Shown here piece after piece: positions 1-40,164 of a DNA stretch of 40,164 nucleotides. The DNA lies in IMG/VR virus record IMGVR_UViG_3300011116_000886, positions 1 through 40,164 of that record. The stretch is one strand, 5' to 3'. Both the position numbers and the translations under genes were made by a program. How positions within the stretch are numbered: position 1 is the first letter of the stretch; every line of letters starts with the position of its first letter. This stretch comes from a virus. The notes below the pieces were generated by a model. It worked only from the letters and a program-made list of their open reading frames with translations. It was not told the DNA's origin and ran no database searches.

Positions 1-127
1 GTGCGGAGGTTACGCGCATGAGCACATTTTGGGAACGCATCACCGGCAGCAAACCACAACCCGCGGCGCCAAGCCCCCGCCAGGTACGGGAGAATCTTGA
101 GGAAGAGTTAAAGATCAGCCGGCTAAA
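1..127. repeat. Terminal direct repeat, left copy
   Basis: These bases are identical to 40038-40164. They cover the end of the terminase large subunit gene and the first 110 bases of the portal gene, and joining the ends restores a continuous terminase-portal junction. The map is therefore circular, or circularly permuted, with a 40,037-bp unit. A 127-base overlap is the size left by a k=127 assembly graph, so it should not be read as a natural terminal redundancy. Confidence 0.95.
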
Positions 128-1658
128 GCGCGCCAAGACCCTGCAAGAGTCTTACGCTGGCTCCGATTATTGGCTCACCGCATACAGCGACATCCTTGCG
201 CGGTATCGTGACGGTGGAACGCTAGCCTACCCGATTAGCCAACCGACTGATAGACGGTACGGAAGCAACTTCCCGTTTTGGTATTCGGAGCAACAGCTTA
301 GCCTGATTCGGGCGCAAGCCCGAATGTTGACCACGATGAACCCCAACGCGCAAGGCCTACTGAATGGCTTGTGCAGTTACGTAATTGGTACCGGCTATAC
401 GTACAAGGCCCAACCGAAAAAAGGCGTGGAGCTTGACCCATCAACGATGGACAGGGTGCAGAAAATCATCGACGAATTCTGCGAGCGCAACGCATGGGCG
501 GAGATGGAGCAAGAAATCTTCATGCGAAGCCGCGAGGACGGCGAAGCCTTTATCCGGCTGTTTTACCAGAGCAACGGCAAGCTTAACATCCGCACCATTG
601 AGCCGGAGCAGATATTCCAGCCGCCGGGCCATGAACTTGCAGACTGGGCGTACGGAATCAAAACAGACATTGACGACGTGTTCAACGTGCGGGCCTATTA
701 TGTCCACTACTTGGCCCCAGGTGGACAGAAGGACGCGGCGCCGGAGATGGGCGAGGAAGTACCATCGGAAGACGTGGTTCACATTAAGTGCAACGTGAAG
801 CGGGCCATTAAGCGCGGGCTATCAGATTTCAGCTATGAAACCCTCGACGCTTTCATGGTGGCTGCCAAATTGCGGCAAAACCTTGGGGAAGGCGCCGCGG
901 TGCAAGCCGCTATCGCGGGAATCAGGCAGCACGATAACAACACCGTAGGACAGGTGGAAACCTTCAACGCCGGGCTCACCGACTACAGCACATACAGCAC
1001 GGTGACGCAGAAGGAAACCGATTACCAAACGCTACAATCGGGGAGCTTCCTCGACATACCGAAGGGCATGAACTACGTAACGCCACCCGGGGCAGCGAAT
1101 TCAACGGCGCACCTTGAGATATTCCAAAGCCTACTTAGAAGCGCCGGCAACCGCCACAACGCGCCGGAATGGCTCGTCAGCGCCGACGCAAGCAACAACA
1201 ACTACGCTTCGAGCCTTACCGCGGAAAGCCCGTTCCTTCGCAACTGCTTGAGACTGCAAAGCTTTTACAAGCGCCCCTTCTTGCGAGTCATCCATGCAGC
1301 GCTTAAAAACGCGGCCATGGCGGGCAGGCTCCCCGGCAACATCTGCGACCTCATTGACCTGACAGCAACACCGCCAAGCCTCGAAACCAGAGACAAGAGC
1401 GCCGAAGCCGCGGCAAACCAAATTTACGCCACCATGGGCGTAAAGTCTGTTCCCACCATCGCCCACGAACTAGGTTTGGATTGGGAGGCTGAGCTAGCCA
1501 ACCAACAAGAGTACCAGCAGGAATCAGGCAACGCCGGACCCTTGCCAATGGACCCGGCTAGCCTTGGGCCTGAAGAAGTTTCCTACCAAGATGAAGACTT
1601 ACCGCCAACAGTGCCGAAGCCGGCGCCGGAAGGTAAGCGCCCGCGGTGGCGGGTGTAG
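18..1658 (+). CDS. Portal protein, lambda gpB-like
   Basis: Portal protein of 546 aa; the family forms the ring at one capsid vertex through which DNA is packaged and ejected and to which the tail attaches. Residues 98-127 carry the family signature: an Ala-Arg-x-Leu segment, then NPNAQGLL, then a V-I-G-T-G motif, as in lambda-type portals. The length is usual for the family. The start follows a GGAGGT ribosome-binding site and overlaps the terminase stop as ATGA across the circle junction. The next gene starts inside its last codons, so head genes are translationally coupled. The C-terminal 40 residues are Pro/Glu-rich and probably flexible. Called by family resemblance and synteny. Confidence 0.93.
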   Translation: MSTFWERITGSKPQPAAPSPRQVRENLEEELKISRLKRAKTLQESYAGSDYWLTAYSDILARYRDGGTLAYPISQPTDRRYGSNFPFWYSEQQLSLIRAQARMLTTMNPNAQGLLNGLCSYVIGTGYTYKAQPKKGVELDPSTMDRVQKIIDEFCERNAWAEMEQEIFMRSREDGEAFIRLFYQSNGKLNIRTIEPEQIFQPPGHELADWAYGIKTDIDDVFNVRAYYVHYLAPGGQKDAAPEMGEEVPSEDVVHIKCNVKRAIKRGLSDFSYETLDAFMVAAKLRQNLGEGAAVQAAIAGIRQHDNNTVGQVETFNAGLTDYSTYSTVTQKETDYQTLQSGSFLDIPKGMNYVTPPGAANSTAHLEIFQSLLRSAGNRHNAPEWLVSADASNNNYASSLTAESPFLRNCLRLQSFYKRPFLRVIHAALKNAAMAGRLPGNICDLIDLTATPPSLETRDKSAEAAANQIYATMGVKSVPTIAHELGLDWEAELANQQEYQQESGNAGPLPMDPASLGPEEVSYQDEDLPPTVPKPAPEGKRPRWRV

Positions 1659-4600
1659 CGGTGGGCAGTATTCTCAACAGCCGGATATCGGCGCGGGTGG
1701 GCGTGAGTCAGGCCCGCACCCTGGCGCATGCCGACGCAATAGCGGACGGCATTGACGCCAAGGTAGTGCGACTATGGAAGCGCGCCCTTCGCCTGATTGC
1801 GTTGAAGCCGTTACCGGTAGACGTTCGCACCCAGCTGGGCGCAATCCTGCGAGAGATCCAAACGCTCACCATCAAGGGACTGGACAAGGGACTCCGGCAG
1901 ATTGTGGCGCAGGCCCACACCGCGGCACGGGAAGAAGTCTTGGCGGAGGCGCCGCGGGCAGTCATCGCCACCGCTCTAACCTTGGCGGCGCCGGCAAGGC
2001 CTGACCTCACCGAAGCAAGGCGCCTTAATCCGGAGCAGCGAGCGCAAGTCGAGGCGCAACTATTCCCCGCTCTTGACCACGACGAAACTACCGCAATCAT
2101 CACCCGCCCCACCGCCGGCACAACGTGGCAAGCCCGGATTGCAGCCCAGAGCGGACTGGCACCGCCGGAACAGCTTGCCAACATTGTGATTCAAGGCATT
2201 AGCCAAGGGCAGACTATTCAAGCCATGGCGCGGACCATGCTTCCGGCGGTGCAAGGCGTGAGGACATCGGCGCGACGGGTGGCACGAACCGAGGGAATGC
2301 GGGTGGCGCATGAGGCGCGGATGGATTGCTACGCGGGCCTCGGTGACCTAGTAGCAGGCTACCAGATTCATTCAACCATGGACTGGCGGGTAAGACCCCA
2401 CCACGCGGCGAGGAACGGCACGGTTTATTATGTGCGACCCAAGCCCGGGCAGCAATCAACGGCGCATATGCCAAGGCCACCGCTTGAAGAGGACGGCACC
2501 GTCGCCCACAATTGCCGGTGCTACCTTACGCCTGTTTTGGATGTGGACCCAGACATCGAATCGAACCCCGCGGCCCGGGCCTTGTTTGTCGACAACGATC
2601 ATAAGCTAGTTCAAGACCCCAACGTTTATTCGGATTGGTTCGCCAATGCTTCGGATCAAGAGCGCCGATGGGCGGTAGGCGCCCGGCGCTTGTCGGCAAT
2701 CACGGCAGGCCTTCCAGCCGGGCAGGCGCCGACGTGGGCCCACTTCATCGACCCCACCACCGGACAGCTTCTCCAATTGGAGCGCCTGACAGCCGAAACT
2801 CCGGCACGGCGTGAAGCCCGGATGGCACGGGTGGCGGAAGTGCTGGCGGAACGGGAGCGACTGGCCCGGCAGGTACAGCGCTTCGGGTACCTCACCGCGG
2901 AAGACGGCGGCGAACCTTTACCGGTGGCAGACCTCACCCCGCCGGCGCCTCACCCGTACACAGCGCCGGAGAGCCCAACGCCGGCAACGCCGGAGCCCTT
3001 GCCGCTACCGGCGCCGGTGGAGCAGGACAGGATTGACGCCGAGCAAGCGAAGTTCAGCCGGGAAGCGGGCAAGGGCGGCGCCTTTCAGGGCGAGGCAGTC
3101 AAAGCCGATCCCCTGCAACAAGTGCCGATTTATGGGCAGCCGATTAAGTTTTCATTCAAGCTAGAAGGCCCCACCGGCGCAACGATATCGCATGAAGTTT
3201 ACCGCCCCGTGTTTGGGCCTGGCGGTAAATTGGCCGGCAACAACCTAGAGACCATCAAGGGCGTTTGGCAGCAACTGGCAGCCATCGACAAGTTCACGCC
3301 GAGGGACCTGTTTGCTGAGCCCAAGACAACCCTAATCGCATCCCCAGACGGCACCCGGGTTGTGCTGGCAACGCCGGCGGAAGCGGCGCAAGCCATGGGA
3401 TTGAAACCAGCCAAGGTAAAGGAATACGAACAGATAGCCGCGGCAACGTGGCGTATTCAGGTAGGCAAGGAAGTTCAGGCGCTCTTGCAGCAGCAAGCCG
3501 ACCAAGCCGAGGACATTTGGCGCCAGACTCGGGAGCTTGAAGGCCCGGCGCCAACACGCTACCCCGAAGGCGATGAAGGGAATAACCGGGCGTGGGTTGT
3601 TGATGGAATCATCTTCCGCGTGTCCGATGAATCCGAGGACCCCAAGCTAACCCGAGGGATCAGAACAGCCGCATTGAATTTATGGCGTGACAACCAAGCC
3701 GAGGTTTTGCGGCGTGCGGCAGGCCTTCCCGCGGACCATAGGACCATTCGCAAGGAAGTCCGCGGTGTGGCGGATCAGGTGGAGAGCCTTGAAAAGAAAC
3801 TAAAGCGCCAAGCAGAGAAGTTCCGCGGCGCCCTTGATGTGATGACGCCGGCAAGCCCGCAGGTAAGCGCGCCGGCGCCACCACCTCCGGAAGTAAACGT
3901 GGTGCGAGGTGAAGCCGAGCCAATGCCGGACGGCGAAGACGACATAGCGCTAGACAGGTACGGCGAAATTGTGCTCATGGCGCAAGCTGCATTCGGCAAG
4001 GGCGTTAAGAATCTAAAACTGTTCAATGGGCTGAGCGAACTCAGCGCCGAACAATTGGCCAAGGTAGCGCTGCACGTAGGAATTGATTTTGCAGCGCTTC
4101 CGGATTCGGGGCTAGGCACGGCGAAGCGCCGAGATGCCCTATACGCTGCAATCATTAAACGGCAATCAGTAGACAAGATCATCGACGTGAACGCTATAGC
4201 GGCAGGCGTGGACCCCGCGGCGCTGCGAGCGGCAGCGGAACAAGGGTGGAATTACGAACTAGAAAAATACCGCGCCGAAGTCGAGGCAGTAAAGGAATTT
4301 AAGAGCCAGTTTTCGGCTTACGAAATCAGCAAGGGATCAAAGCCGAAGGAAGAAAAAAACGCCTTGGCGCAAGCCGACAAAGCGGCTAAGGCAAAAAAAA
4401 CAGGCGCCACCAAGGGCGCAAAGATACGACAGCTACCTTTGCCATCACGGAAGAGCCCGGCATGGAACGATTACGCCAGGTTTCCGCATTGGGATTTAAT
4501 TCTCCCAAGCTTGCAGCGTGAATTCGAGTGGTCAGCGCTTCTATTCGGCGACAGGAACGCGGAGATAGCCGCGGCAGGGGAAAACGAAGCCTCAGGCGAT

Positions 4601-7336
4601 CCAAACCAGATCCTATGGGATATCCTAATGCGCCACCAAGCCGGTGGCATTGAAAGGCCTGACAAGGAACGATTCTACGCAGACCAAGCCTTTCAGTTGC
4701 AGGGAGACCCAGACTTTGCGTTTGATCCTGAACGCCCCGTGGTCCCTGTTTCAACCGAGCCATTCAGTTGGGACGATGACACCCCGGCACCGACAGAACC
4801 ACCGATGCAACCGGCGGAAGAACCGGAGCGGGTTTGGGACGATGAGAAAGGCGAATGGGTAACGGCGCCGGCAGCAGTGGCAACGCCGGACCCCGACCCG
4901 TGGGACGATGACCCATTCGCTCGCGGTGCGGTGGCGCTACCCCTGGCGGCGGAGCAACCGGAACCGGACGAAGAGCGCCGGTGGGAAGACGAGGAATCAG
5001 ACGCCAATTGGGAGCCAGCCGGGGCAAGCCGTGGCGGCGACCCTTGGGACTTCCCAACCGAAACCGCGGCGGCGGAACCCGCGGAAGATGAGCGCCAATG
5101 GGATGAAGAAGAGGAAGGCGACGCCTACGGGTACAATCCCAAGCCACAGGAAACCGTTCAGCCGGAGCCAGCGCCGGAACCCGAGCCAGTACCGGAGCCG
5201 AAGCCGAAAAAGCTTCCGAAATATATTCCCGCGGGCCGGCTAAAATCCGATGCGCGGGTAGTATTCCCAACATCAATCAAAGGCAACACCGGCGCCGAGC
5301 TGGTGAGTTACGAATGGGCCTACCACATTGAGGACGTTCAGACAGCCGACGACGTCGTGGCAAAAAAAGTAAGCAATTGGGATCGCGCCGACGTTAGCGA
5401 TGAAACTGGCAGGCTAATCGTTCATAAGTTTGACGTGAAAGCCCCCGATGGAACAGTGAAAACGGTGAGCCTAGAAACCGCGGCGCGCCTACTCGGGTAC
5501 ACTCCCGGAGAAGTTCAAGACATTGCCAACATTGCCACTACCGCCAAGACATATGCAAAAATGCAGATGGCAATCAGCGTGCTTGATGCGGCAATCAAAG
5601 AAATAGATGAGATCAAGGCGGAAGTGGATGCGATGGATCCACCGCCGGTTATCGAGGTGGGCAGAACAAGCCCCACAACCAGAAGATGGATGATAGGCAA
5701 CGTTGAAATGAGGGAACGGTTTGGCATTATGGCGGGAGACCACCCGTATGAAATCGGCGAACCAATACCGGCGGAACTTGTCAAACGCGCGCAAGGCTTT
5801 TGGCGAGACGATCAACTCACGCGCAAAAAAAAGGAAGCAGGATACGAAGCTTATGACCAATTCGATTATCGCCGCAGCGAATTAGAGAGGCGAGCCAAGA
5901 AGCTAAAGCTTAAGCTGGACCTGGCAATCAAGAAGGCAGGCGAGAAGAAACGACTAGAAGAGGCAGTCAGATTGGAGCGCCGAGCGCTTCGGGCAGGTAT
6001 CACGCTAGGAGAAGCTTTTGGCGCAGTACCTCACCGGTGTTTATACTTGAACCCCATGAGAAGACCAATTCACGAATCCGTCTTGAGTGGCCGCGGCATC
6101 CGAGTTAATCGGGAAGCCGGCACCATTGCCAACGTGAAGATCCTTGGGCTTGTCAGCGAGAATGGCAGGCAGTATCTGCCCGCGGCAATTCAAGCCGCAA
6201 AGAAATTGTACGAAGGCGTACACGTTAACATCGATCACCCGAAGGACAGTCCCGACCAACAGCGCAGCGCCTACGACAGATTCGGCAAGCTCACTGCCAT
6301 CCGGTGGGTCGAAGGCGAAGGCCTATACGGGGACCTGGTGTACCTGAAAACCCACCCCATGGCGGAACGAATCTGCGAAGCGGCGGAACGCATGCCAGAC
6401 GCATTCGGCATGTCTCACAACGCTCAGGGCGAAGGCGAAGAGAATAAGGACGGGATATTCGTTGTAAGTAAAATCGTGGAGGTACGGCACGTGGACCTTG
6501 TAGCGGACCCAGCAACGACTCAGAGCCTGAGCGAGAGTAAAACCAACAAAACAAAAATAGAAAAAGGCTTAGGTTGGCTTGAATCAATATCGCCAAAAAC
6601 AAAACTTATGGAGCGACAAGTCTTCAATAAAGTGAATGACTGGATGGGAGCAATTAGAAAAAAATACCCAGACAGACATATTGAACGCAATAATGACAGA
6701 TCAGGCCACTGGACGGCATACGATCATCTTGTTGGCGGTAAAATTGTTGGTGTGTTTGATCAAGATAAAAAAGTAAAAGATCCATATTGGGATTGGAAAC
6801 AAGATACTGGTGTTGGAACAATTGAAGCCACAGGAGCAACCAAGATGAACACAGTCGAAATCGTATCGCAATTGAAGGACTTGCTTGACCAGCTCGCCAT
6901 GAGTCTTGGCGGCGAAGAAGAGGTCCCTTCGGAAGAATCCTACGACGGCGAGGAAGAAAAGCCGGCGATGGAAGCCGAAGATGAAAAAACAGCCGTTGAT
7001 GATGAAACAATTGAAGCGGACGGCGAAGGCTCCGAAATGGAAGAACCGCCCGCAGAAAAGAAAAAGCCTTCCATGGAAGCGCGCCAAACCAAAGCCATCC
7101 GTAACGCTCGCAAGCTCTGCGAAGCGGTGGGCCTGAAAGCTTCCCGCGACTTGCTCCAAGACCTCGCCAGCATGCCAAGGGAAACAGCAGCCCGCCAGGT
7201 GCAGCGCCTTGCACTGGCGCAGAAGGCCCGGGCGCCCCGTAGTGGTAGCTATATGACGGAAGGACGCACCAACGGCGCCACCGACAACACCGGCATTCCA
7301 ACCGGGCCCGCATTGTTTACCTGGCTCGCCAACTAA
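1646..7336 (+). CDS. Giant MuF / prohead protease / scaffold fusion protein
   Basis: Uninterrupted 1896-aa reading frame joining several head-morphogenesis functions. Residues about 30-300 are MuF/SPP1 gp7-like: a RTEG-x6-A-R-M helix near 214, a W-R-V-R-P-x-H segment, and the closing H288-N-C290-R-C292. Residues 300-1490 are unrecognised: two diverged copies of a 220-240-residue module (about 497-722 and 1191-1424), Lys/Ala-rich and Pro-rich linkers, and a run of Trp-plus-acid motifs (WDDD, WEDE, WDEE) near 1040-1160. Residues 1496-1625 resemble a capsid maturation protease, with H1531 (in NIDHP) and S1590 (in FGMSH) as likely catalytic residues. The C-terminus is acidic and scaffold-like. 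GTG at 1646 overlaps the portal end; GTG at 1661 is an alternative. Usually these are separate genes. Confidence 0.85.
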   Translation: MAGVAVGSILNSRISARVGVSQARTLAHADAIADGIDAKVVRLWKRALRLIALKPLPVDVRTQLGAILREIQTLTIKGLDKGLRQIVAQAHTAAREEVLAEAPRAVIATALTLAAPARPDLTEARRLNPEQRAQVEAQLFPALDHDETTAIITRPTAGTTWQARIAAQSGLAPPEQLANIVIQGISQGQTIQAMARTMLPAVQGVRTSARRVARTEGMRVAHEARMDCYAGLGDLVAGYQIHSTMDWRVRPHHAARNGTVYYVRPKPGQQSTAHMPRPPLEEDGTVAHNCRCYLTPVLDVDPDIESNPAARALFVDNDHKLVQDPNVYSDWFANASDQERRWAVGARRLSAITAGLPAGQAPTWAHFIDPTTGQLLQLERLTAETPARREARMARVAEVLAERERLARQVQRFGYLTAEDGGEPLPVADLTPPAPHPYTAPESPTPATPEPLPLPAPVEQDRIDAEQAKFSREAGKGGAFQGEAVKADPLQQVPIYGQPIKFSFKLEGPTGATISHEVYRPVFGPGGKLAGNNLETIKGVWQQLAAIDKFTPRDLFAEPKTTLIASPDGTRVVLATPAEAAQAMGLKPAKVKEYEQIAAATWRIQVGKEVQALLQQQADQAEDIWRQTRELEGPAPTRYPEGDEGNNRAWVVDGIIFRVSDESEDPKLTRGIRTAALNLWRDNQAEVLRRAAGLPADHRTIRKEVRGVADQVESLEKKLKRQAEKFRGALDVMTPASPQVSAPAPPPPEVNVVRGEAEPMPDGEDDIALDRYGEIVLMAQAAFGKGVKNLKLFNGLSELSAEQLAKVALHVGIDFAALPDSGLGTAKRRDALYAAIIKRQSVDKIIDVNAIAAGVDPAALRAAAEQGWNYELEKYRAEVEAVKEFKSQFSAYEISKGSKPKEEKNALAQADKAAKAKKTGATKGAKIRQLPLPSRKSPAWNDYARFPHWDLILPSLQREFEWSALLFGDRNAEIAAAGENEASGDPNQILWDILMRHQAGGIERPDKERFYADQAFQLQGDPDFAFDPERPVVPVSTEPFSWDDDTPAPTEPPMQPAEEPERVWDDEKGEWVTAPAAVATPDPDPWDDDPFARGAVALPLAAEQPEPDEERRWEDEESDANWEPAGASRGGDPWDFPTETAAAEPAEDERQWDEEEEGDAYGYNPKPQETVQPEPAPEPEPVPEPKPKKLPKYIPAGRLKSDARVVFPTSIKGNTGAELVSYEWAYHIEDVQTADDVVAKKVSNWDRADVSDETGRLIVHKFDVKAPDGTVKTVSLETAARLLGYTPGEVQDIANIATTAKTYAKMQMAISVLDAAIKEIDEIKAEVDAMDPPPVIEVGRTSPTTRRWMIGNVEMRERFGIMAGDHPYEIGEPIPAELVKRAQGFWRDDQLTRKKKEAGYEAYDQFDYRRSELERRAKKLKLKLDLAIKKAGEKKRLEEAVRLERRALRAGITLGEAFGAVPHRCLYLNPMRRPIHESVLSGRGIRVNREAGTIANVKILGLVSENGRQYLPAAIQAAKKLYEGVHVNIDHPKDSPDQQRSAYDRFGKLTAIRWVEGEGLYGDLVYLKTHPMAERICEAAERMPDAFGMSHNAQGEGEENKDGIFVVSKIVEVRHVDLVADPATTQSLSESKTNKTKIEKGLGWLESISPKTKLMERQVFNKVNDWMGAIRKKYPDRHIERNNDRSGHWTAYDHLVGGKIVGVFDQDKKVKDPYWDWKQDTGVGTIEATGATKMNTVEIVSQLKDLLDQLAMSLGGEEEVPSEESYDGEEEKPAMEAEDEKTAVDDETIEADGEGSEMEEPPAEKKKPSMEARQTKAIRNARKLCEAVGLKASRDLLQDLASMPRETAARQVQRLALAQKARAPRSGSYMTEGRTNGATDNTGIPTGPALFTWLAN
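3134..3811 (+). repeat. Internal protein module, copy 1 of the giant fusion
   Basis: Encodes residues about 497-722. It shares an ordered set of features with 5216-5917: a -PDGT- turn followed by an Ala-rich helix with the pattern TPAEAAQAMGLKPAKV, then a W-V/M-I/V-x-G/N core, a helix containing LWRDNQ, and a Lys/Arg-rich coiled coil ending KKLKRQ. The resemblance is at protein level only; the DNA is not alike. Function unknown. Confidence 0.5.
5216..5917 (+). repeat. Internal protein module, copy 2 of the giant fusion
   Basis: Encodes residues about 1191-1424 and matches copy 1 in order: -PDGT- turn, SLETAARLLGYTPGEV helix, RRWMIGNVEM core, FWRDDQ helix, coiled coil ending KKLKLKL. The two copies flank the Lys-rich and Trp/acid-rich linkers. 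The simplest reading is an ancient internal duplication. It could be a structural arm or an ejected internal protein, but nothing in the sequence settles that. Confidence 0.5.
6539..6817 (+). other. AT-rich insert between protease and scaffold parts
   Basis: About 280 bases of visibly AT-rich sequence inside the GC-rich giant gene, using AAA, AAT, ATT and GAT codons rare nearby. It starts right after the usual end of the protease domain (ADPATT..LSES) and stops just before the scaffold-like segment. The reading frame is kept. It encodes about 93 residues, rich in Lys, Asp and Trp, that I do not recognise. The composition and clean position suggest a later insertion. Confidence 0.6.
6845..7336 (+). 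CDS. Possible nested scaffold protein, internal in-frame start
   Basis: An ATG at residue 1734 of the giant fusion is preceded by AGGAG at 6832-6836 with an 8-nt spacer, a good ribosome-binding site in the same frame. The product would be 163 aa: a short helix, an acidic Glu/Asp stretch, then a basic helical C-terminus, which fits a scaffold. Lambda Nu3 inside gene C and other phages use the same nested arrangement. The alternative is that scaffold is made only by proteolysis of the fusion. Inference only. Confidence 0.35.
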   Translation: MNTVEIVSQLKDLLDQLAMSLGGEEEVPSEESYDGEEEKPAMEAEDEKTAVDDETIEADGEGSEMEEPPAEKKKPSMEARQTKAIRNARKLCEAVGLKASRDLLQDLASMPRETAARQVQRLALAQKARAPRSGSYMTEGRTNGATDNTGIPTGPALFTWLAN

Positions 7337-7363
7337 CACAAACAACCAAGGGGAGTTTCGACC

Positions 7364-7852
7364 ATGGGAGCATTTGCAGGATCACGATTCAGTCAGCCCA
7401 CCATGACGCGCACGGTGGTATATGCAGCCAAGGGCGGCATCGCCATTGGCGTGGGCGATTTGCTTTACCTCGACTCCGGCGACGGCTACGCCAAGCCGCT
7501 CAGCAGCAAGGTGGCATCGGGCACGGTTAACACCGACCAAGTTTTTGTCCATGACAATTTTATTGGCGTTGCGCGCTCCGGCAGGATTGCAGCGCAAACC
7601 GCAGACGGCACCGTAACAGTGGAAACCGATTGCATCTATGATGCCGATTGTGCCAGCCAAACATGGGTAGCGGGCGCTCTTGTTACCGCGTTCAGTTCCG
7701 GCACAGCAGCAGCCGGCGCCATTAGCGACCAGAAGATTGACGCCACCGCCTTGACCACCGAAGCCATCGGCGTGGTCGTGGCCAACTATGCCAGCGCCAC
7801 CACAACGGTACGGTGCAGAATTTACGGCAAAGCGGCCCGCCAAGTATTTTGA
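7364..7852 (+). CDS. Probable capsid decoration protein
   Basis: 162-aa protein lying between the protease/scaffold gene and the major capsid gene, where phages such as lambda place their head-stabilising decoration protein. The sequence is Ala/Gly/Thr/Val-rich, almost free of Lys and predicted all-beta, with an N-terminal core (VVYAAKGGIAIGVGDLLY) like the small capsid-surface proteins of this class. It starts after a strong GGGGAG site in a leader nearly identical to that of the 10419 gene, fitting high expression. The fold is inferred from position and composition; it could be another head accessory protein. Confidence 0.65.
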   Translation: MGAFAGSRFSQPTMTRTVVYAAKGGIAIGVGDLLYLDSGDGYAKPLSSKVASGTVNTDQVFVHDNFIGVARSGRIAAQTADGTVTVETDCIYDADCASQTWVAGALVTAFSSGTAAAGAISDQKIDATALTTEAIGVVVANYASATTTVRCRIYGKAARQVF

Positions 7853-7880
7853 TTTACAATAGAACCAACGGAGTGTAGCT

Positions 7881-9212
7881 ATGAATCCTGTTAAGATCCG
7901 AAGTTTGTTTGAATCTCGCTCAAAACAGAGCAATGGCCGGTGGCGTTTCCTCACGGAAATGAAACAAGGCTTGGGCCTATGCGACGCCAACGGCAACGAC
8001 CATCGGGATCTTGCAGGCAACCGCATTTTGAAGGAGCGAGCCCTTCGCCCCGAATCATTCAGCCTTTCGGAATTGGCGGAAGGCATCGTTGGGCCATCAT
8101 GGCGCAGCCTGTTTGCGCCGGACAGCCAAGCACTGAACCGCTACACCACAGCCCGCGCTTTGCTCGACACCGGCGACCCGCGGAACCTGCTTGAAAATAC
8201 CGGCGTAGGCATCGACCCAACCGCGTTTTTGAACATCAACACATTCACAAGCGTTGTTGGTGGGCTTGTCGAGGTGAAGATCCTCGAGGCATTCAGCAAT
8301 CCAAGCCTGATTGCCGATAAGCTTATGCCTGCGGAGCCAACCAAGCTCAACGGACAGAAAATCATCGGCATCGCCCGGATCGGCGACAAGGCCAAAGAAC
8401 GCAAGCCTGGAGAGCCTCACCCACGCGCTCAGTTTGGCGAGAAGTGGGTCCAGACCCCAGAAACCGCGGAATATGCCTTGGCCGTTGAAGTTTCCAAGGA
8501 AGCCGTCTTCTACGACCTCAGCGGCCAGGTATTGCAATCCGCGGCGGCAGTCGGCGATGAAATAGCATATCGAAAAGAGCTTCGCGTTATCGACCTCTTC
8601 ATTGGCGCCACCAATAGTTTCAATTGGAGCGGCACCGCCTACAACACCTACCAGACTAGCCGAACCCTTGGCTATCTGAATGACCTTTCCAACCCGCTCA
8701 CCGACTGGACAGCCATTCAAGCGGCCATGATGTTGTTCATGAGGCAAGAAGATCCGAACACCGGCAAGCGTATTTTGACGAAGCCGGATACCATCGTTGT
8801 GAACCCGGCACGCATTGCAACGGCAAACCTGATCATGGCGGCAACCAGCACCGAACGCCGAACCGGCGCCGGCGCCACTACGCCACAAACAACCTCGAAC
8901 CCATTGAACGTTTCGGTGAGCCCCGGCGCACCGTACACGGGCATGGAGATTATCACCTCGCCACTGCTTGAACAGCGCTGCATTGCAGCCGACGGCTTGA
9001 ACATCTCGCAAGCCAACGCAGACGAGTATTGGTGGGCATTCGAGAGCGGCAAGGCCTTCCGCTATATGCAGAACTACCCCTTGTCGGTTTCGCAGGCAGC
9101 GCCGAACCAATACGAAATGTTGGATCGCGGCATCGTGGCAGCGTATTTTGCCAATGAGAGAGGCGTACCATCGGTTTGGAGCCCATGGCACATTGTTAGG
9201 AATAAGAACTAA
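7881..9212 (+). CDS. Major capsid protein
   Basis: 443-aa protein in the expected place after protease/scaffold and decoration protein. Features fit an HK97-fold capsid subunit: a helical N-terminal arm (1-75), a long middle domain, and a C-terminal part with the NPARIATANLIMAA helix, a loop through the GMEIITSP segment, and a final FANERGVPSVWSP strand. The leader ACGGAGTGTAGCT gives a usable ribosome-binding site. The stop overlaps the next start as TAATG. No other gene here could fill the role. Confidence 0.85.
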   Translation: MNPVKIRSLFESRSKQSNGRWRFLTEMKQGLGLCDANGNDHRDLAGNRILKERALRPESFSLSELAEGIVGPSWRSLFAPDSQALNRYTTARALLDTGDPRNLLENTGVGIDPTAFLNINTFTSVVGGLVEVKILEAFSNPSLIADKLMPAEPTKLNGQKIIGIARIGDKAKERKPGEPHPRAQFGEKWVQTPETAEYALAVEVSKEAVFYDLSGQVLQSAAAVGDEIAYRKELRVIDLFIGATNSFNWSGTAYNTYQTSRTLGYLNDLSNPLTDWTAIQAAMMLFMRQEDPNTGKRILTKPDTIVVNPARIATANLIMAATSTERRTGAGATTPQTTSNPLNVSVSPGAPYTGMEIITSPLLEQRCIAADGLNISQANADEYWWAFESGKAFRYMQNYPLSVSQAAPNQYEMLDRGIVAAYFANERGVPSVWSPWHIVRNKN

Positions 9213-9430
9213 TGAGCACGGTACCGACGAAGCAAACCAAGCAAGCACCGGCGGCAGAAGCAGCCCCGGTGCTTCGCATTTATGAAGTCTCCGGGCAGTT
9301 CACCCCGCGGCGATTGGTGGAAGCCTTCAACACCGTAGACGCCAAACGCAGATACTGCGATATGTACAGCCTCGCCCATTCCCGCCCCATCGTGGTAGTG
9401 GAGCCTGACAATGCCAACACCGGCGGATGA
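9212..9430 (+). CDS. Small protein after capsid gene, unknown
   Basis: 72-aa protein translationally coupled to the capsid gene through TAATG. The first 25 residues are Lys/Ala/Pro-rich and probably disordered; the rest (IYEVSGQFTPRRLVEAFN onwards) looks like a small alpha/beta domain. Not recognised by family. The position suggests a head or head-tail joining role. Confidence 0.6.
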   Translation: MSTVPTKQTKQAPAAEAAPVLRIYEVSGQFTPRRLVEAFNTVDAKRRYCDMYSLAHSRPIVVVEPDNANTGG

Positions 9431-9632
9431 CATTGGCGCGGCCATCGCAAACGTGGCGGCGCAGATTCGGGAAATAACAACCCAGCCCAAGCCCGACTAT
9501 TCGGTGGGCGGCCAGTCGATATCGTGGGGCAGCTACCTTTCCATGCTCACCGAGCAATTGCAGAAATTGCAGGCGGCACAGCAGAGCTTAGCGGGACCAT
9601 TCCAAAAGGTGACACGGATGCGGCCCATATGA
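9411..9632 (+). CDS. Small head-tail joining protein candidate
   Basis: 73-aa, mostly helical protein starting inside the previous gene and coupled to the next by ATGA. A conserved-looking core (YSVGGQSISWGSYLSML) is followed by an amphipathic helix rich in Leu, Gln and Lys. I recognise this layout from many short, uncharacterised proteins between capsid and tail genes of siphoviruses. A connector role is inferred from position only. Confidence 0.6.
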   Translation: MPTPADDIGAAIANVAAQIREITTQPKPDYSVGGQSISWGSYLSMLTEQLQKLQAAQQSLAGPFQKVTRMRPI

Positions 9633-9949
9633 AAACAGCCGTCATCGACACAACGACCATCGGCGACAACGTTATCTTGGCGGGCATTCCCGGCAAGAGG
9701 TTTCGTGTTTACGCTTACATCCTGTTTTCAGAGTCTCAAAACTATTTCGTTTGGAAATCTGGCGCCACCGCGTTGAGCGGACAAATGCACATGACCGCGG
9801 GTGGGAATGCGGCAATCCACCTCGGCGACAATTGGCCAGCGGGTGGAATGCCAGTGCTTCAAACCGGAGTCGGCGAAGACCTGATCCTATACTTGAACGG
9901 CGCTCACCATGTGGGCGGGCATATGACCTACGGGGAGGTTCTGGCGTGA
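9629..9949 (+). CDS. 106-aa beta-rich virion protein, paralogue of the 25351 gene
   Basis: Start chosen at the ATGA overlap with the upstream stop; the frame is open further upstream but that part lies inside the preceding gene. The protein has the same length (106 aa) and order of motifs as the product of 25351-25671: a KR-(F)-R-V-x-(A/S)-Y core near residue 25, TALSG-(Q/P)-M near residue 50, a Gly-rich turn, and a closing AGH/VGGH-x(4)-Y. It is probably a small beta-sandwich on the virion. One copy lies in the connector region, the other near the adhesins. Function unknown. Confidence 0.7.
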   Translation: MKTAVIDTTTIGDNVILAGIPGKRFRVYAYILFSESQNYFVWKSGATALSGQMHMTAGGNAAIHLGDNWPAGGMPVLQTGVGEDLILYLNGAHHVGGHMTYGEVLA

Positions 9950-10404
9950 ACCTTTCCATCGGGGTGGCCCAAGCCTTTGCGGCGCTTACCGGACCTGGCG
10001 GCAGGCCTTCCGAGGAGATGGACCAACGGCAGGCCAGCAAATTGGCCCGCGCCGCGGTTTACCTCATGAGCCAACACCAGCGGCGCTTAAACAAGCCGGC
10101 GCCGGCAGTACGGGTCAACGGCAGGGTACGGTATACCGGCGCCTCCAGCCCGGGAGAGTATCCAAACAAGCGAACCGGATTCTTGCAAGCCAACGTGACC
10201 TTTGCCCCGACAGATATTGCGGGCATCATAGCGGCGGGCAGGGTGCGCGTGGGGCTCAGGCGGAACGCCTTTTATGGTGCGGTGCTTGAGGTGCGATATC
10301 GGCGCCTCGGGTTGAAGGACACGCTACAAGACTTGCTCCCACAGCTTCGGGCCATTACCGGGCAGGGACTACAATACCAGGTGACAGATTCGTTCATTAA
10401 CTAG
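9946..10404 (+). CDS. Probable head-tail connector / tail completion protein
   Basis: 152-aa protein starting at GTG in a GTGA overlap with the previous gene; the longer open frame upstream overlaps that gene and was not used. A basic N-terminal half with the segment SSPGEYPNKRTGFLQ and a later VGLRRNAFYGAVLE segment resemble small HK97 gp10-like proteins, which join head and tail (stopper or completion proteins). Position between capsid and tail-tube genes agrees. Exact role uncertain. Confidence 0.55.
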   Translation: MNLSIGVAQAFAALTGPGGRPSEEMDQRQASKLARAAVYLMSQHQRRLNKPAPAVRVNGRVRYTGASSPGEYPNKRTGFLQANVTFAPTDIAGIIAAGRVRVGLRRNAFYGAVLEVRYRRLGLKDTLQDLLPQLRAITGQGLQYQVTDSFIN

Positions 10405-10418
10405 GGGAGGTTTCGACC

Positions 10419-10835
10419 ATGGCAAGCTTGATTTACAATTCATGCCTTGACGATACGGTGCGCGGCTCAATTGATTTTGATACCGATACTTTCAAGATGA
10501 TCCTAGTAACGTCTAGTTACACCGCGGCCAAAACTCACGCCAAGCGTAGCGACGTGACCAACGAGGTTTCCGGAACAGGCTACACCACTGGCGGCAACGC
10601 GGCGGCGGCAACCTGCACCAAGGACAACACCAACAACCGCGAAGATATTACCTTTGCCATTACTTCATGGACCACCGCCACCATCACAGCCCGCGCCGGT
10701 GTGATTTACAAGAGCCGCGGCGGCCTTGCAAGCGCCGATGAATTGGTAGCGTATGTTGATTTTGGCACCGACGTCACCAGCACCGCCGGCACGTTTTCGG
10801 TGACAATTAGCAGCCCACTACGCTTCCAGAACTAA
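10419..10835 (+). CDS. Beta-rich structural protein, unknown
   Basis: 138-aa Thr/Ala/Ser-rich protein with alternating hydrophobic pattern, predicted all-beta. It is preceded by the same strong leader as the decoration gene (GGGGAGGTTTCGACCATGG), which suggests a virion protein made in quantity. The run DTFKMILVTSSYTAAKTH and a Thr-rich core resemble small conserved proteins of tailed phages with no assigned role. It could be a head-fibre base, decoration or tail component. Confidence 0.6.
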   Translation: MASLIYNSCLDDTVRGSIDFDTDTFKMILVTSSYTAAKTHAKRSDVTNEVSGTGYTTGGNAAAATCTKDNTNNREDITFAITSWTTATITARAGVIYKSRGGLASADELVAYVDFGTDVTSTAGTFSVTISSPLRFQN

Positions 10836-10836
10836 C

Positions 10837-11418
10837 GTGGGAACCTGCGTTATTGTTGCAGGAACCTACCGCGCCGGCACTTCATTGCTGGCGCGGTTCT
10901 TGCATGAATCCGGCGCCGACATGAACCCGGTGCCCGTCCAATCCGATTGGCCGGGGTGGCATCCTAGCGGCAGCTACAAGGACAGGATTCTTGACGGCGA
11001 AGGTTTTGCCGGGTGGGACGCATACTTTGCAACTCGACCAATGCCGGCAGTGTGGGGCATTAAGAGCCACCGGCTTTTGTTTATTCCGGGCATGATGGAA
11101 TCATTCGTTGAGTCCTGCCCGGTGGATCGCAAGGTTTTAATTTGGACCACTCGAGACATTGAAACCGCGGTAGCGTCCTATTCAACCCTCAGGCATGACC
11201 TTTCTAGCGAGGAAGCACGGGAAATAATCACCAGCCAAGTGGCAACCTTGGAGAGCCTGTTTAGCGGCTGGCCCGAGGCGGATAGAATGAAGGTGGAGTT
11301 TCCAGCAACGACGATTGACCCAGCAGGACAATTGCGGGCAGTTGCAGATTTGATCGGCTTGCCATTCGATGAGCAGGCCTTGGCCCATATTCGAGCCGAT
11401 ATACCGAAGTGGGGCTAA
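10837..11418 (+). CDS. Sulfotransferase-fold protein
   Basis: 193-aa protein starting with GTG one base after the previous stop. Residues 9-17 (GTYRAGTSLL) match the 5'-phosphosulfate-binding P-loop of PAPS-dependent sulfotransferases, and residues 105-116 (TRDIETAVASYS) match the 3'-phosphate-binding motif, with R106 and S114 in the expected places. A mid-protein IKSHRLLFIP strand corresponds to the usual K/T-H strand. The length is at the short end for the fold. Members move a sulfuryl group from PAPS onto sugars, lipids or proteins. Here the gene is embedded among virion genes and next to a lectin-like fibre, so its target may be a virion or host-surface glycan (inference). A related P-loop kinase is less likely. 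Confidence 0.7.
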   Translation: MGTCVIVAGTYRAGTSLLARFLHESGADMNPVPVQSDWPGWHPSGSYKDRILDGEGFAGWDAYFATRPMPAVWGIKSHRLLFIPGMMESFVESCPVDRKVLIWTTRDIETAVASYSTLRHDLSSEEAREIITSQVATLESLFSGWPEADRMKVEFPATTIDPAGQLRAVADLIGLPFDEQALAHIRADIPKWG

Positions 11419-11421
11419 TCC

Positions 11422-14244
11422 GTGGCACTCATTCACTATTACAAATTTAACGGCAACCTATACGACAGTATTGGCGCGTTTGATTTATTAGCAGATTTTG
11501 GAACGGCAACCTATACCACTGGTAAGTTAGGCGGCAGCACCGGAGCGGTTACGTCTGCTTTGGCGTCTATGTATATTTTTGGCTGCACCGGCACAGGCGA
11601 AGCGGCAAGTGGATTTTTAGCGGCAGATACCACCGAAGCCGCGGCGGGAGTTGCGGCATGGTCAATGACGGGATGGGTTTATTGCAGTGGAACCACAACG
11701 CAAATAATCAATCTGCTTAGTTCAACTTCTGGACAATCAACAGCATTTTTATACTACGATCAAAAGCTTGGCGGATTAACTTTTCGTGGGATTACTAAGA
11801 CTTGTTCAACAGGAACATGGGTATTTTTCACGGTTCGCGTTACCGGTGGAACGTGTTATTTATCTGTTAACGGTGGCGCAGAATCAACAAATACTTGGGC
11901 GACAGGATCGGGCACTGGCGGAAAAACACAATTTAATGGGATACGTATTGGATCGCCAAGTTCGTATATAGCGCTCTACGCTAGCGTTGACGATGTGCGC
12001 GTGTTCAACCATTCTCTTTCGTCGGGAGAAATTGCAGGAATTTACAACGCTGGGCTTCCCGCAGAAGCAACGACAAGAGCGTCTAATTATAAAAGCACTT
12101 ATAGGCATTTTAAGTTTAATTCTTCTTTAAGTGATATTAACGCCAGAACACCTTCAGTTTCCGCTACAGTTTCGGTTGGATCTTACACTTACACTTCAGG
12201 AATTGCTGCAAACACAGATCAATCAATTAGAGTGCTTTCGGCAGGAACATTAAATGCAACGCTTGAAGCCGTACCGGCTGGAAACTTTTACATAGGATCA
12301 TTTCAAACAGTAAACGATTCTTTTGGTTATTCATGGTGGATGTCAAATTCTTCTGGAACTTATCAATCATTACTATTATTTCAAATTTGTGATTTTGAAG
12401 CATATTTATCTAATTGGAAAATTTATACAAGTTCTGGAACAGTAAACATTGCAGATTCTGACCCGTATTGTTTGCATAAAACTTTTTTTTATGACGGAAC
12501 ATCAAGACGATTTTTGTATTACCAGAATTCGATTCTAAAATATCAATATGCTGGAACCGTTGCAACGTACACACGAGGTTTTTACGCAAACACTAGTTCT
12601 TCAATTGGAAGTGCTTTCCTTTTGGACGATGTTAGATTCTATGGTGGGATTCAAGCCGGGCTTGAAGTATTAGATATTTACAATTCAGGCAATGGAACGG
12701 AAGTAGATTCGCAAGGACAATCTACTGGGAGCGGCGCCACAATTACGATGACGGCGCCAGCTGGATCAGGTGGCGGAACAATTAACGGATCGGCGACGGG
12801 TGCCGGCGTTTCCATTACCATGACGGCACCCGCTGGCGCAGCAATTGTTCCAACTAATGGAGCAGCAACCGGCGCCGGCGCTACCATTACCATGGCAGCC
12901 CCAGCCGGGGCGGCAATCGTTCCAGCCAACGGCACGGCAACCGGCGCCGGCGCCACCGTCACGATGACAGCACCGGCGGGCGTGGCGTTTACTCCGGTAA
13001 ACGGATCAGCTACCGGCACGGGGCGCACCATCGCCATGGTGGCGCCCACCGGATTGGCACGAACGTCTTGGATTACCGAGCCCATCCCAGCCGTTACCAT
13101 GGTGCCACCCGAGGGACGGGTACGGATTGGCGCCGAAACCATCGGGCCAACTATCCTGGTGACGATACCGCCGGCAGGCCTTGGCGCCGGCAATGGATCG
13201 GCTAGCGGCACGGGGCGAACCGTCACGCTATCGGCGCCGGCAGGATCGGCAACAGGCACCGCGGCGCGCTCCGGCACCCTCGGCACAGTGGCCATTACGG
13301 CGGCGGCAGGAACCGCGGCAGGATCGGCGGCGGCCAGCGGAACGCCTGGCGCCATTCCGGTAACGGCGCCCACCGGCGGCGCAACCGGAACGTCAACCAA
13401 GGCGGCAGGCCTGGCAACCGTCACGGTGACAGCAACCGCCGGCAGTGCAACAGGCAGGGCGGCGGCCAGTGGAGCGCTTGCAACCATAGCGGTAAGTTCT
13501 ACCGCCGGAAGTGCAACCGGCACAGCAGCAGCCACCGGCACCGGAAGAACCATCACGCTATCGGCGCCCAGCGCCACCCTGACAGCGTCCGCGGCAATAG
13601 TCGGCAATCTATCAACCATCACACTATCGGCGCCCACAGCGACAAGAACAGGCGGCGCAACGGCAAGCCCGGCAGGCGTGACGGTAACGGTATCGGCGCC
13701 GGCGGGTAGATCAGTCGGCACGGCAACCGGCACCGGGGCAATCAGCACGGCAACCATGACGGCACCCGGTGGGGCGGCGCGGGTATCGGTGGCGGCAACC
13801 GGAAGCGTTCCAACGGTGGCGATGGCGCCGGCGGCAGGGACTGCAACCGGCACGGCATCAACAGCCGGCAGCGGCGCAACGGTGGCAGTGATGGCGCCGG
13901 CAAGCGTGGCGCGGGCCTCAGTCGTGACAGGTGGAGCGCCCGGCACGGTGACTATGACGGCACCCGCGGGAAGCGCAGCCGGCACTCTTACAGCGCCCCT
14001 TGCCACCATCACCATGGTGGCGCCTATCGGCACGGCGCGGGCTATCGTCTACGCTACCGGCGGCATTGGCATTATTACCATGGCAGCACCTGGCGCCGGC
14101 ACCATAACAGCCAGCGCCACCGGCAGCGCTTCCGGCGTGACAGTATCGGTTATTGCTCCGGCGGCACGGGTGGCACCGATCACGACAAGCGGCGGCACCA
14201 GCGTCTCAACGTATGACCTGCGAAGGGCGGGCACCAATCTATGA
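11422..14244 (+). CDS. Tail fibre / adhesin: two LamG-like domains plus 22 Ala-Thr-Gly repeats
   Basis: 940-aa protein beginning with GTG three bases after the previous stop. Residues 1-215 and 222-425 are two LamG/concanavalin-like domains; each opens with an H-x-K-F-N-(G/S)-(N/S)-L strand and closes with VDDVR-x-(F/Y) and IYN-(A/S)-G. LamG domains bind sugars or proteins. Residues about 434-917 are some 22 imperfect copies of a 20-24-residue unit whose core is T-(V/I)-T-M-x-A-P-A-G separated by ATG/SGT turns, predicted to form a long beta shaft. The second LamG domain is strikingly AT-rich, while the shaft is very GC-rich, so the parts probably have different origins. A receptor-binding fibre is likely, though its location far from the tail tip genes is unusual. 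Confidence 0.75.
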   Translation: MALIHYYKFNGNLYDSIGAFDLLADFGTATYTTGKLGGSTGAVTSALASMYIFGCTGTGEAASGFLAADTTEAAAGVAAWSMTGWVYCSGTTTQIINLLSSTSGQSTAFLYYDQKLGGLTFRGITKTCSTGTWVFFTVRVTGGTCYLSVNGGAESTNTWATGSGTGGKTQFNGIRIGSPSSYIALYASVDDVRVFNHSLSSGEIAGIYNAGLPAEATTRASNYKSTYRHFKFNSSLSDINARTPSVSATVSVGSYTYTSGIAANTDQSIRVLSAGTLNATLEAVPAGNFYIGSFQTVNDSFGYSWWMSNSSGTYQSLLLFQICDFEAYLSNWKIYTSSGTVNIADSDPYCLHKTFFYDGTSRRFLYYQNSILKYQYAGTVATYTRGFYANTSSSIGSAFLLDDVRFYGGIQAGLEVLDIYNSGNGTEVDSQGQSTGSGATITMTAPAGSGGGTINGSATGAGVSITMTAPAGAAIVPTNGAATGAGATITMAAPAGAAIVPANGTATGAGATVTMTAPAGVAFTPVNGSATGTGRTIAMVAPTGLARTSWITEPIPAVTMVPPEGRVRIGAETIGPTILVTIPPAGLGAGNGSASGTGRTVTLSAPAGSATGTAARSGTLGTVAITAAAGTAAGSAAASGTPGAIPVTAPTGGATGTSTKAAGLATVTVTATAGSATGRAAASGALATIAVSSTAGSATGTAAATGTGRTITLSAPSATLTASAAIVGNLSTITLSAPTATRTGGATASPAGVTVTVSAPAGRSVGTATGTGAISTATMTAPGGAARVSVAATGSVPTVAMAPAAGTATGTASTAGSGATVAVMAPASVARASVVTGGAPGTVTMTAPAGSAAGTLTAPLATITMVAPIGTARAIVYATGGIGIITMAAPGAGTITASATGSASGVTVSVIAPAARVAPITTSGGTSVSTYDLRRAGTNL
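12721..14172 (+). repeat. Array of about 22 repeats of a 20-24-residue unit
   Basis: Imperfect tandem repeats inside the fibre gene. The consensus core at protein level is T-V/I-T-M-x-A-P-A-G, followed by a spacer with A-T-G-x-G or A-S-G-T. At DNA level the spacer GGCAACCGGCAC recurs. Repeats 1-5 and 19-21 are closest to consensus; those in the middle (6, 7, 9, 11, 12) have drifted. Confidence 0.8.
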
Positions 14245-14852
14245 TGACCTACTATGTGGGCGACGTGGTACGGATGGAAACGGTTTTCAAGAACCGAGAC
14301 GGAAGCCTCACCGATCCCGCGGTTACCCTTACCATTGAGCCCCCTACCGCGGCAACGGTGACGATTACCGGCGCAAGTATTACCCGGGTTTCGGTGGGCG
14401 TGTACCGCTACGACTACACCACCACCGAGCCCGGCGCGGTTATGTATACGTGGACCGGCGCCGGGGCGGCTTTTGGTTCTAGGCTTGGCACCTTCCGGGT
14501 TGAAAGTGCGGCGCCTGCGCGCCTGTTTCAATGGTCGCCCGCGGGTGACCATATGGTAGTGGACAATCTCGAGATAGTGACGCTGATTCAGCGAGACGGC
14601 ACCACCATTCGCATACCGCGGGCGCTCCGGCTGCCTGGTACCGTGGACCTTGCAGACGCGGGCAGTATTGCAGCATTCGGCAACGCTACCCAGTGGATCA
14701 TATGGGGAGCCGACTGCCCGGTGGCGCCACAAACCAACGGCGCCCTGATTGACACCTACGGCAACCGGTTTCGCATCAATCGGGTTTCCCACACGGTGCA
14801 TTCCAATTGCTGGGAAGTCGAAACAACAGCCGACGCGGGGGAGACGTTTTGA
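14241..14852 (+). CDS. Ig-like domain fused to a connector-type domain
   Basis: 203-aa protein starting at an ATGA overlap with the fibre gene. Residues 5-93 look like an Ig-like beta-sandwich (G-D-V-V-R opening, VTLTIEPP strand, closing VYRYDYTTTEPGAVMYTW and FRVES strands). Residues 105-203 hold a second domain ending in ALIDTYGNRFRINRVSH and WEVETTADAG, a pattern I associate with small head-completion or neck proteins. It lies just before the tail terminator candidate. The Ig domain would be displayed at the neck if this is right (inference). Confidence 0.55.
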   Translation: MMTYYVGDVVRMETVFKNRDGSLTDPAVTLTIEPPTAATVTITGASITRVSVGVYRYDYTTTEPGAVMYTWTGAGAAFGSRLGTFRVESAAPARLFQWSPAGDHMVVDNLEIVTLIQRDGTTIRIPRALRLPGTVDLADAGSIAAFGNATQWIIWGADCPVAPQTNGALIDTYGNRFRINRVSHTVHSNCWEVETTADAGETF

Positions 14853-15277
14853 GCAAGTTTTCCGATATACTTGGCGCGGTTAAATCAGCCTTGGCAAGCG
14901 CCGGAGTACCGGTAGTGGTGCGCAAGCGGGCTATATTCTTGGAAGGCGACAAGCTGCCCCTGATTGTGGTCTCCCCGGGCCGGGAGACAGTGAGCATTGA
15001 GACGTTTGGCGGCATCGTGAATTATGACTACGCGGTAAACATTACCATGGTGCAGGCAGGGAATCGGATTCACGAGCCGGACGTGGTGGCGTGGTTGGAT
15101 CTTCGGGAGAATGTGCGCAACGCCTTGTACCGGGTAACGCTTGCAGGCGTGACAAACGTGTTTGATACAATGCTAGAGACATCGCCAGCCTTGGAAGTGG
15201 TTTCGGGCAGCGTGAACAATTACGACGTTTCAGGAATGACCATGACCTACCGCAGCCTCGAGGCGCGGGCCAGCTAA
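14849..15277 (+). CDS. Probable tail terminator protein
   Basis: 142-aa protein. TTG at 14849 was chosen because it overlaps the previous stop (TTGA) and has a GGGGGAGA site 4-10 bases upstream. The ORF begins with an amphipathic helix (FSDILGAVKSALASAG), then an alpha/beta region with LPLIVVSPG, the layout of lambda gpU-like tail terminators that cap the tube and join it to the head. The position directly before the tail-tube genes fits. Sequence similarity is weak, so this is a positional and pattern call. Confidence 0.6.
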   Translation: MSKFSDILGAVKSALASAGVPVVVRKRAIFLEGDKLPLIVVSPGRETVSIETFGGIVNYDYAVNITMVQAGNRIHEPDVVAWLDLRENVRNALYRVTLAGVTNVFDTMLETSPALEVVSGSVNNYDVSGMTMTYRSLEARAS

Positions 15278-15290
15278 GGGGAGGGATATC

Positions 15291-15662
15291 ATGCCGGTAA
15301 CGAGTACCAGTTTCGCTCATGGAAAAACAGGCAGCGTGCTAGTTAATGGATCATCGCAGCCCCTCACCGATTGGAGCGTAGATTTCAAATCGGATGCGGT
15401 GGAGGTGACCAACTTCAATTCCGAAGGCGTCACAGAAAACGTGGCCGGAATCGCATCGGCAGACGTGAGCGCCAGCGGCCCGTATGACGGAAGCGCCGGA
15501 GCTTCACCCGGGCAGGACGTGACTTTCTTTCTTGGCGTGGGTGGCGCTGGATTTACCGTTAAGGCTCGAATCACAAGTGTCAAGATTGACCTATCGGTGA
15601 AAGATGTGGCCAAGGTGAGCTATTCAGCAACTAGCAACGGCGTCTTTTCGGCGAGCCCTTGA
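15291..15662 (+). CDS. Tail tube protein, copy 1
   Basis: 123-aa all-beta protein behind a strong GGGGAGGG site. It has the signature GKTGSVLVNG..P.TDWSVDFKSDAVEVTNF, the small tail-tube fold known from siphovirus and type VI-like tubes, in which a loop followed by two long strands packs into hexameric rings. The next gene encodes a diverged copy with the same order of motifs. It lies directly upstream of the tail chaperone, as expected for major tail proteins. Confidence 0.7.
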   Translation: MPVTSTSFAHGKTGSVLVNGSSQPLTDWSVDFKSDAVEVTNFNSEGVTENVAGIASADVSASGPYDGSAGASPGQDVTFFLGVGGAGFTVKARITSVKIDLSVKDVAKVSYSATSNGVFSASP

Positions 15663-16024
15663 TGCCAGTACTACCCGGGAAAACGGGGTATATATCGGTG
15701 GCGGGAGCTAGGCTCCCGTTCACTTCGTGGTCAATTAAATTGCAAAACGAAATTGAGGACGTCAGCAATGCTGTTGAAGGCGCGGTTGTCGTCAGCCTTC
15801 CAAACCTTTCGTCTATTGACATAACAGCCGAGGGATTTTGGCCCGGTACCCTCGGGATTCGAGAGGGGACGGTATACACGTTTGGCTTTGGCGCAACCAG
15901 CGCCGGACCTGTTTTCGCAATTAACGCAATGGTGCGAGACCTGACCATCACCCAAGATGTGCGCGGGGTGGCCAAGTTTGCCATCACGGCACAGAGCACC
16001 GGCAACTTTATAATCCTGTTTTAA
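15662..16024 (+). CDS. Tail tube protein, copy 2
   Basis: 120-aa paralogue of the upstream gene; ATG overlaps the stop as TGATG (a TTG three bases earlier is also in frame). Shared features: GKTGYISVAGARLPFTSWSI opening, ED-V-S/TN-x-x-E-G-x, an ITAEG-F strand, a long hydrophobic FTFGFGA strand, and a final GVAKF-x-I/Y-x-A strand. Two different tube subunits could form alternating rings, or one could be a tube initiator. Which is the main subunit cannot be told from sequence. Confidence 0.65.
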   Translation: MPVLPGKTGYISVAGARLPFTSWSIKLQNEIEDVSNAVEGAVVVSLPNLSSIDITAEGFWPGTLGIREGTVYTFGFGATSAGPVFAINAMVRDLTITQDVRGVAKFAITAQSTGNFIILF

Positions 16025-16033
16025 GGTGGCATA

Positions 16034-16585
16034 GTGGCAACAATCTCCGAAGCGCTTGGGGCGCATGCAGCACCGCGGGAAATCAGCCTTGGCGGCAGAC
16101 TTTACCGGTTTGGCTTGATCACCCAGCGGGTGAAATCAGAATACGAGCGATTCTTGACAGGGGCAGCTATGCAAGCCATTACCGACTTCCGCGAGATTTT
16201 GGGCGAGGACGGTTACGCCAAGAGCCTCGACGGAATCCGGCGCGACATCGCCTCCGGTGTGTTCAGCTGGAATGGCCCAACGTTTGCGGCAAGCCTTGGA
16301 ACGGTGCGCGGGGTATCCCAATTGCTGGCCAGCGTATCATTCGACGTGAGCGCCGGCAGGGCCTGCACAGCCGATGAAATCGTGAGCCTCACCGTGGAAC
16401 ACGATGTGGAGCTTAAGCACCTGTTTCAAACAATCTTGGAAGAGTCATTCCCGCAAAAAAAAACGAAGACGGCGCCACCAGTGGAGAGCCAGCAGGGCCA
16501 GCCATCCCGCCCAACGCGTGGGCGCTCTACGCTGGGCTCACCGGCGAACCGTACCAACTCACGTTCGCCCAAATCGCAGAGCTAA
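16034..16585 (+). CDS. Tail assembly chaperone, short form
   Basis: 183-aa product read entirely in frame 0 from GTG 16034. Residues 1-140 are the conserved chaperone domain: a beta N-terminus (PREISLGGRLYRFG) and helices. After the A-run the frame-0 tail turns into low-complexity Ser/Arg/Pro/Gln residues that look non-functional. As in lambda gpG/gpGT, this short form would bind the tape measure protein while the frameshifted form recruits tube subunits. The gene lies directly between tube and tape measure genes, as is standard. Confidence 0.8.
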   Translation: MATISEALGAHAAPREISLGGRLYRFGLITQRVKSEYERFLTGAAMQAITDFREILGEDGYAKSLDGIRRDIASGVFSWNGPTFAASLGTVRGVSQLLASVSFDVSAGRACTADEIVSLTVEHDVELKHLFQTILEESFPQKKTKTAPPVESQQGQPSRPTRGRSTLGSPANRTNSRSPKSQS

Positions 16586-16809
16586 CCGACAGGCAGATAA
16601 TTGAATGCTATTATCGACCTCGTGACAAGGAAGGCACACCGCTACCGGTACCAATGGATCACGAAGGGGCAGAGCTAACGCCGGCGCAGCAAGAGGAGAA
16701 GGAACGGCTACAATACTTCGGTATGGGAATAAGTCTAGGAATCAGCCAAGCCCAACTCGAGGCGGCATGGAAGGCGAAACACGGGGGCAACCATGGCGGC
16801 CAGCATTGA
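16034..16809 (+). CDS. Tail assembly chaperone, -1 frameshifted long form
   Basis: Slippage by -1 at the A9 run joins the first 143 residues to 115 codons in the other frame, giving about 258 aa ending at TGA 16807-16809. The -1 frame has no stop from the run onward and encodes plausible protein: NAWALYAGLTGEPYQLTF, then LTDRQIIECYYRPRD, which I recognise as the C-terminal domain of lambda T-like chaperones. The extension overlaps the tape measure start by 17 bases. Without the shift, 16586-16792 would be an unexplained gap. Very likely real; efficiency unknown. Confidence 0.85.
16455..16463 (+). promoter_or_regulatory. Slippery site for -1 ribosomal frameshift
   Basis: Nine consecutive A residues inside the tail chaperone gene, read in frame 0 as CAA-AAA-AAA-ACG. 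The heptamer A-AAA-AAA lets both tRNAs slip back one base, after which reading continues AAC-GAA-GAC. Confidence 0.88.
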
Positions 16810-18694
16810 CATGACGGCGGCAGGTGGACCCGGTGGCGGCGCCGGTGGCCTTGGCGAGCTCATTACAGCGCTCGCCCGGTATTCGGCGGCGCTCGAAACC
16901 ATCGCCGGGAGTATGCCCGATGCCACAGCAGGCCCGACGGCAGACACCGCGGATACGGGACGTGAGACCATGGCGGCGCCCGAAGCCGGCGGTGGTTTGT
17001 TTGCGTCGGTGGGTGAATTCTTCAAGCGCCAAGCCCCCATGGCAACGGCAATGGTGGCATGGTTGAAGAAGAAACCGCCGGCAACGCCAACGCCGGAGCA
17101 AGCAGCCAAACCTGTAGTTGAGGCAATTAAGGGACAGGAAGGCGGAACAGCTACGGCAGGCCCGGAGGCAGGCGCTCCAACGGTAGTCATCGACCCGTCA
17201 CTACAAGCGGCAATTGACGCCAACACCGCGGCGCAATTGGGGCTAGAGGAAGGCCTTGCCAAGCGCCAAGCGGCAGAAGCAACCGAAGCCGAAGCCATGG
17301 CGCAAGCGCTCCAATCGCCCACCCAAGCAATGGCCCAAGCGCTTGACGATGCAAGGAAGGCGACGGCGGCAGCGGCAGCAGAATACCAGACGGCAGTTCA
17401 GGCGGCAGCAGACGCAGACCAAGATCTGGCGGAAGCGCAAGAGGCAGCGAGCGCCAAGGCCTTGGCGCAGCGCAAGGTAGACGCTGCGGCGGAACACAAC
17501 GCAGCCATGAAGGCGGCGGCAACCGCCAAGGTAAAGGCGCCCGGAAGCGCTGGGCAGGGATTGGCAACGCCTACGGCACCGGGAGCAGTTCCGGCAGCCG
17601 GCGCCAAGCCTGCAATCGGGGCGGCAGGCGGAACAATGGCCAAGGCCGGCGGCGCGGCAGCCAGTGCAGCCGGCGGCATGGCAGCCGGGGCGGCGGCCTT
17701 GGCGGCGGCGCCCGTGGCATTCCTCGAAATGGTGCAAGGCCTGGCGGGCAAGATTGGTTCATTCGTTGACGCAGTCAATCCGGGAATCATGGTGCAACTG
17801 GACATGGCGACGCGGGACCTTACCGCGGTTATCGGCACAGCCTTGGCGCCAATCATGCAAGCCATTGTCCCAATCATCAAAGACTTTGCTTCCGCATTGT
17901 TGCCAGTGGCGCGTTTGGTGGCGGAAACGTTTGGCAGAATCATTGAATCACTTCAACCAGCTATTGATGCAATAACGGAAATTTTCTTCATTGCAGCGGC
18001 AACCCTTATGCCGATTGTGGAAATGGTAGGGGACATATTTACCACTATTGCCCCGATATTTACGGCACTAGCGGCAGTGGCCAAAGCCATTTGGCTAGCA
18101 TTCGGCAGCTTGGTAACGGCGCTTGTCGGCATCATGCGGGACCTATTCGGTTTTAACGTGGGCAACGTCTTGAAAGACTTTGCGGAAGGCGTGCAGGTAG
18201 CAATGAACAACCTTATCGCGGTATTGGTCCGCGGCATTGCAAGCCTTCTGAAGTTCTTCGGGTTCACGTCGGCGCTTTCCAATCTCACCAAGTTTTTCAA
18301 GGGGCTAGCGGCGCCGAAGGCAAGCGCCGAAGGGATCGCGGCGGCGCAGAATGCACAGGTAAAAAGCATTGAGTCGGTGGGCAGGGATGCGGCGCTAGCG
18401 GCGGTTATTGCGTCAGTGGTTCCCGGTGGCAAGGCGGGCAAGAAGCCGGAAGACTTCTACGCGGACATGGTATCGGAACTGGAAGGCATCGGCGGCAACG
18501 GCACGGACCTGGTAGCGGCAATCAATGCCCTTCCGGCTAAGATCGCTTCCAGCGTGGCAAGCCTGATTCCCAAGCCGGTGAAATCAGCGGTGCAGGCGGT
18601 AGGCTCCGGCATTGCGACGGCATACGATTACACTATTGGCGCAGTGGGCCGCGGTATCGGTTCGGCAGCCGGCGCCCTCATATACGGGAGCTAA
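16793..18694 (+). CDS. Tape measure protein
   Basis: 633-aa Ala/Gly-rich protein directly after the tail chaperone. Residues 100-240 are a long Ala/Gln/Glu helical segment (coiled coil), 255-310 a Gly/Ala-rich hinge, and 310-510 several hydrophobic helices (for example TALAPIMQAIVPII and FFIAAATLMPIVEMV) that could enter the host membrane during ejection. This is the usual tape measure layout. At roughly 1.5 angstrom per residue the length predicts a tail near 95 nm. The start overlaps the frameshifted chaperone. No protease or lysozyme domain was seen within it. Confidence 0.87.
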   Translation: MAASIDMTAAGGPGGGAGGLGELITALARYSAALETIAGSMPDATAGPTADTADTGRETMAAPEAGGGLFASVGEFFKRQAPMATAMVAWLKKKPPATPTPEQAAKPVVEAIKGQEGGTATAGPEAGAPTVVIDPSLQAAIDANTAAQLGLEEGLAKRQAAEATEAEAMAQALQSPTQAMAQALDDARKATAAAAAEYQTAVQAAADADQDLAEAQEAASAKALAQRKVDAAAEHNAAMKAAATAKVKAPGSAGQGLATPTAPGAVPAAGAKPAIGAAGGTMAKAGGAAASAAGGMAAGAAALAAAPVAFLEMVQGLAGKIGSFVDAVNPGIMVQLDMATRDLTAVIGTALAPIMQAIVPIIKDFASALLPVARLVAETFGRIIESLQPAIDAITEIFFIAAATLMPIVEMVGDIFTTIAPIFTALAAVAKAIWLAFGSLVTALVGIMRDLFGFNVGNVLKDFAEGVQVAMNNLIAVLVRGIASLLKFFGFTSALSNLTKFFKGLAAPKASAEGIAAAQNAQVKSIESVGRDAALAAVIASVVPGGKAGKKPEDFYADMVSELEGIGGNGTDLVAAINALPAKIASSVASLIPKPVKSAVQAVGSGIATAYDYTIGAVGRGIGSAAGALIYGS

Positions 18695-18697
18695 TCC

Positions 18698-19762
18698 ATG
18701 GCATTTGAATTCGTGGAAAGCCTCCGGCAAGTTTCTAGCAGCAACCATAACATGGGCGGCAGCAAGGCCACTATGGTGGGATTTGTTGATCCCGCCAAGT
18801 ATGATTTGCCCGATGTGATTACAGAAATAATCGGAAGTTCTACACCCAAAGGAAACGGCGCCCTAATTCGCGTCCTACCATTGGCCCACCCCCAGTTTCC
18901 TTGGCTATTTGCGGAAAACGTGGCCATCTCCGGCGTAAGCTTCGATGTGAACGGCAACACAATTGACACCTATACCAACGGATTAGAAGCGCCGGCGCTT
19001 CCACATTATGCCAAATACAACCTTTACCGGTGTGAAATAACCTTTGCGCCAAGGCCCTACGCTGTTTTGCGGGATACGGCAATCGAAGTGGGCAAGCTTG
19101 ATTGGATAGACGACAACGGGGTGGCGCAGAACAACACGTGGGCGAAGGAATGGGATCGGTTTACCGATTACGACGAAGTACCCGCGGCGGAATTCATAAC
19201 AGCGCAACAGGGACAATTCAAATTCAAAGCCCAAGGCGCAGCCGGAACCAACAACCCAGACGGCGCAACGCTTCCCGGGCAGGTTAGAATCATTCAACGA
19301 AAATCAGGCTTAAAGATATTTTGGTATCAGGTACCGATCACATATTTAGAACCCAACAGCCGGCACTACGGCTATATTTTTCAAGGCCTCGGGCACGTGA
19401 ACCAGTTTTATTGGAACTCATACGACCCGGGCACCCTATTGTTCCAAGGCGTTTCGCATCGACGATACGTGCCGGCTTACCCCGGATTCGTGGGCCTTGG
19501 CGGCGGTGGGCCTCCGGCAATTGTCTCACCGTTGAAATTGGTTGATCTCGAAATGACCTTCAGCCGATTCGACCCTGAAACAGACCCAACGTACAAACCG
19601 CCGGCGGCAGTCGGCAACAATGTGCCGGGCGGGCATAATCTGCTTCCTTGGTTTGGCGCGGGTGGCAGGTACCATTACTACGTAGAATCAACACTCAACA
19701 AGAAACCAATTTACCCCTCGTTCCCGTTCCAATTGTTGTTTACCGACCCAGACGTGGCATGA
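18698..19762 (+). CDS. Probable distal tail / baseplate protein
   Basis: 354-aa beta-rich protein immediately after the tape measure, where siphoviruses encode the distal tail protein. It has many aromatic residues and two halves: an N-terminal domain with LPLAHPQFPWLFAENVAI and a C-terminal one with ITYLEPNSRHYGYIFQGLG. Family not recognised. The order tape measure, distal tail, tip proteins supports the call. Confidence 0.55.
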   Translation: MAFEFVESLRQVSSSNHNMGGSKATMVGFVDPAKYDLPDVITEIIGSSTPKGNGALIRVLPLAHPQFPWLFAENVAISGVSFDVNGNTIDTYTNGLEAPALPHYAKYNLYRCEITFAPRPYAVLRDTAIEVGKLDWIDDNGVAQNNTWAKEWDRFTDYDEVPAAEFITAQQGQFKFKAQGAAGTNNPDGATLPGQVRIIQRKSGLKIFWYQVPITYLEPNSRHYGYIFQGLGHVNQFYWNSYDPGTLLFQGVSHRRYVPAYPGFVGLGGGGPPAIVSPLKLVDLEMTFSRFDPETDPTYKPPAAVGNNVPGGHNLLPWFGAGGRYHYYVESTLNKKPIYPSFPFQLLFTDPDVA

Positions 19763-20193
19763 TGATGAAACAGGAACCCAAGCTACCATTGCTCCGAGCA
19801 GGCGACGGCGCAACGTTGTCAATGGTCGGCAACGCAATCGAAATCGGCACCGCCGGAACCAAGCCTATTGTGGCGCGTATCACGGGAAGCTATGGCACCA
19901 GCGAGAGCGGCAACACGATTTATATGTGGGAGGAAATGACGGTAGCGGGCACCGGGCAGGATTACGAATTGAAGGAATTCGGTATTGTCGGCGACGGCGA
20001 AACCAACCAAGCTTTTGAAATGAATAACCTCCCGGCAGCTACCGGCAGGATTGTTCGGCTACGGGTGCGCGGCGCCGGAAGCGAGAACCGCGGGCAGATC
20101 AATTATGAATTCGACCTCGGCGGCGGCGGTAGTGGCTCCACCATTTCATCCGTTCAATGCGTGGGCAATATCCTATATGTGACCTACGAGTAG
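19759..20193 (+). CDS. Tail-tip associated protein, unknown
   Basis: 144-aa protein; start set at the first ATG of ATGATGATG, which overlaps the upstream stop. Beta-rich with a Gly-rich C-terminus (FDLGGGGSGSTISSVQC). Residues 60-120 (GNTIYMWEEM, LKEFGIVGDGET) suggest a small OB-like or beta-barrel domain, but I cannot name it. Part of the tightly coupled tail-tip operon. Confidence 0.55.
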   Translation: MMMKQEPKLPLLRAGDGATLSMVGNAIEIGTAGTKPIVARITGSYGTSESGNTIYMWEEMTVAGTGQDYELKEFGIVGDGETNQAFEMNNLPAATGRIVRLRVRGAGSENRGQINYEFDLGGGGSGSTISSVQCVGNILYVTYE

Positions 20194-20197
20194 CACC

Positions 20198-20641
20198 ATG
20201 GGCGAAGTCAAAACGTTTCAATGCTGGGACAGCAAGACCTCGACTTTCTACGGCGCCCTTCCGCGCCCTTATTCGTGCTGCGGATGGAAGGCGCCACCGG
20301 CTAGCGTAAGCGGATTGTGGCATTGTTCCGGCGGAATCTGCGGAACCTTCCCGACAACACCAACGGCATTTACGCTACCGCTATCATCGCCATGCGGGGA
20401 CGTTTACAGTTATTTTTCCATTGGCCTACCTTTTAGTTTTTCAACAACGCTCAGCCTTTGCACCGAGCCTACCGGGGCGGTGGTGGGCACCGTGGGCGGC
20501 ATTGGCCCCGGCATTTTCACGCCGGCGGGCAGCGGTAACGGGTGCTCGTTTGTTGGTGGCGTCTATTCGTTTACCTTGTCGGGGACTTTGGTTCAAGGCC
20601 CTGCAACGCTGCAAATAACCATCAACGCGGTGACAATGTGA
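20198..20641 (+). CDS. Cysteine-rich tail-region protein, unknown
   Basis: 147-aa protein with eight cysteines in the first two thirds (including a CC pair at YSCCGW and W-H-C-S-G-G-I-C), then a beta-rich Gly/Phe/Thr part. No signal peptide. Eight cysteines suggest disulfides or metal binding in a particle that works outside the cell. The next two genes are also cysteine-bearing and coupled to it by GTGA and TGATG. Function unknown. Confidence 0.55.
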   Translation: MGEVKTFQCWDSKTSTFYGALPRPYSCCGWKAPPASVSGLWHCSGGICGTFPTTPTAFTLPLSSPCGDVYSYFSIGLPFSFSTTLSLCTEPTGAVVGTVGGIGPGIFTPAGSGNGCSFVGGVYSFTLSGTLVQGPATLQITINAVTM

Positions 20642-21696
20642 ACGGATTCAAGGGCGAATTACTGGCCGGCAATTGTCTTAACCAAGTGGACGCCGGATCG
20701 GCGTTCCCATCGGTTTCGCTTCATGTGCTTTTCTACACTCGGGAGATCACGCAGCCGGTAGATTTTCAAACGGGGCTATGCAATAACAAGATGATTCTTC
20801 CGCATGACGCAGCGGGCAAAAACGCAATACCGTACGGATCGGATACCGGACTCCCAAACGGCGTAACGTTTCGGCAGAAGGTTAAATTCGACCTGGCGGA
20901 CGTGGCCAAATGGCTCTTGGTGGTGACGGCGCCCTACAGCATCCCGGCGTATACGGTGACCTATACAGGCCCGCGGTTCACGATGCCGAGCACCTATATT
21001 CGGCTCACCAAGCGAGACCAATCAGCCGATCCCTACCTTGCAGCCGGTAACGTCTACTGGCAAGATGCAACAGATACGACATGGGGCGAGGACTGGCTCG
21101 GGAACCTTTTGCCCGGCGGGTGGTGTTATTCCAATCGGCACGTTGCAGAACCCATGATGGCGGACTCATTTTTCGAGGATTCGCTTTCAGACGTGAACCG
21201 AAGCGGCGCGGCAATACACGAGGACTTCACCCCATTTTGCGAAGCGCTTCCCGTCTACAACGAAGCCGGAGGACTGGAAGGTACGTTTGATGGGTTGGCA
21301 TGGATTGCGTTTTGGAACTTGGGCGCGGTAAAGAACCCGGTGAAGCCCCCCGATGATGCCGTCTATATTGGGCCCCCACCGGTACCGAAGCTTGACCCGA
21401 AGCGGCAGATATTAGTATTGGAAGTGTGGATTTATCTAGCGAAGAATTCTAGCGGCAAGTTTCTCAAAAGCCCGCGGGTAGCAGCGCTTCGGTATTGGAC
21501 CTATACTCGGATTGTCGGCGGAATAACCACCCCGTGGGACCCCTACCTGTTTTTTGGCGCTGGCGCTTCGGTAGGCGGCGGCATAGCGGTACCGATTAGG
21601 TTCCCACTATTGCAGAACGCCAACAATCCCGACAAGCTGGAAGAGCAGATAGCGTACCTTTCGCTTTCCAATCTCAAATTCTTTATTGGTGCCTGA
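20638..21696 (+). CDS. Tail-tip / baseplate protein, unknown
   Basis: 352 aa from GTG 20638, which overlaps the previous stop as GTGA; the frame is open upstream but only as a shadow of the preceding gene. Beta-rich with many Trp/Tyr/Pro. Segments such as FDGLAWIAFWNLGAV and KRQILVLEVWIYLAKNSSGK suggest a folded structural domain. I do not recognise the family. By position it belongs to the tail tip. Confidence 0.55.
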   Translation: MNGFKGELLAGNCLNQVDAGSAFPSVSLHVLFYTREITQPVDFQTGLCNNKMILPHDAAGKNAIPYGSDTGLPNGVTFRQKVKFDLADVAKWLLVVTAPYSIPAYTVTYTGPRFTMPSTYIRLTKRDQSADPYLAAGNVYWQDATDTTWGEDWLGNLLPGGWCYSNRHVAEPMMADSFFEDSLSDVNRSGAAIHEDFTPFCEALPVYNEAGGLEGTFDGLAWIAFWNLGAVKNPVKPPDDAVYIGPPPVPKLDPKRQILVLEVWIYLAKNSSGKFLKSPRVAALRYWTYTRIVGGITTPWDPYLFFGAGASVGGGIAVPIRFPLLQNANNPDKLEEQIAYLSLSNLKFFIGA

Positions 21697-23195
21697 TGCC
21701 TTTTGAAATTGGAACCGTCAACCTGATACCGCCGGAAGGCGAAGCCCGCGGCAATCATCGGTTTGCTGTTGCGCAGTATATTTGCGCGCCCAGCTCGGCG
21801 GGGTATTCGGTACCAATCACGTTTGATTGTGCGCTAGCGTGTACCGCTATCGGGTGGCCTATGCAAATGGGCGTGCTTTACCTGACCTTTGCCCGAGACC
21901 CGTCTACCTGCCCTTCGGTGGGTTCTGGCCCGTCGCGGTATATTCCTCAGCCGGTGACAATGGGCTTGGGCTGCTTGCCACAGGCGCCGGTACCGGAGGG
22001 AATATGGCAAGGTGAAGCTAACCTATCGTCTATTCTGCTTGCAGGCCCACCAGATTACGGCATGAGCTTCCGGTTTCGGGCCGTTATGACGGTAAACACC
22101 GACGCAACCCTTGGCCTATTGGTGACAATGGAGCGCCTGGTACCGGCGGTAGAATTCACGCCGGCGCCGGCGGATGGGAGCAACACCTACGTTACCTGCG
22201 GAACGTTCAGCGTAACGCTCACCCGGATTCTTGACCCGCTAGCGGACCCTCTCGACAGGAACACGACATGGGTTATGGGGCACCCTGACCCGATACCGTT
22301 TGTCCCCGCGGGCACCTATTGCGAGACAGACATACGCTCAGCGACGGCAACCATTCAGCTTATGCCCTACCGTTTGGGCTGCAACGGGAAGGCGGAGAAT
22401 GGCGCGCTATCGGATTGCAGCATGGACACCGGGAAGAGAACCTATTCATGCCTGGCGGCGCTGGTCAAGCCCGCGGTGGCCGGCACATTCAGGCCCCAGT
22501 GGAGCCAGCTAGGCGTGAACCGCACCGGTGGGCGCCTCGGCTGCTTCAAGGGGAATAATTCGGCTACCGGATTGTTGCCACCAGTGGCGGCGGTACTCGA
22601 CCCGACACCAATCTACCCTACCGCGGCGGACCTTCTAAACACCGGGTGCGGCGGCGAGGACCCGGTGAACGGCGCCGAAAAACAGCAGATACAATATACG
22701 TCGGTGGCAGGTTTCGATTTAGTGGTCAAATCCGTGGCCAAGGGCGCGCCATGTGTGGCCATTCGCATTCCCGGCGGCACGTGGACCATCGGCACCTATA
22801 CGCTTGACCTCGGCGTGCTAGCGGATACCGGACACTGGGTGGCAACGGTGACGTTTGCCGGTGTGGCAGGCAACCCGGTAGTGATTCTATATGGGCTAGA
22901 ATTCCCTTCCGGAGTTACTGCGGAATGTGTAGACAATGCGATAGCGCCTTCTAGCATGATGGCGCCAATGGAACCGGCGGCAACGTATCAGGTGGAACGG
23001 CTTGCAATCATTGAGCGGATGAAAACCCGGGCCGCTACCGCATGCGTGCACCTTGGGGAGCTAATCGACCCGAAGCCGGCGTGTGGGTGTTCGGCGCTCC
23101 ACTCCTGCACCATTCATGGCGAGTGTGTCCGGTTTGGCGCTCAAGGCTCCCGATTTAAGTCTTGTTCGGATTGCAGCGACTACCGGCAGCCATGA
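21696..23195 (+). CDS. Large cysteine-rich tail-tip protein with C-terminal Cys/His ribbon
   Basis: 499-aa protein with over twenty cysteines spread along its length, starting at a TGATG overlap. The bulk is beta-rich. The last 50 residues form a compact Cys/His cluster (C-x-H-x-G-E, then CGC, HSC-x2-HGEC and SCSDC). I associate this kind of ribbon (CxHRGE...C..C...HG.C) with many planctomycete proteins, which is one argument for the host. In a virion it may bind zinc. Function unknown; tail tip or receptor contact is likely. Confidence 0.6.
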   Translation: MPFEIGTVNLIPPEGEARGNHRFAVAQYICAPSSAGYSVPITFDCALACTAIGWPMQMGVLYLTFARDPSTCPSVGSGPSRYIPQPVTMGLGCLPQAPVPEGIWQGEANLSSILLAGPPDYGMSFRFRAVMTVNTDATLGLLVTMERLVPAVEFTPAPADGSNTYVTCGTFSVTLTRILDPLADPLDRNTTWVMGHPDPIPFVPAGTYCETDIRSATATIQLMPYRLGCNGKAENGALSDCSMDTGKRTYSCLAALVKPAVAGTFRPQWSQLGVNRTGGRLGCFKGNNSATGLLPPVAAVLDPTPIYPTAADLLNTGCGGEDPVNGAEKQQIQYTSVAGFDLVVKSVAKGAPCVAIRIPGGTWTIGTYTLDLGVLADTGHWVATVTFAGVAGNPVVILYGLEFPSGVTAECVDNAIAPSSMMAPMEPAATYQVERLAIIERMKTRAATACVHLGELIDPKPACGCSALHSCTIHGECVRFGAQGSRFKSCSDCSDYRQP

Positions 23196-23227
23196 TAAGA
23201 TAGGCGCCAAACCTTTGGAGTACGCAG

Positions 23228-23482
23228 ATGGACCCAACCTGGATTCAAACCGTAGGATTGCCAACGGCGGCATTGGTAGCGATTGGCTACGGCGTCTGGT
23301 CTACTTCGCAGTGGATCGCTCAGCACCTGATCATCCCGATACGGGACAGGCACTTTGAGTTTTTGAGCAGCCTTAGCCAAACCCTTGAAACCATTGCGAC
23401 GACACAGGAGCACATGGCGAGGGAAATCACCGAGCTAGCGCGCAGTAACACCGAAATATCTCGCATGAATGGGGCGAAGTAA
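23228..23482 (+). CDS. Small membrane protein with coiled coil, holin candidate
   Basis: 84-aa protein. Residues 8-37 form one hydrophobic membrane segment (TVGLPTAALVAIGYGVW core), followed by a charged helix and a coiled coil (FLSSLSQTLETIATTQEHM). It starts after a GGAG site and overlaps the next gene as TAATG. One membrane span plus a cytoplasmic or periplasmic coil fits class III holins or spanin-like proteins. The adjacent secreted protein and protease support a lysis block. It could instead be an unrelated membrane anchor. Confidence 0.5.
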   Translation: MDPTWIQTVGLPTAALVAIGYGVWSTSQWIAQHLIIPIRDRHFEFLSSLSQTLETIATTQEHMAREITELARSNTEISRMNGAK

Positions 23483-24135
23483 TGATGTGGCTTATCTGCT
23501 TAATGCTTGCAACAGACCCTACGGTGAGCCTACCGCCGGCGGTGGCGGCAATGCCCGGGCGCCTGGTGCAGATTGCAGCCAAGACGGATTGCAAGTTAAT
23601 CCGGTGGTACCTGGCGGGAGACGATGCCGACCTGATCGTGATGGAATCGACCCGAAGCGCGATATTCTCAGCCATGGCGCCGGGGCGATATCGGATCTTG
23701 GCATGGACGGCGGCGGGAGACATCCCAAGCGAGCCGGCGGTATGCGTGGTAACGGTTGGAAGCGCTCCACCGGCGCCACCCGGGCCAGTGGTGCCGACGG
23801 ACCCGCTAGCGGTGGCGCTGAAGGCATTGTTTGAAGCGTACCAAGATCCCGCCAAGGTGGCACAATTGGCAGCGCTGGCAGATGTATACCGAAGAGCAGG
23901 CAAGGCGGCGGGAGATCCCGAGATCAAAACAGCGGGCGACTTGTTTGGGTTTGCGCGCCGGCAAGCGGTGGCGGTGCTTCCACCAATGGCATTGGAAGCC
24001 ATGCGGGCGAAGCTTGGCGAAGAACTGGCCGCGGTATTGCCAACAGACCCAGATGCGGCGCTTACTCCTTCTATTCGCACAGCGGCAACGGAAATTTACA
24101 ACAAATTAGCAGCAATCTTGGAGAGCTTGAAATGA
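23482..24135 (+). CDS. Secreted protein with PKD-like domain
   Basis: 217-aa protein. A short signal peptide (MMWLICLMLA) leads into a beta domain at residues 14-95 whose end, GRYRILAWTAAGDIPSEPAV, resembles PKD/Ig-like domains of planctomycete secreted proteins. A Pro-rich linker (PPAPPGPVVPTD) follows, then a helical domain of about 115 residues. It is coupled on both sides, to the membrane protein and to the papain-like protease, so it may act at the cell surface in lysis or exclusion. Function unknown. Confidence 0.55.
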   Translation: MMWLICLMLATDPTVSLPPAVAAMPGRLVQIAAKTDCKLIRWYLAGDDADLIVMESTRSAIFSAMAPGRYRILAWTAAGDIPSEPAVCVVTVGSAPPAPPGPVVPTDPLAVALKALFEAYQDPAKVAQLAALADVYRRAGKAAGDPEIKTAGDLFGFARRQAVAVLPPMALEAMRAKLGEELAAVLPTDPDAALTPSIRTAATEIYNKLAAILESLK

Positions 24136-25019
24136 TGGTAGATTATGTGCCGGGGTGGGTGGATGATCCAGAATCCGTCGCAGTGGTGGCCGGCGCCCAG
24201 CCCTTCCCGTTTTTCTCAATGACACCGGCAGCGGAACGGCAGACGATACCGCTGGAGGTTTTCCTCTGGAAGGCCCGCGAGAAGATCACCGGAAAACCGT
24301 GGCCGGGCAGGAATCAGGGGCAGATTGGAAGCTGCGTGAGCTTCGGCACCGCGGCAGCAATTGAGGCAACGATGGCCGCGGAAATCCTGGCGGGGCAAGC
24401 CGAAGAAGTGAAGGACCTTTGCCAAGAAGTCATCTACGCCGGCAGCCGGGTGGAAGTCGGCGGCGGCAGGATTAGCGGCGACGGTTCGGTAGGGGCGTGG
24501 GCCGCGGAGTTTGTGCGGCGGTGGGGCGTGGTGGATCGCGAGGTATACGGCAGCGAGGACTTGCGCCGGTACGATGAAAGCCGATGCCGACAGTGGGGGC
24601 GAACCGGCGTACCTGATAGCATAGAAACCGTGGCACGCCTTCACCCGGTGCGTGCGGTTACACTCGTGAAAACGTTTGGGCAGGCATGCCAAGCCTTGGC
24701 TAGCGGGTACGGCATCTCTGTTTGTTCTAGCCGCGGGTTTGTCTTCCAACGTGATGCCGACGGCTTCGCCAAGGCTAGCGGAACGTGGAACCATTGCATG
24801 GCGCTTTTAGGCTACAAGGAAGGAAGCAGGCCCGGCGGGTGGATCTGCAACAGTTGGGGCGACAATAAGCACACCGGGCCGGTGGGCGCCGGCGAGGCGC
24901 CGCGGTGTGGGTTTTGGGCTGACGCGGAAGTAGTTGATAGAATGTTGGGAGCCGGTGACAGTTGGGCCTTTTCGGGCCTTGACGGTTTCCCGGCGCGCCG
25001 AATCAATTGGAGCATTTAA
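24132..25019 (+). CDS. Papain-family (C1A) cysteine protease, candidate lysin
   Basis: 295-aa protein starting at an ATGA overlap. All catalytic residues are present in order: N61-Q62-G63 and C68 in NQGQIGSC (oxyanion-hole Gln and nucleophile, same spacing as papain), H221 in WNHCMALLGY, and N240 in CNSWG. There is no signal peptide and no long inhibitory propeptide. Papain-like enzymes hydrolyse peptide bonds. The gene follows a membrane protein and a secreted protein where lysis genes usually sit, and no lysozyme, amidase or transglycosylase was found anywhere. It may therefore degrade the protein-rich envelope of the host. A virion-associated or tail-processing protease is the alternative. 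Confidence 0.88.
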   Translation: MMVDYVPGWVDDPESVAVVAGAQPFPFFSMTPAAERQTIPLEVFLWKAREKITGKPWPGRNQGQIGSCVSFGTAAAIEATMAAEILAGQAEEVKDLCQEVIYAGSRVEVGGGRISGDGSVGAWAAEFVRRWGVVDREVYGSEDLRRYDESRCRQWGRTGVPDSIETVARLHPVRAVTLVKTFGQACQALASGYGISVCSSRGFVFQRDADGFAKASGTWNHCMALLGYKEGSRPGGWICNSWGDNKHTGPVGAGEAPRCGFWADAEVVDRMLGAGDSWAFSGLDGFPARRINWSI

Positions 25020-25348
25020 TGATGTTAACCCCATACCCAACCGACTTCCCAACCTACGCTTTGGGCCTGCTTGTGGATCGCGTCAAGGGCGGCGACATTC
25101 CCGCGCCTGTTTTGGTCCATGCGTGCTGGAATGTGGCCGGTTATGCGCTAGCGCAAACCCTTGGCGGCGGGCCCCTGATTACCGCGGACCCAGTCGCCGA
25201 AACCTTGGAAGGCGCCGGCGACCTGGCGGTGCTTGAGGCGGCGATTGAACAGGAACCGACTTGCGCTCAGGCAGTGCAAGGCCTGTTCCCGTGGTCATTG
25301 GTTCTAAGCATCGCAATTCGGATTCTCACCAAGCAATTGGGGCTCTGA
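25019..25348 (+). CDS. Small protein after the protease, unknown
   Basis: 109-aa protein coupled to the protease by TAATG; a second ATG follows at 25022. Mostly helical, with a hydrophobic C-terminal segment (FPWSLVLSIAIRIL) that could be a membrane anchor or amphipathic helix, followed by a short basic end. Not recognised. Its place suggests a part in lysis, for example a protease inhibitor or partner. Confidence 0.5.
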   Translation: MMLTPYPTDFPTYALGLLVDRVKGGDIPAPVLVHACWNVAGYALAQTLGGGPLITADPVAETLEGAGDLAVLEAAIEQEPTCAQAVQGLFPWSLVLSIAIRILTKQLGL

Positions 25349-25350
25349 TT

Positions 25351-25671
25351 ATGAAATTTGCAGTCATTAACGCAAGCGCCAGCGGTAGCAACGCAATCGT
25401 TGCAGCCGCTACCGGCAAGCGAATCCGAGTGGTCTCCTACGTAATTGTCGCAGCCGGCGCGGTAACGGCAACTTGGCAATCGGCATCGACGGCGCTATCG
25501 GGACCAATGAGCCTTGCGGCCTCCGGTGGCGCGTCGGCGTCTATCGGAATTATGGCACCGGGTGGAGCGTATGGGCTATTCCAAACGGAATCCGGCGAAG
25601 CTCTAAACCTTAGCTTAGGCGGCGCGGTAAACGTTGCTGGTCATTTGTGTTATTTGGAAGTAACAATATGA
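25351..25671 (+). CDS. 106-aa beta-rich virion protein, paralogue of the 9629 gene
   Basis: ATG 25351 was chosen, two bases after the previous stop. Same length and motif order as the 9629 product (KRIRVVSY core, TALSGPM, Gly-rich turn, AGHLCYLEV end), but richer in Ala and Ser. It is coupled by ATGA to the lectin-like gene downstream. Probably a small beta-sandwich that mounts or spaces an adhesin; function not known. Confidence 0.65.
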   Translation: MKFAVINASASGSNAIVAAATGKRIRVVSYVIVAAGAVTATWQSASTALSGPMSLAASGGASASIGIMAPGGAYGLFQTESGEALNLSLGGAVNVAGHLCYLEVTI

Positions 25672-26447
25672 GCTTACCGTTGCTTGGAGTTGGCCTATCA
25701 TCTCCGGTGACGGCATTTACCCCTATTTCAATTGCTGGCCTCCAGCTATGGTTGGACGCCAGCGATTCTTCCACTCTGTTCATTGACTCTGCGGGATCGA
25801 CTGCCGCGACGGCTGACGGAGATCCAGTAGGATACTGGGGCGATAAGAGTGGGAATACCAACAATACGACCCAAGCCGATGGTACAAAAAAACCATTGCT
25901 TAAATTAGCCACTCAGAATTCTAAAAATAGCGTTCGTTTTGACGGAAGTAACGATAATTTGAAAGCTTTAACCGGAGGTGCTGATTCTAATTATACTTTG
26001 TTTGTCGTTAATAAAAAGCTAAACGCAAGTAATTTATATAATTACATGTTGTTTTCGATGGGCCAAGAAGTAAATTATAAGCGCAGAAGCTTATGGCATT
26101 ATCCGGATAACAATAATTCTTACATTGCCTATAATGGCCAAAACGCTGATTATAAATCTATAAATGCAAATTTGTCATTTGTGCAAAATGTGGCTAATAT
26201 AGCTCAAAATAAAAGAAATGGACAGGCGATAAGTTTGGCAAAAAACAACAATTCTTTTGTGACAGGTAATACAGTACTTTCTCTTGTAGCTCATACGGCA
26301 ACTTCAATTTTTGTTGGCACCAATAATAACCAGACTGAAGCTTATAATGGCGATTATTATGAAATACTTTATTATAACGCTTTAGTTTCAGATTCCGATA
26401 GAACACTTATTCTTAATTATCTTAATTCAAAATGGAGCGTTTATTAA
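25668..26447 (+). CDS. LamG / concanavalin-like lectin-domain protein
   Basis: 259-aa protein starting at an ATGA overlap. From residue 20 it is one LamG-like domain: GLQLWLDASDSSTLF, a G-YWGDKSGN turn, SVRFDGSNDNLK, TLFVVNKK, then a final DYYEILYYN..L strand. This pattern is typical of carbohydrate-binding jelly-roll domains in secreted proteins. From about 25900 to 26440 the DNA is very AT-rich and codon use differs sharply from neighbours, which points to acquisition from elsewhere. It is probably a receptor-binding or surface-adhesion protein. Confidence 0.7.
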   Translation: MSLPLLGVGLSSPVTAFTPISIAGLQLWLDASDSSTLFIDSAGSTAATADGDPVGYWGDKSGNTNNTTQADGTKKPLLKLATQNSKNSVRFDGSNDNLKALTGGADSNYTLFVVNKKLNASNLYNYMLFSMGQEVNYKRRSLWHYPDNNNSYIAYNGQNADYKSINANLSFVQNVANIAQNKRNGQAISLAKNNNSFVTGNTVLSLVAHTATSIFVGTNNNQTEAYNGDYYEILYYNALVSDSDRTLILNYLNSKWSVY

Positions 26448-26842
26448 TGCCAACATTGTGGGAACATCAAATCCATGTCATTGCTGTTGCGCAAGCTATG
26501 CCGCGCGCAATTGCAGCGCTTGATATTGCGTTTCCGTGCGACGATGGCGCGCCTCGCAATCCGGCAACTCCTGAGTTGTATGGCTGCAAATTATCGGCTA
26601 ATGGGCTTGAGCCTGCGACTCATTATGGCTCATCGTTTGCTGTCACGGAGGCAATACGGGCACAGCTTGAATCCATGGGGTTAGCGCAGACTCCTGGTAT
26701 TGCATATTGGCGCTGTGGCAATCCTGACGAGATTCTGCATGCAAGTAATTACCCAGACCAGGCGACAGGCATGCCGTGGAGTTTCGATGCCAGCATTTCA
26801 GCTATGGGATTACAACGGGTGCAGAATCAATACTTAGTTTGA
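26447..26842 (+). CDS. Unknown protein downstream of the lectin gene
   Basis: 131-aa protein coupled by TAATG. It has a helical N-terminus (HVIAVAQAMPRAIAALDIAF) and a C-terminal part with GIAYWRCGNPDEIL. No family recognised. It could be a chaperone or partner of the lectin-like protein, since such genes often follow fibres, but there is no direct evidence. It ends the long structural operon. Confidence 0.5.
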   Translation: MPTLWEHQIHVIAVAQAMPRAIAALDIAFPCDDGAPRNPATPELYGCKLSANGLEPATHYGSSFAVTEAIRAQLESMGLAQTPGIAYWRCGNPDEILHASNYPDQATGMPWSFDASISAMGLQRVQNQYLV

Positions 26843-26875
26843 CGGATCGGGTGTTGCTGGGTAGAGGGTAATGTG

Positions 26876-27127
26876 ATGGCATGGTTTGTTTTAGCGGCGC
26901 TCGCATTGGCGCCATCGCAAAGCGCGCAAGCCTCGGCGCAAGCCTCGGCACAGGCGGGACGGATGGCGCACAGGGGCGGCAGTTACCGGTTTGAAGGCGT
27001 GGGGTTCTCAGCGGCAAGCGCTGGGCAGGCTATCCGGAATTGTTGCTATTATGGGCAGCGGGTGGCGGTAGAAATCGGCGTAGCGCGTGGGCGGAACGGT
27101 TGGTACGCATGCGTGAGGTACCGATGA
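26876..27127 (+). CDS. Small secreted protein
   Basis: 83-aa protein starting at ATG 26876 (GAGGG site 7 bases upstream; GTG 26873 is possible). A signal peptide covers residues 1-20 (MAWFVLAALALAPSQSAQA), followed by short Gln-Ala-Ser-Ala repeats. The mature part contains SYRFEGVGFSA, IRNCCYYGQR and GWYACVRY, a pattern I associate with small planctomycete secreted proteins. Role unknown; envelope modification or superinfection exclusion is possible. Confidence 0.55.
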   Translation: MAWFVLAALALAPSQSAQASAQASAQAGRMAHRGGSYRFEGVGFSAASAGQAIRNCCYYGQRVAVEIGVARGRNGWYACVRYR

Positions 27128-27297
27128 TTGCTATTGTCTGGTTTGCCCTGGCGGCGCCACCATGCCCCACATGACCCGGGGCAGCCTCACCGGTGCGGCG
27201 GTACGTTGCGCCGGTAAGGAAACCAATCACTAAACCAACACCAAGGCCCGGGCCCACCAAACCGGCGCCAATCACCTGGCGGGTGCGGCATGATTGA
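27124..27297 (+). pseudogene. Small secreted-protein gene interrupted by TGA
   Basis: ATG 27124 overlaps the previous stop (ATGA). Sixteen codons encode a hydrophobic, signal-like start (MIAIVWFALAAPPCPT), then TGA at 27172-27174. The same frame continues with a sensible Pro/Lys-rich basic tail (KPITKPTPRPGPTKPAP) to a stop at 27295-27297, overlapping the HNH start. Reading through gives 57 residues plus the stop position. This may be a nonsense mutation, a sequencing error, or genuine readthrough. Confidence 0.4.
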
Positions 27298-27604
27298 CGG
27301 CTTGTTCACGTCTACCATGAGGATGATCTTCGGCGCTCCTCGGGCGTCGGGGTGGAGCGCTCTACGCAATCGCATCTTAAAGGGCGCCGACTGCATTGCA
27401 TGCGGCACGGATCGGGAGCTTGAAGCCCATCACCTGGTACCGGTGCACATTGCCCCGGAGCGGGAATTAGACGCCACCAATCTGGTGCCACTGTGCCGGG
27501 ATTGCCACTTCACCTTCGGGCATCTTAAGAACTGGACCAGCTACAACGAACACGTTATAGAGGACGCTGGAGCCTACCGCCGGCGCCTTGAATGCAGGCC
27601 CTGA
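27290..27604 (+). CDS. HNH endonuclease
   Basis: 104-aa protein with a complete HNH motif: zinc ligands C35-x2-C38 and C69-x2-C72, catalytic H47-H48 in EAHHLVPV, N64 in ATNLVPLC, and H73. HNH enzymes cut DNA using one metal ion. In phages they serve as homing endonucleases, packaging partners or DNA repair enzymes. This one is far from the terminase genes and next to a second nuclease-like gene, so a role in recombination or host DNA degradation is as likely as homing. Followed by a 134-base non-coding stretch with inverted repeats. Confidence 0.85.
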   Translation: MIDGLFTSTMRMIFGAPRASGWSALRNRILKGADCIACGTDRELEAHHLVPVHIAPERELDATNLVPLCRDCHFTFGHLKNWTSYNEHVIEDAGAYRRRLECRP

Positions 27605-27609
27605 AAACG

Positions 27610-27630
27610 TTGTTTGGCTCGCCCAAACAA
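27610..27630. promoter_or_regulatory. CAAACAA-box inverted repeat 1
   Basis: Perfect 8-bp inverted repeat TTGTTTGG / CCAAACAA with a 5-base spacer, directly after the HNH gene. It could be an operator or a weak terminator stem; there is no T-run after it. Confidence 0.5.
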
Positions 27631-27692
27631 GAAACCCTACCCCGTTGGAATCGTAAACTAACATCCGCAAACCGTTACAGAGCAAGGCCTTA

Positions 27693-27719
27693 AGGTTGTT
27701 TGGCATATGCAAACAACCT
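27693..27719. promoter_or_regulatory. CAAACAA-box inverted repeat 2
   Basis: Perfect 10-bp inverted repeat AGGTTGTTTG / CAAACAACCT with a 7-base spacer, 19 bases before the start of the 27739 gene. Its position next to the ribosome-binding site suggests an operator or a leader hairpin. Confidence 0.5.
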
Positions 27720-27738
27720 AAACTAACAAGGGGCGCAG

Positions 27739-28254
27739 ATGATTAAGGGAACCGCGGTTACCTTGGCGCCACCGGAGCAGGAACTAGCCAAGGTTATGGC
27801 AACGCGGCGCGCCGAATGGCGAGCGCGCCGGCGAGTTCCCGGGTGGGGTATCGGTGACGGATCACGCGCCGGAGTGTGGTTGGATCAGGACTTGCTGGCG
27901 GCGTGTTCTGAATTAGCCTTCTGCAAGATGGCAAACATATTCCCGATGGGCATCTCGGAAGGCGCCGGAGACCTGGCTTCCGATATTGATTGCAGGCTTT
28001 CCAATGGTGAAGGGGTGGACATTAAAGCCACCCGATACCCTACCGGGCACCTAGCGGTATCGGTGAGGAAATACAGGCCAGTGGAGGCGCGAGACTGGTA
28101 CGTATTGATGACAGGAACCGGGCCCGAATCCGAGTGGGTGTTCCGCGGCGCCATGCGTCCGGCGGACTTGATCACGCCGGAGCGGCTGACCTCGTTTGGC
28201 GGTACTGATCACCAATACCTAGCCAATCAATCAATTCTAATTGACCTACCATAA
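27739..28254 (+). CDS. PD-(D/E)XK-like nuclease candidate
   Basis: 171-aa protein behind an AAGGGGCG site. After a basic N-terminus (RAEWRARRR) it shows the restriction-enzyme-like core: E58 in a helix, D82-D84 at the end of a strand (ASDID), then D94-I-K96 (GVDIKAT), followed by LAVSVRKYRP and YVLMTGTG strands. This spacing fits a PD-(D/E)XK nuclease. Members cut DNA in restriction, recombination and repair. CAAACAA boxes lie on both sides of the gene, so expression may be tightly controlled. Assigned from motif spacing only. Confidence 0.55.
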   Translation: MIKGTAVTLAPPEQELAKVMATRRAEWRARRRVPGWGIGDGSRAGVWLDQDLLAACSELAFCKMANIFPMGISEGAGDLASDIDCRLSNGEGVDIKATRYPTGHLAVSVRKYRPVEARDWYVLMTGTGPESEWVFRGAMRPADLITPERLTSFGGTDHQYLANQSILIDLP

Positions 28255-28259
28255 GTACC

Positions 28260-28311
28260 TTGTTTGAACAGCCCCTATGGTGTATATAGGGGCTTCCAAA
28301 CAACCAAACAA
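28260..28311. promoter_or_regulatory. CAAACAA boxes between convergent genes
   Basis: TTGTTTGA at 28260-28267 and two directly adjacent CCAAACAA boxes at 28296-28303 and 28304-28311 surround the terminator stem at 28270-28294. CAAACAAGAAACC occurs here and again at 27625. More boxes lie at 28359-28366 and 28378-28397 inside the 3' end of the regulator gene. The likely reader is a dimeric DNA-binding protein, perhaps the regulator encoded next door (inference). Confidence 0.45.
28270..28294. terminator. Bidirectional terminator candidate
   Basis: Perfect 9-bp stem AGCCCCTAT / ATAGGGGCT with a 7-base loop, placed between the ends of two convergent genes (27739-28254 plus and 28333-28731 minus). 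No strong T-run follows on either strand, so efficiency is uncertain. Confidence 0.55.
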
Positions 28312-28332
28312 GAAACCATAAGCCCGAGTCAG

Positions 28333-28731
28333 TTAAGACTTTGACCCCTCATCTTTACCCAAACAAACACCGGGTTCTGTTTGGCTACCGCAAACAACCC
28401 ACCAAGATTGAATGGCGGCGCAAACAGCCGCGGTAAGCGTGGTACCGTTTGCCTTAGCAACCCTTTGGAGCGCTTCCTTCAGCGCCGGCGGTACCCATAC
28501 GGTGAGCTGGGTTCCGCGGCGCCGGCGGTGGGTGGTATCTTGCGTGGGTCTGGGATTCTTCCGGGCGCGGACAATCCCCTCGGCGGTGCCAAGGCACCAT
28601 ACGTAGCGCTTTTCAATGAACAGGGGCGGAACGATAGTACCGCGGCGCACCAATCCCCAAACCGATTGGGTGGTTATGCCAAGCATCTGCGCAAGCTCAC
28701 GAGCGTTGACGACTGGAACCAAGTCTTCCAT
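28333..28731 (-). CDS. Transcriptional regulator, HTH plus ribbon-helix-helix
   Basis: 132-aa protein, the only minus-strand gene I support. Residues 8-35 form a helix-turn-helix of the MerR/excisionase type (VNARELAQMLGITTQSVWGLV). Residues 74-112 look like a ribbon-helix-helix unit (QLTVWVPPALKEALQRVAK, then a second helix). GGAG lies 8 bases before its start. The promoter overlaps that of the rightward genes, so it probably acts as the switch protein of the control region, repressing one or both promoters. Candidate binding sites are the GTGTTGCGAC elements and the CAAACAA boxes. The HTH resembles that of the sigma-like factor at 34560. Confidence 0.7.
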   Translation of the reverse strand: MEDLVPVVNARELAQMLGITTQSVWGLVRRGTIVPPLFIEKRYVWCLGTAEGIVRARKNPRPTQDTTHRRRRGTQLTVWVPPALKEALQRVAKANGTTLTAAVCAAIQSWWVVCGSQTEPGVCLGKDEGSKS

Positions 28732-28759
28732 TGAAAAATTCTCCGGTGGTGAAAAATTT

Positions 28760-28787
28760 ATTGTACCAGAGGTTGACAGCGTCGCAA
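28760..28787 (-). promoter_or_regulatory. Leftward promoter for the HTH/RHH regulator
   Basis: On the minus strand TTGCGA (28787-28782) is followed after 16 bases by TACAAT (28765-28760), a good sigma-70-type -10. Predicted transcription starts about 20 bases before the regulator ATG. It overlaps the -35 of the rightward promoter, so the two are probably exclusive. Confidence 0.5.
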
Positions 28788-28801
28788 CACCACACTAAAT
28801 T
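28773..28801 (+). promoter_or_regulatory. Rightward promoter 1
   Basis: TTGACA (28773-28778), 17-base spacer, TAAATT (28796-28801). The spacer contains GTCGCAACAC, the reverse complement of the GTGTTGCGAC element found at the same place in promoters 2 and 3. The -10 is followed after 7 bases by leader hairpin 1. Confidence 0.65.
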
Positions 28802-28808
28802 ATAGTCA

Positions 28809-28829
28809 TGGCGCCGAAGGACGGAGCCA
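28809..28829 (+). promoter_or_regulatory. 5'-leader hairpin 1 with ANGGA loop
   Basis: TGGCGCC (28809-28815) pairs with GGAGCCA (28823-28829) except for one central G-A mismatch; the 7-base loop GAAGGAC holds the CsrA-type motif AAGGA. It begins about where transcription should start and ends exactly 25 bases before the ATG at 28855. Two further ACGGA motifs at 28841 and 28848 surround the ribosome-binding site. Confidence 0.75.
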
Positions 28830-28854
28830 AGACGACGCAAACGGAGAACGGAAT

Positions 28855-29061
28855 ATGAACGGCCAAATCAATCTCAAGTTTCTTGCTTCAATCGACAGCA
28901 ACACGCGATACATTATAATTGATGAAATATCAAAGAACTACAAAATAACATCAAAAGAAGCGCTTGAAGAAATCACTCACGATGAATCAGAAAACTTGCT
29001 AGATTATTTAACAGGTTCAACACGAATTGCTGTTAGCCTACTAATGAAGCGTAGGAAATAA
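28855..29061 (+). CDS. Small early protein, unknown
   Basis: 68-aa helical, charged protein in an AT-rich stretch. The pattern YKITSKEALEEI..ESENLLDYLTG resembles short conserved phage proteins without a known job. It has its own promoter, leader hairpin 1 and terminator, so it is a single-gene unit. Likely an early host-takeover or regulatory protein (inference from position). Confidence 0.6.
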   Translation: MNGQINLKFLASIDSNTRYIIIDEISKNYKITSKEALEEITHDESENLLDYLTGSTRIAVSLLMKRRK

Positions 29062-29071
29062 AAAAAATCTC

Positions 29072-29097
29072 GGGCCCGGAAAAATTCTTCCGGGCCC
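29072..29097 (+). terminator. Terminator hairpin between cassettes 1 and 2
   Basis: Perfect 10-bp stem GGGCCCGGAA / TTCCGGGCCC with loop AAATTC, preceded by an A-run (29061-29067) and followed by TATTGACA, the next promoter. The same loop and inner stem recur at 29524-29549 with a changed but still paired outer stem. Confidence 0.7.
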
Positions 29098-29099
29098 TA

Positions 29100-29127
29100 T
29101 TGACAGTGTTGCGACAGAGTGTAAGAT
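29100..29127 (+). promoter_or_regulatory. Rightward promoter 2
   Basis: TTGACA (29100-29105), 16-base spacer beginning with GTGTTGCGAC (29106-29115), TAAGAT (29122-29127). The leader hairpin follows after 7 bases. Confidence 0.7.
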
Positions 29128-29134
29128 AAGAGCA

Positions 29135-29155
29135 TGACAGCGAAGGACGCCGTCA
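29135..29155 (+). promoter_or_regulatory. 5'-leader hairpin 2 with ANGGA loop
   Basis: TGACAGC (29135-29141) pairs with GCCGTCA (29149-29155) with one central A-C mismatch; loop GAAGGAC is identical to hairpin 1 although the stem differs. It ends exactly 25 bases before the ATG at 29181. ACGGA occurs at 29167 and 29173 around the ribosome-binding site. Confidence 0.75.
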
Positions 29156-29180
29156 GAAACGCCAACACGGAGACGGACTC

Positions 29181-29510
29181 ATGAGCCAGACTTACTTTAA
29201 CTTTGTCAACACCGACTACAACGGAAACGTTGACCACCGCTCAGATGACCAGCAGTACCTTAAGTTCACCGGGTTTATTGCTGACAGCGTCGAATCCGAC
29301 GAAATGCCCCAAGCAGACAACCAAGTTTATGTCTGCATGACAGAAGCCCAAGAAGTGGGCGACGATGACGAAACCTTGATTTGGTGTGTGGGGTTGATGA
29401 TTGACGGGGAGTGGATCGGCAAAGTTTACGACTGCCGTTCGGAGCGCAGCGCCCAGCGCTTGGCGGAAAAAATGGCGAAGAGCCGCGGGCTTAGCATTGA
29501 ATCGTTGTAA
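29181..29510 (+). CDS. Small acidic early protein, unknown
   Basis: 109-aa acidic protein (rich in Asp and Glu) with a beta-rich middle (QVYVCMTEAQEVG, ETLIWCVGLMIDGEWIG) and a C-terminal helix (RSAQRLAEKMAKSRGL). Expressed from its own promoter with leader hairpin 2. Acidic early phage proteins often bind host proteins or mimic DNA, but nothing specific can be claimed. No family recognised. Confidence 0.6.
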   Translation: MSQTYFNFVNTDYNGNVDHRSDDQQYLKFTGFIADSVESDEMPQADNQVYVCMTEAQEVGDDDETLIWCVGLMIDGEWIGKVYDCRSERSAQRLAEKMAKSRGLSIESL

Positions 29511-29523
29511 GTAAACTTTTTGG

Positions 29524-29549
29524 GGTTCCGGAAAAATTCTTCCGGAACC
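29524..29549 (+). terminator. Terminator hairpin between cassettes 2 and 3
   Basis: Perfect 10-bp stem GGTTCCGGAA / TTCCGGAACC with loop AAATTC, matching the 29072 hairpin in architecture with compensating base changes. The next promoter begins two bases later. Confidence 0.7.
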
Positions 29550-29551
29550 TC

Positions 29552-29579
29552 TTGACAGTGTTGCGACGTTGATTACAAT
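29552..29579 (+). promoter_or_regulatory. Rightward promoter 3
   Basis: TTGACA (29552-29557), 16-base spacer beginning with GTGTTGCGAC (29558-29567), TACAAT (29574-29579). It is the closest of the three to consensus; the hairpin follows after 7 bases. Confidence 0.72.
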
Positions 29580-29586
29580 ACCACCA

Positions 29587-29607
29587 TGGAACCAAGGGAT
29601 GGTTTCA
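29587..29607 (+). promoter_or_regulatory. 5'-leader hairpin 3 with ANGGA loop
   Basis: TGGAACC (29587-29593) pairs with GGTTTCA (29601-29607) with one G-U pair; the loop AAGGGAT holds AGGGA, again ANGGA. It ends exactly 25 bases before the ATG at 29633. Further ANGGA motifs lie at 29608 and 29626. Confidence 0.72.
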
Positions 29608-29632
29608 AGGGAACGCAAACGGGAGACGGAAG

Positions 29633-29893
29633 ATGAAGTGCAACAAGGAAACGGGATGCGTCAAGATTACTGGCCAATATGCTGGTCTCAGCCGTGGCAG
29701 AATTTGCGCCAAGCACATTGAAACCGGCGTGTGGGCTCAAAGGGATGGCGAATGTGTGATCTTGGGCCGCGGTGGCAAGTGGATGATTAGCCAAACAGAC
29801 GGCTTCAATCGCAAGGAAACGGTTTACGCCACCCTTAACGCCGACGGCACAATCAAAGGCCTTGGATCAAAGATGTGGACCATCGACGAATGA
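29633..29893 (+). CDS. Small basic early protein, unknown
   Basis: 86-aa basic protein with four cysteines near the N-terminus (C3, C9, C25, C42; CNKETGC and RICAKH), then beta-rich sequence (WMISQTDGFNRKETVYATL). It might be a small zinc-binding domain, but the spacing matches no ribbon I can name. Driven by promoter 3 and leader hairpin 3. Its mRNA runs into the hammerhead ribozyme, which starts three bases after the stop. Confidence 0.6.
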   Translation: MKCNKETGCVKITGQYAGLSRGRICAKHIETGVWAQRDGECVILGRGGKWMISQTDGFNRKETVYATLNADGTIKGLGSKMWTIDE

Positions 29894-29895
29894 TA

Positions 29896-29946
29896 ACCCA
29901 CTGATGAGCCCCGGGGCGCCGGGGCGAAACCCTTCGGGGTCTGGGT
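29896..29946 (+). ncRNA. Type I hammerhead self-cleaving ribozyme
   Basis: All core elements are present in order. Stem I strand ACCCA (29896-29900); CUGAUGA (29901-29907); stem II GCCCCGG / CCGGGGC with loop GGCG (29908-29925); GAAA (29926-29929); stem III CCC-UUCG-GGG (29930-29939); U940 pairing with A929; cleavage nucleotide C29941; stem I partner UGGGU (29942-29946). Every core position fits the hammerhead consensus, and all three stems pair perfectly. Predicted cleavage is between 29941 and 29942, separating the 29633 message from that of 29981. Loop-loop contacts that speed cleavage cannot be judged by eye. Confidence 0.92.
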
Positions 29947-29980
29947 CGCACAGGATAAGGAATAGCACGGAGAGCGGAAA

Positions 29981-30175
29981 ATGGCACGTATCGCATTTCA
30001 AATCGGTTATAGCGTATTGGCAAGCGGTTACACCAACACCAAAACCATGTACGGGAGCGAAACCATTGAGCGGGCCATTGAGGCCTTTTATGAAAACTGG
30101 GAGAGCGACGGTTCCTCACGTGAGGAGCTGGGCGATGTCTGGGACATGAATCAATCAGTAATCATTGAAGACTGA
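29981..30175 (+). CDS. Small protein downstream of the ribozyme, unknown
   Basis: 64-aa acidic protein with an N-terminal strand (RIAFQIGYSVLASGYTNTK) and a helix rich in Glu (ETIERAIEAFYENWE). It has no own promoter; its message would begin at the ribozyme cut 39 bases upstream. AAGGA (29957) and ACGGA (29967) lie in that short leader, so it could join the same RNA-level control. Function unknown. Confidence 0.55.
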   Translation: MARIAFQIGYSVLASGYTNTKTMYGSETIERAIEAFYENWESDGSSREELGDVWDMNQSVIIED

Positions 30176-30180
30176 TCAAA

Positions 30181-30281
30181 CCGGCTTTCCCGCCACCCCC
30201 ACCGACAGCCAGGTGGGGAAACCGGGCAGGCCTGTTTTTTCGACGGGGTGCGTGGCCCCGGGATTCTTTGTACAGGCCTGC
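30181..30281 (+). ncRNA. Structured RNA region of unknown class
   Basis: Non-coding stretch with nested pairing. A first hairpin, CCCCACC (30197-30203) with GGTGGGG (30212-30218), can be extended outward by CCGG/CCGG and TTTCCC/GGGAAA in an alternative fold. A second element pairs GCAGGCCTGT (30226-30235) with ACAGGCCTGC (30272-30281), encloses an internal loop with T-runs, and an inner CGGGG (30244-30248) / CCCCG (30256-30260) stem. TTTTTT at 30235-30240 could also end transcription. I cannot match it to a known riboswitch or ribozyme. Confidence 0.5.
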
Positions 30282-30300
30282 TCACTAGGAGATGGAAGCA

Positions 30301-30492
30301 ATGGAAGACGAATTTAGAATGCGCTTATTGGCGCTATCGTATGCGGCAACGCAATTGGTTGGCGATCTTGCCAATCTTGATGAAGACCAGCTTTACAAGC
30401 GTTTGTGGAAGGTTGGCGAATTAGCCAACGGCATTACCCATTCGGGACTGGAATGCGTGAAAGCACGGAGGCCCCACCGTGAAAGCGCCTGA
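30301..30492 (+). CDS. Small helical protein, unknown
   Basis: 63 aa from ATG 30301, chosen because TAGGAGAT lies 7 bases upstream; ATG 30292 is too close to that site. Mostly helical (MRLLALSYAATQLVGDLANL, QLYKRLWKVGELANG) with a basic end. Overlaps the next gene by 14 bases. No family recognised; it starts the replication operon. Confidence 0.5.
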   Translation: MEDEFRMRLLALSYAATQLVGDLANLDEDQLYKRLWKVGELANGITHSGLECVKARRPHRESA

Positions 30493-30739
30493 CCTAAAAC
30501 CCGAGGAAATACAGCCGGCGGTTGAAGCCTTGGCGGAAGCCGAAGCGAAGGCCAAGGTGGAAGCCGAGGCAGCCAAACCCGTAGTATACCGCCCGTGGGT
30601 GCCGAAGGGGCGCCCACCAATCCGGTGGGGCCTTGCAATCCTGGCGCTTGTTGCTGGGTGCCGGCACGCGGAGACTGTTACCATCACAATCAATCAGGGC
30701 CCGGTAGCGGCCCACATAACCATGGAGGTAACGCGATGA
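30479..30739 (+). CDS. Small lipoprotein-like membrane protein
   Basis: 86 aa from GTG 30479. Residues 1-40 are Ala/Glu/Lys-rich helix; then RWGLAILALVAGC gives a membrane segment ending in a lipobox (LVAGC), followed by a beta stretch (TVTITINQGPVAAHITMEV). A lipobox 60 residues in is odd. GTG 30599 would make it a normal 46-aa lipoprotein with a basic n-region, but no clear ribosome-binding site precedes it. The gene overlaps the CsrA-like gene by 4 bases (ATGA). Confidence 0.5.
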   Translation: MKAPDLKPEEIQPAVEALAEAEAKAKVEAEAAKPVVYRPWVPKGRPPIRWGLAILALVAGCRHAETVTITINQGPVAAHITMEVTR

Positions 30740-30939
30740 CGTACGGGCCAGCGTTTGGCGGGCTCTACTTAAACCGGAAGGTAGGTGAGGAGCTTGTAAT
30801 TGGTGAGGGTGAAAACGAGTGTGTGATATGCGTGGAGGCGGCGGCGGGTGGCAGGGTGTCACTTCGGATTACCGCCGGGCCCAACGTAAGGATTGACAGG
30901 TCGGAAATTAGAAGGGAGAGGAATCAAGATGGCAAGTGA
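30736..30939 (+). CDS. csrA-like: CsrA-like RNA-binding translational regulator
   Basis: 67 aa from ATG 30736 (GGAGG site, ATGA overlap). It aligns along its length with CsrA/RsmA: L10-Y-L12-x-R14-K-V-G-E-E-L-V-I-G opening, a V-x-L-R-I-x-A-G-P middle strand, and V-R-I-D-R55-S-E-I in place of the V-x-V-H-R-E-E-I end. The counterparts of the RNA-contacting Leu-4 and Arg-44 are kept. CsrA dimers bind ANGGA in hairpin loops and at ribosome-binding sites, usually blocking translation. Three such hairpins lie 1.1-1.9 kb upstream. Its own leader has ATGGA (30722-30726) over the ribosome-binding site, so self-control is possible. Two extra residues lie between strands 2 and 3. Confidence 0.85.
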   Translation: MTYGPAFGGLYLNRKVGEELVIGEGENECVICVEAAAGGRVSLRITAGPNVRIDRSEIRRERNQDGK

Positions 30940-31669
30940 ATTGATGCCGATGGAAAGCACCGCAGAGCGATGGGAAACCGCGGTAGTGGACGGCAACCTT
31001 GAAAGGTTACAGCCCGCGGAGCGCCTCGAGCTGGTGCGCAGGATCTGCGACGCCACCGGGCTTACTCTGGAAAGCCAACCCTTTCAGTATTTGCGACTGA
31101 GTGGGAAGCTTGTCCTATATGCCCGGAGGGATGCAACCGACCAGTTGCGCCGAGTACACCGGGTAAGCGTGTCAATCGTAAGCCGTGAGACAGCCGACGG
31201 CGTGCACGTCGTGACGGCCCGCGCCACAATGCCGGACGGCAGATCAGACGAAAGCACCGGCGCAGTACCAACCAAGGGCCTTCAAGGCGACGCGCTAGCC
31301 AACAGCCTGATGAAAGCCGAAACCAAGGCCAAGCGTCGCGTGACCTTGTCAATCTGCGGCCTTGGAATGCTTGACGAAAGCGAAGTTGAAAGCATACCGG
31401 GCGCGGCGGTGGAGCCCTTGGCGCTACCTGCACCAACTCAGGCAGCGCCGGCAGCACCCGCGGAACGGAAAGCCGGCGTAAAGGCCTTGGCAGAAATGGC
31501 GCGGCTTGGAAGAGAAGCCGGCGTGGATGCAAGATTCTGGTTGGGTGTGAAGGAACACTACGGGGTAAAGCAATCCGCGGACCTTACCGCGGCGCAGGCG
31601 GCAAACGTTATTGCTGACCTGCAAATGATGATCGAGGAACGGGAAGCAATCAAGGGAGAAGGAAAATGA
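30929..31669 (+). CDS. Probable ssDNA-annealing / recombination protein
   Basis: 246 aa from ATG 30929, overlapping the CsrA-like gene by 11 bases. Residues 45-150 contain PFQYLRLSGKLVLYARRDATD, then ALANSLMKAETKAKRRVTLS and ICGLGMLDESEVESIP, a layout I know from phage RecT/ERF-type proteins placed next to SSB genes. The C-terminal 80 residues are an Ala/Pro linker and a helical domain. It probably anneals single strands in phage recombination or replication. The family name is uncertain, but the neighbourhood (SSB-like, primase-helicase, RusA) supports it. Confidence 0.5.
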   Translation: MASELMPMESTAERWETAVVDGNLERLQPAERLELVRRICDATGLTLESQPFQYLRLSGKLVLYARRDATDQLRRVHRVSVSIVSRETADGVHVVTARATMPDGRSDESTGAVPTKGLQGDALANSLMKAETKAKRRVTLSICGLGMLDESEVESIPGAAVEPLALPAPTQAAPAAPAERKAGVKALAEMARLGREAGVDARFWLGVKEHYGVKQSADLTAAQAANVIADLQMMIEEREAIKGEGK

Positions 31670-32148
31670 GCCTAGACCAGTTTGACCATGCGTTCAACCC
31701 AGCGAACAACAACAGGCCCGCGGGCCTGGAAGCGCTGCAAGATGGCCCCTACCAATTGGAAATTGCACACGCCGAACTTGTCCAACTGGACAAAACCGGA
31801 GAGACTATTCTGCGGTGGCGGTACCGGGTGACAGCCGGACCATTCACCGGCACCGTGTGCGAAGCGGCAACGTTTTTCAGAACGCCATTATCTGCAAACC
31901 TACTAGGGGCGGATCTTGCAATCCTAGGCTACCCGGTGCATGAGTGGACGGTAGCGGCAGGCAAGCCATTCAGCCGGATGCTTCGGGAGACGGTGCCGAG
32001 CCTTATCGGGAAGGCCTTCCGGTGCAACAAAACCTCGGGCGTGAGTCAGGCAGGCAAAACCTGGCACAACATCCGAATCGTGAGCGTGGCGCCTTCCATG
32101 CCTCAGCCGGTGGAACCGTCATTCGACAAGGACGATATGCCCTTCTAG
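31666..32148 (+). CDS. SSB-like / DUF669-type single-strand DNA-binding protein
   Basis: 160-aa protein in an ATGA overlap. A central beta-rich fold (ILRWRYRVTAGPFTG, CEAATFF) resembles phage DUF669-like proteins, and the last residues DKDDMPF are the acidic-hydrophobic tail typical of SSBs, which recruits partner enzymes. The position between an annealing protein and a primase-helicase fits. Not a classical OB-fold SSB by sequence. Confidence 0.6.
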   Translation: MSLDQFDHAFNPANNNRPAGLEALQDGPYQLEIAHAELVQLDKTGETILRWRYRVTAGPFTGTVCEAATFFRTPLSANLLGADLAILGYPVHEWTVAAGKPFSRMLRETVPSLIGKAFRCNKTSGVSQAGKTWHNIRIVSVAPSMPQPVEPSFDKDDMPF

Positions 32149-32167
32149 TGTAGATTGACAGCATCAC

Positions 32168-32193
32168 GCGCCGGCGTCTTCGGGCGCCGGCGC
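32168..32193 (+). terminator. Strong UUCG hairpin upstream of the primase gene
   Basis: GCGCCGGCGTC pairs with GGCGCCGGCGC (11 bp, one G-U) around a TTCG tetraloop. No T-run follows; it lies 20 bases before the ATG at 32213. It may end transcription partially, protect RNA ends, or slow translation. Confidence 0.55.
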
Positions 32194-32212
32194 CCACTAT
32201 GGAGAGGATGAT

Positions 32213-34297
32213 ATGACGGAGCAGGAACGGGTATTGAATTGCCTTGAGTATTTCACCGAGCCGGGCGACATAATCGAGGTAAGGGCATTCCTTCCCGCCG
32301 GCGCGGTATGCGGGTGGTTTCGACATGAGGACCTTGGCGCGGCAGCTAGGGCCGTGGCGGATCTTGAGCGAAGCCAAGCAACGGGAATTTACTTTACGCC
32401 CAACCCAGTGGCGCCGGCAGCAGCAAGGCGCCTTGGGCAGATTGGGCCGGCGACAGTCTGCACGAGGGATGCCGATATCCTGCGGCGCCGTTGGTTGCTC
32501 ATTGACATTGACCCCACAAGGCCCACCGGCAGCAATTCCAGCGAGGCGGAACGCGCTGCGGCCTGGCAGGTGGCAAGCCATGTGCAAGCGATAATGGGCG
32601 CCGCGGGCCTAGTGGCCCCAATCATTGGCAGCAGTGGCAACGGCTGGCACCTTTGCTATCCAATCGACTGGCCCAACGATGACGACAGCCGGACCCGACA
32701 CAAGATAATCCTGGCGGAGCTGGCGAAGCGGTGCGATACATCCGAAGCGGCGGTGGATTGTGTCACGTACAACGCGGCGCGGATCTGGAAATTGTACGGC
32801 ACCCGAGCGCGGAAAGGCCCCAACACCGGCGACAGGCCTCAGCGTATTGCGTTTGTTGCTTCGGCTCCCGCGGCGGCGCTTGACCCGGCAACCCGGGAGA
32901 CAAACAACCGAGCCATTGACGTGGGCCTTGTCGGCGCTTGGGCCCGGCAGTCCGCGGCGCTGCAAAGTCTGGAGCGCCAGCGGACAGAGCCGGACACCGT
33001 AGCGCGGGCCCGGGCCTACCTGGCGAAGATACCGGGCGCGGTAAGCGGCAGCGGTGGCCATGGGCAAACCTATCATGCGGCAATGGAATTGGTGGAAGGC
33101 TTCGGTTTGGATCAGGAAACAGCGCTAGCCTTGCTCCGGGAATGGAACCAGACATGCGTTCCACCATGGACAGAGCCGGAGCTAGCGCACAAGATCAACA
33201 GCGCGGCGAAGAACGCCAAGGATACGGGCCGGCTATTGAACGCCGGCAGGCAGACACCCGCGGCAAGGCCTGCACCAAGGCCCGCGGCGCGGTACACCGG
33301 GCCGGAATCGGTACCGGAATCAATCTGCGAGGATGTACCGGAGGAGGACCCAGACGCAACCGCGGCGGACCTTATCGCCCTCCAGGCTACGATAACGTGG
33401 ACTTGGCCGGGGTGGATTCAACGTGGGACGCTAACCTGCCTCGCTTCTGATCCGGGCATAGGTAAAACGCGCCTATGTGCCGATATCGCAAAACGCCTAT
33501 GGTTGGGCCTACCGTGGCCGGACGGCACGCCGGCAACCCACCCGGTGGGCTCCCGCGTCATGTGGATTGCAGCCGATAGCCAATGGGCCGAGCTTGGGAC
33601 CATACCGGGGGAGTTTGGGTTTGCGGCGGAAGCTATTGTTCTAAACGGCAACCGAAGCAACCCATATGCCGGCACCAACCTAGACAGCATCGAGGACCTT
33701 GCAGCGCTTGAACGGCGCATCCGGAGAGTTCAGCCGGTGGTGGTGTTTATTGATACGTGCGGCAACGCAACCGACAGGAACCAAGGGCGCACCGAGGAAG
33801 CCAAGGCCTTTTTCAAACCCTTAGCGGAGATCGCTACCCGGTGCAACGTAAGCATCGTGTTGGTGACCCACCTAAACCGCGGCGGGCAGGTTTTAGGCAA
33901 CCGGATTGTTGGAGCGGTACGGCAGGTAATCAACCTTGACGCGCCCGATGCAACAGCCGAGAATCGGCGCCGGTTACAAGTCTCAAAAACAAACAGCAAG
34001 AAACCGCCGGCGCTTGGCGTGACCATGGACAGCACGGGCAACGAATACGACATGGACCCGCCCCGAGGCGCCGACGATGTTGGCGCCGAGCCGGGCAGGC
34101 CCGCGGCGAACCTGGGAGGCGACATGGATTGGTTACGGGAGGCGCTGGCAATGGGCCCGAAGAGAGTCTCCCATATCCGGAATGATGCTCAGGCTTCTGG
34201 CATCGGTTCTAGTCGCCTTTACAAAGCCAAGGACGGCGCCCAGGTGGAACAATTCGAGCGCGACGGAAAGCAGTGGTGGAGGCTATCCGATGATTGA
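32213..34297 (+). CDS. Primase-helicase fusion (AEP-like primase plus RepA-like ATPase)
   Basis: 694-aa replication protein. The N-terminal half looks like an archaeo-eukaryotic-type primase: D98-x-D100 in LLIDIDP, and H146 in SGNGWHL with the usual spacing for metal and nucleotide binding. A helical linker domain (about 270-345) follows. From 385 on there is a RecA-fold helicase: Walker A ASDPGIGKT (411-419), Walker B VVVFID near 510, and a sensor-like THLNRGG. The last 65 residues may be a winged helix. It likely both primes and unwinds phage DNA. The start has a GGAGAGGA site. Confidence 0.85.
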   Translation: MTEQERVLNCLEYFTEPGDIIEVRAFLPAGAVCGWFRHEDLGAAARAVADLERSQATGIYFTPNPVAPAAARRLGQIGPATVCTRDADILRRRWLLIDIDPTRPTGSNSSEAERAAAWQVASHVQAIMGAAGLVAPIIGSSGNGWHLCYPIDWPNDDDSRTRHKIILAELAKRCDTSEAAVDCVTYNAARIWKLYGTRARKGPNTGDRPQRIAFVASAPAAALDPATRETNNRAIDVGLVGAWARQSAALQSLERQRTEPDTVARARAYLAKIPGAVSGSGGHGQTYHAAMELVEGFGLDQETALALLREWNQTCVPPWTEPELAHKINSAAKNAKDTGRLLNAGRQTPAARPAPRPAARYTGPESVPESICEDVPEEDPDATAADLIALQATITWTWPGWIQRGTLTCLASDPGIGKTRLCADIAKRLWLGLPWPDGTPATHPVGSRVMWIAADSQWAELGTIPGEFGFAAEAIVLNGNRSNPYAGTNLDSIEDLAALERRIRRVQPVVVFIDTCGNATDRNQGRTEEAKAFFKPLAEIATRCNVSIVLVTHLNRGGQVLGNRIVGAVRQVINLDAPDATAENRRRLQVSKTNSKKPPALGVTMDSTGNEYDMDPPRGADDVGAEPGRPAANLGGDMDWLREALAMGPKRVSHIRNDAQASGIGSSRLYKAKDGAQVEQFERDGKQWWRLSDD

Positions 34298-34370
34298 ACG
34301 AGGCCCGCCCACACCGGTGGCCATGTTTTTGGCTTGGGTGGTTTTTCTTGGCGTTGTTGGGGGTGCTTGA
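34290..34370 (+). CDS. 26-aa membrane micro-protein
   Basis: ATG 34290 overlaps the primase-helicase end by 8 bases and gives a 26-aa peptide, MIERGPPTPV then a single hydrophobic span (AMFLAWVVFLGVVGGA). The ribosome-binding site is GGTGGAGG within the upstream gene. It fills an otherwise empty 76-base gap. Tiny membrane proteins of this kind are common in phages, but a chance ORF cannot be excluded. Confidence 0.45.
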   Translation: MIERGPPTPVAMFLAWVVFLGVVGGA

Positions 34371-34373
34371 ATA

Positions 34374-34556
34374 ATGGCAAGCTATACAATTTCAGACTTT
34401 CAAGGCGCCAAGGTGGCAATCTTGATGTACCAATCTGTTTTGAAAGAAGTGGCCGCGGTTTTGCATGAAAACACCAAGGCGGAAATCTGCGGAGAGGAAT
34501 ATCACCCCGAATGGGTTCGTGATTTGTTGTTGAAAATTGAAGCGGTGGGGGGTTGA
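34374..34556 (+). CDS. Small protein, unknown
   Basis: 60-aa helical, slightly acidic protein (FQGAKVAILMYQSVLKEVAA, EWVRDLLLKIEAV). It starts three bases after the micro-protein stop and ends three bases before the sigma-like gene. No family recognised. It might be an antagonist or partner of the sigma-like factor, by neighbourhood only. Confidence 0.5.
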   Translation: MASYTISDFQGAKVAILMYQSVLKEVAAVLHENTKAEICGEEYHPEWVRDLLLKIEAVGG

Positions 34557-34559
34557 CCC

Positions 34560-35309
34560 GTGGAAGAAAGAATCATGGCAAGAGACCTGGCGGTAATGTG
34601 CGGAATGCACGTATCAAACGTGACCCACTTGCTAAACCGCGGCATCATATCAGCACCCACCGGCATGATACGAAACCGCCGGCATCGGTATTGGACACCC
34701 ACCGCGGCGGCGGCAAACGTGGTGGCGGTTGAAGCCTACCGGAAATCAAAGATCCTACCCGCGGCGTCTGCGGAAGTAAGGGCCTTCTATGACAACAACC
34801 TCCCGCTCGTTTATAAGGCGGCGCGGCGCTGGGTGCCTACCGGCATTGACGTTGAAGATTGGCAACAGGAATGCGCGTTGAATGTGCTCAGGAACCTGCA
34901 CAGTTTCGACGCAAGCAAGGGCGCCTTCAGTACCTGGTGCTATCGGGTTTGCTGGTCGATAGCGGTAGAGTTTGTTCGATTGGAACGCACCCGGAAGGCC
35001 TTGGCGGCGCAATCGCTGCACGCCCGCGGCGCCGATGGTGAAAGCTACACCATCGACATCGAGGACCACCGGCAGCCGGACCCAGCAAGGCCCGAAGCCT
35101 ATTTGGTAGACGATGTGCGGCAGGGGCTGCGAAGCCTTCCAGCCCGGGCCCAAGATGTAATGATGAGCCGGATTGACGAGGAACCGCAGCGTTCTATTGG
35201 GCGCCGAATCGGCATCACTAGGCAACGGGTCGACCAGATATGGAAACAGGGTAGGCGGAAACTTGCTAATGTGATGCAAGCCATGGGGTATGATGGGGGC
35301 GAAGAATGA
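34560..35309 (+). CDS. Sigma-70-like factor with an extra N-terminal HTH
   Basis: 249 aa from GTG 34560 (ATG 34575 is an alternative). Residues 5-32 are a helix-turn-helix (ARDLAVMCGMHVSNVTHLL) similar to that of the 28333 regulator. Residues 77-141 match sigma region 2 (NNLPLVYKAARRWV, DVEDWQQEC, GAFSTWCYRVCWSIAVEFVR), which binds the -10 element. Residues 188-240 match region 4 (LRSLPARAQDVMMSR, ITRQRVDQIWKQGRRKL), which binds the -35. It would redirect host RNA polymerase, most simply to late genes. Fusion to a MerR-like HTH is unusual. Confidence 0.78.
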   Translation: MEERIMARDLAVMCGMHVSNVTHLLNRGIISAPTGMIRNRRHRYWTPTAAAANVVAVEAYRKSKILPAASAEVRAFYDNNLPLVYKAARRWVPTGIDVEDWQQECALNVLRNLHSFDASKGAFSTWCYRVCWSIAVEFVRLERTRKALAAQSLHARGADGESYTIDIEDHRQPDPARPEAYLVDDVRQGLRSLPARAQDVMMSRIDEEPQRSIGRRIGITRQRVDQIWKQGRRKLANVMQAMGYDGGEE

Positions 35310-35491
35310 GGAAGGATTTTATAGAGCGACAGCTAACGCCGGAAGTATTGGGCGCAGCGCTTGAAGCCCTGGCCCACCAGTGGGCCGAAGCGACGGCGGA
35401 AGTGGAGCGCCTGAAAGCACAGATTCAGCAAGAGCGAACCACTTGTCAGTGCTGGAAGGCTCAGGAACCGCCGGACCTAATTGACGAATAG
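35306..35491 (+). CDS. Small coiled-coil protein
   Basis: 61-aa protein in an ATGA overlap with the sigma-like gene. A helix rich in Ala, Glu and Leu (LGAALEALAHQWAEATAEVE) continues into a short coiled coil, ending with two cysteines (CQCWK). No family recognised. Could partner with the sigma-like factor. Confidence 0.5.
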   Translation: MRKDFIERQLTPEVLGAALEALAHQWAEATAEVERLKAQIQQERTTCQCWKAQEPPDLIDE

Positions 35492-35501
35492 GGGCGGCAC
35501 C

Positions 35502-35801
35502 ATGATTGACCTGCCCGAACTAATTGACGCCAGCACCGGCACGGTGACTACCTGCGCGGATATTGCGCGCCTCGATGCAACCCTAGAAGCCGGGAAGCGA
35601 TTGACCCATGCCGAAGGCAAGCAGGTACTTCAAGACCTTGCCAACCTTCGGTACCGGTTTGCAGTGGACAGGGTACAGCACCAAGTCATGGAGATTCTAA
35701 GCAGGTCGTGGGAAGGCGCCGACGAAGCGGTGGCAGACCTGCTAGCGGCGCGCAAGTTACTTCGATGGGTTTGCAAGGAGCATCAGGATATGCGAGAATG
35801 A
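35502..35801 (+). CDS. Small helical protein, unknown
   Basis: 99 aa from ATG 35502, chosen for its AGGGGCGG site; the frame is open slightly upstream. Almost entirely helical with alternating charges (ARLDATLEAGKRLTHAEGKQ, DEAVADLLAARKLLRWV). Coupled to rusA by ATGA. Function unknown. Confidence 0.5.
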   Translation: MIDLPELIDASTGTVTTCADIARLDATLEAGKRLTHAEGKQVLQDLANLRYRFAVDRVQHQVMEILSRSWEGADEAVADLLAARKLLRWVCKEHQDMRE

Positions 35802-36229
35802 CCCAGCCCGCACCCGGGCCAGACCAAACACCGCTAGCCAAGGTTGTATTCAACCTTGAGCCCCCACCCTCTATTAACCACATTTGGCAACGTGGTTCCC
35901 GCGGCAAAGTCTTCCGAAGCCGTAACTACCTCACCTGGCTGAGAATCTCCCACCTAATGATCGGCAGGCCTGGCGCCTTCCCCGGCCCGGTGGCAATCCG
36001 TTTATGGATGATCGGTGGCAAGGGATGGCGGAAGGGGCGCGATATCGACAACGTTTTGAAACCCATACTAGATTTTTTGGTCCACGCCGGATTGATCCCT
36101 GATGACAACCACGACATTGTCCAACGTATCACCATCACCTACAGCGACCCGCCCAAGGCCAAGGATCGGGCCTTCCTACGGGTGCGCATCCATGGCATTA
36201 AGGGGCCCGCGGATGCAACCCAACCATAA
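35798..36229 (+). CDS. rusA: RusA-family Holliday junction resolvase
   Basis: 143 aa from ATG 35798. It shows the RusA layout: PPPSINHIW near the N-terminus, a basic region, then GRDIDNVLKPILD (D82, D84, N85, K88, D92) and AGLIPDDNHDI with D102. The aspartates coordinate metal and cut four-way junctions symmetrically. In phages RusA clears branched DNA before packaging. Neighbouring annealing and replication genes agree. Confidence 0.88.
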   Translation: MTQPAPGPDQTPLAKVVFNLEPPPSINHIWQRGSRGKVFRSRNYLTWLRISHLMIGRPGAFPGPVAIRLWMIGGKGWRKGRDIDNVLKPILDFLVHAGLIPDDNHDIVQRITITYSDPPKAKDRAFLRVRIHGIKGPADATQP

Positions 36230-36548
36230 CCAGACCATCCTAATCAGGGTGCTGGTGGAGCGCATTGAGGAAGCCAGCGGCGCCATTAGCATGGAAGTCG
36301 AGGCGTGGGATACGTTTTGCCGTATGGTATTGCCGGAATTCTTTGGCGACAGACCCGAAGATCCGCGGGAGACAACAGCAGCACCCGGCACAAGCGAGAA
36401 ACTTGATAGAATGCAAGCTAGGGTGGCCAAGGGACTCAATCCGTTCAATGAATTCGACACAAGGTTGACCCACCGACCCACCGCGGGCAGAAGCCCCAAC
36501 TACAAGCTATCCGAGGAACTGGAAGATGAAGATACGGGACAGGATTAA
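36213..36548 (+). CDS. Small protein between rusA and the ParB-like gene
   Basis: 111 aa from ATG 36213, overlapping rusA by 17 bases; a longer open frame lies wholly inside rusA and was not used. N-terminal helix/strand (TILIRVLVERIEEASGAISM), then a Pro/Thr-rich, probably disordered half with basic residues, ending in an acidic tail (EELEDEDTGQD). Overlaps the ParB-like gene by 23 bases. Unknown function. Confidence 0.5.
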   Translation: MQPNHNQTILIRVLVERIEEASGAISMEVEAWDTFCRMVLPEFFGDRPEDPRETTAAPGTSEKLDRMQARVAKGLNPFNEFDTRLTHRPTAGRSPNYKLSEELEDEDTGQD

Positions 36549-37089
36549 GGAGCTTAGACGGGTGCCGGCGTGCGATTTGATTCCCAACCCGCGGAACTGG
36601 CGGACTCACGGCAAGGCCCAAGCGGAAGCGCTTCAAGGATTGTTGGCGGAAGTAGGGTTTGCAGGCGCGGTATTGGCGCGGGAAACGCCGGAAGGCCTGA
36701 TGTTAATCGACGGGCACCTACGGAGCGAAACCGCCGGCGCCGGAATCATCCCGGTGCTGGTGCTTGACGTGACGGAATCCGAATCCGATAAGATACTCGC
36801 AACCTACGACCCCATCGGCGCCATGGCGGACAGCGACGCGGCGAAATTGGACAGCCTGCTAAGGGATGTGCAGACGGGGAACCAAGCCCTGGCGACGATG
36901 CTAGCGGAACTGGCGGAACTGGCGGAAGCCGCGGGGGTAATACCTGGCGGCGATGATGATCAGCCGGAGCAGGTAGACAACCCCGAGCAGTTTGAGATCC
37001 TAATAACGTTACAGAAGGAAGAACAACAGGCGGAACTATTGGAGCGCCTCACCGCGGAGGGGTATAAATGCCGAAGTTTAATATCCTAA
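36526..37089 (+). CDS. ParB/sulfiredoxin-like protein, modification partner candidate
   Basis: 187-aa protein. Residues 12-85 match the ParB N-terminal nuclease-like fold: LIPNPRNWRTHG, and the hallmark LIDGHLRSE (60-68) with G63, H64, R66, which binds nucleotide in this family. The rest is helical and acidic. The next gene starts inside it, so the two are co-translated. ParB-like proteins of phages pair with DNA methylases or base-modifying enzymes more often than with partition systems, and no ParA is present here. Probably part of a DNA-modification unit. Confidence 0.75.
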   Translation: MKIRDRIKELRRVPACDLIPNPRNWRTHGKAQAEALQGLLAEVGFAGAVLARETPEGLMLIDGHLRSETAGAGIIPVLVLDVTESESDKILATYDPIGAMADSDAAKLDSLLRDVQTGNQALATMLAELAELAEAAGVIPGGDDDQPEQVDNPEQFEILITLQKEEQQAELLERLTAEGYKCRSLIS

Positions 37090-38207
37090 AAACAGCAGAT
37101 ATCAAAAAAACGGCACGAGTGCTACAGCTCAACGGCATATTTGATATCCCGCCAACAGAGCGCGCCGAATCACGATGGGATATAGACTTCCCGTATGATG
37201 CCGAACCGTGGAAGATTGGCTTGATTGTTGGCCCTTCTGGTAGCGGGAAATCGACAATAGCACGCGAAGCATTCCAGCAAGCCAAGCATATTTGCGCTAA
37301 CACCGGGTACGATTGGCCCGCCGGTATGGCGATTGTGGACGGATTCAGCCCGGGCCTTTCAATTAAGGCAATCACCGGCGCTTTGTCATCGGTTGGATTT
37401 AGCACGCCACCGGCGTGGGTGCGGCCTTACGAATGCCTTTCAACAGGCGAGCAGTTCCGGGCGACCATGGCAAGAGCGCTTACTGATACCGCGGCGCTTG
37501 TCGTCATGGATGAATTTACTTCGGTGGTTGACAGAACCGTAGCACAGGTGGGAAGCGCTGCAATTGCGAAAGCGGCGCGGCGGCACCACGAAAAGCAGAT
37601 AGTGGCGGTAACGTGCCATTATGACGTAGCGGAATGGTTACAGCCTGATTGGATATTAGAAATGCCGAGCGGAACCTTCACCCGGAGGTTACTTCGGGCA
37701 AGGCCTGAAATCGGCTTGGAAATCGTGCGATGCCATCACAAAACGTGGGGCATATTCCGCGAGCATCATTATTTGAACACCAGTCTAAACAAGGCGGCGG
37801 TTTGTTTCGCAGCCCTTTGGGATGGAAAGCCGGTGGCGTTTACCGCGGTATTGCACTTCCCCCACAAGTCAGGCAGTTGGTGGCGCGAGCATCGAACCGT
37901 ATGCCTCCCAGACTTTCAAGGGGTGGGTATAGGAAACCGTTTGTCCGAATACGTGGCAAGCCTGTTTGTTGCAACCGGCAAGCGCTTCCGCAGTGTGACG
38001 GGAAACCCCGCAATGGTAGAATACCGGCGGCGCTCCCCATTGTGGCGACAAGAGCAGCGAATGAAACTACCATGCAACAGGAAACGAGCTTCAATTGTAA
38101 CAACTGCGCACATCGCAAAAGGAATGGCAACTAGCAGGTATACGGCAAGTTTTACGTATGCGGGAGAGGCGAGAGTTAAAGAGGCTAGGCTGTTTGGGTT
38201 GTTGTGA
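37068..38207 (+). CDS. ABC-ATPase fused to a GNAT acyltransferase (Mom-like candidate)
   Basis: 379-aa protein behind a GCGGAGG site. Residues 50-200 form an ABC-type ATPase: Walker A GPSGSGKS (55-62), signature LSTGEQFRATMARAL (124-138), Walker B ALVVMDEF (143-150), and a switch H184. Residues 215-330 form a GNAT acyltransferase: RCHHKTWGIFREHHYL, then the CoA-binding turn QGVGIG (284-289). No membrane segments, so not a transporter. Phage Mu Mom, which modifies adenines, is a distant GNAT. A fused ATPase-GNAT coupled to a ParB-like gene suggests an ATP-driven base modification that shields phage DNA. Motifs are sure; the substrate is inferred. Confidence 0.8.
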   Translation: MPKFNILKTADIKKTARVLQLNGIFDIPPTERAESRWDIDFPYDAEPWKIGLIVGPSGSGKSTIAREAFQQAKHICANTGYDWPAGMAIVDGFSPGLSIKAITGALSSVGFSTPPAWVRPYECLSTGEQFRATMARALTDTAALVVMDEFTSVVDRTVAQVGSAAIAKAARRHHEKQIVAVTCHYDVAEWLQPDWILEMPSGTFTRRLLRARPEIGLEIVRCHHKTWGIFREHHYLNTSLNKAAVCFAALWDGKPVAFTAVLHFPHKSGSWWREHRTVCLPDFQGVGIGNRLSEYVASLFVATGKRFRSVTGNPAMVEYRRRSPLWRQEQRMKLPCNRKRASIVTTAHIAKGMATSRYTASFTYAGEARVKEARLFGLL

Positions 38208-38656
38208 TTAAGGAATTTATTGTGGGCGGACCTAGGCTTAAACAGAATGAGGTATTTGCGGCGCTTACGGCGTGTACCGGCAACGTTGCCGCGGCGGCAC
38301 GGCGTTTGGGCGCGACAAGATCAGGCCTTTGGTTCTTCATTGAGCGGCACCCGCGCCTTATGCAATTGTGTACAGACTTCCGCGAAAGCATCGTCGATAA
38401 CGCCGAATCCGCCTTCAACAAGGCGGTAGTGACAGAGCAGCCGTGGGCCATTCAATTTGCACTCCGCACCATTGGCCGGAAGCGCGGGTATGTGGATCGG
38501 CAAGAAATACAGCAGGAAACCCGGGTGACGATATCGCAACCCGCGGAGGAGCTCACCGATGACCAGCTCGCACGGATCGCAGCCCGCGCCAGTGGCGCCA
38601 CCGGCGGCGGCGGCGGAACTGCTCCGGCGGCGGATGGCCCGCCGGCACCTGGTTGA
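38204..38656 (+). CDS. Terminase small subunit
   Basis: 150 aa from GTG in a GTGA overlap. The N-terminal 55 residues form a helix-turn-helix (NEVFAALTACTGNVAAAARRLG) as in small terminases, which recognise the packaging site. A helical middle (ESAFNKAVV..WAIQFALRTIGRKRG) resembles the oligomerisation region of known family members. The C-terminus is Gly/Ala/Pro-rich and is overlapped by the large subunit gene for 98 bases. The pairing with the next gene makes the call firm. Confidence 0.82.
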   Translation: MIKEFIVGGPRLKQNEVFAALTACTGNVAAAARRLGATRSGLWFFIERHPRLMQLCTDFRESIVDNAESAFNKAVVTEQPWAIQFALRTIGRKRGYVDRQEIQQETRVTISQPAEELTDDQLARIAARASGATGGGGGTAPAADGPPAPG

Positions 38657-40058
38657 CTTCGCCAAGTACACGATGCCCGACTATCAACCGGCGTGGTATC
38701 ACCGACTGATTGGAGAGCGCATCGCCGGCATGATCACCGGGCAGGCCCGGCGCCTGATTGTGAGCCTACCACCGCGGCACGGCAAGTCTGAGCTAATCAG
38801 CCGGCGCCTTCCGGCTTTTCTGCTTGGCATCAATCCCGATGCCTCGATTATTGCGGCGAGCTATTCCGCGGACCTTGCAAGCCGGAACAATCGAGACGTT
38901 CAGCGAGTCATGGACACCCCGGCTTATCAACGCCTGTTTCCCGAGACTCGCCTAAACGATGGCGGCAACCGCACCGTATCAGGCAGCTGGCTCCGGAACT
39001 CTGACCTATTCGAGATTGTCGGCAAGCGTGGCGTATACCGAAGCGCCGGCGTGGGTGGCGGTATCACCGGCATGGGCGGATCTTGGCTAATTGTTGATGA
39101 CCCGGTGAAGAACCGCGAGGAAGCCGACAGCGCCAGCTACCGACAGAGTACGTGGGACTGGTACACGAGCACCTTGTCCACCCGACAGGAAGCCGACGCC
39201 CGCATTCTGGTAGTCATGACCCGGTGGCACACCGAAGACCTGGCCGGGAAACTGCTAGCCCTAGCGCAAGCCGAAGCCGGAGCCGACCAGTGGGACCTAA
39301 TCAACCTCCCGGCTATCGCTCCGGCGGAGGCCGCGGCCTACGATATCCGGACCCATGGGCAGGCATTGTGGCCGGAGCGGTTCGGCCTCCCGGACCTTGA
39401 AAGGATGAAAGCTTCCATTGGCGACTACCAATGGAGCGCTCTTTACCAACAGAGCCCGCGGAGCGGTGGAGGCACCGAATGGCCAGACGAATACTTCGGC
39501 AAGGGCATCTGGTTTGACCATTGGCCGGCGACCATCACCGCCAAGGCCATAGCGGTAGACCCAAGCAAGGGCAGGGACGGCAGGCAGGGCGACTATTCCG
39601 CAATCGTGATGCTGGGCAGGGATCGTGACGGTACGCTATACGTCGAGGCAGACTTGGCGCGCCGAACTTCCGAAGCAATCATCGACGCAACGCTTGAACA
39701 CCAGAGGGCCTTCCAAGCCACCGCGGTGGTGGTGGAAGCCAACCAGTTTCAAGAATTGCTAGCGGTGCAGCTAAGCGAACGGGCACGCAACGCCGGCATG
39801 CCGATACCGGTAGTGCCCTTGCACAATTCGGTAAATAAAGCGGTGCGCATCCGGCGCCTTGGGCCATACCTTGGGCAGGGCACCATTCGTTTCAAGGCGG
39901 GCAGCCCCGGCACGAAGCTATTGGTGGATCAGTTGCGAGACTTCCCCACCGCGGACCATGACGACGGACCCGATTCTCTCGAGATGGCGTTGCGTGTTAT
40001 GATTGAGCAATTCAACGGCAGGCAGACGGCGGCGCCGGTGCGGAGGTTACGCGCATGA
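38559..40058 (+). CDS. Terminase large subunit
   Basis: 499-aa packaging motor and nuclease. ATPase part: Walker A LPPRHGKSE near residue 70, Walker B LIVDDP near 174, then a coupling-motif region (VMTRWHTEDL). Nuclease part: AVDPSKG..DYSAIV (first Asp), VVEANQF, and HDDGPDSLEMAL (last Asp). The family cuts concatemeric phage DNA and pumps it into the capsid. The start follows GGAGGAG inside the small-subunit gene. The stop overlaps the portal start as ATGA across the contig junction, confirming circularity. Confidence 0.95.
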   Translation: MTSSHGSQPAPVAPPAAAAELLRRRMARRHLVDFAKYTMPDYQPAWYHRLIGERIAGMITGQARRLIVSLPPRHGKSELISRRLPAFLLGINPDASIIAASYSADLASRNNRDVQRVMDTPAYQRLFPETRLNDGGNRTVSGSWLRNSDLFEIVGKRGVYRSAGVGGGITGMGGSWLIVDDPVKNREEADSASYRQSTWDWYTSTLSTRQEADARILVVMTRWHTEDLAGKLLALAQAEAGADQWDLINLPAIAPAEAAAYDIRTHGQALWPERFGLPDLERMKASIGDYQWSALYQQSPRSGGGTEWPDEYFGKGIWFDHWPATITAKAIAVDPSKGRDGRQGDYSAIVMLGRDRDGTLYVEADLARRTSEAIIDATLEHQRAFQATAVVVEANQFQELLAVQLSERARNAGMPIPVVPLHNSVNKAVRIRRLGPYLGQGTIRFKAGSPGTKLLVDQLRDFPTADHDDGPDSLEMALRVMIEQFNGRQTAAPVRRLRA

Positions 40059-40164
40059 GCACATTTTGGGAACGCATCACCGGCAGCAAACCACAACCCG
40101 CGGCGCCAAGCCCCCGCCAGGTACGGGAGAATCTTGAGGAAGAGTTAAAGATCAGCCGGCTAAA
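40038..40164. repeat. Terminal direct repeat, right copy
   Basis: Identical to positions 1-127. It contains the last 21 bases of the terminase gene and a second copy of the portal gene start (from 40055), cut off by the end of the window. Confidence 0.95.

Follow-up and report, generated by a model that had tools for sequence, protein, structure and literature searches.

A phage csrA homologue and a repeated leader hairpin with an ARGGA loop: a possible phage-internal Csr regulon

Homologues of csrA occur on phages, plasmids and ICEs (PMC7366521; PMC11879866; PMC9928087), and those of phages have been catalogued since 2020 (PMC7366521), though without known targets. The first test of a phage csrA gene, in PTXU04, gave no more than smaller plaques upon knockdown (PMC11879866). 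The window analyzed here, a stretch of 40,164 nt of viral DNA (IMG/VR record IMGVR_UViG_3300011116_000886), raises the question of whether such a protein acts on the genes of its own phage, as it carries a csrA-like gene within an early operon that is preceded by three genes with similar leaders:

30736..30939, + strand: csrA-like gene, 67 aa (PF02599, phrog_9500 and alignments)
29981..34297, + strand: rest of the early operon, with genes at 29981, 30292, 30479, csrA, 30929 (recombination-like), 31666 and 32213 (primase/AAA)

The product of 30736-30939 is a CsrA-family protein for which RNA binding is predicted. It matches the PF02599 profile with 34.2 bits (cut-off 27) as well as PHROG 9500, “CsrA-like regulator,” and alignments identify its residues R14, R55, and E57 as the equivalents of R6, R44, and E46 of E. 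coli CsrA. The earlier note's claim of a CsrA homologue with retained RNA-contact residues is thereby borne out, and these three residues are invariant across the phage CsrA subfamily. E. coli R7 and H43 are replaced by K15 and D54, respectively. A monomer model reached a pLDDT of 75 and a pTM of 0.51, and a fold search with it revealed no significant PDB match. A tblastn search of the phage csrA against named phages yielded no match, and an alignment search for further csrA phages no new lineage.

The three genes upstream of csrA have one module in common, composed of a TTGACA promoter, a hairpin at the predicted RNA 5' end, the sequence ACGGAGA(A)CGGA and the ATG:

28773..28801, + strand: leader 1 promoter, TTGACA, 17 nt, TAAATT (promoter prediction; site kept in relatives)
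28809..28829, + strand: leader 1 hairpin, TGGCGCCG-AAGGA-CGGAGCCA, one G.A mismatch, loop 28817-28821 (comparison, model R1)
28841..28852, + strand: ribosome-binding element ACGGAGAACGGA, two ANGGA, of gene 28855-29061
28855..29061, + strand: gene after leader 1, 68 aa, no family match; other genes in its place in most relatives
29100..29127, + strand: leader 2 promoter, TTGACA, 16 nt, TAAGAT (promoter prediction)
29135..29155, + strand: leader 2 hairpin, TGACAGCG-AAGGA-CGCCGTCA, one A.C mismatch, loop 29143-29147
29167..29177, + strand: ribosome-binding element ACGGAGACGGA of gene 29181-29510
29181..29510, + strand: gene after leader 2, 109 aa, no known function; kept in near relatives
29552..29579, + strand: leader 3 promoter, TTGACA, 16 nt, TACAAT (promoter prediction)
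29587..29607, + strand: leader 3 hairpin, TGGAACCA-AGGGA-TGGTTTCA, fully paired, loop 29595-29599 (folding z -2.2)
29619..29630, + strand: ribosome-binding element ACGGGAGACGGA of gene 29633-29893
29633..29893, + strand: gene after leader 3, 86 aa, no known function; other genes in its place in relatives

All three hairpins are present where the earlier note had placed them (28809, 29135, and 29587), and its description of a 7-bp stem with a 7-nt loop requires correction: since the loop-adjacent pair is also kept and compensatory (G-C 13, A-U 2, G-U 1; n = 16), an 8-bp stem closing a five-base loop, AAGGA or AGGGA, is preferred. Similarly, the stems were said to differ yet stay paired. They do differ and covary, whereas pairing is complete in stem 3 alone, the mismatches of stems 1 (G.A) and 2 (A.C) both lying at the fifth pair. 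The covariation score of the stems is 0.428, a value reached by 0 of 500 shuffles, as opposed to 0.195 for shuffled sequences, with slid controls at or below 0.09, in agreement with the covarying stems that had been proposed. Model R1 matches leader 1 with 68 bits. Leader 2 (67 nt) has a minimum-energy fold other than the hairpin, and the folding energies of leaders 1 and 2 show no excess over those of shuffled sequences; the case for the hairpins therefore rests on comparison and not on energy. Genome-wide, the + strand contains five ANGGA pentaloop hairpins versus a shuffled mean of 1.6, which is weak evidence, and when at least three G-C pairs are required, these three leaders are the only such hairpins on both strands of the window. 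Judged from their predicted +1 position, their recurrence in seven related contigs and their covariation, the leader hairpins are beyond chance. Rfam returned no match at gathering score. A DNA operator palindrome is ruled out as the identity of the hairpin, as G-U pairs occur in the stems and stem sequence changes from one copy to another. A conserved peptide from an upstream mini-ORF that opens at the leader ATG was likewise rejected: the ORF has 16 codons in each window leader, and in relatives it is either frame-disrupted or continuous with the gene.

Seven near relatives retain csrA and/or the leader module, and csrA is found in all six near relatives in which the record covers the locus. 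The loop reads A-R-G-G-A in 22 of 22 leaders from the window and these relatives, while the stems vary between copies, extending the earlier observation that ANGGA is kept in each window loop (AAGGA or AGGGA); the near relatives are more than 75% identical, so that agreement among them is not independent. Changes by site class amount to 0 in 12 for the loop positions A.GGA and 2 in 3 for the loop N, compared to rates per site of 0.21–0.29 in the stems and 0.83 in the linker. The same loop sequences, AAGGA and AGGGA, form pentaloops that are high-affinity targets of RsmE/CsrA, according to Lapouge 2013 as cited in PMC4005645; the RsmA/RsmE targets described there were studied outside phages, whereas the window presents a repeated phage leader.

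A second ANGGA at the ribosome-binding site, which the earlier note had located about 20 nt away, occurs in each window leader; of the full set of 22 leaders, 19 have it, 20–28 nt from the loop GGA, and three do not. This spacing falls inside the range over which CsrA bridges two sites, 10–63 nt with an optimum above 18 (PMC7652899). The motif extends into the early operon (29981..34297), where it occurs at six of seven ribosome-binding sites. Altogether, ANGGA lies upstream of 10/12 early genes as opposed to 2/38 other window genes (p = 4e-7); the enrichment persists when the comparison is restricted to sites where GGA is present (15/20 early versus 2/20 other, p = 7e-5) and when the three leader genes are left out (7/9 versus 2/38). 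ANGGA overlaps the ordinary Shine-Dalgarno sequence, which counts against a reading in terms of CsrA. In the known csrA phages VvAW1, F116, and 219E41.1, ANGGA is not enriched at genes near csrA.

This arrangement resembles the E. coli glgC leader, with a high-affinity GGA in an upstream hairpin loop, a second GGA at the Shine-Dalgarno sequence and a spacing suited to one dimer (PMC7652899). In contrast to glgC, the window hairpin begins at the predicted 5' end of the RNA, its stem is longer and closes a pentaloop, and three phage genes are each preceded by a copy. Membership among glgC-type CsrA-repressed leaders is suggested for the window lineage and for a second lineage, G081, only. In G081, csrA is accompanied by a predicted 5' end bearing an AGGGA pentaloop and by a milder ANGGA enrichment at early genes (p = 0.02); given the loop composition of the other lineages, two lineages would reach ARGGA with P of about 0.003.

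More distant csrA-bearing phages set the limits of this interpretation. G080 has a 5'-terminal pentaloop hairpin with an ACUGA loop, and G086 has such hairpins with AAGAA or AAAGU loops, none containing GGA. The loop motif is thus not kept wherever hairpin and csrA co-occur, and the hairpin is not a general CsrA device; related phages with the hairpin but without ANGGA were among the outcomes that the earlier note itself had named as refuting its proposal. Because of these GGA-less hairpins, the CsrA reading is restricted to the window lineage and probably G081, where the self-contained CsrA regulon put forward in the earlier note may still apply. In the clade, 19/336 promoter-like sites are followed by 5'-terminal pentaloop leaders, compared to 9/751 in control phage DNA and 0/230 in shuffled clade DNA. 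This comparison serves as the background, a first broad leader scan having also picked up numerous chance hairpins among more distant contigs. Since pairing was the criterion by which the distant hairpins had been selected, the numbers of pairs in them do not count as independent evidence; they were counted by anchoring on the loop as MAFFT misaligned them. Taken together, the hairpin is probably an old 5'-end element of the clade, an mRNA stabilizer or scaffold, which appears to have been converted to CsrA binding in the lineage of the window, with G081 as a probable second case.

The reading favored here, at a probability of roughly 0.55, is that phage CsrA controls the early genes via the ANGGA of loop and ribosome-binding site. 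The early genes would be transcribed from the repeated module with its strong promoter. The RNA would start at the first ATG, on its A or right beside it, and would open with the short hairpin and its ARGGA five-base loop; the ribosome-binding site that follows contains ANGGA once or twice. CsrA, a product of the same operon, would most likely bind the hairpin loop as a high-affinity anchor and bridge to the ANGGA 20–28 nt away, so that the three module genes would no longer be translated, in a manner resembling E. coli CsrA on glgC, and the rest of the early operon, including csrA itself, would be damped. CsrA control would have been gained secondarily by the older 5'-end hairpin, which has other loops in wider relatives. 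Somewhat short of even odds, and hence tentative, is the fuller proposal of a phage-internal Csr regulon, in which the CsrA of the phage sets the moment at which its early operon is switched off, acting on a portable leader module that accepts newly acquired early genes and was created by converting the clade-wide hairpin into a CsrA site.

Alternatively, the hairpins may be ompA-type 5' stem-loops that counteract 5'-end-dependent decay, with ARGGA arising by drift or as an unspecific purine-rich loop and CsrA acting on host RNAs. Such 5'-terminal stem-loops stabilize mRNA (Emory 1992; Bouvet 1992; as listed in the references of PMC3997798), and the window hairpins would share their position a few nucleotides from the 5' end, promoter prediction putting the start 1–3 nt before the stem, as well as their free stem sequence. 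The unrelated loops at the same position in wider relatives and the excess of such leaders in the clade also suit a stabilizer. It is nevertheless a doubtful explanation, leaving unaccounted for four loop bases that are frozen, unlike those of ompA-type stem-loops, while the N and the stems vary, as well as the arrival at ARGGA in two lineages and the accumulation of ANGGA at the ribosome-binding sites of early genes. A protective role of CsrA itself, binding the 5' hairpin and raising early expression as on flhDC, where sites also lie at the extreme 5' end (PMC7652899), is distinctly improbable, the ANGGA at ribosome-binding sites fitting ribosome exclusion better.

The target anatomy would be identical whichever CsrA binds, and the leaders could thus be targets of host CsrA through which the phage senses host state, its own copy competing or supplementing. 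Host manipulation has been proposed for phage csrA (PMC11879866) and shown for the plasmid-borne RsmQ (PMC9928087). Nonetheless, this is rather unlikely, since csrA is itself a gene of the marked operon and moves together with the leaders, and the three known csrA phages compared here lack such marking of their early genes. A host search in genome_contigs revealed no relative of the primase or of a conserved small protein. A boxB-like site for a phage antiterminator, suggested by a constant five-base loop close to the early transcript start, has very little probability: neither an N-like protein nor a boxA was identified, the hairpin lies at +2, and its loops differ from those known for lambdoid boxB.

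Control of early genes by the phage's own CsrA would set this locus apart from the RsmM phages (PMC7366521), PTXU04 gp28 (PMC11879866), and RsmQ (PMC9928087), mobile csrA homologues of the same family for which reports address host targets or fitness. A phage apparently marking its own early operon with CsrA sites offers a cheap and concrete test of whether phage CsrA serves the gene timing of the phage itself or that of the host, and the clade provides a natural comparison of csrA-bearing phages that have the same 5' hairpin with and without a GGA loop.

Further elements neighbor the modules:

29896..29946, + strand: type I hammerhead ribozyme motif, downstream of gene 3 and ahead of the csrA operon (pattern, perfect core)
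28781..28788, 29108-29115 and 29560-29567, + strand: GTYGCRAC palindrome between -35 and -10
28333..28731, - strand: divergent DNA-binding protein, weak HTH_17 and Arc-like matches, both sub-threshold

The hammerhead core is complete, with CUGANGA, GAAA, UH, and three stems, and the pattern occurs 12 times in 1.1 Mb of clade DNA versus 0 in 3.2 Mb of control and 0 in 2.7 Mb of shuffled DNA. Hammerhead ribozymes are known to flank genes in prophages (PMC3088659), with which the window shares a putative self-cleaving motif between early phage genes; in contrast to those, its motif scores 18.2 bits with Rfam HH9, under the gathering cut-off of 52, and its cleavage is a prediction. The palindrome is possibly an operator shared by the three promoters, and the divergently encoded protein is a candidate transcriptional regulator of the modules.

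The window is a single IMG/VR phage contig of 40,164 bases, whose portal, terminase and tape-measure genes identify it as a tailed phage. Its csrA-like gene (30736-30939), within the early operon (29981..34297), scores 34.2 bits against PF02599 (cut-off 27), and its PHROG match is to a family annotated as CsrA-like regulator. When the protein is aligned with CsrA from E. coli and with remote homologues from phages, the residues equivalent to R6, R44 and E46 are conserved, which bears out the earlier note's claim of a CsrA homologue with RNA-contact residues. The phage also encodes a sigma-70-like factor (34560-35309; Sigma70_r2 and r4 above Pfam cut-offs).

Putative cassette sites in the window, found likewise in the near relatives L002-L006, L126 and L120
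28773-28855: leader 1 (hairpin at 28809), before gene 28855-29061
29100-29181: leader 2 (hairpin at 29135), before gene 29181-29510
29552-29633: leader 3 (hairpin at 29587), before gene 29633-29893

Each of the three leaders has a TTGACA promoter and, one base downstream of where transcription is predicted to start, the beginning of a hairpin. An ACGGAGA(A)CGGA-type element then precedes the ATG. The hairpins are present as previously described, but the seven-pair stems and seven-base loops of that account are better read as eight pairs closing a five-base loop, A(A/G)GGA, with one mismatch each in stems 1 and 2. Folding energy alone does not support the hairpin in leaders 1 and 2, and the case must therefore rest on comparison.

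A GTYGCRAC palindrome lies between the -35 and -10 elements of all three promoters (28781, 29108, 29560) and in all relatives; it probably serves as operator for one repressor common to the three, which may be the divergent HTH protein encoded at 28333-28731. Long inverted repeats directly 5' of promoters 2 and 3 (29072-29097, GGGCCCGGAA...TTCCGGGCCC; ~29520-29550, GGTTCCGGAA...TTCCGGAACC) have no T run on the + strand, and the first is terminator-like on the - strand.

IMG/VR scans yielded seven more contigs with the module or csrA. Six carry csrA and three leaders each; the seventh, L120, is a fragment ending after the first leader and gene. Together with the window these give 22 leaders. 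Stem covariation among the 16 distinct leaders was 0.428, compared with 0.195 when shuffled (0/500 shuffles as high) and at most 0.09 in slid controls. When changes were counted inside each leader class, the loop's four fixed bases showed none in 12 site-classes, whereas the loop N position changed twice in three, and change per site reached 0.21-0.29 in stems and 0.83 in the linker. Such frozen bases amid a varying N, stems and linker are as would be expected if something reads the loop ANGGA. A covariance model of the leader found no strong extra copy in the window or other loci searched, the best other matches (21 bits) being the shared ribosome-binding element only. The module behaves as a cassette: the genes behind leaders 1 and 3 differ among close relatives with promoter and leader retained, and L120 has hairpin 1 fused to a type-2 linker. 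Such swappable cassettes offer a place to seek accessory or anti-defence genes.

Only AGGGA and AAGGA loops occur among the 22 leaders, the same two pentaloops that, with a purine at N, are RsmE targets of high affinity, as cited by Duss et al. (PMC4005645). The loop GGA lies 20-28 nt from the ribosome-binding-site GGA, within the 10-63 nt bridged by a CsrA dimer (optimum >18; PMC7652899).

Using an automatic gene call and ANGGA at most 25 nt upstream, the motif marks 10/12 early genes in the window versus 2/38 others (p = 4e-7), including csrA, a recombination-like gene, the 31666 gene and the primase; with the three leader genes left out, 7/9 early genes remain marked, versus 2/38 others (p = 2e-5). 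Likewise, 15/20 early GGA occurrences are ANGGA, versus 2/20 elsewhere (p = 7e-5). The window clade shows the strongest early-gene enrichment (p 4e-7 to 0.004), followed by the wider relative G081 (p 0.02). It is not significant in G080 (p 0.08) or G086 (p 0.7), and is absent around csrA in the named phages VvAW1 (2/9), F116 (1/11) and 219E41.1 (0/14).

Wider relatives were gathered via primase homologues (44-64% identity). Their csrA is above the Pfam cut-off in G080, G081, G086, G092 and G094, slightly below it in G096, and diverged in G082, G083 and G088-G091. Several carry five-base-loop hairpins right behind strong promoters, with dissimilar loops.

Hairpin loops in wider relatives
G081: AGGGA
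G080: ACUGA, two copies
G086: AAGAA, AAGAA, AAAGU
G083: ACAUU, ACAAC, GUUUU
G088: AAGAC
G091: ACAAA

The hairpin scan matched 19/336 promoter-like sites in the clade against 9/751 in control phage DNA and 0/230 in shuffled sequence. The hairpin is therefore a feature of the clade, but clade-wide its loop GGA is not linked to csrA. The earlier proposal of a single system made up of hairpin and csrA breaks down in G080 and G086, where csrA accompanies loops without GGA. ARGGA occurs in two of seven lineages (P ~0.003 from the other lineages' loop composition; with ten loops, only indicative). The phage of contig L138 also keeps hairpins lacking GGA, and encodes, next to an HTH gene, a diverged CsrA-like protein (5057-5257) whose R6 equivalent has been lost.

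We slightly favor (probability about 0.55) a reading in which the hairpin is the older element, a 5'-end stem-loop that likely protected the mRNA, and was turned into a CsrA site within the window lineage; through glgC-like bridging, the phage's CsrA would then repress the early operon. The same conversion may have occurred, perhaps independently, in G081. CsrA binding, the direction of its effect and which CsrA acts are what we infer.

A perfect three-stem hammerhead ribozyme core separates gene 3 from the csrA operon.

Type I hammerhead motifs in the clade
Window: 29896-29946
L134: 958, 1579
L138: 1154
L154: 762
L155: 3055, 3359
L158: 722
L233: 11024, 11390
L248: 15473

These motifs adjoin early genes and all fall under Rfam cut-offs. 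The core pattern occurs 12 times in 1.1 Mb of clade DNA and is absent from both control phage DNA (3.2 Mb) and shuffled sequence (2.7 Mb). Since the pattern demands pairing, stem variation is not independent evidence; its specificity to the clade is. Hammerheads between prophage genes are already known (PMC3088659). If active, the window copy would cleave the transcript that starts at leader 3, on the 5' side of the csrA operon.

Elsewhere in the window, a 1896-aa ORF (1646-7336) matches head morphogenesis/protease families in its N-terminal part, the remainder having no match. A small conserved protein (MAHRGGSY...NCCYYGQR; window 26873-27127, L138 4577-4846), without a family match, is common to distant phages of the clade.
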